Positions 1 through 64,000 of a stretch of DNA of 64,000 nt are shown here, piece by piece. Source of the DNA: Hamadaea tsunoensis DSM 44101. Lineage in GTDB: Bacteria; Actinomycetota; Actinomycetes; Mycobacteriales; Micromonosporaceae. The position numbers and the translations under genes were made by a program. Location: contig NZ_AUAX01000018.1 of the NCBI RefSeq assembly GCF_000428945.1, positions 62,001 through 126,000 of the forward strand, read 5' to 3'. The notes beneath the pieces are model-generated. The model searched no databases. It was not told the origin of the DNA and saw nothing but the letters and a program-made list of their open reading frames with translations. Position 1 is the stretch's first letter; each line of letters opens with the position of its first letter.

Positions 1-8221
<8,221 letters not shown>

Positions 8222-8222
8222 C

Positions 8223-9095
8223 ATGCGCGTACTGCTGAGCACTCCGGACTCCCTCGCGCGGCTGCACCACCTCACGCCGCTCGCCTGGGCCCTGCGTACC
8301 GCCGGGCACGAGGTCCTGGTCGCCGCGCCCCCGAGCCTCACCGCGGCGGTCCAGCTCACGGGTCTCGTCGTCGCCGAACCCGGCCCCGACGGGCTGGCCG
8401 GCTTCGCGGCCGCCTGGGGCGCCGGCATGGTGGTCTGGGACCGTCAGGCCCCGACCGCCGCGGACGCCGCCCGGTCCGCCGGCGCGCTCGGCGTCTGCCT
8501 GCGCGGGCTCGCCGACCACCGCACCCCCTCGGCCTTCGACGATTGCGGCGCGGATCTCGTCGTCGACACGACCCCGCCACCGCTGCGGTCGCTCGCCGCC
8601 GAACCCGACCTGGCGATGCGGCACATCCCCTACGACGGGCTCACGGAGATCCCCTCGTGGCTGCGGCGCAAGCCCCGCCGCGAGCGCGTCTACCTGCACG
8701 GCCTGCCCCGGCCCGGCGTCCTGCCGGCGCTCGCCGGGCTGCCCTTCGAGATCATCTGCGCCACACCGCTCGACCGGCTGCCGGCCTCCGGCGTACCCGA
8801 CAACGTCCGGGTCCTCGACGCCGTCCCGTTCGCCGCCCTCGCGCCGACGTGCGCGGCGGTGCTCCACTCCGGACAGTCCGAGGTCGTCGCGGCCGCCGTC
8901 GTGGCCGGGCTCGTGGAGATCGACCTCACCACCCTCGCCGACGACGCCCTCGCCGAGCGGGTCGTCGCGGCCGTGCGGGATCCGGGTGTACGCGACGCCG
9001 CCGCCGGACTGCGGGACGCGGCCTGGGCGATGCCCGCCCCCGGTACGGTCGCCGCGCGGCTCGCCCGGCGCGTGACCGAGGGGGTGCCGGCGTGA
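8223..9095 (+). CDS. Shortened EryCIII/MGT-like glycosyltransferase homologue, probably not catalytic
   Basis: The 290-residue protein starts like macrolide GT-B glycosyltransferases: MRVLLSTP, then [13 protein letters not shown]. It also keeps a late segment like ALLPTCAAVVHHGGAGT of the family, here [17 protein letters not shown]. Family members are about 400 residues. The HHGGAGT nucleotide-sugar motif is replaced by HSGQSEV, and the acceptor region and much of the donor domain are missing. The gene sits one base after the PKS stop (TGACATG) with GGAGGCGG upstream, and its stop overlaps the next PKS start (GTGA). It is therefore translated within the PKS operon and has an intact frame. Possible roles are a vestige of a lost glycosylation step or an auxiliary protein; transferase activity looks unlikely. 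The family call is fairly sure, the function unknown. Confidence 0.75.
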
Positions 9096-12000
9096 CGGAG
9101 CAGGAGCGGCTGCTGGAGTACCTCAAGCGGGCCACCGGCGATCTGCGCAAGGCCAAGCGCCAGCTGCAGGAGGCCGAGCAGCGGGCCACCGAGCCGATCG
9201 CGATCGTGGGCGCGGCCTGCCGCTACCCGGGTGGCGTGACGACCCCGCAGGAGCTGTGGGACCTCGTCGCCGCGGGGGGCGACGCCATCGGCCCGTTCCC
9301 CGCCGACCGGGGCTGGGACCTGCACCGCCTGTTCGGCCCCGACGACGACCCCGCCGCCACCTACGTCCGCGAGGCCGGCTTCCTGTCCGGCGCCGCCGCG
9401 TTCGACGCCGCCTTCTTCGGCATCAGCCCGCGTGAGGCGTTGCTGATGGACCCCCAGCAGCGGCTGCTCCTGGAGATCTCGTGGGAGGCGCTCGAACGCG
9501 CCCGGATCGTCCCGGCCACCCTCAAGGGCAGCCGCACCGGGGTGTTCGCCGGGGTCATGTACCACGACTACCCCGCGGGCAGCAGCGTCGGCAGCATCGT
9601 CTCCGGACGGGTCGCGTACGCGCTGGGGCTGGAGGGGCCGGCGGTCTCCGTCGACACCGCGTGCTCCTCGGCCCTGGTGGCGCTGCACTGGGCCGCCCAG
9701 GCACTGCGCCGCGGCGACTGCGGTCTGGCCCTGGTCGGCGGGGTCACCGTGATGTCCACACCGGACACGTTCGTCGACTTCAGCAAGGAGAAAGGCCTCG
9801 CCCCGGACGGCCGCTGCAAGTCCTACGCCGACGCCGCCGACGGGACGGTCTGGTCGGAGGGCGCCGGCGTCCTCGTCGTCGAGCGGCTGTCGGACGCCCA
9901 GCGCCTCGGCCATCCGATCCTCGCCGTCGTCCGCGGCTCGGCCGTCAACTCCGACGGGGCCAGCAGCGGCCTGACCGCCCCGAACGGGCCGTCGCAGCAG
10001 CGCGTCATCCGCCAGGCGCTCGCCGACGCCGGGCTGAACCCGGCCGACGTCGACACCGTGGAGGGCCACGGGACCGGGACCGTCCTCGGCGACCCGATCG
10101 AGGCGCAGGCGCTGCTGGCCGCGTACGGGCAGGACCGCGAGGCGCCGCTGTGGCTCGGCTCCGTCAAGTCGAACATGGGGCACACGCAGGCCGCCGCGGG
10201 CATCGCCGGGATTATCAAGATCATTGAAGCGCTGCGCCACGAGGAGCTGCCGCGTACGCTGCACGTCGACCGGCCCACGTCCGTCGTCGACTGGTCCGCC
10301 GGTGCGGTGGAGCTGCTCACCGAGGCGCGCCCCTGGAAGGCGAACGGGCGGCCGCGCCGGGCCGGGGTCAGCTCCTTCGGCATCAGCGGCACCAACGCGC
10401 ACGTCATCATCGAGGAGGCGCCCGCCGTCGAGCCGGTGCTGCCGCCGGGCCCGTTCGACCGCCCGCTGCCCTTCCTCGTCTCCGCGCGTACGCCCACCGC
10501 CCTGCGGGATCAGGCCGGCCGGCTGCGGGCGGGGCTCCCGGCGTACTCGCCGGAGGTCGCGGCCTCGCTGGCGACGACCCGCAGCCATTTCGAGCACCGG
10601 GCGGTCGTGCTCGGGGACCCGCGGGCGGGACTCGCCGCCCTGGCCGCCGGGGACGCGGTGCCGGGCGTGATCGTGGACTCGGCGACGCGGCCGGGCCGCA
10701 CGGCGTTCCTGTTCACCGGGCAGGGGTCGCAGCGGCTGGGCATGGGCCTTTCGCTCTCCGATCGGTTCCCGGTGTTCGCCGAAGCCCTGAACGAGGTCGT
10801 GGTCCGGTTCCCGGGTCTGCGGGAGGTGATGTGGGGCTCGTCGGCGGAGACCCTTGCGGCGACGGGTTGGGCGCAGCCGGCGTTGTTCGCGTTCGAGGTG
10901 GCGATGTTCCGCCTCGTTCAGTCGTTGGGCCTGAAGCCGGATGTCCTGATCGGACATTCGATCGGTGAGGTCGCGGCGGCCTACGTCGCCGGTGTCTGGT
11001 CGCTGGACGACGCGGTGCGGCTGGTGTCGGCGCGGGCGAGCTTGATGCAGGCGCTGCCGGCCGGCGGGGCGATGGTCTCCGTGGCCGCCACCGAGGCGGA
11101 AGTGCGGGCGGCGCTGAAGCCGGGTGTCGACATCGCGGCGGTGAACGGGCCGCACTCGGTGGTGATCTCCGGGGCCGAGAAGGCGGTGCTGGCCGTCGCC
11201 AAGCGCTTCCCCGCGTCGAAGCGGCTACGGGTGTCGCACGCGTTCCACTCGTCGCTGATGGACCCGATGCTGGCGGAGTTCCGGACGGTGGTGACCTCGC
11301 TGACCTTCAGCGCACCGGCGATCCCGCTCGCGACGTCGGGCGATGTGCTCGATCCCGAGTTCTGGGTGCAGCATGTACGCCAACCCGTCCTGTTCGCCCA
11401 GTCCGTCACTTCCTCGGGCGCCCGGCGGTTCATCGAGCTGGGCCCCGACGCCACGCTGGCCGGGCTGACGGCCGCCTGCGCCGACGGTCTGACGGTGGCG
11501 CTGTCGGCCCGCGACGGTGACGAGGCCGACGCGCTCACGACCGGGCTGGCCCGGCTGCACGCCGCCGGGACCGACGTCGACTGGGCCGCCTACTTCGGCG
11601 TACCCGCGTCGGCCGACCTACCTACGTACGCCTTCCAGCACGAACGCTTCTGGCTCGCCGACACCGCCGCGGGCGACGCGACCGCCGCCGGACTGGCCGC
11701 GACGAGCCATCCGCTGCTGCGGGCGGTCGTCGACGTCCCCGAACCCGAGATGATCGTCCTGACCGGACGCATCTCGACGGCGAGCCTGCCGTGGCTGGCC
11801 GAGCACGCCGTCGGCGGGCGTACCTGGCTGCCGGGCGCGGCCCTGGTCGAGATCGCGCGGGCGGCGGGTGCGGCCGCCGGCAGCCCGGTCGTGGCGGAGC
11901 TGACCCTGGCCGAACCGGTGGACCTCGGCGAGGCCGCGGCGGTCGCCGTACGCGTCACGGTCGGCCCGGCCGGCGTGGACGAACGCCGCCCGATCGGCAT

Positions 12001-15000
12001 CCACACGCGACCGGCCGACGCCGCAGCGGACTGGACCCGGCACGCGACGGGCTTCGTGACCGCCGAGCAAGCTTCCGATCCGCGGGACGCAGCTCTGGCC
12101 GCCTGGCCGCCGCCGGGCGACCCGGTCGACCTGACCGGCTTCTACGAGCGCCTGGCCGACGCCGGGTACGCGTACGGCCCGGTGTTCCAGGGTCTGCGCC
12201 GGGCCTGGCGGCAGGGCGACGAGATCCTGGCCGAGGTGGCGCTGCCCGCCGACGTGGACGTGACCGGCTACGGCGTGCACCCGGCCCTGCTGGACGCCGC
12301 CCTGCACGCCGCCGCCCTGCTGGACCTGGCGGGCGTGCCGTTCGCGTGGACGGACTTCGCGGGCGAGCGCCCGGCGGGATCGTCGGCCCGGGTCCGGGTG
12401 GTCCGCACGGGCGACAACACCGTCTCGGTGGACCTCGCCGACACCGCCGGTACGCCGGTCGCCGCCATCGGCACGCTCGCGCTGCGGCCGCCCACGGTCT
12501 CAAGTGGACGGTTGCGGTCGCTGCACCACCGGACCTGGGACCGGGTCGAGCTCACCGGCGCGACCGCCGCCGACGACGTCGAGATCCTGCGGGTCGAGCC
12601 GCCGACCGGGACCGACCTGCCGCACTCGGTACACCTCGCCACGCACTGGCTGCACGCGGAACTGACGTCCTGGCTGTCGGGGGAGACCGCCGCCCGCCTG
12701 GCGGTCGTCACACGCGACGCGGCAGCGGTGGGGCTCGACGAGGATGCCGCGATCGGCCTCGTGCACGCCGCCCTGACCGGCCTCGTCCGCAGCGCCCAGG
12801 CCGAGCACCCCGGCCGGCTGCTGCTGGTCGACGTCGACGGCTCCGCGGCGGCCGAGGCGAACCTTCCGTCGGCCCTCGGCCTGGCCGCACCCGAGATCGC
12901 CCTCCGCGGGGACTCCGCGTACGCGCCGCGGCTGGCGAAGTTCGCGGCGGAAGCCGTCGAGCCACCGCCCCTCGGCGGCACCGCCCTGATCACGGGCGGC
13001 ACCGGCGGGCTCGGTCGCGCGGTCGCCCGGCACCTCGTCGAGCGGCACGGCGTACGCCATCTCGTCCTGGTCAGCCGCCGGGGCGGGAATGCCGACGACC
13101 TTGCCGCCGAGCTGAGCACCGCCGAATCGGGCGCCTCCGTACGCGTCGTCGCCGGTGACGCCGCCGACCGGGCCGTGCTCGCCGACGCGCTGAGCGACCT
13201 GCCGTCGGCGTACCCGCTGACGATCGTCGTGCACGCGGCCGGTGTCCTCGACGACGCCGTCCTGACCGCGCTGACCCCGCGACGGTTCGACACCGTCCTG
13301 CGCCCGAAGGCCGACGCCGCCTGGCTGCTGCACGAGCTGACGGCCGGGCACGACCTGGCCGCGTTCGTGCTGTTCTCCTCCGCGTCGGCCGTCCTCGGCG
13401 CGCCGGGCCAGGCCAACTACGCCGCGGCCAACGCGTTCCTCGACGCGCTCGCCGTCCACCGCCGGGAACGGGGACTGCCCGGGCAGTCGCTCGCCTGGGG
13501 TCCGTGGGCGGGCGAAGGGATGGCCGCCGACCGCGGCTGGACCGGTTCCGGCGTCGGCGAACTCGACCCGGCCGAGGCGCTCGCCCTGTTCGACACGGCG
13601 CTGGGCGTACCGGCGGCCGACCTGGTGCCCGTCCGCCTGGAACCGGTGCGCGCCAAGCCCCGGCCCGCACGGGCGGTCCGGCGGCCGAAGGCGGACCTGC
13701 TCGACCTCGTCCGCTCGCACACCGCCCTCGCGCTCGGCCACACCGGTGCCGCCGCGGTCCCGGCCGACCGCCCGTTCACCGAGCTCGGCATCGACTCGCT
13801 GTCGGCGCTGGACCTGCGCAACCGGCTGGCCGAAGCGACCGGCGTACGCCTGCCGGCGACCCTGATCTTCGATCATCCGACGGCCGCCGCGGTGGCCGGA
13901 TTCCTGGCCGTCCAGGTCGGCGGCGAGACCGAGGCCGGCCCGGCGGTGACGGCGGTCGCCGACGAGGATCCGATCGTCATCGTCGGCCTCGGCTGCCGCT
14001 ATCCGGGCGACGTCGGGTCCGCCGAGGATCTGTGGCGGCTCGCCGTGTCCGGAGTGGACGCCGTGACGCCGTTCCCCGCCGACCGGGGCTGGGACGTCGA
14101 GGCCATCTACGACCCGGCCGGACCCGTCGAGGGCAAGACCTACGTCCGCGAGGGCGGCTTCCTGCGCGGGGCGGCCGACTTCGACGCCGCGTTCTTCCGC
14201 GTCAGCCCCCGCGAGGCGCTGGCGATGGACCCGCAGCAACGCGTACTGCTGGAGGTCGCCTGGGAGGCCCTCGAACACGCCCGGGTCGCCCCGACGTCGC
14301 TGCGCGGCTCGCGTACCGGGGTGTTCGCCGGGGTCATGTACCACGACTATCCGGGCAGCGCCGGGCTCGGCAGCCTCGTGTCCGGCCGCGTCGCGTACAC
14401 CCTGGGGCTGGAGGGACCGGCGGTCAGCGTGGACACGGCGTGCTCGTCGTCGCTGGTCGCGCTGCACTGGGCCGGGCAGGCGCTGCGCCGCGGCGAGTGC
14501 GACCTCGCGCTGGTCGGCGGGGTGACGGTGATGGCGACGCCGGAGACGTTCGTCGAGTTCAGCCGCGAGCGGGGGCTGGCGCCCGACGGGCGCTGCAAGT
14601 CGTTCGGCGACGGCGCGGACGGCACGGTCTGGTCCGAGGGCTGCGGCGTCCTCGTGGTCGAGCGGGCGTCCGACGCGCGCCGGCGGGGGCACGAGATCCT
14701 CGCGGTCGTCCGCTCCTCGGCCGTCAACTCCGACGGGGCGAGCGCGGGCATCACCGCGCCCAACGGTCCGGCGCAGCAGCGGGTCCTGCGGGACGCGCTG
14801 GCCGCGGCCGGGCTTCGGCCGTCCGAAGTGGACGCCATTGAAGGGCACGGGACCGGCACCGCGCTCGGCGACCCGATCGAGGCCCAGGCGCTGCTGGCGG
14901 TGTACGGCCAGGACCGCGAGACGCCGCTGCGGCTCGGTTCGATCAAGTCCAACCTCGGCCACGCCCAGGCGGCCGCCGGTGTCGCCGGGATCATCAAGAT

Positions 15001-18000
15001 GGTGATGGCGCTGCGGCACGGCGTCCTGCCGCCCACGCTGCACGCGGGCACCCCGTCGTCCCATGTGGACTGGACGGCGGGCGCGGTCGAGCTGCTCACC
15101 GCCGCGACCCCCTGGCCCGCCGCCGACCGGCCCCGCCGCGCCGGCGTCTCCGCCTTCGGCATCAGCGGCACCAACGCCCACGTCATCCTCGAAGAGCCGC
15201 CGGCTGCCGAGTCCGTGACGGGCGGGCAGCTTCCCGCGCCGTGGCTGCTGTCCGCGGCCACCGCCGAGGCACTGCCGGTGCAGGCCGCCCGCCTCCTCGC
15301 CGCGCTCGGCGACCAGGACGCGTTCGCCGTCGCGCGTACCCTCGCCACCGGCCGCGCCGCGTTGGACCACCGGGCCGCGATCGTCGCCCAGGACCGCGAC
15401 ACCCTGCTCGGCGGTCTGGCCGCGCTCGCCCGCGACGACTTCCACCCCGCTCTGGTACGCGCGGAGCCCGCCGAGGGCCGCACCGCGTTCCTGTTCACCG
15501 GCCAGGGCGCGCAGCGGCTCGGGATGGGCAAGGAGCTCTACGACACATTCCCCGCGTACGCGACCGCGTTCGACGAGGTGTGCGAGGCGTTCACCGGACT
15601 GCTGCCCGCCCCGCTGCGTTCCGTGGTCTGGGGGACCGACGCGGAGGAGCTGAACAAGACGGGCTGGGCGCAGCCGGCCCTGTTCGCCGCCGAGGTCGCG
15701 CTCTACGCACTCGTGCGCGCCTTCGGCGTGACGCCGGACTTCGTGGCCGGGCACTCGATCGGCGAACTGGCCGCCGCGTACGCCGCCGGGGTCCTGCCGC
15801 TCGCCGACGCCGCCCGGCTGGTGGCCGCCCGGGGCCGGCTCATGCAGGCGCTGCCCGCCGGGGGAGCCATGGTCGCGCTGGCCGCCGCCGAGGCGGAGGT
15901 ACACCCGCTCCTCGCAGCCGGCGTCGCCCTCGCGGCCGTCAACGGCCCCCGGTCGGTCGTCATCTCCGGCGACGCGCAGGCGGTCGCCCGCGTGGCGGCG
16001 GCCTTCGACAGTGCCGTGCCGCTGCGGGTCTCGCACGCGTTCCACTCCCACCTCATGGATCCGATGCTGGCGGAGTTCCGCGCGGTGGCGGCCACGATGG
16101 CGTACGCGGAGCCGTCGATCCCGCTCGTCTCCACGATGACCGGCGAGCCCGAGACCGACCGCCTCACCGATCCCGGCTACTGGGCCGAGCACGTGCGCCG
16201 GCCCGTCCGCTTCGCCGACGCCGTCACCGCTCTGCGCGAGCGCGGCGTGACCCGGTTCGTCGAGCTGGGACCGGACTCGACGCTCACCGCCCTCGCCGCC
16301 CGCAGCGCCGACGGGGCGGTCTGCGTCCCGCTGGCGCGCAAGCGGCAACCGGAGGCGTACGCGCTGCTCGGCGGGCTGGCCGAACTGCACACCCACGGCG
16401 GCTCCGTCGACTGGCCGGCCGTGTACGCCGACACCCGCGCGTACGCCGACCTGCCCGCGTACGCCTTCGAGCACAGCCGCTTCTGGCTGCGCACCGCGAC
16501 CGGCGTACCCGGTGCCGGGGCGGTACGCCATCCGCTGCTGACCGCCGCGACGCCCGTCCCCGCGACCGGGGGCCTGGTCCTGTCGGGCCGGTTGAGCGGC
16601 GACGCCGAACCGTGGCTGGCCGAACACGTCATCGGGGGCCGGGCGATCCTGCCCGGCACCGGTCTGGTGGAGCTGGCGTCCCGGGCCGGCGCGCAGGCAG
16701 GCTGCCCCCGGGTCGCCGAGCTGGTCCTGGACGCGCCCGTGGCCCTCGACACGAGCCTGGCGGTCACGGTCGGCCTCGGTGCGCCGGACGCGGACGGCCG
16801 CCGCGAAGTCACCATCCACACTCGACCGTCCACAGCGGACGCGGACACGGACTGGACCCTGCACGCGACCGGCGTCGTGGAGCCCGCCGGGACCACCGAG
16901 GTCGCAGCGGCCACGGAACCGACCCGCTGGCCCCCGGCGGGCGCGACCGAGGTCGACCTCGGCGACGCCTATGAGCGCCTGGCCGCCGCCGGGTACGCGT
17001 ACGGGCCGGTGTTCCAGGGCCTGCGCAAGGCCTGGCGATCCGGCGACGACCTGTACGCCGAGGTCGGCCTGCCGGACGGCGCCGAGCCGGGCGGCTACGG
17101 GGTGCACCCGGCGCTGCTCGACGCCGCCCTGCACGTCCAGCTGCTCGCCTCGCCCGCGGGCGGCCCGCCCCTGGTGCCGTTCGCGTGGAGCGGCGTCGCC
17201 GTGCACACCGAGTCCGCCGCGGCGCTGCGGGTCCGGCTCAGCCCGGCCGGGCCCGACGCGGTCAGCCTGCTGGCGACCGACGCGTTCGGCGTACCGGTGG
17301 TGTCGGTGGACCGGGTGGCCGCCCGGCCGCTGGCCGCCGCCCGCGCCGACGACCTGCTCTTCCGCGTCGGCTGGGAACCGGTGACGGAACCGGTCGCGGC
17401 AGCCGGGGACGTCGCCACGTTCGCCGTCCCCCCGGCGCGGGCCGACATCCCCGGGGCCGTGCACGCCGCGACCGCCGCCGTCCTGGCCGCGATCCAGGAA
17501 CACCTGCGTACGCCGGCCGGCGTACTCGTCTTCGTCACGACCGGCGGTGTGGCGGCCGCCGACGGCGATCCGGTCGACCCGGCGGCCGCGGCCGTCGGGA
17601 GCCTGGTACGCGCGGCCGCCGCCGAGCATCCCGGCCGGTTCGGACTGGCCGATGTGGACGATCCGGCCGGGTTCGTACCCGTGGACCTCCCCGAGACCGC
17701 CGTCCGAGCCGGCGTGATCCTGTTCCCGCGACTGCGCCGGGCCCCGCACGTGGAGCCCGGAGCCGGGCTGGGGGACGGTCCTGTCCTCATCACCGGCGGC
17801 ACCGGCGGCCTGGGCGCGGCCCTCGCCCGCCACCTCGCCGGGACCGGTACGCGCCGCCTCGTGCTGACCAGCCGCCAGGGCCCGGCCGCCCCGGGAGCCG
17901 ACGCCCTGCACGCCGACCTGACCGCGCTCGGTGCCGAGGTGACGATCGCGGCGTGCGACGTCGCCGACCGGACCGCCGTCGCGGCGCTGCTGGCGCGGAC

Positions 18001-19042
18001 CGGGCCGCTGGGCGCGGTCGTCCACGCGGCCGGGATCGCCGACACCGGGCTCGTCGGGGAGCTGACGGCGGGGCGGCTCGCGGCCGTGCTGCGCCCCAAG
18101 GTCGAGGGCGCCTGGCACCTGCACGAGCTGACCCGCGACCAGGATCTGACCGCGTTCGTGCTCCTGTCGTCGACGGCCGGGGTGTTCACCGGCGCCGGGC
18201 AGGCGGCGTACGCGGCCGCGAACGGGTTCCTCGACGCGCTGGCCCGCCACCGGCGCGCCGGGGGACTCCCGGGCACGGCGCTGGCCTTCGGCCCCTGGGA
18301 TCCCGCCGCCGGCGGCCTCACCCGTGAGCTGGACGAGACCGGGCTGCGCAGGCTCGCCCGGCTCGGCCTGCCGCCACTGTCCATCACGGACGGTCTGCGG
18401 GCGTTCGACGGCGGCGTCCGCCGGCCCGAACCCGACCTGGTGGCGGCCCGGCTCGACCTCGCCGCCGTACGCGCGCAGGGCGACGCCGCCCTGCCGATGC
18501 TGCGCGGTCTGGCCGGACGGCGTACCGAGGGGGCGACCGGAACCCTGCCGGCCCGGCTGGCCGCGCTGCCCGCCGAGCAGCGGGAGGACTTCGTCCTGCG
18601 GGTCGTCACCGAGCGGGTCGCCGGCGTACTCGGGCACGCGCCGGGCACCGCCATCGCGCCCGGGAAGGCCTTCGGCGACCTCGGCTTCGACTCCCTGGCG
18701 GCGGTGGAACTGCGCAACCAGCTCAGCACGCTGACCGGCCGCCCGCTGCCCGCGACGCTGGTCTTCGACCACCCGAGCGCGGCAGCCCTCGCCCGGCACC
18801 TGCTGGAACTGATCGCACCGGCCCCGGTGGACCCGGCCGTGGCCGTGCTCGCCGACCTGGACCGGATCGAGGCGGGCCTGGCCGGCCTCGACGCCGCCGA
18901 GGACGGGCGCGTCCGGGTGACCGCGCGGCTGGAAGCGTTGCTGCGCCGCGTACGCGAGCCCGCCGGCGACGCGCGGGCCCTCGACGGCGCCACCGACGAC
19001 GAGCTCTTCGACTTCCTCGACGAGGAATTGGGGCGGGCATGA
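9092..19042 (+). CDS. Type I PKS, two modules: (KS-AT-DH-KR-ACP) x2
   Basis: GTG at 9092 is chosen because it begins a typical N-terminal docking helix ([14 protein letters not shown]), has GAGGGGG upstream and overlaps the previous stop as GTGA. The protein is about 3316 residues. Module A: KS 34-445 (DTACSSA, EGHGTGT, KSNMGH), AT 537-850 (GHSIGE, HAFH, malonyl), DH 870-1137 ([15 protein letters not shown]), KR 1147-1525 (GVLDDA, B-type), ACP 1533-1608. Module B: KS 1625-2035, AT 2132-2465 (HAFH, malonyl), DH 2480-2740, KR 2752-3118, ACP 3157-3240. The second KR lacks LDD (GIADTG) and has GVF where A-type KRs have GVW, so its stereochemistry is unclear. The C-terminus ([12 protein letters not shown]) is a classic docking segment for the next enzyme. 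Each module should add a malonate-derived unit reduced to an alkene. The AT of module A is a near copy of the AT at 1-890. Confidence 0.96.
10726..11618 (+). repeat. Duplicated AT-coding segment (near copy of 1-893)
   Basis: The two stretches align without gaps at an offset of 10725. In the first 120 bases I count five differences. Similarity falls off just after the GTCGACTGG at 851/11576, close to the end of the AT domain. The left edge of the first copy is outside the window. The segment uses more A/T third positions than the flanking PKS DNA (for example ggcctttcgct). Both copies encode malonyl-type ATs. This looks like recent gene conversion or AT exchange between modules. Confidence 0.85.
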
Positions 19043-22000
19043 CCGACACCGAGACCCGGCTGCGCGACTACCTCAAGCGCACCGCCGCCGAGCTCCAGCA
19101 GGCGCGCCGCGACCTCGACGAGGTACGCGCGAAGGCCGCCGAGCCGATCGCCGTCGTCGGGATGGCGTGCCGCTATCCGGGCGGCGTGCGAACGCCTGCG
19201 GACCTGTGGTCGGTGCTGGCCGACGGCCGCGACGTCATCGGGGAGTTCCCCGCCGACCGGGGCTGGGACGTGGACGGCATCTACGATCCGCAGCCCCGGC
19301 CGGACAAGACCTACGTACGCCGCGGCGGCTTCCTCGACGACGCCGCCGGATTCGACGCCGACTTCTTCGGCATCAGCCCGAACGACGCCCGCCGCGCCGA
19401 CCCGCAGCAGCGCGTCCTGCTGGAGACGTGCTGGGAGGCCGTCGAGGGGGCCGGGATCGACCCGCTCGCGCTGCACGGCAGCACCACCGGCGTCTACGCG
19501 GGGCTCATGTACCACGACTACAACAACGGCAGCCCCGGCGGCAGCCTCGTCTCCGGCCAGGTCGCGTACAGCCTCGGGCTCGAAGGGCCGGCGCTGTCGG
19601 TGGACACCGCCTGCTCCTCCTCGCTCGTCGCGGTCCACCTGGCCGTGCAGGCGCTGCGCCGCGGGGAGGTCGGCCTGGCGCTCGCGGGCGGCGTCACGGT
19701 CATGGGCACGCCCGACATGTTCGTCGACTTCAGCCGCCAGCGGGGACTCGCGCCGGACGGCCTGTGCAAGGCGTACGCGGCGGGCGCCGACGGCACGGGC
19801 TGGGCGGAGGGCGTCGGAGTCCTCGTCCTGCAACGGCTCTCGGACGCCCGGCGGGACGGCCGGCGGATCCTCGCGCTCGTGCGCGGCAGCGCGGTCAACT
19901 CCGACGGCGCCTCCAACGGCATCACCGCCCCCAACGGCCCCTCCCAGGTACGCGTCATCGCCGCCGCCCTGGCCGACGCCGGTCTCGCCCCCGCCGACGT
20001 GGACGCCGTCGAGGGCCACGGCACCGGGACCGCCCTCGGCGACCCGATCGAGGCGCAGGCGCTGATCGCGGCGTACGGGCCCCGGCCGGAGGGCAGGCCG
20101 CTGTGGCTGGGCTCGGTGAAGTCGAACCTCTCGCATCCGCAGGCGGCCGCCGGGGTGGCCGGGATCATCAAGGTGATCCTCGCGCTGCGCCACGCGTACC
20201 TGCCGCGGACCCTGCACGTCGACGAGCCCTCGCCGCACATCGACTGGGCCGCCGGGACGGTGCGCCTGCTGACGGAGGGCCAGGCCTGGCCCGCCGGCCC
20301 GCGCCCGCGCCGGGCCGCCGTGTCCTCGTTCGGCATCAGCGGCACCAACGCCCACGTCCTCATCGAGGAGCCGCCCGCCGAGCCGGCCGCCGGCGAGCCC
20401 GCGATCGTCGAGAGTGGACCGTACGCGCTGCCGTTGTCGGCCAAGACCGAGACCGCCCTCGCCTCGGCGGCCCGGCGCCTCGCGGCGCACCTCGAACGGC
20501 ATCCGGAGCTGAGCCCGGCGGACGTGGCGTACACGCTGCGGACCCGGTCGGTCTTCGAGCACCGGGCGACGGTGACCGGCGACGGCCGGGCCGACCTCCT
20601 CGCCGCCCTCACCGCGCTGGCCGTCGGGGCGGACCATCCCGGAGTCCACATCGGAGACCTCGGCACCGGGAGCCCGGCGGGATGCCTGGTCGACCTGCCG
20701 GCCTACCCCTTCGAGCATCGGCGGTACTGGACCGATCCGACCCCGGGCGCCCCGGCGTCCGCGGCCGACTCCTGGCGCTACCGGGTGGAGTGGGCCGGAC
20801 TGGGCGGCTCTTCGCGTACGCCGGAAGGGGTGTGGCTCGTGCTGGCGCCGGAGGGCGACCCGGCGGCGGACGCCCTCGGACTGGAGAGCATCGTGCTCGA
20901 CGCGGCGGGCGACGAACGCGCGAAGCTGGCCGAGCGGGTCCGGGCGGCGCTCGCCGGGCGGGCCGTCGCGGGCGTCCTGGCCGCGGCCGCCGACGTGCCC
21001 GAGGCGCTGACCGCCGTCCAGGCCGTACGCGACGCGGACGTCACGGCGCCGTTCTGGTGTCTGACCCGTGGCGCGGTCGCGGTCGACCCGGCGGAGGCGG
21101 CCGATCCCGACGCGGGCGCGGTCTGGGGTCTGGGCCTGGTGGCCGGGCTCGACGCCGCCACCGGCTGGGGCGGCCTGGTCGACGTGGCGGGGGACTGGGA
21201 TCCGGCCGCGCTGCGGGCGGTGCTGGCGGAGGCGGCCGAGGACCAGGTGGCGATCCGCCCCTCGGGCCGGTACGCCCGCCGCCTCGTCCGCGCGCACCGG
21301 CTCGAACGGCTGCGCCACTGGCGTCCACAGGGGACGGTTCTCGTCACCGGCGGCACCGGAGCGCTGGGCGGGCACGTGACGCGGTGGCTGCTGGCGGCCG
21401 GCGCGCAGCGGGTCGTCCTCGCGAGCCGCCGCGGACCGCAGGCGCCGGGCGCAGCCGACTTCGACGAGCGCGTGAGCGTACGCGCCTGCGACATCGGCAG
21501 CCGGGCGGAGGTGGCGGCGCTGCTGGACGCGATCGGCCCGGTGACGGCGGTCGTCCACGCGGCCGGGGTGATGGCCGACGAGCCGCCGCTGCTCGACCTG
21601 ACCCCGCAGCAGTACGCCGCGGCGTCCCGGGCCAAGACGGCCGGCGCCGAGCACCTCGACGAACTGCTCGCCGACACCGATCTCGACGCGTTCATCCTGT
21701 TCTCCTCGGGCGCCTCCGCCTGGGGCGGTCAGGGCCGGCCCGCGTACGCGGCCGCGAACGCGTACCTGGACGCGCTCGCCCAGCGCCGCCGGGCCCAGGG
21801 CCGGCCGGTGACCTGCGTCGGCTGGGGCACCTGGGCGGGTGGCGGGCTCGCCGACGATCCGGACGCCGAGGCGTACCTGCGGCGGATCGGCGTGCGCGCG
21901 ATGGCTCCGGCCGCCGCGCTCACCGCCCTCCAGCAGGCGCTCGACTCCGGCGAGAGCCACGTCGTCGTGGCCGACGTCGACTGGGACCGGTTCGTGCCCG

Positions 22001-22605
22001 TGTACGCCCTCGCCCGGCCGCGGCCGCTCGTCGCCGGGCTGGCCGCCGCCCCGGTCGTCGCGGCGGCCCCGGAAGCCGCGCTGGAACTGCGGCTCCAAGG
22101 ACTCACGGCGGCCGAACGTTCCCGGGAGGTGCTGCGGCTTGTGCGTACCGAGGTCGCGCTGGTGCTCGGGCACGACGACCCGCGCGCCGTCGAACCGGCC
22201 CGCGCCTTCGCCGACCTGGGCTTCGACTCGGTGACCGCGGTGGACCTGTCCACCCGGCTCGGCCGCGCCACCGGCGTCGCGCTCCCGGCCACGGCGGTCT
22301 TCGACTACGCCAGCCCGCAGGCGCTCGCGGCCCACCTCGACGGCGAACTCGGCCGCGAACTCGGCGGCGCCGCCTCGGTGCTGACCGACCTCGACCGGCT
22401 GGAGGCGGGGCTGGCCGACCTCACGCCCGAGGAACTCGACCGGGCGAACGTCGCCGCGCGACTGCGGGCGCTGGCGGCCCGCCTCGAAAACGCGGGATCC
22501 CCTGTGGACGGTGCCGGCCTCGCGAGCCTGCTCGACGGCGCGAGTACGCAGGACGTCCTGGACCTGCTCGACAAGGAACTCTCGACGAGGGACGCAGATG
22601 GCTGA
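19039..22605 (+). CDS. Type I PKS, single AT-less module: KS-[no AT]-KR-ACP
   Basis: Starts at ATG 19039, overlapping the upstream stop as ATGA; 1188 residues. Domains: docking helix ([16 protein letters not shown]), KS 35-442 with intact Cys (DTACSSS), EGHGTGT and KSNLSH, then linker, KR about 578-1007, ACP about 1028-1103 (GFDSV) and docking tail. Between the KS and the post-AT segment [15 protein letters not shown] (about 553-567) there is no AT. The normal KS-AT linker (FEHRATV) runs after some 20-30 residues straight into the post-AT linker, so about 300 residues including GHSxG are missing with the frame kept. The KR has no LDD and has Trp eight residues before the catalytic Tyr ([11 protein letters not shown]), the A-type pattern. 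No DH is present, so the unit should keep a hydroxyl. The ACP must be loaded by another protein's AT, a discrete AT, or not at all. Confidence 0.94.
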
Positions 22606-25600
22606 CGACGAACGGCTCCTCGAATACCTCAAGCGGGCCACCATCGACCTGCACGAGACCCGGGCGCGCCTGCGCGAGGCGGAGGCCGCCGACCGGGAGC
22701 CCGTCGCGATCGTGGCGATGAGCTGCCGCTACCCCGGCGACGTGCGGACGCCCGGCGATCTGTGGCGGCTGGTGGCCGACGGGGTGGACGCCATCGGCGC
22801 GCCCCCGGCCGACCGCGGCTGGCCCGCCTCCGCCCACTGGAACGGCGGCTTCGTCACCGGGGCGGCCGACTTCGACGCGGGGCTGTTCGGCATCTCGCCG
22901 CGCGAGGCGCTCACCATGGACCCGCAGCAGCGCCTGGTCCTCGAACTCGCCTGGGAGGCGTTCGAGCGGGCCGGCCTGCCGCCGCGCTCGCTGCGGGAGG
23001 CGCCCGTCGGCGTCTTCGTCGGCAGCGGCGGGCAGGACTACTACGACGACCTCGTCCCCGCGGAGGTCGCCGGGGTCGTCGACGACTACCTCAGCACAGG
23101 CAACGTCGGCTCGGTCATCTCCGGGCGGATCGCGTACGCCTTCGGGCTGGAGGGCCCGGCCCTCACCGTGGACACCGCCTGCTCGTCGTCGCTCGTCGCG
23201 GTGCACCTGGCGAGCCAGGCCCTGCGGCGGCGCGAGTGCTCGATGGCCCTCGCCGGCGGTGTGATGGTCATGAGCACGCCCGCGCCGTTCCTCGCCTTCG
23301 ACCGCCAGGACGGCCTCGCCGGGGACGGCCGCTGCAAGTCCTTCGCCGACGGCGCCGACGGCACCGGCTGGTCGGAAGGGGCGGGCCTGCTCCTGCTGGA
23401 GCGGCTGAGCGACGCCGAGCGGCTCGGCCACCCGGTCCTCGCCGTGCTGCGCGGCTCGGCGGTCAACTCCGACGGCGCCTCCAACGGGCTGACCGCCCCC
23501 AACGGACCGTCGCAGCAGCGCGTCATCCGCCAGGCGCTGGCCGCCGCCGGGCTCACCCCGGCCGACATCGACGCGGTCGAGGGGCACGGCACCGGCACGG
23601 TCCTCGGCGACCCCATCGAGGCGCAGGCGCTGCTGTCCACCTTCGGCCCCGGCCGCGAGCGGCCGCTGTGGCTGGGCTCGGTGAAGTCCAACATCGGGCA
23701 CGCGCAGGCCGCCGCGGGCGTCAGTGGCATCATCAAGATCGTCGAGGCGCTGCGGCACGAGACCCTGCCGCGGACGCTGCACGCGGAGCAGCCCAGCACC
23801 CGGGTCGCGTGGGCTGGCGGACCGGTCCGGCTGCTGACCGAGGAGCAGCCCTGGCCGCGCGGCGGGACACCCCGCCGGGCCGGGGTCTCGTCGTTCGGCG
23901 TCAGCGGCACCAACGCCCACGTCGTCATCGAAGAGGCCCCCGCGCCCGCCGAGCCGTCCGCTGCCGAGCCGTCCGCCCCGGGCTGGCCCGCCGGTACGCC
24001 GGTGCCGTGGCCGCTGTCGGGGCACACCGCGGAAGCGCTGCGGGATCAGGCCCGCCGCCTGTCCGGAGTGGACGGCGACCCGGCGGACATCGGCTTCTCC
24101 CTGGCCACCGGACGGACCGCCCTGGCGTACCGGGCGATGGTCCTGGGCGGGGGCGACCCGGCGCTGGCCGCGCTCGCGACCGGCGCCGATGATCCCGCCC
24201 TGGTGACCGGCGAGGCGGCCGAGGGCCTGACCGCGGTGCTGTTCACCGGGCAGGGCGCGCAGCGCGTCGGCATGGGACGCGACCTGTACGCGGCGTTCCC
24301 GGTCTTCGCCGCGGCGCTCGACGAGGTGCTGGCCCGGTTCGACGACGACGTACGCGCCCGGATGTGGGACGGCGACCCGCAGATCCTGGCCCGGACCGGG
24401 TACGCCCAGCGGGCCCTCTTCGCGATCGAGGTGGCGCTGTTCCGGCTGCTGGAGTCGTGGGGGATCGTCCCGGACTACCTGCTCGGCCACTCCATCGGCG
24501 AGCTGGCCGCGGCGCACTGCGCGGGCGTGCTGTCGCTTGTGGACGCTTGTGCGCTCGTGACCGCACGGGCCAGACTGATGCAGGAGCTGCCGCCGGGCGG
24601 GGCGATGGTGGCCGTCGTCGCGACCGAGGAGCAGGTACGCGCGGCGCTGCGCGCCGGCGTGGACATCGCGGCGGTGAACGGGCCGCGGGCGGTGGTGATC
24701 TCCGGTGACGAGGACGCGGTGGCGCAGGTGGCCGCGGGGTTCGAGGTGACCCGCGCCCTGACCGTCTCGCACGCGTTCCACTCGCGGCGGATGGACCCGA
24801 TGCTGGCCGCCTTCCGCGCGGTGGCCGAGAGCCTGACCTATTCGGCGCCAACGATCCCGATCGTCACCGACGGGGACGTCACCTCGCCCGGCTACTGGGT
24901 GAGCCAGGTCCGCGACGCCGTCCCGTTCCTGGCGGGCGTCCGCCGCCTGGAAGCCGCCGGGGTGACCCGCTTCGTCGAGGCGGGCCCGGACGGGGTGCTC
25001 GTGGCCATGGCGCGGGCGTGCCTGACCGACCCGGCCAAGGCCGTGCTCACGCCGATGCTCACCAGGGACGGCGCCGAACCCGCCACCGCCGTGACCGCGC
25101 TGGGCCGGCTGTTCGTCGCGGGCGCCGACCCCGACTGGGCCTCGGTGTTCGCCACGGCCGGCGCCCGCCGCGTCGACCTGCCCACGTACGCCTTCCAGCA
25201 CCGCCGCTACTGGCTCGGGCCGCGCCGCCAGGACGGGGAACTGGCCGCGGCCGGTCTGAGCCCGGCCGGGCACCCCCTGCTCGGGGCGGCCATCACGCTC
25301 GCGGGCGACGGCAGCCTGGTCCTGAGCGGACATGTGAGCGCGGCGGCGCAGCCCTGGCTCGCCGACCACGTCGTCGGCGGGGCGGTGACGCTGCCCGGCA
25401 CGGTGCTGCTCGACCTCGCCCTGCGGGGCGCGCGGCTGGCCGGGTACGACCGGGTCGAGGAGCTGACGCTCGGCGAGCCGGTGCTCGTCCCGGCCGAGGG
25501 CGTCGGGCTGCAGGTGGTCGTCAGCGGGCCGGCCGTCGCCGTCCATGCCCGTCCGCTCGACGGCGACTGGGCCGTGCACGCCACCGGCGCCCTCGCCGCC

Positions 25601-28600
25601 GCGGGACCGGCGCCCGCCGACGACCTCACGTCCTGGCCGCCCGCCGGCGCCCGCGAACTGCCGACGGGCACCGTCTACACCGGACTCGCCGCGGCCGGGC
25701 TCGCGTACGGGGCGGCGTTCCAGGGGCTCGCGGCCGCCTGGCGGTCCGGCGACGAGATCTTCGCCGAGGTACGCGTACCGGCGCTGGACGGCTTCGCGCT
25801 GCACCCCGTCGCGCTCGACGCCGCGACCCACGCGCTCTGGCTCGCCGCCGACGCGGACGGCCAGGGCGGCGGCCGCATCCCGTTCGTCTGGTCGGGACTG
25901 CAGGTGCACGCGGCGGCCACCGGGGACGCGCGCTTCCGCTTCACGCCGACCGGACCGGAGAGCTACGCCGTCACGGTCGCCGATGCGACCGGCGCGCTCG
26001 TGGCCACAGTGGACTCTGTCGTCTTCCGGCCGGTCACCGCCGTGGCGCCGCCGCTCTACGAGGTGGACTGGCAAGCCGTCGAGCTGGCCCCGGTGAGCGG
26101 CGAGGCTGCCGCCGTCGACGGAGATGCGTCGTTCACGGTCTCCGGCGAGCGGTTCCGGCTCATGGTCGTCGCCGGCGGGGCCGACGCGGCCGGCGCGCAC
26201 GCCGCCGTCCACGCGGCACTGGCGGCCGCGCAGGAAGCCCTGGCCGCCGAGGAGCGCCTCGCGGTCGTCACGAGCTTCGCCGTCGCCCGCCCCGGCGAGC
26301 CGGTCACGCACCCGGCGGCCGCCGCCGTGTGGGGCCTGCTGCGCTCGGCCCAGGCCGAGAACCCCGGCCGCGTCCTGCTCGTCGACACCGACGAACCGGC
26401 CGCCGTCGCCGAACTGCTGCCCACCCTGGCCGCCACGGGCGAAGAGCAGCTGATGGTACGCGCCGGGCAGGCGTACCGGCCGCGCCTGCGGGTGCTCGTC
26501 GGGGACGCCGCGCCTATCGACCTCACCGGCACGGTGCTCGTGACGGGCGCCTCCGGCGCGCTCGGCGGTCTGGTCGCCCGGCACCTCGCCGCGCGCGGGG
26601 TCGCCGAGCTGGTCCTGGTCAGCCGCCGGGGAGCCGACGAACTGGCCGCCGAGCTGACCGGCGTAAGCGTCCGGTCGCTGCGCTGCGATCTCGCCGACCG
26701 GTCGGCGGTGGCGGCGATGCTGGCGCAGGCCGGTCCCGTGACGGCGGTCGTGCACGCGGCCGGCGTGGTCGACGACGGCCTGCTGACCTCGCTGACCCCC
26801 GATCGGGTGTCGGCCGTCCTGCGGTCCAAGGTGGACGCCGCCTGGCATCTGCACGAACTGATCGGCGAGTCGGCGGCACTGGTGCTGTTCTCGTCGGCCT
26901 CCGGCGTCCTCGGCGCCCCCGGCCAGGCCAACTACGCGGCGGCCAACACGTACCTCGACGCGCTCGCCGCGTACCGGTCGGGACTCGGCCGGCCCGGCGT
27001 CGCGATGGCCTGGGGCCTGTGGGCGGAAGGGCTCGGCACGACGAAGGAGGCCGCGCGCACGGCCGGCCGGGGCGGCCTGCTCCCGCTGCCGGCGGCCGAG
27101 GCGCTCCTGCGCTTCGACGCCGCGCTCTCCGCCGGAGTGCCAGTCGTCGTCCCGGCCGCCCTCGATCCCCGGGCGCGGGCCGAGGAGGTGCCGGCCCTGC
27201 TGGCCGGGCTCGTCCGGCGTACCCGGACCCGGACCGCCGCGGCCGCGCCGGCGCCGGTCGCCCCGGCGGGCCTGCTCGACCTGGTGCGTACGCACGCCGC
27301 CGCGGTCCTGGGCTACCCCTCGGCGGCCGACGTCGCCCCCGGTACGCGTTTCCAGCAGCTCGGCTTCGACTCGCTGACCGCGGTCGAGCTGCGCAACGGG
27401 CTGAGCGCGGCGACCGGGCTGAAACTGCCCGCGACCCTCGTCTTCGACTACCCGACCAGCCAGGCGCTGGCCGAGCACCTCCGCGCGGAGATGTCCGGAC
27501 AGGACACCACCGCGACGGTCCGGTCCTCGGCGTCCGGCACCGCGGATCCGATCGCGATCGTCGGCATGGCGTGCCGCCTGCCCGGTGGCGTACGCACGCC
27601 CGAGGATCTCTGGCGCGTGGTGGCCGACGGCGTCGACGCGGTGGGGGAGTTCCCCGCCGACCGGGGCTGGGATCTCGCGGCGCTCTACGACGAGCAGGGC
27701 GAGCGGCCCGGCACCACCTACGTACGCCACGGCGGCTTCCTCTACGACGCGGGCGACTTCGACCCGGCGTTCTTCGGGGTGTCGCCGAAGGAGGCCGCCG
27801 CCCTCGACCCGCAGCAGCGCCTGCTCCTCGAAGTCTCGTGGGAGGCGCTGGAGCGGGCCGCGATCGACCCCGCGTCGCTGTCGGGCAGCCTCACCGGGGT
27901 CTACGCCGGGGTCCAGTTCCACGACTACATCGGCAGCAACAGCACCGGCTCGATCGTGACCGGGCGCGTCGCGTACACGCTGGGGTTGCAGGGTCCGGCG
28001 GTGAGCGTGGACACCGCGTGCTCCTCGTCGCTGGTGGCGATGCACTGGGCGGCGCACGCGCTGCGGTCCGGCGAATGCGACCTGGCGCTGGCGGGCGGCG
28101 TCGCCGTGATGGCCACGCCCGAGACCTTCGTGGAGTTCTCCCGCCAGCGCGGCCTGGCCCCCGACGGGCGCTGCAAGCCGTTCTCCGCCGACGCCGACGG
28201 CACGGGCTGGTCGGAGGGCGCCGCGATGGTGGTGCTGGAGCGGCTGAGCGACGCGCGCCGCCTCGGCCACCCCGTCCTCGCCCTGGTCCGCGGCAGCGCA
28301 GTCAACTCCGACGGCGCGTCCAACGGCCTGACGGCGCCGAACGGGCCGGCCCAGCAGCGGGTGATCCGCCAGGCCCTCGCCTCGGCCGGGCTTCAGCCGT
28401 CCGATGTGGACGCCGTCGAGGCGCACGGCACCGGTACGCGGCTCGGCGACCCCATCGAGGCGCAGGCGCTGCTGGCCACCTACGGCCGGGACAGGGACCG
28501 GCCGCTGTGGCTGGGCTCGGTCAAGTCGAACATCGGCCACACCCAGGCGGCGGCGGGCGCGGCCGGGATCATCAAGATGGTCATGGCGATGCGCAACGGC

Positions 28601-31600
28601 GAACTGCCGCGTACGCTGCACGCCGACCGGCCCAGCGCCGAGGTCGACTGGACCGCCGGACAGGTCAGCCTGCTGCACGAGCCGGCGCCGTGGCGTACCA
28701 ACGGGCATCCGCGCCGGGCCGGGATCTCCTCGTTCGGTGTCAGCGGCACCAACGCCCACGTCCTGCTCGAAGAGCCGCCGGAGGCGAAACCCGAGACCCC
28801 CGACGCCCCCGCCGGCACGCTGCTGTGGCCGCTGTCGGCGCGTACCGAGGGCGCGTTGCGGGCCCGGGCCGAGCAGCTCCTGTCCTACCTGGACGAGAAC
28901 CCGGACGTGGATCCGGCCACCGTCGGGCGGGCGCTGGCGACGACGCGTACGCCGTTCGAGCACCGCGCCGTCCTCGCCGGTACGCGTCGCGCCGACTTCC
29001 TGCGCGGCCTCATGGCGGTGGCCGACGGCGAACCGGCACCCGGGGTCGTCACCGGCACCGATCGGGGCGGCCTGCTCGCGGCGCTCTTCGACGACGGGCC
29101 CGACGAGGAGGCGCTGCGCCGCCTGGCCGCGGGGGGCGTACGCCCCGACGTCGTGGCCACCTCGGCCGACGAGCTGACCGGCAAGGGCATCTCCCGGATC
29201 GTCCACTTCGGAGAGTCGGCCGTCGGCGTCGAAGGTGCCGAGATCATCGGCGGCCGGGACGCGGACGTCATCGCCCGCCTGTACGCGACCGGAACCGCCG
29301 TCGACTGGACGGCCCTGTACGGCACGGCCCCGCGGCAGCCGGTGGACCTGCCGACCTACCCCTTCGAACGGTCCCGCTACTGGGTGTCGAGCGCGCTGTC
29401 GGCGAACCCGGCCACGGCGGGCCACCCGCTGACCGGCCGGGCCGCGCCGCTCGCCGACGGCCGGGGCGTGGTCTACACGCGGCGGGTCGCCGTCGACACC
29501 CACCCGTGGCTGGCCGACCACCGGCTCGCCGGGTTCGTCGTGCTGCCCGGCGCCGGCCTCGTCGAGATGGCCGCGCAGGCGGGCGAGGATCTCGGCGTAC
29601 CGCGGATCGCCGAGCTGACCGTCGAGGCGCCGGTCGTCGTTCCGGAGGGCAGCGTACAGCTGCAGATGTTCGTCGAACCGGCGGACGACGAGGGCGGCCG
29701 CGCCTTCGCCGTCCACGCCGCAGCCGACGTCGACGGCCCCTGGCGCCGCCACGCCTCCGGCCGCCTGACGGCCGGTACCCCCGCCCCCGCGCAGACCACC
29801 GGCGCCTGGCCGCCGCCCGGAGCCCAGCCGATCGCGCTGGACGAGCACTACGCGCGCCTGGCGGCAGGCGGCCTGGAGTACGGTCCGGCGTTCCAGGGAC
29901 TGCGGACCGCGTGGCGGTCCGGCGCGGAGGTCCACGCGGAGGTACGCGCGGACGCCGTGCTCGTCGACGCCGAGCCCTACGGCCTGCACCCGGCCGTCCT
30001 GGACGCCGCCCTGCACACGATCGCGCTGGCCGATCCCGACTCCGAACCCGTGCTGCCGTTCGCCTGGGAGGGCGTGCAGGTGTACGCCGCCGGCGCCGCC
30101 GAACTGCGGGTGAGCGTACGCCCGGCGGGCACCGGCGCGGTCTCGCTGACGCTGGCCGATACGGCCGGGAACCTGGTGGCGTCCGTCGACGAGCTGCTGC
30201 TCCGGCCGATGGCGGCGGCGGCGTTCGCCGAGCCCGCCACGGTCGCCGACGGCCCCGCCGACGCGCTGCTGCGCCTGCGGTGGCAGCCGGCCGCCGAGTC
30301 CGGGGCCGCCGCGGCGGGGGACCGGTGGGCGGTGCTCGGCCCGGACCGCTTCGGGCTCGCCGACACCCTCGGCGTCCGCCTGCTGTCCGATGTAGACGAA
30401 GCCGCCGGTGTGGACGTCGTCGTCCTGGCGTGCGGCGGCGAACCCGGCGACCAGGCCGCGGCCGCGCGTACGGAGACCGCCCGGGTGCTGCAGGCGTTGC
30501 AGGCCTGGCTGGCCGACGACGGCTTCGCCGCGGGCCGGCTCGTCGTCGTCACCAGCGGCGCCACGACCACCGACGCGGCCGCAACCCCCGGGCCCGATCT
30601 CGCGGGTGCCGCGGTCGCGGGGCTCGTCCGGTCCGCCCAGGCCGAGAACCCCGAGCGGATCCTCCTCGTCGACCTCGGTACGGCGGCGGACGCGCAGCAC
30701 CTGCCCGCCGCGGTCGCGACCGGCGAGCCGCACGTGTCCGTCCGGAATGGAGCGTTGCTGGCCCCCCGGCTCGTCCCGGCCACCCCGGCCGGCGAAGGGA
30801 CGGGCTGGGCGGGCGACGGTCCGGTGCTCATCACCGGCGGCACCGGCGCCCTGGCCGCCGCGCTCGCCCGCCACCTCGTGGCCCGGCACGGCGTACGCCG
30901 TCTGGTGCTGGCGGGCCGGCGGGGCGGGGACGCGCCGGGCGCCGCGGAACTGCGGGCGGACCTGGAACGCCAGGGCGCGACGGTGACCCTGGCCGCCTGC
31001 GACGTCGCCGACCGCGAGCAGCTGGCCGCCCTCCTTTCCGGCATCGACCGGCCGCTGTCCGCCGTGGCGCATCTCGCGGGCGTCCTCGACGACGCGACCG
31101 TGGGCTCGCTGACGCCCGAGCGGGTGGCGGCGATCCTGCGGCCGAAGGCGGACGCCGCCTGGCACCTGCACGAGCTGATCGGCGAGAACGTCCCGCTGGT
31201 CCTGTTCTCCTCGGCGGCCGGCGTGCTCGGCGCACCCGGCCAGGGCGGGTACGCCGCGGCCAACGCCTTCCTCGACGCGCTCGCCGGGTACCGGCGGGCC
31301 GCGGGATCGCCCGCCGTCTCGCTGGCCTGGGGGCTGTGGGAGTCCGACGGCAGCGGCGGCATGGCGGCCGGGCTGGCCGAGGCGGACACCCGGCGGATGG
31401 CCGCGACCGGCATCGGCGCCCTGTCGGCGAGCGGCGGCCTCGCCCTTCTCGACAGGGCGATGTCCACAAGCGACACTGTGCTCGTGCCCCTACGGCTCGA
31501 CACCGCGGCCCTCGCCCGGGTCGCCGACGAGATCCCGCCGATGCTGCGCGGCGTACTCCCGGAAAGGAAGGCGGCGCGGCGCCGGGCGGAGGCGACCGGC

Positions 31601-32134
31601 TCGGCCGACGCGGCGGCGAGCGCCCAGGCCCGGCTGTCGGCACTGCCCCCGGCGCAGCGCGACGCGGCGGCGCTGGACCTGGTACGCGAGCACGCGGCGG
31701 CGCTCCTCGGCCTGCCCGGGCCGGACGCGGTCGGACCGGACCGGGCGTTCAGCGCGCTGGGCTTCGACTCGCTGTCGGCGGTGGGCCTGCGCAACAAGCT
31801 GATGCTCGTGACCGGCCTGAAGCTGCCCGCGAGCCTGGTCTTCGACTATCCGAACCCCCGGGCGCTCGCCGAGCACCTGAGCGCCGAACTCGGGCCGGCG
31901 CCCGCCGAGCAGCAGCCCGGCGGACTGTCCGAGGAGCAGGTACGCGCGGCGCTGGCGGCGATCCCGCTCACGCGCCTGCGGGAGGCGGGCCTGCTCGACA
32001 ACCTCCTCGAACTGGCCGGGATCGCGCTGGCGCGCGACGACGGCGGTGCGGACGGCCGGGAGGCGTCCATCGACGAGATGAACATCGACGAAATGATCAA
32101 CATGGCCATTCGAGGAAGTGAGACGGACCTATGA
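22598..32134 (+). CDS. Type I PKS, two modules: KS-AT-DH-KR-ACP and KS-[AT remnant]-DH-KR-ACP
   Basis: ATG 22598 lies 8 bp inside the previous gene with GAGGG upstream and begins a docking helix ([13 protein letters not shown]); 3178 residues. Module A: KS 34-448, AT 545-875 (GHSIGE, HAFH, malonyl), DH 886-1147 ([10 protein letters not shown]), KR 1155-1535 (GVVDDG, B-type), ACP 1558-1631. Module B: KS 1648-2057 (intact Cys and His), AT remnant 2145-2245, DH 2268-2540 ([15 protein letters not shown]), KR 2560-2982 (GVLDDA), ACP 3025-3098. The remnant lacks the GQGxQ and GHSxG core and keeps only the tail ([22 protein letters not shown]). The second KR reads GGTGALA, with the last Gly of the cofactor loop changed to Ala. 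The C-terminus ([16 protein letters not shown], then [13 protein letters not shown]) is a different docking class from those of the two preceding PKSs, so its partner is not one of the enzymes starting in this window. Confidence 0.95.
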
Positions 32135-33063
32135 GTTCCGAGTACGCGATCGAGGCGCGGGGGCTGGCGAAGTCCTACGGCGACGTGCACGCGCTGCGCG
32201 GCGTCGACCTGTACGCCGAGCGCGGCAGCATGCTGGCGCTGCTGGGCCCCAACGGCGCGGGCAAGACCACCGTGATCCGCATCCTGACCACCCTGCTGAT
32301 CCCGGACGGCGGCACCGCGACCGTCGGCGGGCACGACGTGGTACGCGCTGCGGCGCGCGTCCGCGAGGTGATCGGCCTGACCGGCCAGGAGATGTCGGTC
32401 GACGGGCTGCTCACCGGGCGGGAGAACCTGGTGATGATGGGCCGGCTGTTCCACCTGGGCAAGGCGGCGGCCCGGCAGCGTGCCGACGACCTGCTGGAGC
32501 AGTTCGACCTGACCGAGGCGGCCGGCCGGCAGGCCCGGTGGTACTCCGGTGGCATGCGCCGCCGGCTGGACCTGGCCGTCAGCCTCATCACCGCGCCGCC
32601 GGTGATCTTCCTCGACGAGCCGACGACGGGCCTGGACCCGCGCAGCCGCCAGGGCATGTGGGAGGTCATCCGCAAGCTGATGGCCGACGGCACGACGATC
32701 CTGCTGACCACCCAGTACCTGGAGGAGGCCGACATCCTCGCCGACCGGGTGGCCCTCATCGACGGCGGCGGCGTGGTCGCCGAGGGCACGCCCGGCGACC
32801 TCAAGCGCCGTATCGGTTCCGAGCGCATCGAGTTCCAGTTCGCCACCGACGACGTGGCCGAGAAGGCCCAGCTGCTCGTCGGCGGGGCCGTCCTGCACGG
32901 CAACGGGCTGAGCGTGCCCGCCGCCGACCCCGCCGAGGTCCGTCACCTGATCAACCGGGTGGCCGACGCCGGCTTCGACGCGACGGGTCTGGAGATCCGC
33001 CGCCCCACGCTCGACGACGTCTTCCTGACCATGACCGGCCAGACCGAGGGAGCCACCCTGTGA
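32131..33063 (+). CDS. DrrA-type ABC transporter ATP-binding protein
   Basis: Cytoplasmic ATPase of a drug/antibiotic exporter, 310 residues. Visible motifs: Walker A GPNGAGKT (39-46), signature [11 protein letters not shown], Walker [13 protein letters not shown], and [10 protein letters not shown], where DrrA-family proteins have Gln in place of the switch His. The C-terminal extension ([11 protein letters not shown]) is typical of the daunorubicin-resistance family. ATG overlaps the PKS stop (ATGA), so expression is coupled to the PKS genes, and the stop overlaps the permease start (GTGA). The pair probably exports the polyketide and gives self-resistance; the substrate is inferred from position only. 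Confidence 0.93.
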
Positions 33064-33881
33064 GCACGAACGTCCTGACCCCCGAGCGCGTCCGCGCCGT
33101 CGCCGTCGCGCCCCGGTCGGCCCTGGCGCTGGCGTGGAGCGACTGCCTGGTGCTCACCGGCCGCAGCCTGCGCCACCTGACCCGCAACATGGACCAGCTG
33201 ATCCAGACCTTCTCGCTGCCGATCATCCTGCTGCTCATGTTCCGCTACCTGCTCGGCGGCGCGATCAAGACCGACCAGACGTACATCAACTACGTGATCT
33301 CCGGCCTCATCGTCATCAGCGCCGGGTTCAACCTGACCTCCACGGTCATCGGCGTCACCAACGACATGCGCAACGGCATCGTCGAGCGGTTCCGGTCCAT
33401 GCCGGTGCTGCCGCCGTCGGTGCTCGTCGCGCACGTGGCCGCGGCCGTGCTGCGGACGTTCGTGTCGGCGACGGTGCTGATCGTCGCGGGCTTCCTCGTC
33501 GGCTTCCGGCCCGACGCCGGCCCGCTGGAGTGGCTCGCGGTCATCGGCCTGCTCGCGCTGTTCGCCACCGCGCTGTGCTGGGTCGCCGTCATCCTCGGCC
33601 TGCTCGCCAAGAGCGTCGAGGGCGGCAGCGGCTACGGCCTCATCCTCGTCTTCCTGCCGTACCTCAGCTCCGCGCTGGTGCCGACCGAGACGATGCCCAA
33701 GGTGCTCGGCACGATCGTGCGCTACCAGCCGGTCAGCGCCATCGCCGACGCCGTGCGGTCGCTGCTCACCGAGGCCCCGGCCGGCAACTCCATCTGGCTC
33801 GCCCTCGTGTGGTGGGCGGCGATCCTCCTGCTCGCCGTGCCGACCGCCGCGCGCCTGTTCCGCCGCCGGGCCCTCGGCTGA
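33060..33881 (+). CDS. DrrB-type ABC-2 transporter permease
   Basis: Membrane partner of the preceding ATPase, 273 residues with about six hydrophobic segments. The start is GTG 33060, overlapping the ATPase stop as GTGA. Family features: an N-terminal region before the first helix (RNMDQLIQTFSLPIILLLMF), the loop NDMRNGIVERFRSMPV, and the conserved segment ALVPTETMPKVLGTIVRYQPVS before the last helix. The length fits ABC-2 permeases of the daunorubicin exporter type. It probably forms the channel exporting the cluster product. Confidence 0.93.
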   Translation: MSTNVLTPERVRAVAVAPRSALALAWSDCLVLTGRSLRHLTRNMDQLIQTFSLPIILLLMFRYLLGGAIKTDQTYINYVISGLIVISAGFNLTSTVIGVTNDMRNGIVERFRSMPVLPPSVLVAHVAAAVLRTFVSATVLIVAGFLVGFRPDAGPLEWLAVIGLLALFATALCWVAVILGLLAKSVEGGSGYGLILVFLPYLSSALVPTETMPKVLGTIVRYQPVSAIADAVRSLLTEAPAGNSIWLALVWWAAILLLAVPTAARLFRRRALG

Positions 33882-33891
33882 GGGCGCGGCC

Positions 33892-35061
33892 ATGACCTCG
33901 CACTCCGGTGCGCGCGGTGCCGTCATCCTCGGCGGTGGCGGCATCCGCGTCCCCGGCGGCCTGGCGATGCGCTGGCGGGCGCTGCGCGACGCCCTCGCGC
34001 GCCACGCGCCCACGACCTTCCGCGAGCTCGGCTGCGACCGGTGGGCGGCCTGCGAGCGCGTGTGCGTCACCAGCGGAGTCTCCGCGCGTACGCACAACGT
34101 CGCCGTGACCGGCGGCAAGGTGTGGTTCAACGACCGCACCTTCTGCGACGAGTACGCGCGCTGGCTCGCCGACGATCTCGCGGAGTCCGGTGTCGGCACG
34201 ATCGTCTGCAGTGGACTGGACACCTACCGCTACGTGGCCGCGCTGGCCGCCACCGGCCGTTTCCACGTCGTGTTCGACCTGCACAACGTGGAAACGGTGC
34301 TGCACAGGCAGATCGTCGAGCAGATGCCGCCCGGCTCGCCCTACGCCGGGCACTACACCGAGGACTACGCCCGGCGGGTGGCGGTGGCCGAGCGCACCGC
34401 CGTCCAGGCCGCCGACGCGGTCTGGGTGTGCAGCCCGGACGACCGCGACCTCGCGGTGGCGACGTTCGGCGTACCGGCGGCCAAGGTACGCGTCGCGCCC
34501 AACGTCGTGCCGGTCACGGGAACCGCGGTGCCGCCCAACCGGGCCGAGCGGATCAGCTTCACCGGCCGCATCGACTGGTTCCCCAACATCGGCGCCGGCC
34601 GGGCCCTCATCGACGAGATCGCGCCGCTGCTCATCGAGCGCGGGATCGAGGTGCCGGTGGTCATCGCCGGGATGATGGCCCGGGAACTGCTCGACGGGCC
34701 GGACCTGCCGCCCACCGTGCGGCTGGTCTCCGCGCCCCGCCAGATCGCCGACATCGTGGCCGACAGCGTCCTGGCGGTCCCGCTCACGCTCGGCGGCGGC
34801 AGCCGGTTCAAGGTGCTGGAGGCGTTCGCGGCCGGCGCGCCCGTCGTCTCCACCGCGAAGGGCGTCGAAGGGCTCGGTCTGGAGCCCGGCCGGCACTACC
34901 TCGCGGCGGAGAAGCCGGCCGAGTTCGCCGACGCGCTGGCCGTCCTGCTCACCGACGCGGCGGTACGCGCGCGGCTGGCCGGTGCCGGCTGGGACCTCGT
35001 CCGCACCCGCTACTCGATCGACGCGCTGGCCGACACCCTGGCGGGCAGCCTGCCGCGATGA
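33892..35061 (+). CDS. GT4-family (group 1) glycosyltransferase
   Basis: 389-residue GT-B enzyme, full length. The N-terminal domain has a Gly-rich loop (GGGGIRVPGG) and DLHNVET. The C-terminal donor domain has SFTGRIDWFPNIGAG, the form seen in GT4 enzymes, then VPLTLGGGSRFKVLEAFAAGAPVVSTAKGVEGL, which contains the usual Glu nucleotide-sugar contact. It lies 10 bp after the permease in the same direction, with GAGGG upstream. It could glycosylate the polyketide, particularly as the other GT-like gene (8223-9095) is degenerate, but GT4 enzymes more often act on polysaccharides or lipids, so the link is tentative. Confidence 0.85.
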   Translation: MTSHSGARGAVILGGGGIRVPGGLAMRWRALRDALARHAPTTFRELGCDRWAACERVCVTSGVSARTHNVAVTGGKVWFNDRTFCDEYARWLADDLAESGVGTIVCSGLDTYRYVAALAATGRFHVVFDLHNVETVLHRQIVEQMPPGSPYAGHYTEDYARRVAVAERTAVQAADAVWVCSPDDRDLAVATFGVPAAKVRVAPNVVPVTGTAVPPNRAERISFTGRIDWFPNIGAGRALIDEIAPLLIERGIEVPVVIAGMMARELLDGPDLPPTVRLVSAPRQIADIVADSVLAVPLTLGGGSRFKVLEAFAAGAPVVSTAKGVEGLGLEPGRHYLAAEKPAEFADALAVLLTDAAVRARLAGAGWDLVRTRYSIDALADTLAGSLPR

Positions 35062-35088
35062 GCCCGGCCGGCTGCACCACGCCCAGGG

Positions 35089-35108
35089 TGATAGCCGGAT
35101 GTCTATCA
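35089..35108. promoter_or_regulatory. Inverted repeat, likely operator before the histidine-kinase-like gene
   Basis: TGATAG and CTATCA are perfect 6-bp arms around an 8-bp spacer, an operator-sized palindrome, ending 27 bp before the next start codon. A -10-like TAGCAT at 35124-35129 puts a transcription start at or next to the ATG at 35136, where no Shine-Dalgarno sequence is visible, so the gene may have a leaderless transcript. The regulator is unknown. Confidence 0.5.
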
Positions 35109-35135
35109 GTAAACGTCCCTGTCTAGCATTCCGGA

Positions 35136-36299
35136 ATGGACACCGTGTTCGGACGCATCGGCCGTGACACCCGCTACGTCATGGTCTCGCTTCCCTTGGC
35201 CACGGCCAGTTTCGTCGTACTGGTCACCGGATTGTGCCTCGGGCTCGGCACCGTCCCCCTCGGCGTCTGCGGCGCCCTGTTCGCCACCCTGCTCCTGGCG
35301 AGGGTCTTCGCCGGGGTCGAACGGCGCAACCTCGCCGAGCTCGGCGGAGCGCCGGTCGTCCCGCCCCGGTACGCGCCGCCGCCGCCCGGCGCGGGTTGGC
35401 TGCGACGCCTCTGGCACCCCGTGACGCAGGCGCGCTACTGGCTCGACGTGCTGCACGGCATCGTCATCTTCCCCTTCTCCATCGCGGCCTTCGTCGTCGT
35501 CGTGACGTGGTGGGCGGTCGCGATCTTCGGTCTGGCGTACCCGGTCCTGGGCTGGTTCGTCAGCGGGATCCCGGGCTACCAGGCGGTTCCGGCCGCGCTG
35601 CATCTCGGCGACGGCTACGGCGTACACCTGGCCTTCAACGTCGCGCTCGGCCTGCTCGCGGCGGCCACCCTCCCGCTCGTCGTCCGGGCGGCCGCCGCGA
35701 CCCGCGGCCAGCTCAGCCGGCTGCTGCTGGCCGAGCCGGCCTGGCTGAACGGCGAGCGGCGCGACCGGGCGGACGCGCGTACCCGGGCCCGCCTCGCCGA
35801 CCTGACCGGCAGCCTCGCCGACGTCCGCCGCCAGATCGACCTGGCCCACCTGGCGGCACCGGCAACCGCCCGGCGGCCGGGCAAGCCGGGCACCTGGGAA
35901 CCGCCCGCGGCGGCGCTGACCGTCCTGGCCGACCTCGGCCTGCAGCAGGCGCTCGTGGCCCTCGCCGAGGCGGCCCCGGTCCCGGTCCGGCTGGAGATCG
36001 GCGTGCTCTGCCGCTACAGCGGCCCCGTCGAGCAGGCGGTCTACGACCTGATCGCCGAGGCGCTCATCAACATCGACCGGCACAGTCAGGCCTCGCAGGT
36101 CGTGGTGAGCCTGCGGGACGAGCACGGGGTGCTGGTCCCGTTGATCGCCGACGACGGGGTCGGGGGAGCCCGCGCCGCCATCGGCCACTCGCTGACGTTC
36201 GTCGCCGCCCGGCTCCGCGAGCTGGGCGGCGAGCTCTTCGTCCACTCGCCGTCCGGCGGGCCGACCGTGGTGGGGGCGCATGTGCCCATCGCCGGATGA
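35136..36299 (+). CDS. Membrane sensor kinase-like protein lacking the phosphoacceptor His
   Basis: 387 residues. The N-terminal half has four hydrophobic segments (about 15-35, 40-58, 108-150, 165-200) like the sensor region of actinobacterial NarL-type kinases. The C-terminal part is a HATPase domain with an N-box-like ALINIDRHSQA and IADDGVGGA, ending in GGPTVVGAHVPI. In functional relatives a helix with RxxHD-GAQQ precedes the ATPase; here the stretch RARLADLTGSLADVRRQIDLAHLA leads straight to a Pro/Ala-rich linker and no such His-Asp pair is present. No response regulator gene is adjacent. It may be a pseudokinase that binds ATP or another regulator, or a decayed kinase. It is not obviously part of the PKS operon. 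Confidence 0.75.
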   Translation: MDTVFGRIGRDTRYVMVSLPLATASFVVLVTGLCLGLGTVPLGVCGALFATLLLARVFAGVERRNLAELGGAPVVPPRYAPPPPGAGWLRRLWHPVTQARYWLDVLHGIVIFPFSIAAFVVVVTWWAVAIFGLAYPVLGWFVSGIPGYQAVPAALHLGDGYGVHLAFNVALGLLAAATLPLVVRAAAATRGQLSRLLLAEPAWLNGERRDRADARTRARLADLTGSLADVRRQIDLAHLAAPATARRPGKPGTWEPPAAALTVLADLGLQQALVALAEAAPVPVRLEIGVLCRYSGPVEQAVYDLIAEALINIDRHSQASQVVVSLRDEHGVLVPLIADDGVGGARAAIGHSLTFVAARLRELGGELFVHSPSGGPTVVGAHVPIAG

Positions 36300-36412
36300 G
36301 GCGTACCCGTACGAGGTCGGCGTACGCGTACCAACGCGGCGCTCTCCGCGACGATCCGCGAGGTGCCGTGGACTTCGGGGTGCCGGCTGCCGCCCCCGGA
36401 CGGTGATCCGGG

Positions 36413-37471
36413 TCAGTCGCCGATGACGGCGAGGCGGTCGCTGCCGCTCGCGGCCCGGGGGTACTGCACGGCGATGAAGCTCTGGTTGGCCTTGAACGTC
36501 AGCTCGCCGCCGTGCACCATCGAGCCGTCGGCCCGCCGCACGACGAGCCGGTGGTTCTCGGCGAAGATCGCGCCCGCGTGGTCGGCGGGCACGTCGATCT
36601 GGCGGGTGACCGTGCGGGACTCCATCTGCGCCACGGCGACCGAGTGCTGGTAGCCGAGCGTCACGGCGACGCTCGCCGAACCCCGGACGTTCACCCCCGG
36701 TACGCCGATGCCCGTCTCGCCGCTGACCGTGATCGTCGTCGAGGCCAGGAACGTGTCCGTCGTGGTACGCGCGACGCCGACGGTCCAGGTGTCGCTCAGC
36801 CGCTGGGTCACCGAGGTTTCATTGTCCAGAAAGGACACGAGTTCGAAGCGCCGCCACAGCTCCAGCCGGTAGAACGGCGTGTTGGCGACCCGCCAGGCGG
36901 TCCCGCGCCCGGCGTCCCGCACAGCGGGGAACGGCACCCACGTGGACCGGTAGAGCTCCCAGTCGTTGTCGGTCTCCGGCCGGTCGCGCCCGGACAGCCG
37001 CGGCCGGGCGGGCGGCCGGCCGGTGACGGAGGTGACCGGCAGAGCCAGTACGCACGGCGGCCGCGTGATCGTCTGGTGGTGCGGCGGCAGCAGGAACACC
37101 TCGTCGCCGCCCTCGTACGGCGCCAGCACGACCTGCCCGTCGATCCAGTCGGCCGCGCGGCAGTGGTCGTCGCGTACGCAGGCGAACGAGCGGTAGTCCA
37201 TGCCGGGCAGGTAGGTCACGCGGCTCAGGGCCCGGTACCCGGCCGGCGGAAGGGGCTCGTACGGCGGACCGAAAGGGAGGTGGCTGGTGGACTTCATCCG
37301 GACCGGCGAGGCGATCACCCCGGCCGTCGCTGCGGCAGGGGCCGCGTCGCGTACGCACATCACCCAGTCGCCGTCCTTCGCCACTCCGGGCAGGGCGTGG
37401 AATCCCGGCAGCGGCGGCCGGCCCGCCATGACGAAGCCCATCTCGAGGTCACCGAAGCGCATCGTGGTCAC
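36413..37471 (-). CDS. Putative Vps62-like / aerolysin-like beta-pore protein
   Basis: 352 residues starting at GTG 37471 with AAGAGG upstream; no signal peptide. The N-terminal part resembles plant and fungal Vps62-related proteins: PLPPAGYRALSRV, then FACVRDDHCRAADW, then GGDEVFLLPPHH. The second half, about 215-350, is rich in alternating Ser/Thr and hydrophobic residues (TWTVGVARTTTDTFLAST, SGETGIGVPGVNVRGSASVAVTLGYQHS), as in the membrane-inserting hairpin and stem of aerolysin/ETX-MTX2 toxins. It ends in a short beta-rich tail (FKANQSFIAVQYP). The family assignment is from memory of motifs and is tentative. It stands alone, convergent with the kinase-like gene and divergent from the VanZ-like gene. 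Confidence 0.5.
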   Translation of the reverse strand: MTTMRFGDLEMGFVMAGRPPLPGFHALPGVAKDGDWVMCVRDAAPAAATAGVIASPVRMKSTSHLPFGPPYEPLPPAGYRALSRVTYLPGMDYRSFACVRDDHCRAADWIDGQVVLAPYEGGDEVFLLPPHHQTITRPPCVLALPVTSVTGRPPARPRLSGRDRPETDNDWELYRSTWVPFPAVRDAGRGTAWRVANTPFYRLELWRRFELVSFLDNETSVTQRLSDTWTVGVARTTTDTFLASTTITVSGETGIGVPGVNVRGSASVAVTLGYQHSVAVAQMESRTVTRQIDVPADHAGAIFAENHRLVVRRADGSMVHGGELTFKANQSFIAVQYPRAASGSDRLAVIGD

Positions 37472-37629
37472 GGTCGCACCTCTTCCCGCTCACACCACCT
37501 GCCCGAAATGTAGGCTTCGCCAAGGTCAACAGGACGGCAGCGGGTGCACGAAACGCGAGCAATCACCGCGTACACCACTTTTGGGATCATCCGATCGGTT
37601 CTCGGGTACCGGGGATCGGCACCACAGGC

Positions 37630-37686
37630 GGAGGCAGCCGCCTCCCCGCGCCGGGAAGCATGGTCTGCGAGCCCCCCACCTGGGGG
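37630..37686. promoter_or_regulatory. Two short hairpins in the intergenic region before the VanZ-like gene
   Basis: GGAGGC (37630-37635) pairs with GCCTCC (37640-37645), and CCCCC (37673-37677) pairs with GGGGG (37682-37686). They lie in the 251-bp gap between divergent genes, close upstream of the start at 37723. They could belong to the untranslated leader of the plus-strand gene. I could not match the arrangement to a known riboswitch. Confidence 0.35.
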
Positions 37687-37722
37687 AACCTGCCAATCTT
37701 GATCTTGTGAAGGTGTGTGGTC

Positions 37723-38475
37723 ATGGCCTTGAGTCCCGTACGCGGCGTCGACCGCCGGCGGTTGATCGGATGGAGCGTGGCCGTGCTGGCGGCCGCCGGT
37801 CTGACGGCAGCCGCCGTGCCCGTGGTGAAGGCCGGGCTCGATCACGCCGGCGCGGTGCCGGCCGGCGCCGCGCCGGGCGGCGCGCTCGGCCCGCCCCTGC
37901 GGGATCACCTGGTCCACGGGGGATGGCAGGCCTGGTTCACCACGATCCCCGGCGTCGTGGGCCTCACGGTGGCCCTGCTGCCGCTCGCCGCGCTGGCGGT
38001 GTGGGCGCTGGCCCGCCGGCGGAGCGCCGCCGGCGACCCGCGGGCCTGGCGCACGTCACTGGCGGAGGTCGGCATCGTCTACGGGACGGTGCCGTGGGTG
38101 TGGCTGACCATGCTGCCCGGCGGACGGGCGGGCGAGGTCGCCGGCCGGGTGAGCCTGGTACCGCTGCGGGACCTGCACACGATGACGGCCGGCGGGACGC
38201 GGACCGCGATCGTCCAGGTCGGCGGCAACCTGCTGGTGCTGGCGGCACTGGGGTTCTTCGCGCCGCTGCGGTTCGCGAAGCTCGCGTCGGTGCCGCGGAT
38301 CCTGGCGCTCGGCGCGGCCTGCTCGGCCCTGATCGAGGTCGCGCAGTACGCCCTGCGGCTGGACCGGGTTTCCTCCGTCGACGACGTCCTGCTCAACGCG
38401 GCCGGCGCCGGACTGGCCGCGCTGGCCTCGCGGCACTGGTGGCGGAGAAGCGCCGGGACCCGACTGACGCGGTGA
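37723..38475 (+). CDS. VanZ-like family membrane protein
   Basis: 250 residues with five hydrophobic segments: one near the N-terminus, one near 75-95, one near 120-135, and two in the C-terminal half. The C-terminal pattern is that of VanZ-like proteins: VSLVPLRDL, then VQVGGNLLVLAALGFFAPL, then ALIEVAQYALRLDRVSSVDDVLLNAAGAGLAAL. ATG 37723 is preferred over GTG 37717 because GAAGG at 37709 lies 9 bases before it. VanZ itself gives low-level teicoplanin resistance by an unknown route; most actinobacterial homologues have no known role. It reads away from the toxin-like gene. Confidence 0.85.
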   Translation: MALSPVRGVDRRRLIGWSVAVLAAAGLTAAAVPVVKAGLDHAGAVPAGAAPGGALGPPLRDHLVHGGWQAWFTTIPGVVGLTVALLPLAALAVWALARRRSAAGDPRAWRTSLAEVGIVYGTVPWVWLTMLPGGRAGEVAGRVSLVPLRDLHTMTAGGTRTAIVQVGGNLLVLAALGFFAPLRFAKLASVPRILALGAACSALIEVAQYALRLDRVSSVDDVLLNAAGAGLAALASRHWWRRSAGTRLTR

Positions 38476-38555
38476 CGTGTAGCCGACCGCCGCCCGCCCT
38501 GCCCGGCGATACGTTGATCCGTCCGAGACAACTCCACTATGGAGGAGGTTGGATC

Positions 38556-38774
38556 ATGGGTACCGCCATCGCGGTCGTCCTGCTCCTGGTCGGATTGGCG
38601 ATGATCGCCCTGGGTGTCTACAGCCTGTGGGACGCCAATCGCAAGAAGCCCGCCCCGCCGCTGCTGTTCGCCTGGGCGTCGAGCTACAACCAGGGCTTCG
38701 GCACGGCCTTCGGGGTGATCGTCATCATCGCCGGCCTGGCCATCGGCATCGTCGGCGCGACGCACATCGGCTGA
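38556..38774 (+). CDS. Small two-helix membrane protein, 72 residues
   Basis: ATG 38556 is preceded by a strong GGAGGAGG at 38541-38548. The protein has two hydrophobic helices (about 3-25 and 50-69) separated by a polar loop with DANRKKPAPP. The stop is followed at once by a perfect terminator hairpin, which supports a real gene. I do not recognise a family. It follows the VanZ-like gene by 80 bp on the same strand and may be co-transcribed. Confidence 0.75.
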   Translation: MGTAIAVVLLLVGLAMIALGVYSLWDANRKKPAPPLLFAWASSYNQGFGTAFGVIVIIAGLAIGIVGATHIG

Positions 38775-38776
38775 CC

Positions 38777-38810
38777 GGATCCGGGGAGCGGCCCGCCGCT
38801 CCCCGGATCC
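38777..38810 (+). terminator. Strong hairpin terminator (16-bp perfect stem)
   Basis: GGATCCGGGGAGCGGC (38777-38792) is exactly complementary to 38795-38810 with a 2-base gap. It begins two bases after the stop of the small membrane protein and separates that unit from the urease operon. There is no U-run, as is common in actinobacteria. Confidence 0.85.
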
Positions 38811-39005
38811 GCCGTGGACGATCAGGAACCGGACAGCCCGTACGCACGCGCCCCACCCCGATCGTCCCGTCCTGGTGAACCGGGCCGTGAATTCGCCGGA
38901 CCCGTGCGCGAAATGGGCCTGTAATCCGCGACTGGAATCCTTCCTCCAGGAAGCTTTCCGGGCCCGGGAAGGTGCCCGGGAGGCGTGATCCCGCCCGGAG
39001 GAAGC

Positions 39006-39308
39006 GTGTTCCTGACCCCACACGAGCAGGACCGCCTGCTCATCCACGTCGCCGCCGACGTCGCCCGGCGTCGCCGGGAGCGCGGGCTGAGACTGAACTA
39101 CCCCGAGGCCGTCGCGATCATCAGCGCCTTCCTGCTGGAGGGCGCGCGCGACGGGCGTACGGTCGTCGACCTCATGCAGGCCGGCCGCGAGGTGCTCAGC
39201 CGGGCCGACGTGCTGGACGGCGTCCCCGAGATGGTGAAGGAGGTGCAGGTGGAGGCGACGTTCGACGACGGCACGAAGCTCGTGACGGTGCACCACCCGA
39301 TCCCGTGA
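39006..39308 (+). CDS. ureA: Urease gamma subunit
   Basis: Small structural subunit of nickel urease, which hydrolyses urea to ammonia and carbamate in the cytoplasm. From GTG 39006 the protein is 100 residues, the family's standard length, and starts [22 protein letters not shown] as family members do (xLTPHExxRLLI). An in-frame GTG at 38985 would add seven residues not found in the family. GGAGGAAG lies directly upstream. [11 protein letters not shown] and [14 protein letters not shown] are conserved. The stop overlaps ureB as GTGA. A weak GlnR-like arrangement (GAAAT at 38910, GTAAT at 38921, 11 bp apart) lies in the 195 bp upstream. Confidence 0.95.
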
Positions 39309-39612
39309 GCGTGATCCCCGGCGAGTTCCTGCTCGCCGCCGAGGACGTGGAGATCAACGTGGACCGTCCTGTCACGACACTGGTCGTCGTGAACACCGCC
39401 GACCGCCCGGTGCAGGTCGGCTCGCACTTCCACTTCGCCGAGGCCAACGCCGGTCTGGAGTTCGACCGCGCGGCCGCCTGGGGGCAGCGCCTCGCCGTGC
39501 CGGCCGGGACCGCCGTACGCTTCGAGCCCGGCGTCAGCCGCGAGGTCGAGCTGGTTCCCTTGGACGGCAACAGGATCGTGCCCGGACTGCGCGGCCTGGC
39601 CGGAGGTGCCCT

Positions 39613-39616
<4 letters not shown>
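39305..39616 (+). CDS. ureB: Urease beta subunit
   Basis: 103-residue structural subunit. GTG 39305 overlaps the ureA stop (GTGA). Conserved family segments are present: [59 protein letters not shown] and the end [18 protein letters not shown]. It packs with UreA and UreC into the (ABC)3 complex. The stop overlaps the ureC start in the same GTGA manner. Confidence 0.96.
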
Positions 39617-41309
<1,693 letters not shown>

Positions 41310-41310
<1 letters not shown>

Positions 41311-41936
41311 TGACCGCCGCCCTGCTCCTGCTCGCCGACGGCCGGTTCCCCGCCGGCGGGCACGCCCACTCGCACGGTCTGGAGGCGATGGTCGCTTCCG
41401 GCCGCGTACGCGATCTCGACGCCGTCGAGCGCGTCCTCATCGGACGGTTGCGGACCGCCGGCCTGATGACGGCCGCGTTCGCGGTGGCGGCCCGGGACGG
41501 CGACCCCGACCGGCTCGACGCCGAGCTGGACGCGCGTACGGCCTCGCCCGCGCTGCGGACGGCGTCGCGGCGGCAGGGCCGGGCGCTGCTGCGGGCGGCC
41601 CGGGTGATCTGGCCCGACGCCCCCTGGGTACGCCTGCCCGCCCAGCCCCATCAGCCGATCGTCCTCGGGTTCGCGGCGGCCGCCGCCGGGCTGACCGACG
41701 ACCGGACCGCGCTCGCGGCCGTGCACGGCGTCGCGACCGCCACCGCGAGCGCGGCCCTGCGCCTGCTCGGCCTGGACCCGTTCGCCGTGCAGGCGCTCCT
41801 GATCCGGCTCGCCCCCGAGCTGGACGCCCTCGCGGCCGAGGCGGTCAAGGGCGACCTCGCCCGCGGCGCCGCGCCGCTCACCGACCTCTCCGCCGAACTC
41901 CACGCCACCTGGGAGGTGCGTCTCTTTGCCAGCTGA
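41310..41936 (+). CDS. ureF: Urease accessory protein UreF
   Basis: 208-residue helical protein that acts with UreG and UreD to insert nickel into UreABC. It starts at ATG 41310, sharing bases with the ureC stop. Family features are [21 protein letters not shown] at the N-terminus and a Gly/Ala-rich C-terminal region ([14 protein letters not shown]). It overlaps the ureG start by 11 bp. No ureE is present in the operon, as in many actinobacteria. Confidence 0.92.
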
Positions 41937-42609
41937 GATCCTCGAACCCGTGCACACCCATCCGCATCCGACGAGCGATCCGCATCCGCCGCTGCCCCGG
42001 CTCGACCGGGCGCTGCGGGTCGGCATCGGCGGCCCGGTCGGCTCCGGCAAGACCGCGCTGGTCGCCGCGCTCTGCCGGGCCTTCGCCGGCGAGCTGCGCC
42101 TCGGCGTCGTCACCAACGACATCTACACGACCGAGGACGCGGACTTCCTGCGCCGGGCGGGCGTCCTCGATCCGGAGCGCATCCGCGCGGTCGAGACCGG
42201 CTGCTGCCCGCACACCGCGATCCGCGACGACATCTCGGCCAACCTGGACGCCGTCGACGATCTGGAGGAGGAGCTCGGCCGGCTCGACCTCGTCCTGGTC
42301 GAGAGCGGCGGCGACAACCTCACCGCCACCTTCAGCAAGGGGCTCGTCGACGTCCAGATCTTCGTGGTCGACGTGGCGGGCGGCGACAAGGTCCCGCGCA
42401 AGGGCGGCCCCGGCGTCACCGCCGCCGACCTGCTGGTCATCAACAAGACCGACCTCGCCCCGCTGGTCGGCGCCTCCCTGGAGGTGATGGACCGCGACGC
42501 CCGCGCCCGCCGCGGCGACCTGCCCACCGTCTTCCTCTCCCTCGCCGAGGACAAGCACGCCAAGCCCGTCGCGGACTGGGTGCGCCACCTCGTGGACCAT
42601 GCGCGCTGA
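41926..42609 (+). CDS. ureG: Urease accessory GTPase UreG
   Basis: 227-residue SIMIBI-class GTPase driving nickel delivery to urease. P-loop [12 protein letters not shown], then [26 protein letters not shown] (the CPH nickel-binding motif), [12 protein letters not shown] and the NKTD-type base motif (VINKTDLAP). The N-terminus is His-rich ([13 protein letters not shown]), which may stand in for the missing UreE as a nickel store. TTG 41926 is taken as start because GGGAGG lies 9 bases upstream; it overlaps ureF by 11 bp. Confidence 0.96.
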
Positions 42610-43285
42610 GGCCGTCGTCGTCGCGGAGGCCGGCCGCCTGCCGGTCCTCCGCGGCGAACCGCCGCTCACCCTGCGCGCCACCCCCGACGCGGTCTACGTC
42701 GTGGGCACGGCCGCGGGCCCGCTCGGCGGCGACGATCTCCATCTCCACCTGGAGGTACGCGAGAACGCCGTGCTCCGGATCCGTTCAGCGGCCGCCCAGC
42801 TGGCCCTGCCCGGCCACCGCCCCGGCCCGTCCCGGATGTCGGTGACGGCGACGGTCGCGCCCGGTGCCCGGCTCGAATGGCTGCCCGAACCGCTCATCCT
42901 CGGCCACCGCGCCGACCACCGCGTATCCTCCATAGTGGACCTGTGCGGCGGCGCGACCCTGCTCTGGCGCGAAGAGCTGATCTGCGGCCGCCACGACGAG
43001 CCGTCCGGCGACGGCGTCATCTCCTTCCGCGCCGAGTACGCCGGCCGCCCCCTGCTCGTCCAGTCGCTCGACGTCGGCCCGCACGCGCCCGGCTGGGACG
43101 GCCCCGCGGTCCTCGACGGCGCCCGGGCCTCCGGCTCCCTGCTGCGGGTGGACGCCTCGATCGCGTGGCCGGGTTCCGAGATCATCGCGCCGACCGCGGT
43201 GGGGATGCCGCTCGCGGGGCCGGGCTGGCTCGTCACCGCGACCGCTCCCGACGCCCACACCCTGCGCGCCTACCTCACCCGCTGA
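42599..43285 (+). CDS. ureD: Urease accessory protein UreD (UreH)
   Basis: 228-residue scaffold that binds the apo-urease and recruits UreF and UreG. ATG 42599 overlaps the ureG end by 11 bp. Family-like segments: [37 protein letters not shown], then [17 protein letters not shown], then [16 protein letters not shown]. It is the last gene of the operon and is followed by a long bidirectional hairpin. Confidence 0.9.
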
Positions 43286-43297
43286 CCCCGGCGGCTA

Positions 43298-43378
43298 CAA
43301 GATCCTGTTTGGATCAGGGAAATCACCCGAATCTTGGTCCATGATGACGTGCGGAACCCTGATCCGAACGGGATCTTG
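43298..43378. terminator. Bidirectional terminator between ureD and the MarR gene
   Basis: The 22-base arm 43298-43319 (CAAGATCC, then GGATCAGGG) is the reverse complement of 43357-43378 with two G-U-compatible mismatches; the loop is 37 bases. It sits between two convergent genes and ends 9 bp before the MarR stop. Confidence 0.75.
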
Positions 43379-43386
43379 AGGCTTGC

Positions 43387-43815
43387 TCAGGCGACGGGTA
43401 CGGAGCGGTTCTCCAGGGCGCTCACCAGCGAGTCCAAGGCGATCGACAGGTGCGCCGACTCCGCGTCGCTGGTGAGGACCGAGCGCAGGTCTTCGCGTAT
43501 CTCCGCTTGGATGCGATCGTGGAGCGCCTGGCCGCGCGGCGTGAGATAGGCCCGGATGCGACGGCGGTCGGCGGGGTCGACCTTGCGGTGCACGAGCCCG
43601 GACTCGACGAGGGAGTCCATGAGCTTGGTGAGCGTGCCCGGCGGCAGGAAGACCTGATCGGCCACGGCGGTCATGGGCTGGCCGCCCTCGTCGGCGAGCA
43701 GGCTGAGGACGCGCCAGGCGTCGACGCCGTGCCCGTGGCCGCCGACGATCTCGGTCACCCGGCGGGCCAGGAGGCGCTCGGCGCGGGTCAGCATCCGCAT
43801 GAGGTCCCCGCTCAC
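43387..43815 (-). CDS. MarR-family transcriptional regulator
   Basis: 142 residues from GTG 43815; an upstream in-frame start at 43881 would add an extra 22 residues unlike the family. It has the winged-helix core: WRVLSLLADEGGQPMTAVADQVFLPPGTLTKLMDSLVESGLVHRKVDPADRRRIRAYLTPRGQAL, with the DxRR wing motif. MarR proteins are usually autorepressors released by small ligands. It is divergent from a UrtA/AmiC-like binding protein only 76 bp away, so it may control that gene or the urea importer. Confidence 0.9.
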   Translation of the reverse strand: MSGDLMRMLTRAERLLARRVTEIVGGHGHGVDAWRVLSLLADEGGQPMTAVADQVFLPPGTLTKLMDSLVESGLVHRKVDPADRRRIRAYLTPRGQALHDRIQAEIREDLRSVLTSDAESAHLSIALDSLVSALENRSVPVA

Positions 43816-43891
43816 GCCACCGATGCTACAGATGAGCCGCAGCTTCGGGAATGCTCTTCCGCGACCGGCGGGGGCGGGCAATCATGGCGTC

Positions 43892-44962
43892 ATGCCTCGG
43901 CTGGAGCTGCCGGACGACTCCCGCATCGACATAGCGCTGGTCTTCCCGATGCGGGGGCCGGCGGGCATCTTCGGACCCACCTGCGAGCTGTGCGCGCAGC
44001 TGGCCGTCGAGCAGGTCAACGCGGCCGGCGGGGTGCTGGGCCGGGAGCTGCGGCTGCTGGCGGTGGACGGGAGCGCGCCGCCGAAGCAGGTGGCCGACGA
44101 GGTCGAGGCGCTGGTCTCGGTCGGGGCCGTGCAGGGCGTGACCGGCTGGCACATCTCGTCGGTGCGCCAGGCGCTCGCGCCGCGGATCGCCCACCGGGTG
44201 CCGTACGTGTACACGGCGCTGTACGAGGGCGGCGAGCGTACCGAGGGCGTGTATCTGACCAGCGAGACGCCCGACGGCCAGCTGCTGCCCGCGATGCGGC
44301 TGCTGACCCGGGAGCGGCGGGTACGCCGATGGCACATCGTCGGCAACGACTACGTCTGGCCGCGGCGGACGGCCCGGGCGGCCCGGAGGTTCGCGGCCGC
44401 CTCGGGTTCGGTCGTCTGCGGGGAGTCCTACCTGCCGCTCGGCACCCACGATTTCGCGTCCGTGCTGCGCCGGATCGAGCATTCGGCGGCCGACGGCGTC
44501 CTGATGCTGCTCGTCGGCAACGACGCCGTACGCTTCAACCGCGCCTTCGCGGCCGCCGGGCTGGACGCGCGCTGCCTGCGGCTGTCCACGTTGATGGATG
44601 AGAACATGCTGCTCGCCAGCGGGGCGCGGGCCACCGGCGACCTCTACAGCACGGCCGGGTTCTTCGCCTCGATGATCACGCCGGAGAACCTCGACTTCCA
44701 CGGCCGGTACGCGCGCCGCTTCGGGGTCGACGCGCCGCAGCTCGGCAGCCTCGGCGAGTCCTGCCACGAGGGTGTGCTGCTGCTGGCCGCGCTGATCGAG
44801 CGGGCCCGGACCCTCGACGTACGCGCGATCGGCGCCGTCGGCGAGGCCGTCTCCTACGAGGGGCCGCGCGGGTCCATGCGCCTGCGGGAGCGGCACGTCA
44901 GGCAGCGCATCTACCTCGCCCGGGCACGCGATCTGGAGTTCGACGTCCTCGCCGAGCTGTGA
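43892..44962 (+). CDS. Cytoplasmic UrtA/AmiC-like ligand-binding protein
   Basis: 356-residue type I periplasmic-binding fold. It aligns with UrtA and AmiC in [70 protein letters not shown] and LDFHGRYARRFG. Unlike urtA downstream it has neither signal peptide nor lipobox, so it should stay in the cytoplasm, like AmiC, the amide sensor that controls an antiterminator. Its position between a MarR gene and the urt operon suggests sensing of urea, an amide or a related ligand. The ligand is not deducible from sequence. Confidence 0.8.
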   Translation: MPRLELPDDSRIDIALVFPMRGPAGIFGPTCELCAQLAVEQVNAAGGVLGRELRLLAVDGSAPPKQVADEVEALVSVGAVQGVTGWHISSVRQALAPRIAHRVPYVYTALYEGGERTEGVYLTSETPDGQLLPAMRLLTRERRVRRWHIVGNDYVWPRRTARAARRFAAASGSVVCGESYLPLGTHDFASVLRRIEHSAADGVLMLLVGNDAVRFNRAFAAAGLDARCLRLSTLMDENMLLASGARATGDLYSTAGFFASMITPENLDFHGRYARRFGVDAPQLGSLGESCHEGVLLLAALIERARTLDVRAIGAVGEAVSYEGPRGSMRLRERHVRQRIYLARARDLEFDVLAEL

Positions 44963-45004
44963 GCCGTCCCGGCCGAGCTGTGAGCCGGCCTGCCGCGGGC
45001 GTGC

Positions 45005-45034
45005 TTGACATCCGAACCCGGCGACCGAGATACT
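45005..45034 (+). promoter_or_regulatory. Candidate sigma70-type promoter for the urt operon
   Basis: TTGACA at 45005-45010 and GATACT at 45029-45034 are 18 bp apart. Transcription from about 45041 would give a leader of roughly 250 bases before urtA. Confidence 0.55.
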
Positions 45035-45082
45035 TCCTGTGTGAAGCATCTTCTTCCGGGATGCTGACCATACGATTCTCCG

Positions 45083-45150
45083 AAGCCTATGCGATAGGTC
45101 ATCCGATGCGCGCCGACACGCGTACGGAATGGCTTGTCGCATAGGCTTTT
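45083..45150 (+). promoter_or_regulatory. Leader stem with U-run (possible attenuator) upstream of urtA
   Basis: AAGCCTATGCGA (45083-45094) is perfectly complementary to TCGCATAGGCTT (45137-45148), and the right arm runs into TTTT (to 45150). The 42-base loop holds a shorter CGCG/CGCG stem. The stem lies inside the predicted 5' leader, 145 bp before urtA, so it can act on transcription read-through or as a ligand- or protein-responsive element. An antiterminator acting here would fit the adjacent AmiC-like gene. Confidence 0.5.
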
Positions 45151-45184
45151 CGTGTATCCGGAGTCCTCATTGGACTGTCTTAGG

Positions 45185-45211
45185 GAAACAGTGACTTAAG
45201 GGTGCCGAAAC
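45185..45211 (+). promoter_or_regulatory. Candidate GlnR box upstream of urtA
   Basis: Two GAAAC boxes (45185-45189 and 45207-45211) are exactly 22 bp apart, the spacing of the two b-sites in the GlnR consensus. The expected a-sites are poor (ACTGT, TTAAG). GlnR is known to control urea uptake in actinomycetes, which makes the site plausible but unproven. Confidence 0.4.
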
Positions 45212-45294
45212 ACCCGCGCAACGCGCCCGGATCAGGCTTTCCTCACCCCACCGCACGGCCGTTGCGCACTTCTGCATTTTCTCTAGGAGATTCG

Positions 45295-46536
45295 ATGCTC
45301 AGGTCCCGCGGACGCCTTCTGGCGTACAGCGCAATCCTTGTCGCGGCGGTCGCGTTGTCCGCCTGCGGCAGCAAGACCGGCGAGAACAAGTCCGGAGCGG
45401 GTGTCACCGCCGACACCGCCGGCGACACGGTCAAGGTCGGTCTGCTCAACTCGCTGTCCGGCACGATGGCGATCTCCGAGGTCACCGTGCGCGACTCCAT
45501 CAAGCTCGCGATCGAGGAGATCAACGCCTCGGGCGGCGTGCTCGGCAAGAAGCTGGACCCGATCAGCGAGGACGGCGCCTCCGACTGGCCGACGTTCGCG
45601 GAGAAGGCGTCCAAGCTCATCAAGGAGGACCGGGTCGCGGCCGTCTTCGGCTGCTGGACCTCGGCCAGCCGCAAGGCCGTCAAGCCGGTCTTCGAGGCGA
45701 ACAAGGCGCTGCTGTTCTACCCCGTGCAGTACGAGGGCCTGGAGCAGTCGCCGTACATCTTCTACACCGGCGCCACCACCAACCAGCAGATCATTCCCGG
45801 GCTGGACTACCTGAAGTCGCAGGGCAAGAAGACCATCTACCTCGTCGGCTCGGACTACGTGTTCCCGCGTACCGCCAACAAGGAGATCAAGGCGTACGCG
45901 GCCGCCAACGGGATGACCGTCCTCGGCGAGGACTACGCGCCGCTGGGCTCGACCGAGTTCGGGACGATCGTCAACAAGGTCAAGGCGGCCAAGGCCGACG
46001 CGGTCTTCAACACCCTCAACGGCGACAGCAACGTGGCCTTCTTCAAGGAGTACAAGTCGGCCGGCCTGACCGCGGCCGCGATGCCGGTGGTCTCCGTCTC
46101 GATCGCCGAGGAGGAGGTCAAGAGCATCGGTACGCAGTACCTCGCCGGCCAGCTGACGGCCTGGAACTACTACCAGACCACGCCCGGCGACGCGAACGCC
46201 AAGTTCGTCAAGGCGTACAAGGCGAAGTACGGGGCGGACAAGCCGACGAGCGACCCGATGGAGGCCGCGTACGTGTCGGTCTACCTGTGGAAGGCGATGG
46301 TCGAGAAGGCCGGCTCGTTCGACGTCGAGAAGGTCAAGGCGGCCTCGGACGGCATCACGTTCGACGCGCCCGAGGGCAAGGTGACCGTGGACGGCGCGAC
46401 GCAGCACATCTACAAGACCGCCCGGATCGGCAAGATCGGCGACGACGGCCTGATCACCGAGGTCTGGAACTCGGGTTCGCCGGTGAAGCCGGACCCCTAC
46501 CTCAAGGGCTACCCCTGGGCAGCCGGGCTGTCCTGA
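45295..46536 (+). CDS. urtA: Urea ABC transporter substrate-binding lipoprotein
   Basis: 413 residues from ATG 45295, chosen for AGGAGA just upstream and because it opens a lipoprotein signal peptide ([10 protein letters not shown], lipid-anchored C24). The mature protein is a type I binding fold with UrtA hallmarks: [76 protein letters not shown], and the C-terminal [18 protein letters not shown]. It captures urea outside the membrane for UrtBCDE. It is followed by a 14-bp hairpin, usual after abundant binding proteins. Confidence 0.95.
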
Positions 46537-46546
46537 CGCATCCGCC

Positions 46547-46576
46547 GGCCGGCGGCCCCGCCCGGGGCCGCCGGCC
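46547..46576 (+). terminator. Intercistronic hairpin between urtA and urtB
   Basis: GGCCGGCGGCCCCG (46547-46560) pairs perfectly with 46563-46576 across two bases. Between a binding-protein gene and its permease such a stem usually reduces downstream transcription or protects the 3' end, giving more UrtA than UrtB-E. Confidence 0.7.
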
Positions 46577-46594
46577 ACGAGCCGAGGAGTCCAC

Positions 46595-47497
46595 GTGACC
46601 CTGGTTGCCAGCCAGTTCATCACCGGCATCAGCATCGGCGCGGTGCTGCTGCTCATCGCGCTCGGCCTCGCCCTCACCTTCGGGCAGATGAACGTCATCA
46701 ACATGGCCCACGGCGAGTTCATCATGGCCGGCGCGTACACGACGTTCGTGCTCCAGAAGGTGTTCAGCGACGCGGGCGTCTCGCTGCTGGTGGCGCTGCC
46801 CGCCGCGTTCGTCGTGGCCGGGCTCATGGGGGTGCTGCTGGAGATCCTGCTCATCCGCCGGCTGTACGCGCGCCCGCTCGACACCCTCCTCGTGACGTGG
46901 GGCGTGTCGCTGATGCTGCAGCAGCTGGCGCGCGACGTCTTCGGCGCGCCCAACGTGCAGACCCGCGCGCCCGACCTGCTCACCGGCAACGTGCACCTGT
47001 GGACGGGGTCGGACGGGGTGGAGCTGACCATCGCGAGCAACCGGCTGTTCATCCTCGGCCTGGTGCTGGTCTGCCTGGTCGCGCTCACCCTGGTGCTGCG
47101 GCTGACCCCGCTCGGCCGCCGGATCCGCGCCGTGGTGCAGAACCGCGACCTGGCCGCGGTGTCGGGCGTGCCGACCGCGCGGGTGGACCGGCTCACCTTC
47201 TTCCTCGGCTCCGGCCTCGCCGGCGTCGCCGGGGTCGCCCTGACGCTGCTCGGCCCGATCGGCCCGACCATGGGCACCAACGTGATCATCGACGCCTTCC
47301 TCGTCGTGGTGGTCGGCGGCATCGGACAGCTGAAGGGCAGCGTCATCGTCGCGTTCACGCTCGGCGTCCTGCAGTCCGGCGTGGAGTACGCGACCACGCT
47401 GAGCGTCGCCAAGGTCATCGTGTTCGTGGCGATCGTGGCGTTCCTGCAACTGCGACCGCAGGGCCTGTTCACGGTCCGGACGAGGAGCCTGGCATGA
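46595..47497 (+). CDS. urtB: Urea ABC transporter permease UrtB
   Basis: 300-residue LivH-type membrane protein with about eight helices. GTG 46595 follows GAGGAG at the right distance. Family features: GLALTFGQMNVINMAHGEFIMAGAYTTF, VTWGVSLMLQQLARDVFGAPNV, and the C-terminal VVVVGGIGQLKGSVIVAFTLGVLQSG. It forms the inner-membrane channel with UrtC. Its stop overlaps urtC as ATGA. Confidence 0.94.
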   Translation: MTLVASQFITGISIGAVLLLIALGLALTFGQMNVINMAHGEFIMAGAYTTFVLQKVFSDAGVSLLVALPAAFVVAGLMGVLLEILLIRRLYARPLDTLLVTWGVSLMLQQLARDVFGAPNVQTRAPDLLTGNVHLWTGSDGVELTIASNRLFILGLVLVCLVALTLVLRLTPLGRRIRAVVQNRDLAAVSGVPTARVDRLTFFLGSGLAGVAGVALTLLGPIGPTMGTNVIIDAFLVVVVGGIGQLKGSVIVAFTLGVLQSGVEYATTLSVAKVIVFVAIVAFLQLRPQGLFTVRTRSLA

Positions 47498-48611
47498 GTG
47501 TCCTGACCGGACTGGGCCGGCCGTCGAGGCTGCGGACGGGGCTCGGTTTCGCCGGGGGAGCGCTGCTGCTGTTCGCGGTGGCCCCGGCCGTGCTCGACGA
47601 CTTCCGGCTGAACCTGCTCGCGAAGTACCTGTGCCTGGCCATGGTGGCCGTCGGCATCGGCCTGGCCTGGGGGCGGGGCGGCCTGCTGACCCTCGGCCAG
47701 GGCGTCTTCTTCGGCCTCGGCGGGTACGCGATGGCCATGCACCTCAAGCTGGCCGACGCCGGGCCGGGGCAGATGCCGGACTTCATGCAGCTCTACGGCC
47801 AGCTGGACGAGCTGCCCTGGTGGTGGAAGCCGTTCGAGAACCCGGCGTTCGCCCTCGCGGCCACGGTCCTGCTGCCGATGGCGGTGGCCTTCGTCCTCGG
47901 CTGGGTCGTGTTCCGCCGGCGGGTGCGGGGCGCGTACTTCGCGATCCTGTCGCAGGCCCTGGCGGCGGCGATGGTGATCTTCCTGGTCGGCCAGCAGGGC
48001 ACCACCGGCGGCACGAACGGCCTCACCGACATCCAGGGCTTCTTCGGCTACGACCTGGCCGACCCGGTGAACAAGGAGACCGTCTACTTCGTCGTCGCGG
48101 CCTGCCTGCTGGTGCTGCTCGCGATCGTCCGGCAGCTGATGCAGAGCCGCTACGGCGAACTGCTCGTGGCCGTACGCGACGCGGAGGAGCGCGTACGCTT
48201 CCTCGGCTACGACCCGGCGAAGGTGAAGCTGACCGCCTACGTGGTGGCGGCGGGGATGGCCGGGCTGGCCGGGGCGCTGTTCGTGCCGGCGGTCGGGATC
48301 ATCTCGCCGGCCCTGATCGGGGTCGTGCCGTCGATCGAGTTCGTCATCGGCGTCGCCGTCGGCGGCCGGGCGACCCTGCTCGGCCCGATCGCCGGCGCGG
48401 TCGCGGTGGCCTGGGCGAAGACGGCGCTGTCCGAACGGTTCCCGGGCACCTGGACGTACCTGCAGGGGGCCCTGTTCGTCGTGGTCGTGGCGTTCCTGCC
48501 GGGCGGCCTCGCCACGATCTTCGCGTGGCTGCGCGGTCGCCGGGCCACCCCGCGGGTGAGCACGGTCGTGGACGGCCCGGCCGCCCGCCCGGTCGAGGAG
48601 GGAGTTCCGTC

Positions 48612-48615
<4 letters not shown>
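47494..48615 (+). CDS. urtC: Urea ABC transporter permease UrtC
   Basis: 373-residue LivM-type permease, ATG 47494 overlapping the urtB stop. Characteristic stretches: VGIGLAWGRGGLLTLGQGVFFGLGGYAMAMHLKL, RGAYFAILSQALAAAMVI, TGGTNGLTDIQGFFG, and VAVRDAEERVRFLGYDPAKVKL. These mark the urea-specific subfamily of branched-chain-type permeases. The stop overlaps urtD (GTGA). Confidence 0.94.
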
Positions 48616-49357
<742 letters not shown>

Positions 49358-49358
<1 letters not shown>

Positions 49359-50044
49359 TGCTGGAGATCTCGGCGATCGACGTCGGCTACGGGCGCAGCA
49401 CGGTGCTGCACGGCCTGACGCTCGGCGTACCGGGGGAGGGGATCACCGCCGTCCTCGGGCACAACGGCGCCGGCAAGAGCACCCTGCTGCGGGCCGCCGC
49501 CGGCCTGCTCAAACCCAAGCGCGGCAGCGTACGCCTGTTCGGCGAGGACATCACGCGGCTGGCGCCGCACGAGCGGGTCCGGCGCGGGATGGCGTACGTG
49601 CCGCAGGGCCAGCAGTGCTTCCCGCACCTGACGACGATGGAGAACCTGCGGCTGATCGCCGACGGCCGGCGGGACGGCGCCGCGGCCCTGGCCGACGCGC
49701 TCGACCTGTTCCCGGCGCTGGTGCCGCTGGCCAAACGCCGGGCGGGCCTGCTGTCCGGCGGCCAGCGCCAGCAGCTGGCCCTCGCCCGCGCGCTGATCAC
49801 CCGGCCGCGGCTGCTGCTGCTCGACGAGCCGACCGAGGGCATCCAGCCGTCGGTGGTCGCCGAGATCGAGCAGAAGATCGTGGCGCTGGGCTCCTCGATC
49901 GCGATCCTGCTGGTCGAGCAGCACCTGCGGTTCGTGCTGTCGGCGGCGCAGCGCTACCACGTGCTGGCGGCCGGGCGCATCACGGCGTCCGGCGACGCCG
50001 ACCCCGCCACCGAGACGACGGTCCGGGCCGCCCTGGCGGTCTGA
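49358..50044 (+). CDS. urtE: Urea ABC transporter ATPase UrtE
   Basis: 228-residue LivF-like ATPase from ATG 49358. Walker A GHNGAGKST, YVPQGQQCFPHLTTMENL, signature LLSGGQRQQLALARAL, Walker B LLLLDEPTEGIQPSVV, then EQHLRFVL at the switch. The phrase PTEGIQPSVVxEI is characteristic of UrtE. It is the last gene of the operon and is followed by a 15-bp hairpin. Confidence 0.94.
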
Positions 50045-50071
50045 GCCGCGCGGTCACTCTCGACAGTGGAC

Positions 50072-50105
50072 GGTGACGTCCGCCCGGCTCCGGGCGGACG
50101 TCACC
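50072..50105. terminator. Bidirectional terminator between urtE and the SIP gene
   Basis: GGTGACGTCCGCCCG (50072-50086) pairs perfectly with 50091-50105; the loop is GCTC. It lies between convergent genes. Confidence 0.85.
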
Positions 50106-50111
50106 ACCGCC

Positions 50112-50966
50112 TCAGTCGTCGTCGCCGTAGTCGTGGTCGGGGTGGTTCGCCGTACCGAGGCGCCAGTATCCCCGGCTGGTCAGCGACGCCCGCGGCAGTC
50201 CCCGTTCGCCGAGGAACAGGCCCCGGATCCGGCGCATCGCGCCCGCCTCGCAGGCGACCCAGGCGTGCGTACCCTCGCTCAGGTCGGCTTCGCGCGCGGC
50301 CTGCTCCAGCTCGGCGCCCCAGGCTTCCGGCGTACGCCGGTGGTGCCAGACGACGGTGGTCCGCTCCGGACGGGGCAGGGGGAACTCGTCGCCCGGGCCG
50401 TCGACCTCCACGTGCACCTCGGCGTCGGCGCCGGCCGGGAGGGCCTCCAGGAGCGTGGCGACGGCCGGGATCGCGCTCTCGTCGGCGGCGATCCACCAGC
50501 GGCGCGCCGCGGGGTCGAGCTGGAAGCGGCCACCGGGACCGCTGACGGCGAGCCGGTCGCCGACGGCGGCGCGGGCGGCCCAGGCCGCGGCCGGGCCGGG
50601 GCCGTGCAGGACGAACTGGATCTCCAGGTCGCCGCTCGCCGGGTCGAACCGCCGGGGCGTGTAGGTACGCACGACCGGGCGTTCCGCCTCGGCGGGCCAG
50701 ACCAGGCCGTCCGGTCCGGCCTGGGGGAGCACCGGGGCGGCCTGGCCGTCGGCGGGGAGGAACAGCTTGACGTGCGCGGTCGGCGGGAGGTCGGCGAACG
50801 TGCCGGGCGCCGCCCCGCCGAGGCGCACGGAGACGAGCCGGTGGGTCAGCCGCTCGACGGCCACGACCTGTACGGGCTGGGGCGGCTGCCGGCGGCGGCC
50901 GCGGCCGCCTTGCGGACCGGCCGGGGTGCCGCGGTCGGGCGTACTCGCGCCCGCAGTGTCGATCAT
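50112..50966 (-). CDS. Siderophore-interacting protein (FAD-dependent ferric reductase)
   Basis: 284-residue SIP-family flavoprotein that reduces ferric siderophores in the cytoplasm. FAD-binding motif RTYTPRRF, a GDESA-like ADESAIPAVATLLEAL, and the hallmark C-terminus SRGYWRLGTANHPDHDYGDDD. ATG 50966 has GGAG upstream. The N-terminal 30 residues are low-complexity and basic. No siderophore synthesis or uptake genes lie nearby; it is flanked by nitrogen genes, so the iron role comes from the family alone. Confidence 0.92.
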   Translation of the reverse strand: MIDTAGASTPDRGTPAGPQGGRGRRRQPPQPVQVVAVERLTHRLVSVRLGGAAPGTFADLPPTAHVKLFLPADGQAAPVLPQAGPDGLVWPAEAERPVVRTYTPRRFDPASGDLEIQFVLHGPGPAAAWAARAAVGDRLAVSGPGGRFQLDPAARRWWIAADESAIPAVATLLEALPAGADAEVHVEVDGPGDEFPLPRPERTTVVWHHRRTPEAWGAELEQAAREADLSEGTHAWVACEAGAMRRIRGLFLGERGLPRASLTSRGYWRLGTANHPDHDYGDDD

Positions 50967-51010
50967 GAAGTCTCCAGGGGTGTCGACGTGGATGACGAGC
51001 GCCAGTCTAC

Positions 51011-51025
51011 TATATCTCCGATATA
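51011..51025 (-). promoter_or_regulatory. Promoter/operator of the siderophore-interacting protein gene
   Basis: TATATC and GATATA form a 6-bp inverted repeat with a 3-bp spacer, AT-rich in a GC-rich genome, 45 bp before the start codon. On the minus strand the same bases can form a -10 (GATATA) 18 bp after ATGACA (51035-51040). A repressor here would block RNA polymerase. It does not match the IdeR/DmdR iron-box consensus I know. Confidence 0.45.
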
Positions 51026-51116
51026 TCGTCGACGTGTCATACCTCAGGTGGGGTGACCACGAAAAAGCGGGCCCGGCCGGTGTCGGCCAGGCCCGCTTCG
51101 TGCGGTGAGGTGGAGG

Positions 51117-52583
51117 TCAGCCCGCGGCGAGCGCCATGCTGTCCGGCCGGACCGGCGCCGGCAGCGTCGACGACCCCGACAGGTACGCGTCCACGGCCGC
51201 CGCGGTGGCCCGCCCCTCGGCGATGGCCCACACGATCAGCGACTGCCCGCGTCCGGCGTCGCCGGCGATGAACACACCGTCCGCAGTGGACTTCCACTGG
51301 GCGTCGCGGACCGCCCGGCCGCGCGGGTCGACCGCGACGCCGAGGGACTGCAGGAGGCCTCCTTCGGCGGTGTCACCGGTGGAGACGAAGCCCATCGCCA
51401 GGAACACCAGGTCCGCAGGGATCTCGCGCTCGGTTCCCTCGATCTTGGCGAAACGGCCCTCGACGAGCTCGACCTCGTGCAGGGCGAGCGCGCGTACGTT
51501 GCCGTCCTCGTCGCCGACGAACCGCTCGGTGTTGACGGCGAACAGCCGCTCGCCGCCCTCCTCGTGGGCGCTGGAGGTGCGGTAGATCAGCGGCCAGGTC
51601 GGCCACGGGGTGTAGCCGGGGCGCTGGTCGGCGGGGCGCGCCATGATCTCCAGCTGGGTCACGCTCAGCGCGCCCTGGCGGTGGGCGGTGCCGAGGCAGT
51701 CCGCACCGGTGTCGCCGCCGCCGATGATCACGACGTGCTTGCCGGCCGCGTCGATCGGGGACGACTCCAGGTCCCCCAGCTGTACGCGGTTCGCCGGTAC
51801 CAGGTACTCCATCGCCGAGTAGATCCCGGCGAGCTCGCGGCCCGGCGCGGGAAGGTCGCGCGGGACCGTCGCCCCGGTGGCGATCACGACGGCGTCGGAG
51901 TCCGCGCGCAGCTGCTCGGCGGTGAGGTCGGTGCCGACGTGCACGCCGGTGACGAACCGGGTGCCCTCGGCCTCCATCTGGGCCAGCCGCCGGTCGAGGT
52001 GGCGCTTCTCCATCTTGAATTCCGGGATGCCGTACCGCAGCAGGCCGCCGATCCGGTCGGCGGACTCGTAGACGGTGACCTCGTGGCCGGCCCGGGTGAG
52101 CTGCTGGGCGGCGGCCAGCCCCGCGGGGCCGGAGCCGACGACCGCGACCCGCATCCCGGTCAGCCGGCCCGGGATCTGCGGCGTGACCCAGCCCTCGGCC
52201 CACGCGCGGTCGATGATCTCGACCTCGACCTGCTTGATGGTGACCGGGTCGGACTTGATGCCGACCACGCAGGCCGCCTCGCACGGCGCGGGGCACAGCC
52301 GCCCGGTGAACTCCGGGAAGTTGTTCGTCGCGTGCAGGCGCTCGATGGCGGCCTGCCACCGGTCGGTGCGGACCAGGTCGTTCCACTCCGGGATGAGGTT
52401 GCCGAGCGGGCAGCCGTTGTGGCAGAAGGGAATCCCGCAGTCCATGCAGCGGCTCGCCTGCGCGTTGAGCTTCTCGGCCGCGAACGGCTGGTAGACCTCC
52501 CGCCAGTCCGAAATCCGCACCTGCACCGGGCGGCGCTGGGGCAGCTCCCGGCCGTGCCTCATAAAACCAGTGGGATCAGCCAC
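51117..52583 (-). CDS. gltD: Glutamate synthase (NADPH) small subunit
   Basis: 488 residues. GTG 52583 gives [12 protein letters not shown], the usual family start, with GGAGG upstream and an 8-bp overlap with gltB. The N-terminal Cys cluster [13 protein letters not shown] (C46, C49, C54, C58) with CPAPCEAAC binds Fe-S; the first Rossmann motif [12 protein letters not shown] binds FAD and the second [19 protein letters not shown] binds NADPH. It passes electrons to GltB for glutamate formation from glutamine and 2-oxoglutarate. Confidence 0.97.
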
Positions 52584-55500
52584 GAGCGGCCTCCATGATC
52601 GCTTCATCCACGTCACGGCCGGCCAGTTCGGCCGACCGTCTTGCCTGTAGTACACGTTTGTAGTCGCGGGGCATGACCGTCGAGAACGCCGCCGCGTACC
52701 GTTCCCAGTCGGCGAGAAGCGTCCGGGCCACCACCGACCCGGTCTCGGCCTGGTGGCGCTCCACCAGCGAGCGCAGCTCGACGGCGTCCTGCGCCGACAG
52801 CGGCTCGATGTCGACCATCTCGGTGTTGACCAGCGCCGGGTCCAGATCCAGGACGTGCGCCACCCCGCCGGACATGCCGGCGGCGAAGTTGCGCCCGGTC
52901 GGGCCGAGCACCGCCACGCGGCCGCCGGTCATGTACTCGCACCCGTGGTCGCCGACGCCCTCGACCACCGCCACCGCGCCGGAATTGCGTACGCAGAACC
53001 GCTCGCCGACCCGGCCGCGCAGGAAGAGCTCGCCCGACGTCGCGCCGTAGAGGATGGTGTTGCCGGCGATGATGTTCTCCTCGGCGGCGAACGTCGCGGC
53101 CTCGTGCGGACGGACGATGACCCGGCCGCCGGACAGGCCCTTGGCGACGTAGTCGTTGGCGTCTCCGTAGAGCCGCAGCGTGACGCCCGGCGGCAGGAAC
53201 GCGCCGAAGGACTGGCCCCCGGTGCCGGTGAGCACCACCTCGATGGTGTCGTCGGGCAGTCCCTTGCCGCCGAACACCCGGGTCACCCGGGAGCCGAGCA
53301 TGGTGCCGACGGTCCGGTGGACGTTGCGTACCGGCAGGTCGATCCGGACCGGCCGGCCGTCGGTGAGGGCGGTCTCGGCGAGCCGGATCAGCGTGTTGTC
53401 CAGGGCCTTGTCCAGGCCGTGGTCCTGGCCGACGACCTGGCGCCGCGGCGTGCCTTCGGGGAGCTCGGGCATCGCGAGGATGGGCGACAGGTCCAGCCCG
53501 GCGGCCTTCCAATGATCGAGGGCCGGCCGGACGTCCAGCATCTCGGCGTGCCCGACCGCCTCCGCCAGGCTGCGGAAGCCGAGCTCGGCGAGGTACCGGC
53601 GGACCTCCTCGGCGATGTACTGGAAGAAGGTGACCACGAACTCCGGCTTGCCGTCGAACTTCTTGCGCAGCTCGGGATTCTGCGTGGCCACGCCGACGGG
53701 ACAGGTGTCCAGGTGGCACACGCGCATCATGACGCAGCCCGACACGACCAGCGGCGCGGTCGCGAAGCCGAACTCCTCGGCGCCCAGCAGCGCGGCGACG
53801 ACCACGTCGCGACCGGTCTTCAGCTGGCCGTCGACCTGGACGACGATCCGGTCGCGCAACCCGTTGAGCAGCAGGGTCTGCTGCGTCTCGGCCAGGCCCA
53901 GCTCCCACGGCGCCCCGGCGTGCTTGAGCGAGGTCAGCGGCGACGCGCCGGTGCCGCCGTCGTGCCCGGAGATCAGGACCACGTCGGCGTGCGCCTTGCT
54001 GACCCCGGCTGCGACCGTTCCCACCCCGACCTCGGCGACGAGCTTGACGTGCACCCGCGCCTCGTCGTTGGCGTTCTTCAGGTCGTGGATCAGCTGGGCC
54101 AGGTCCTCGATGGAGTAGATGTCGTGGTGCGGCGGCGGGGAGATCAGGCCGACGCCGGGCGTGGAGTGCCGGGTGCGGGCCACCCACGGGTACACCTTGT
54201 GCGCCGGGAGCTGGCCGCCCTCGCCGGGCTTGGCCCCCTGCGCCATCTTGATCTGGAGGTCGTCGGCGTTGACGAGGTACTCGCTGGTGACCCCGAAGCG
54301 GCCGCTGGCGACCTGCTTGACCGCGCTGCGCCGGTGCGGGTCGTAGAGCCGGTCGACGTCCTCGCCGCCCTCGCCGGTGTTGGACCGCGCGCCGATCGAG
54401 TTCATCGCGATCGCGAGCGTCTCGTGGGCCTCGGCGGAGATGGAACCGTAGGACATCGCGCCGGTGGAGAACCGCCGCACGATGCTCTCGACCGGCTCGA
54501 CCTCGTCGATCGGCACCGGCGGGCGGGCGCCGGACCGCAGCTCGAACAGGCCCCGCAGGGTGGCCGCCTGCCGCGACAGGGCGTCCACGGTGGCGGTGTA
54601 CTTCTCGAACACCTCGAACCGCCGGGTACGCGTCGCGTGCTGCAGCAGGAACACCGTCTCCGGGTTGAACAGGTGCAGTTCGCCGTCGCGCCGCCACTGG
54701 TACTCCCCGCCGGTCTCCAGCCGGCGGTGGGCGGTGCGGGAGGCGTCGTCCTGCCAGGCGCGCGCGTGCCGGGCGGCGACCTCGGCGTGCACCTCCTCGA
54801 TCCCGATCCCGCCGAGCCGGCTCGACGTGCCGGTGAAGTACCGGCCGACGAGCTCGTCCGACAGGCCGATCGCCTCGAAGACCTGCGCGCCGATGTAGGA
54901 GGCGACCGTGGAGATGCCCATCTTGGACATGACCTTCAGGACGCCCTTGCCCATCGCCTTGACGTAGTTGCGCACGGCCTTGTCCAGGTCCACGCCGGCC
55001 AGCTCGCCGCCGGCAACCATGTCCTCAATGGACTCGAAGGCAAGGTACGGGTTGACGGCGGAGGCGCCGTAGCCCAGCAGGAGCGCCATGTGGTGCACCT
55101 CGCGGGCGTCGCCGGCCTCGGTCACCAGGGCCACCACGTTGCGGGTCCGCTCGCGGATGAGGTGATGGTGTACGCAGGCCGTCAGCAGCAGCGACGGGAT
55201 CGGCGCCAGATCGGCGGTGGAGTCCCGGTCGGACAGGATGATCAGCCGGGCCCCGTCGTCGACGGCCTCGGAGACGTGCCGGCAGATCTCCACCAGCCGC
55301 GCCTTGAGCCCCTCGCCGCCGTCGCGTACGCGGTAGAGGCCCGAGACGGTGACCGCCTGGAACTCCGGCAGGTCGCCGTCGTCGTCGACGTGGATCAGCT
55401 TGGCGAGCTCGTCGTTGTCCAGCACGGGGAACGGCAGGACGATCTGGCGGCAGGATTCCGCCGACGGCGCGAGCAGGTTGCGCTCCGGCCCGATCGTGTG

Positions 55501-57144
55501 CTCGACCGAGGTCACGATCTCCTCCCGGATCGCGTCCAGCGGCGGATTCGTCACCTGCGCGAACAGCTGGCTGAAGTAGTCGAAGAGCAGCCGCGGCCGC
55601 CGCGACAGCACCGCGATCGGGGTGTCGGTGCCCATCGACCCGATCGGCTCGGCGCCGTTGCGCGCCGCGGGGCTGAGCAGGATCCGCAGCTCCTCCTCGG
55701 TGTAGCCGAACGTGAGCTGGCGGCGCAGCACCGCCTCGTGGCCGTAGGTGACGTGCTCCCGGTCGGGCAGGTCGGCCAGCCGCATCAGGCCGGTACGCAG
55801 CCAGTCGGCGTACGGGTGCTCGGCGGCGAGCCCGGACTTGATCTCCTCGTCGCCGACGATCCGCCCGGCGGCCGTGTCGACGAGGAACATCCGGCCCGGC
55901 TGCAGCCGCCCCTTCGCCACGACCGAGGCCGGATCGAGGTCGAGGACACCCGCCTCGCTGGCGAACACCACGAAATCGTCGCTGGTACGCCACCACCGGG
56001 CCGGCCGCAGCCCGTTGCGGTCCAGGACGGCGCCGACCTGCGTACCGTCGGTGAACGCGACGCAGGCCGGGCCGTCCCACGGCTCCATCACCGAGGCGTG
56101 GAACTCGTAGAAGGCGCGCCGCGCCGGGTCCATCGCGGCGTTGTTCTCCCAGGCCTCCGGGATCATCATGAGCACCGCGTGGGCCAGCGGGCGACCGCCC
56201 AGGTGCAGCAGTTCGAGGACCTCGTCGAAGCTCGCCGAGTCGCTCGCGCCCGGGGTGCAGATGGGGAACAGGCGGCGCAGATCGCCCGGAATCAGGTCGC
56301 TGTCGAGCAGGGCTTCCCGCGCGCGCATCCAGTTCCGGTTGCCGTTGATCGTGTTGATCTCGCCGTTGTGCGCGATGTAGCGGTACGGATGCGCGAGCGG
56401 CCAGCTCGGGAAGGTGTTGGTGGAGAAGCGGCTGTGGACCAGCGCGATCGCGCTCGCCAGCCGCGGGTCGGACAGGTCCGGGAAGAACGCCGGGAGCTGG
56501 TCGGTGGTCAGCATCCCCTTGTAGACCAGCGTACGGGCGGACAGCGAGGAGAAGTACACCTCGGCGCCGCGCTCGCGGGTCTCCCGCTCGACCCGGCGCC
56601 GCACCACGAACGCCAGCCGCTCCAGGGCCGGCCCGGTACCGCCGGCGATGAACAGCTGGGCGAAGTGCGGCTGCACCGAGCGGGCCGACGGGCCGAGGTC
56701 GGCGCCCTGCGCGTCGGTGGGCAGGTCGCGCCAGCCGAGGAGCTCGACGCCCTCCTCGGCGGCGATCCGCTCGACGACCTCGACGGCCCGGGCGCGCCGC
56801 TCAGGGTCGGCGGGCAGGAACGCGTTGCCCACGGCGTAGGTCGGCTCCCCGGCCGCGGTGGGCTCGGGCAGGGCGAACCCGGCGACCGCGCGCAGGAAGG
56901 CGTCCGGCACCTGCAGCAGGATGCCCGCGCCGTCACCGGAGTTGGCCTCGCTGCCCGCGGCGCCGCGGTGCTCCAGGTTGCGCAGCACGGTCAGGCCCGC
57001 CTCGACGATCGCGTGCGAGCGCCGGCCGCGCGCGTCCACCACGAAGGCGACGCCGCAGGAGTCGTGTTCGTGGGCCGGGTCGTACAGGCCTTGAGGGTGC
57101 GGGGCAGCGGAAAATGTCACGGGTCGGCTCCTGACAAACGTCAT
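52576..57144 (-). CDS. gltB: Glutamate synthase (NADPH) large subunit
   Basis: 1522 residues, full length. A short propeptide precedes the nucleophile C30 ([16 protein letters not shown]), which hydrolyses glutamine. The central domain and the FMN synthase domain follow (GGMSxGSIS-like [82 protein letters not shown] for the 3Fe-4S cluster), then the beta-helix ([18 protein letters not shown]). It makes glutamate from glutamine plus 2-oxoglutarate and so assimilates the ammonia released by urease. A GlnR-like half-site lies about 85 bp upstream. Confidence 0.98.
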
Positions 57145-57717
57145 GCGCCAGCGTGGCTGTGATCATGAGTTTGGGGGGAGGGACGACATCGGCCCAGCGG
57201 GTTGCATGGAGCGTACACAACCCGCCGCGTTTCCGTAAGGTAACAACTCGGTCGACAGCGGGTGCAAGTGCCCGCCGGCAGTTCCGGGCGCCGAGCCCTC
57301 CCGCCGCACTGAAATCCCAGTTCATGAGATGGGCCGCCCACTGCCCGGGCACCGCCCACCGTGCCCAGATCGAGCATGCCGGTCAGGCGGTCGCCGTCGA
57401 CCCACCGCCTCGACAACCATCGATCAATGGCGACCGCGTGCCCTTGCTTCGTCCTCATCGAGGGAGAGATGGTTTCCTAGGACGCTCTACGGGTTGTGAC
57501 GCGTACTCGCATCGCCCAAGCAAGCCACGCACCCGAATGTGGTCGCCTAGTCCGATGATGTGTTGCCGGCAGCATCGGCTCGGGCTCGCGCAGGCGCCTC
57601 GTGTTGATCGTGTCTGTCCGTTGTGGACGCTATGCGTACGGTTACTGCGGTCTGGCCTGCGGTTTTGTCCCCGATCTTGGGTCTGGTTTTGTCGTAGGTG
57701 ATGGTTAGGGTCGGGGT
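57145..57717. other. 573-bp intergenic region between gltB and the DUF222/HNH gene
   Basis: No convincing gene on either strand. It contains the GlnR-like site at 57229-57244 in the gltB leader, and at 57442-57470 a copy of the leader sequence CCTTGCT followed by CATCGAGGGAGAGAT that also precedes the membrane-protein gene at 60255. In this copy the following ATG opens only three codons before TAG. It may be the left-over start of a lost gene. Confidence 0.6.
57229..57244 (-). promoter_or_regulatory. GlnR-type half-site upstream of gltB
   Basis: On the minus strand the sequence is GTTAC-CTTACG-GAAAC, a perfect match to the GTnAC-N6-GAAAC half of the GlnR consensus. It ends about 85 bp upstream of the gltB start codon. 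The second half expected 22 bp on is poor. GlnR is the global nitrogen regulator of actinomycetes. Confidence 0.65.
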
Positions 57718-59211
57718 GTGAGTGAGGCGTTGGTCGCGGCGGTGCAGGAGCTGTTGGTGGCTCCGTTGTCGTCGCTGCCCGACGACGCGCTCGTGGCTGA
57801 GTTGTCGGCTGTTTTCGCCGTGACGCAGCGGTTGACGGCCCGGGTCGTGGCGCAGGTCGGTGAGGCCGCCGCTCGTGGTATCCCAGCCCGACACGGAGCT
57901 TCCAGCACCCGGGTATGGCTGGCCGATCTCCTGGCCGTGTCGGTACGGTCGGCGGCCGGCTGGGTGAAACTCGCTGACGCCTTGCCCCGGCAGCCCGTGG
58001 TCGGCGAGGCGTTGGCTTCGGGGGCGTTGAACGCCGAGCAAGCGGGTGCCATCGCCCGGCTGATCGGTGAGCTTCCCCCGGAGGTCGGCGCGGCGGGCAA
58101 GGCCCGCGCCGAACAGGTGCTGACCGACTTGGCGGTGGGGCAGCGCCTGCGGCCGGAAGTCCTGGCCGAGCATCGGCGGGCCGTCCTGGAAGCAGTAGCG
58201 CCCGAGGCTGCTGAGGAGCGGCTCCGCCGGGAGCTGGAACGGGCGAACCGGTCGGCGTTCCACCGACGAGCGTTCACCCTAACCCCCCATGGCGAAGGCG
58301 AATACCGGCTATCGGGAGTCCTGGACAGCGCCGCGGCCGCCTACGTCCGAGCAGCGATCGACCCGATCAGTGCACCCCGATCACTCCTCGGCCGCCCTCC
58401 TACCACCACCGACCCCGCCGCCGCCCCCGAACCGACTGCCGGGGGTTCCGGCTCGGCCGCCGGCGGCTCGGCGGCTGCGGGTCTCGGCTCGGTTGCCGCG
58501 GACTCTGCTGCTGCGGGTCCTGGCTGGGCTGCGGTTCCTGGCTGGGCGGCTGGGGGACCGGGCTCGGCTGCCACGGGCTGGGCTGGTGGTGATCTGGCCG
58601 GACGGCTGGACGGGGCGGTGGACGATGCCGGCCGGGATACCCGTACCGCGGCCGCACGCCGCGCTGATGCCTTGACCTACCTGTGCGCCCAAGCGTTGAT
58701 GGACGGGAACCTGCCCGAGTCCGGTGGCGAACGTCCCCAGCTGGTGGTCACGTTGTCGTGGGAGCAACTGCGGACCAAGTACGGATACGGCATCCTCGAC
58801 ACCGGTGATCTGCTGACCCCGGAGACGGTGCGTCGGCTGTCCTGCGACGCGAAGATCATCCCCGCGGTCCTCGGCGGCGAAGGACAAATCCTCGACGTCG
58901 GCCGAGCCCGACGGCTGATCGACGGCTCGCTACGCCGGGCGCTGGTGTTGCGGGACAGGGGCTGCGCCTGGCCGGGCTGTGATCGCCCGCCCCGCTGGTC
59001 TGAGGGCCACCACATCGTCTCGTGGCAGGACGGCGGACCGACCAGCCTCGACAACTCGGTCCTCCTCTGCGGCTACCACCACCGCGAAATCCACCGCGGC
59101 GCCTGGGAAGTCCACATCAACGCCCACGACCGGCACCCGGACTTCATCCCACCCAAACACCTCGACCCACTCCAACGACCACGCCGCAACAACCTCCACC
59201 GGCGAACATGA
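57718..59211 (+). CDS. DUF222 / HNH endonuclease family protein (13E12 repeat family)
   Basis: 497 residues from GTG 57718. The N-terminal DUF222 region (about 10-215) includes LARHG/PARHGASSTRVWLADLLAVS and ALASGALNAEQAGAIARL. The C-terminal HNH domain has CAWPGCDRPPRWSEGHHIVSWQDGGPTSLDNSVLLCGYHHREIH, with two Cys pairs and the HH catalytic pair. Between them lies a Gly/Ala/Ser/Trp-rich low-complexity insert (about 240-300; GGSGSAAGG, GPGWAAVPGWAAG) that looks like an expanded repeat. The family is spread in many copies through actinobacterial genomes and its role is unknown. GC appears a little lower than in the operons around it, and repeat DNA follows directly. Confidence 0.9.
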   Translation: MSEALVAAVQELLVAPLSSLPDDALVAELSAVFAVTQRLTARVVAQVGEAAARGIPARHGASSTRVWLADLLAVSVRSAAGWVKLADALPRQPVVGEALASGALNAEQAGAIARLIGELPPEVGAAGKARAEQVLTDLAVGQRLRPEVLAEHRRAVLEAVAPEAAEERLRRELERANRSAFHRRAFTLTPHGEGEYRLSGVLDSAAAAYVRAAIDPISAPRSLLGRPPTTTDPAAAPEPTAGGSGSAAGGSAAAGLGSVAADSAAAGPGWAAVPGWAAGGPGSAATGWAGGDLAGRLDGAVDDAGRDTRTAAARRADALTYLCAQALMDGNLPESGGERPQLVVTLSWEQLRTKYGYGILDTGDLLTPETVRRLSCDAKIIPAVLGGEGQILDVGRARRLIDGSLRRALVLRDRGCAWPGCDRPPRWSEGHHIVSWQDGGPTSLDNSVLLCGYHHREIHRGAWEVHINAHDRHPDFIPPKHLDPLQRPRRNNLHRRT

Positions 59212-59282
59212 AGAGCAAGAGCAGTTGCTCCACCGACGGCGAATGCGTGCGATCACCGACGGGGTCGCCCGGGCCGCGTCCA

Positions 59283-59336
59283 GTCAGCAGGGCGAAGCCG
59301 GTCAGCAGGGCGAAGCCGGTCAGCAGGGCGATGCCA
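59283..59336 (+). repeat. 18-bp tandem repeat, three units
   Basis: GTCAGCAGGGCGAAGCCG occurs twice exactly and a third time with three changes. Translated it reads as a periodic (A)KPVSRA. A sister array lies at 59862-59921 in the same orientation. Confidence 0.9.
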
Positions 59337-59340
59337 GTTA

Positions 59341-59418
59341 GGCCGTGTCTCAAAGCCCGACCGAGCCTTAGGGTCGGGCACGTTCGGCTGGGAGCGCAGC
59401 TGAACGATGCTTTGATAC
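59341..59418. repeat. 78-bp repeat, left copy of an imperfect inverted pair
   Basis: Its reverse complement matches 59777-59854 over all 78 bases without gaps, with 15 mismatches by my count. Read on the minus strand it encodes YQSIVQLRSQPN followed by PDPKARSGFETRP; the partner encodes a closely similar peptide on the plus strand. Mismatches fall mostly at third positions. Confidence 0.85.
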
Positions 59419-59776
59419 GGGCTTAGCCGGAATTGGCGCGGGTAGTCGCCGAGGTTCACCAGTCCCACGCAGCCGCCAAGGGCGTCCCAGTTCACCGTCT
59501 TGCGCGAGCTCCGGTAGTGGTTCCAGTAGCCCAGCAGTTCACCGGAGCCCCGCCGCTCGTCTACCGCATCCGGTGGGCCGAACGCGGCCAGGCATTCCTC
59601 GTACGAGCGCAGGCCAGCGCCTGACTGATCCGGTCCCGGTCGATGACGTCGACCGCACGTGCGCCCAGCGCGACGCCGCCCACCGTGACCGTCGCTGGGT
59701 CGAGGTCGGGCCGGGTGAGCGTGTCGAGCTGCTCCAAGATCTCGATCACCGCCCTAGGCTACGGCGTGATCAATGG

Positions 59777-59854
59777 GTATCAAAGCGTCGACCGGTTGCG
59801 TTCGCAGCCGAACGCGCCCGGTCCGAAGGCTTGGTCAGACTTCGAGACACGGCC
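59777..59854. repeat. 78-bp repeat, right copy of the inverted pair
   Basis: Inverted relative to 59341-59418. The two copies bracket about 360 bp containing the frameshifted gene, and each abuts an 18-bp tandem array on its outer side. No transposase or target duplication is visible. Confidence 0.85.
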
Positions 59855-59861
59855 TAGCAAA

Positions 59862-59921
59862 GCGAAGCCGGTCAGCGGAGCGAAGCCGGTCAGCGGAGCG
59901 AAGCCGGTCAGCGGAGCGAAG
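59862..59921 (+). repeat. 18-bp tandem repeat, three full units plus a partial
   Basis: GCGAAGCCGGTCAGCGGA is repeated three times exactly and followed by GCGAAG. It is the same family as the array at 59283-59336 (AGG versus GGA in the variable triplet). From here to 60254 I see no gene. Confidence 0.9.
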
Positions 59922-60254
59922 TGGGGCGGACTGCGTTGGTGCGCGTCTTGGCCGAGCTCACTTGGCCGAGCTGACTGTTGCCCCGGTCGTGACCTCGACG
60001 GGACTCGTCGGTCCGCCGATCCGGCAGTTCGGCCGCGACCCACAGAATGTCGCCTGGACCATCGACTGCCGTGTGGCCGCGTGCGGTCAACGGCCGCCGC
60101 CCGCCTGGCGACCGGGCCCGCCGATCATTCATGAATCTCTACGGTGGACGGACGTCTGCGACCGTCCATGTGGGAGAGGCGGGCCCCGCTCGTGCCCCGA
60201 TACGTTGCAGCCACCGGGCAGCCTTGCTCGTGGGACGCATCGAGGGAGAGATCT

Positions 60255-60896
60255 GTGAGCGACGACAGCGGGCACAAGGCGGCGCGGCCGCACCGGGCGA
60301 GCCCGTGGGAACTCGGCCCGCAATGGATCATCGCGGTCGCGACGCTGGTGGCGGCGATGACGACGGCAGGCTTCTTCGCCGGTCAGACCGTCGAGCGGTC
60401 GAACAGCCAGAACCCGACGGCGACGACTGCAGCCGTCGCGAGCTCGGCGGCCTCCGTTCCCAGTCCGGCGGCCAGCCCGCTGCCGTCGATCGAGACCAGC
60501 CCGTCCGCGCCGGCGATCGCGCCAGGTACCAAGATCGCTACCTATTCGTTCCAGATCGTCCGCGGGTACGCCGTCCCGCTCGGCGACGGCGCGCCGAAGC
60601 AGGCGGACTTCGTGGGCTACGGCACCGGTGGCGACATCGGGTTCAACGGCAACTACAGCTCGCTCGTCCCGATGGACGCCTCCTACAAGATGATCGGCCT
60701 GGAGGCGACGCCCGCCACCTATCAGGGGTGCACGACGAGCTCGGTGTTCGTGGGCAGCGTACAGATCGTGATCGGGAAGAACTTCTGCCTGCTCAAGCCG
60801 GGCCGGATCATCGGCGGCAAGGTGGTGTCGGCCGGTACGGTGGCCGGCCAGCCGGTCGGCATCGAGATCACGGTCTGGGCGGCACCCGCCTCCTGA
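60255..60896 (+). CDS. Single-pass membrane-anchored protein, unknown function
   Basis: 213 residues from GTG 60255, with a strong GAGGGAGAG upstream. Order: short basic cytoplasmic head (SGHKAARPHRASPWE), one transmembrane helix (about 29-48, IIAVATLVAAMTTAGFFAG), a Ser/Pro/Ala-rich stalk (about 60-100), then an extracellular domain of about 110 residues with two cysteines (GCTTSS and KNFCLLKPG) that could pair. It looks like a surface lipid- or cell-wall-associated domain, but I do not recognise a family. It stands alone between repeat regions. Confidence 0.75.
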   Translation: MSDDSGHKAARPHRASPWELGPQWIIAVATLVAAMTTAGFFAGQTVERSNSQNPTATTAAVASSAASVPSPAASPLPSIETSPSAPAIAPGTKIATYSFQIVRGYAVPLGDGAPKQADFVGYGTGGDIGFNGNYSSLVPMDASYKMIGLEATPATYQGCTTSSVFVGSVQIVIGKNFCLLKPGRIIGGKVVSAGTVAGQPVGIEITVWAAPAS

Positions 60897-60909
60897 GCGT
60901 CGGTCGGTT

Positions 60910-61250
60910 CTTGATCACCGACCGCTAGGACGGCACGGGGGCACGGCGGACCAAGGCCCGTTGATCATTTACCGCCATTACGGCAACGCGACGCCGATTT
61001 CCTTGATCGAGTACCGCCATTGCGGCGAGCGGGCGCCATCCTGCCGGATAGGCGGTACTTGATCAAGGGGATCCGGTATGGAGCGCCGTCATAGCGGTAA
61101 ATGATCACCTACGGTGGGGCCGCCTGGCATGACGGCACGCAGGCTTGATCAAGTTCCCTCCTGCTGCCGAAAACGGGCTGATTTTGCAGCTTCACGGCAC
61201 TTGATCAAGCAATGGAGATCCACTTCAACAGATTCCGGGTACTCGATCAA
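60910..61250. repeat. Cluster of TTGATCA-type palindromic repeats
   Basis: Within this 617-bp gene-free gap the word TGATCA, or near it, recurs at least eight times. Four longer units form a nested inverted structure: A 60961-60984 and B 61003-61026 (TTGATCATTTACCGCCATTACGGC type) forward, C 61045-61066 and D 61085-61107 reversed. A and D differ at two of 23 bases, B pairs with C, and the whole can fold as a large double stem. CTTGATCAAG palindromes follow at 61143 and about 61200. No gene or known family is seen here. Confidence 0.8.
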
Positions 61251-61513
61251 GGAAGCCCCCCGGCGCGCATGTCGCATCTCCACCTCCGCTCCTCGCGCGG
61301 TAGACCGGTCGGCCCTGGGGGTCGCTCTGCCACCTGAGTGGGGCGACGCATCGTTCACCGCCGCCCGGTCGCCACCTCACCCCGGATCCCTGGACTTCGG
61401 CTGATGATCGTTTTCGGTCAAGGGGTCCGGACGGAGAGTGACATTGGACAGAGCATTGTGGACTATCGAAGACCGGGGGACAGGCCGGCCATGATCCTCT
61501 ACGGTCTACTCCC

Positions 61514-61969
61514 ATGTTCAAGACACGCAGGTTCCTCACTCTGGCCGTGGCTGTCGCCGGCCTGGTGGCGGCGACGGGTACCCCGGCCCTCGCCTCGTAC
61601 GACGACAGCTTCGCCACGCACACCGTGACCCCGAGCGACTGCTCGGACAAGAGCGACCCCGCCGGTTACATCTATTTCGTCGACTACGGCGAGGGCGACC
61701 TGAGCAACCCGGCGAAGAACGACGACTACATCACGCTGCGCGACACCTGCGCCAACGGCAACGGCGTACGCGGCTATGCGTTCCTCAACGGGACGTCGCT
61801 GGGTTCCGTCTACAACGGCAAGGGCAACGGCTCGTTCGTGGTCTGGGACCCGTTCGGGAACGTGAAGGCCGGCGACAAGGTCGGCATCGCCATCTGCTCG
61901 GTGAACGGCTCCGGCGGCTCGCCGTACGACTGCAGCAGCGTCTTCGTCTTCGCGAGCGTCGACGGCTGA
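61514..61969 (+). CDS. Small secreted protein with four cysteines
   Basis: 151 residues. A clear signal peptide (KTRR, then LAVAVAGLVAATG, cleavage after A27 in ALA-S) gives a mature protein of about 124 residues. Cys 43, 79, 128 and 140 could form two disulfides. Sequence features such as YITLRDTCANGNGVRGYAFLNG and VKAGDKVGIAICSVNG suggest a small beta-sandwich. No Shine-Dalgarno sequence is visible before ATG 61514. The family is not recognised; similar small secreted proteins are common in actinomycetes. It is followed by a bidirectional hairpin. Confidence 0.8.
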   Translation: MFKTRRFLTLAVAVAGLVAATGTPALASYDDSFATHTVTPSDCSDKSDPAGYIYFVDYGEGDLSNPAKNDDYITLRDTCANGNGVRGYAFLNGTSLGSVYNGKGNGSFVVWDPFGNVKAGDKVGIAICSVNGSGGSPYDCSSVFVFASVDG

Positions 61970-61984
61970 GCCGAGGCGGATGCG

Positions 61985-62010
61985 GGGCGCCACGGCCGAC
62001 CGTGGCGCCC
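61985..62010. terminator. Bidirectional terminator between the secreted-protein gene and hrpB
   Basis: GGGCGCCACGG (61985-61995) pairs perfectly with 62000-62010, with loop CCGA. The right arm touches the hrpB stop codon at 62010-62012. Confidence 0.75.
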
Positions 62011-64000
62011 TACCGGGGCTTGGTACGCCGCGTCGGCTCGGCGACCGTGGGATCGTCCGGCCAGGGATGGCGCGGGTAGCGGCCGCGCAGCTCCGCGCGT
62101 ACCTGGGGGTATCCGTTGCGCCAGAAGGAGACCAGGTCCGCGGTGACCGCCGCGGGCCGGCCGGCGGGGGACAGCAGTCGCAGCACGACCGGCGTACGCC
62201 CGCCGGCGATGCGGGGGGTGGCGGTCCAGCCGAAGACCTCCTGGACCTTGACGGCGAGTGCCGGCGCGGCCGGGTCGGAGTAGTCGACCCGGATGTGCGA
62301 TCCGCTGGGCACGTGCAGGCGTTCGGGGGCGAGTTCGTCCAGCCGGGCGGCCTGTGCCCAGGGCAGCAGCCGGCGCAGCGCCGCGACGGTGTCGATGCGG
62401 TGCAGGTCGGCGCGGTTGCGGGCGGTGGCCAGGGCGGGTCCGAGCCACCGGGCCGGATCGGCCAGCAGCGCGGCGTCGTCGACCGCCGGCCACGGTTCGC
62501 CGAGGGTGTGGCGCAGGAAGGCCAGCCGCTCGCGCAGGGCGACCGCCGGCGGGCTCCAGTGCAGGAGCGCCAGGCCGTCGCGCCGCAGTCCTTCGGCGAG
62601 GGCGGCGCCGGTCAGCGCCGCGTCCGGTGTCCGTAGTGGACGTTCGCTGAGGATGATGGCGCCGAGGCGGGTGACGTGCCGGGCGACGACGTCTCCGTTC
62701 GACCAGGCGACCTCGTCGGCCTCGGCGTACAGGGCGGCGGCCGCCGTTCGCGCGGTGTCGGGATCGATGGGCGCGGCCAGGCGTACGCGGGCGGTGGCGC
62801 TGCCCGGCTGCCGGTCGGCGTCCGCGATGGCGAGCCAGGGCACGCCCGGTAGGCCTGAGGTGGGACCGAGTTCGGCCGCGGTGCCGCCGGTCATCAGATA
62901 CGAGCGGCCGCCGGGCGTCCGCTGCCGGGCGACGCGTTCGGGGAACGCCAGCGCGACGACGAGGGCGGCGGCCAGGTCGTCGGGCGGTCCTGCGGCCGGG
63001 GCGGGTGCGGCGGCCACCGCCGACGTCAGACGCCGCGCTTCGGTCCGCCACGTGGCGGTGGCCGCCGCGTCGGCGCCGTCGCGCAGCCGTCGCAGGGTAG
63101 CCGGGATGTCGTCGGTCGTGGTGCGCACGTCGGCGGACAGCAGCGCCACGACCTCGGCCGCGCGTCGCGTACCGAGGGTGGCGGCGGCGTCGAGCAGCGC
63201 CCGGGCCAGCCGCGGGTGGGCGCCGACCGCACCGATGTCCTGGCCGCGGGGCGTGATCCGGCCCGCGGGGTCCAGCGCGCCCAGTGCCGTCAGCGTGGTC
63301 CGCGCGACCTGCGCGGCCGCGCCCGGCGGCCGGTCGAGCAGGGCCAGGCCGGCGCCGTCGGCATCGCCCCACTGGGCCAGGTGCAGCATGAACGCGGTCA
63401 GGTCGGCGACGGCCACCTCGGGGTCGGGCTGCGCCGGCAGCCGTTCGTGCTCGCGCTCCGCCCAGCACCGGTAGACCCGGCCCGGCCCTTCGCGTCCCGC
63501 CCGGCCGGCGCGCTGGTCGGCGGACGCCCGTGAGGCGCGTACCGTCACGAGCGCGCCGAGCCCGCGTGCGTGGTCCATGCGCGGCACCCGCGCCAGCCCG
63601 GCGTCGACGACCACCCGCACGCCCGGCACCGTGAGGCTGCTCTCCGCCACCGCCGTCGCGAGCACCACCCGCCGCCGGACTCCGGGCTTCAGCACCTCGT
63701 CCTGTACGCCTGCCGCCTGCCGCCCGTGCAAGGCGATGACGTCGGCGCGGTCCCGCAGATCGGCGAGGCGGGCGGACACGGCGTTGATCTCGCCGGCGCC
63801 GGGCAGGAAGACGAGGACGTCACCGTCGCCCTCGCCGATCGCCCGGCGGACGACGGCCGCGACGTGATCGAGCAGGCGCGGATCGACCCGCAGCCCGTAG
63901 GGCGCGTCGACCGGTCCGGCCGGCGGAACCCAGAGCACCTCCACCGGGTACGCCGAGCCGGGCGTGGTGACGATCGGCGTACCGGGGCCGATCGCGCCGG
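62010..64000 (-). CDS. hrpB: ATP-dependent helicase HrpB, C-terminal part (5' end outside window)
   Basis: The open frame continues past position 64000, so about 660 residues of an 800-850-residue DEAH/RHA helicase are present. The second RecA domain is seen: VFLPGAGEINAV, VVLATAVAESSLTVPGVRVVVDAGLARVPRMD, and motif VI as DQRAGRAGREGPGRVYRCWAEREHERL. Then come the helicase-associated domain and the HrpB-specific C-terminus (LGPALATARNRADL, SGSHIRVDYSDPAAPALAVKVQEVFGW, TPVVLRLLSPAGRPAAVTADLVSFWRNGYPQVRAELRGRYPRHPWPDDP). The ATPase domain with Walker A lies upstream of the window. Bacterial HrpB proteins are RNA helicases of mostly unknown substrate. It is not linked to its neighbours. Confidence 0.95.
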   Translation of the reverse strand, partial: GAIGPGTPIVTTPGSAYPVEVLWVPPAGPVDAPYGLRVDPRLLDHVAAVVRRAIGEGDGDVLVFLPGAGEINAVSARLADLRDRADVIALHGRQAAGVQDEVLKPGVRRRVVLATAVAESSLTVPGVRVVVDAGLARVPRMDHARGLGALVTVRASRASADQRAGRAGREGPGRVYRCWAEREHERLPAQPDPEVAVADLTAFMLHLAQWGDADGAGLALLDRPPGAAAQVARTTLTALGALDPAGRITPRGQDIGAVGAHPRLARALLDAAATLGTRRAAEVVALLSADVRTTTDDIPATLRRLRDGADAAATATWRTEARRLTSAVAAAPAPAAGPPDDLAAALVVALAFPERVARQRTPGGRSYLMTGGTAAELGPTSGLPGVPWLAIADADRQPGSATARVRLAAPIDPDTARTAAAALYAEADEVAWSNGDVVARHVTRLGAIILSERPLRTPDAALTGAALAEGLRRDGLALLHWSPPAVALRERLAFLRHTLGEPWPAVDDAALLADPARWLGPALATARNRADLHRIDTVAALRRLLPWAQAARLDELAPERLHVPSGSHIRVDYSDPAAPALAVKVQEVFGWTATPRIAGGRTPVVLRLLSPAGRPAAVTADLVSFWRNGYPQVRAELRGRYPRHPWPDDPTVAEPTRRTKPR

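Follow-up and report, generated by a model that had tools for sequence, protein, structure and literature searches.

Modules without an acyltransferase in a vicenistatin-type polyketide line of Hamadaea tsunoensis and their possible charging in trans

How is the ACP of a polyketide synthase (PKS) module charged when the module lacks an acyltransferase (AT) but lies inside a cis-AT assembly line? This question is raised by a gene in the draft genome of Hamadaea tsunoensis DSM 44101 (68 contigs, 9.48 Mb), which was analysed within a stretch of 64,000 nucleotides, here called the window, corresponding to C16:62001-126000. The gene (window 19039..22605, forward strand, like all window features given below) encodes a stand-alone, single-module protein of 1188 aa, module 8, with the order KS-linker-KR-ACP. 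As the original prediction had claimed, the module has no AT: in a single open frame, the protein (P0001) gave Pfam matches to KS (aa 35-394), KS extension (397-510), KS-AT linker (463-528), KR (765-933) and ACP (1034-1100), and Acyl_transf_1 was not matched at E 0.001. The KS-AT linker domain (LD; 20425..20622), a Pfam CurL-like/RhiE-like linker, is retained. Where an AT domain would be expected, it is followed by a deletion junction of only 19 residues (20629..20685) and then by the 15-residue post-AT linker motif (20686..20730). The KS end and the post-AT motif are 109 aa apart in module 8, whereas this distance is 401-441 aa in each of the nine modules of the cluster that carry an AT. Across the junction the reading frame is continuous and the high third-position GC is maintained. 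The other catalytic residues tested are present, namely Cys/His/Lys/His of the KS, Lys/Ser/Tyr/Asn of the KR (21331..21837; A-type, with Trp eight residues before the catalytic Tyr) and the Ser of the ACP (22138..22338; LGFDSV). The AlphaFold2 model of the KS-linker part, which was built on an alignment of 17 sequences, had a mean pLDDT of 84, and the linker domain is predicted to be folded (ten-residue means 66-93). Model residues 512-525, which overlap the junction, had pLDDT below 50, as would be expected of a flexible tether where the AT was.

Is module 8 an original AT-less module or has its AT been lost? The best structural matches of the KS-linker model were KS-AT parts of cis-AT lines, and the KS itself had its top matches among cis-AT chains (DEBS, Rif and Lsd14), with scores of about 640 bits. 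The highest-scoring trans-AT KS, PksL, reached 352 bits, although one cis-AT chain, PikA1, scored only 359 bits. In a tree that held cis-AT KSs only, it grouped with those of related lines. Module 8 has a cis-type KS with a KS-AT linker domain, and its KS is not of the trans-AT clade. Related lines also carry an equivalent of this module. The A-type Trp is found in each of the eight DH-less modules that were tested; seven of these lie outside the cluster of the window, and all seven keep the AT, as does the DH-less module of Amycolatopsis rubida. By its KR, module 8 clusters with the DH-less modules of four other genomes (G307, G070, G036 and G010; support 0.96), but its KS does not group with the KSs of DH-less modules and lies near first-module KSs (0.85), and the equivalence therefore rests on the KR, the domain make-up and the gene context. 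Because equivalent DH-less modules in eight related lines retain the AT, we consider that the AT of module 8 was lost. A homologue with an AT in the same gene had been named in the original prediction as evidence against it; such homologues were found, yet they support the secondary loss that it proposed. Secondary loss within a cis-AT line is supported.

The line itself is, judging from its genes, a vicenistatin-type β-amino-acid macrolactam line. Upstream of the window we found a VinJ-like hydrolase, a VinK-type acyltransferase (C16:22067-22999), two adenylation enzymes, a PLP decarboxylase and a methylaspartate mutase E chain, together with a P450-like gene, a label that comes from reading the sequence. 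The VinK-type protein matched Pfam VinK_C (6.8e-31) and PDB entry 5czc (E 1.8e-128), which we take to be VinK itself; the glutamate (methylaspartate) mutase matched Met_asp_mut_E (1.5e-79), the decarboxylase contains Orn_Arg_deC domains, and the two AMP-binding enzymes and the alpha/beta hydrolase of VinJ type complete the set. For the presumed small mutase subunit no Pfam match was obtained at 1e-8, and a possible stand-alone starter ACP of VinL type, a weak match (E 2.5e-5), lies near C16:23335 on the minus strand. This starter cassette (VinK, VinJ, VinN/VinM, glutamate mutase and decarboxylase) is shared with vicenistatin-type macrolactam PKSs and with the macrotermycin and ciromicin lines of Amycolatopsis, as are a single DH-less hydroxyl module and a terminal TE module without KR. 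In PMC10662134, a single A-type KR is linked to the hydroxyl retained in macrotermycin and ciromicin. The difference lies in what has been lost: in the Hamadaea line the AT alone is missing from three internal modules, whereas in A. rubida the two modules of the last PKS gene have lost AT plus KR, or KR plus a KS residue.

Module 8, the one AT-less module named in the original prediction, is not the only one of the cluster. The cluster contains 12 KS and 9 AT domains, and modules 5, 8 and 10 (3/12), two of them inside the window, are without AT, so that the AT-in-every-extension-module rule of cis-AT PKSs is broken and the AT-less state of trans-AT extension modules is found in part of the line. 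Docking-like termini of the PKS proteins, compared by eye, suggest the order A (loading and modules 1-3), B (4), C (5), E (6 and 7), F (8), G (9 and 10) and D (11, 12 and TE). Within the window, gene D, which starts upstream, is represented by its 3' part (2..8221), which encodes modules 11 and 12 as well as the terminal thioesterase, and the gene for modules 6 and 7, both AT-bearing, lies at 9092..19042. The two are separated by a short gene for an EryCIII-like glycosyltransferase of 290 aa (8223..9095), possibly a truncated helper. Module 9, with its AT, and module 10 are encoded by the gene at 22598..32134. Module 10 (27545..32134) has the order KS-linker-(AT remnant)-DH-KR-ACP with its other tested catalytic residues intact, and its linker and collapsed AT (28772..29347) still contain scattered pieces alignable to ATs but neither GQGxQ nor GHSxG. 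Module 5 is upstream of the window (C16:51255-55523) and, like module 8, is a stand-alone protein. The distance from KS end to post-AT is 192 aa in module 10 and 124 aa in module 5, and the latter retains the linker and a short post-AT piece, whereas module 8 is cut clean. The AT of module 12 (3464-8221) has the odd motifs GHSTG and QAVH, with its residues intact.

Two simple explanations can be weighed at this point. First, the ATs might have been dropped from a 68-contig draft by collapse of repeats. PKS repeats are hard to assemble, and according to PMC10662134 it took long-read re-sequencing to recover PKS genes that were missing from the published mte cluster. However, the three junctions are all in frame and each has a different length, no near-identical copy of the junction is present in 140 kb of C16 (the best other matches are KS-end sequences, at most 92% over 79 bp), and the Pfam AT matches of the genome include no orphan AT on another contig. 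The same type of loss is also seen in single-contig, N-free stretches of two other genomes (G307 and G316), and we consider an assembly error highly improbable. Second, the line might be silent and decaying, with its ATs simply disappearing, which would fit the loss of several ATs and a module 10 remnant that looks like the result of more than one deletion. All seven PKS genes are nevertheless open with high third-position GC, and across the 12 modules the only other catalytic loss among the tested residues is the KR absent from module 12, which is absent from the terminal modules of related lines as well. Decay is accordingly given little weight, only slightly more than an assembly error.

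Loss of the AT recurs in other lines of this family. VinK-type genes were found in 38 of the 354 genomes of the bacterial family, and 18 stretches from 17 of these 38 genomes, several of them only partial lines, were scanned with custom HMMs built from the C16 cluster itself. Among the 173 complete modules obtained, nine had no AT and three had a short AT, and all of them were confined to C16, G307 and G316. Five of the 11 modules of G307 are AT-less (3, 5, 6, 8 and 10), whereas in G316, which is counted as 10 complete modules or as 11 because a frame break splits module 4, the AT is absent from module 6 and internally deleted in modules 2, 3 and 8. One stretch, that of Micromonospora sp. ATCC 39149 (G240), is gap-filled with 15,579 N and yielded a single module; its apparent AT-less module was dropped. 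In 80 named loci with flanks of up to 10 kb on each side, one of 55 complete modules was AT-less; it belongs to a VinK-linked line of Frankia torreyi CpI1 (L183) and was scanned as KS-linker-DH-ACP. Among the matches listed for the 354 genomes, with the best four candidates per genome, KS running directly into DH was found only in G307, G316 and a second Hamadaea locus (C34). Matches in other genomes that seemed to cross the module 8 junction were rejected, since an AT match was present in all 29 loci examined.

The losses form a mosaic between lines that otherwise correspond. G307 and G316 are 11-module lines with the same architecture, and their KSs match by position in 8 of 11 modules (module 4 narrowly); with other domains, the best match fell on the diagonal for 5 of 10 KRs and 3 of 10 DHs. 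Positions 5 and 10, AT-less in G307, retain a full AT in G316. By KS, the AT-less module 10 of C16 matches the AT-bearing module 9 of G307, and the AT-bearing modules 9 and 11 of C16 match the AT-less modules 8 and 10 of G307. The KSs of the AT-less G307 modules 3, 5 and 6 are 80-89% identical among themselves, as if the AT-less state had been copied within that line. In G316, six near-identical AT copies are spread over the line (L282-L287 and L301; G316:C1:1482117-1563237): the full-length copies of modules 4, 5 and 7 are 99.9% identical at the DNA level, and the three short ATs are one identical, internally deleted copy that keeps GQGSQ and GHSVG and has lost the malonyl Arg and the catalytic His. 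Such near-identical copies, three of which share a deletion, fit gene conversion spreading a broken domain. In a tree of the 38 VinK sequences, C16 and Frankia form one clade (0.98), G307 stands beside G147 (0.93) and G316 beside G070 (0.91), a genome in which none of the 11 modules is AT-less or has a short AT. From these positions and the complete ATs of G070, we read the losses as having arisen separately. In both G307 and G316 the last module seems vestigial, resembling the decayed modules of A. rubida described below, with KR absent, the catalytic KS His changed to Phe and the AT malonyl Arg missing.

Do the AT-less modules still take part in elongation? We favour, with a probability of roughly 60%, the reading that modules 5, 8 and 10 still elongate and that their ACPs are charged in trans by an AT which is not encoded in the cluster for that purpose. 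The tested KS, DH, KR and ACP catalytic residues are intact in the AT-less modules of C16 (n=3), G307 (n=5) and G316 (n=1, together with the three AT-deleted modules). Mean identities of the AT-less modules of C16 and G307 to AT-bearing modules are mostly in the same range as those among AT-bearing modules (for KS, 65-69% vs 62-70%), and one AT-less DH (G307 6678674) is the lowest of its set, at 40.0% vs 42.0-48.0%. A chain that merely passed through a module would likewise need an intact KS and ACP. The main rival, which we consider unlikely, is that AT-less modules are idle and hand the chain through KS and ACP onward to give a smaller product; by our own calculation, with every other module active, the ring would have 22 members instead of 28. 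Transfer from ACP to ACP that skips a module is described for an engineered line in PMC6718629. Skipping also has a possible natural counterpart. The A. rubida cluster is called nearly identical to the macrotermycin cluster in PMC10662134, and its modules 9 and 10 are proposed there to be non-functional. The last PKS gene of A. rubida (L323, G355:C24:299501-306931) begins with a module whose AT has lost Ser, Arg and His and whose KR is absent, with KS, DH and ACP residues intact, and we take this module to be module 9 of that report; an AT-dead module of this family with intact KS, DH and ACP can therefore be idle.

The presumed dead modules of A. rubida, however, are more decayed than those considered here. 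Unlike the AT-less modules of C16, which retain KR, DH, KS and ACP residues, the AT-dead module lacks its KR, and the second module of the same gene also lacks the KR and has the KS His changed to Ser. Module 8, moreover, is the conserved hydroxyl unit of these lines. Skipping would require that 5 of the 11 modules of G307 be passed over, while G316 keeps full ATs at positions 5 and 10; quite different products would then be predicted from matched lines that differ in the ATs lost. These points favour elongation by modules that are loaded from outside, though they fall short of proof.

If the AT-less modules elongate, the remaining question is which enzyme charges their ACPs. A whole-genome search with PF00698 found no dedicated discrete malonyl-type AT in the C16 cluster, where the only discrete AT-like gene is the VinK-like one. 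The earlier statement that a discrete AT gene is absent thus holds for the malonyl type but not for discrete ATs in general, since the starter AT of VinK type is encoded in the cluster outside the window. Over the whole genome, the Pfam AT search gave as discrete AT-like proteins FabD, whose gene is next to one for KASIII, the VinK homologue, and a fused AT-ACP protein in an unrelated locus. The VinK-like AT, a transferase of starter type, was rejected as malonyl loader: at the column where FabD and two aligned cluster ATs have the Arg that binds the malonyl carboxylate, all four VinK-like proteins have Leu. The AT-ACP protein, which lies in another locus with KASIII, KS and a LnmK-like gene, was also rejected, although it might serve in the Hamadaea genome alone. 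Its matches in G307, G240 and Frankia were 26-34% identical over the AT part, which is the level of PKS ATs, and reached 36-46% just in brief segments of the ACP. Apart from the VinK homologue, the sole Pfam AT match in a short frame of G307 is FabD-like, and one short-frame AT match is listed for G316.

As the possible charger we put first FabD, the malonyl-CoA:ACP transacylase of housekeeping metabolism, which would have to accept the AT-less ACPs; for this enzyme in particular the proposal is tentative. FabD-like enzymes can act on such modules. The malonyl-CoA:ACP transacylase of Streptomyces coelicolor is described as rescuing AT-null DEBS module 6 (PMC6164871), a trans-AT, the Dszs AT, as rescuing modules 6 and 9 of the auroramycin macrolactam line when these are AT-null (PMC6943886), and the AT-less barnesin PKS as being served by FabD (PMC13096860). 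The second candidates are the intact ATs of neighbouring modules (in the case of module 8, AT7 or AT9 might act), which would load the AT-less modules without FabD; this sub-case of the favoured reading is rather doubtful, about as much so as skipping. Several intact malonyl-type ATs are present in each of C16, G307 and G316, four of the five AT-less G307 modules are part of a protein that also contains a module with an AT, and one aureothin AT is described as serving successive modules within one protein (PMC9899208). By contrast, PMC6164871 reports that the cis-ATs of DEBS prefer their own ACPs by a factor of at least 10, which argues against borrowed ATs, and since modules 5 and 8 of C16 and module 6 of both G307 and G316 are stand-alone proteins, borrowed loading would have to cross between proteins. 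Whichever of the two candidates acts, a malonyl supply from outside would make single cis-ATs redundant, and these could then be eroded one at a time, with a different set lost in each line.

The present lines are unusual among known systems: their KSs are of cis type, a dedicated trans-AT was not found, and the losses form a mosaic when matched lines are compared. Like C16, the kirromycin PKS is described as joining AT-less and AT-bearing modules in one mixed line, but it has dedicated discrete ATs such as KirCII, whereas no discrete malonyl-type AT was found in the C16 cluster. KirCI is another discrete AT of the kirromycin PKS. The barnesin PKS BrnF resembles C16 in having an AT-less module, served by FabD of primary metabolism (PMC13096860); BrnF is, however, a single trans-type NRPS-PKS module, whereas C16 is a cis-AT line with scattered losses in which a role of FabD is only proposed. 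The AT-null DEBS and auroramycin modules are also of cis type and charged in trans, but they are man-made, and the loss seen here is natural and recurrent. In pepstatin-type clusters, cis-AT and AT-less versions of one gene are described, with a truncated AT in pepC and no AT in a sister subtype (PMC12081711); there, a PKS gene stands beside NRPS genes, whereas the C16 type is an assembly line with a position-by-position mosaic of losses. Apart from the "non-functional" modules of PMC10662134, no description of internal AT-less modules in VinK-type lines emerged from our literature search, which covered mainly papers outside subscription journals.

Trans-AT synthases are viewed as a separate class, with KSs unlike those of cis-AT lines. 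The present lines have standard cis-AT KSs, and a quarter to nearly half of their modules lack a working AT. If these modules work, they provide natural evidence that a cis-AT line can tolerate loading from outside, a test bed for the conversion from cis to trans and natural AT-free modules for engineering, and product predictions that drop AT-less modules would miscount the units in such clusters. More broadly, we tentatively propose that some cis-AT lines are turning into trans-AT lines: FabD or another non-dedicated transacylase would charge the modules, and ATs would have been lost, or overwritten through gene conversion by a deleted copy, independently and at differing positions in the lines of Hamadaea, G307, G316 and Frankia at least. 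The second Hamadaea line would go further, with all of its extension modules AT-less. This line (C34:29461-59088; L078-L080) has five KSs and one AT in PKS-NRPS genes, with NRPS genes flanking, and the sole AT sits in a KSQ loading module (Gln instead of Cys in the KS), which leaves four extension modules without AT; neither linker nor AT was detected in these four.

Two further observations were made in the course of the searches. At the locus of the AT-ACP protein (L081:8271-13508, contig C7), the LnmK-like gene stands beside KASIII, KS and the fused AT-ACP, and this small locus may carry out acyl loading or decarboxylation. In G307, the two ends of contig C1 (6095-15813 and 6624847-6634565) carry identical AT matches at a constant offset, which are probably an uncut circular overlap.
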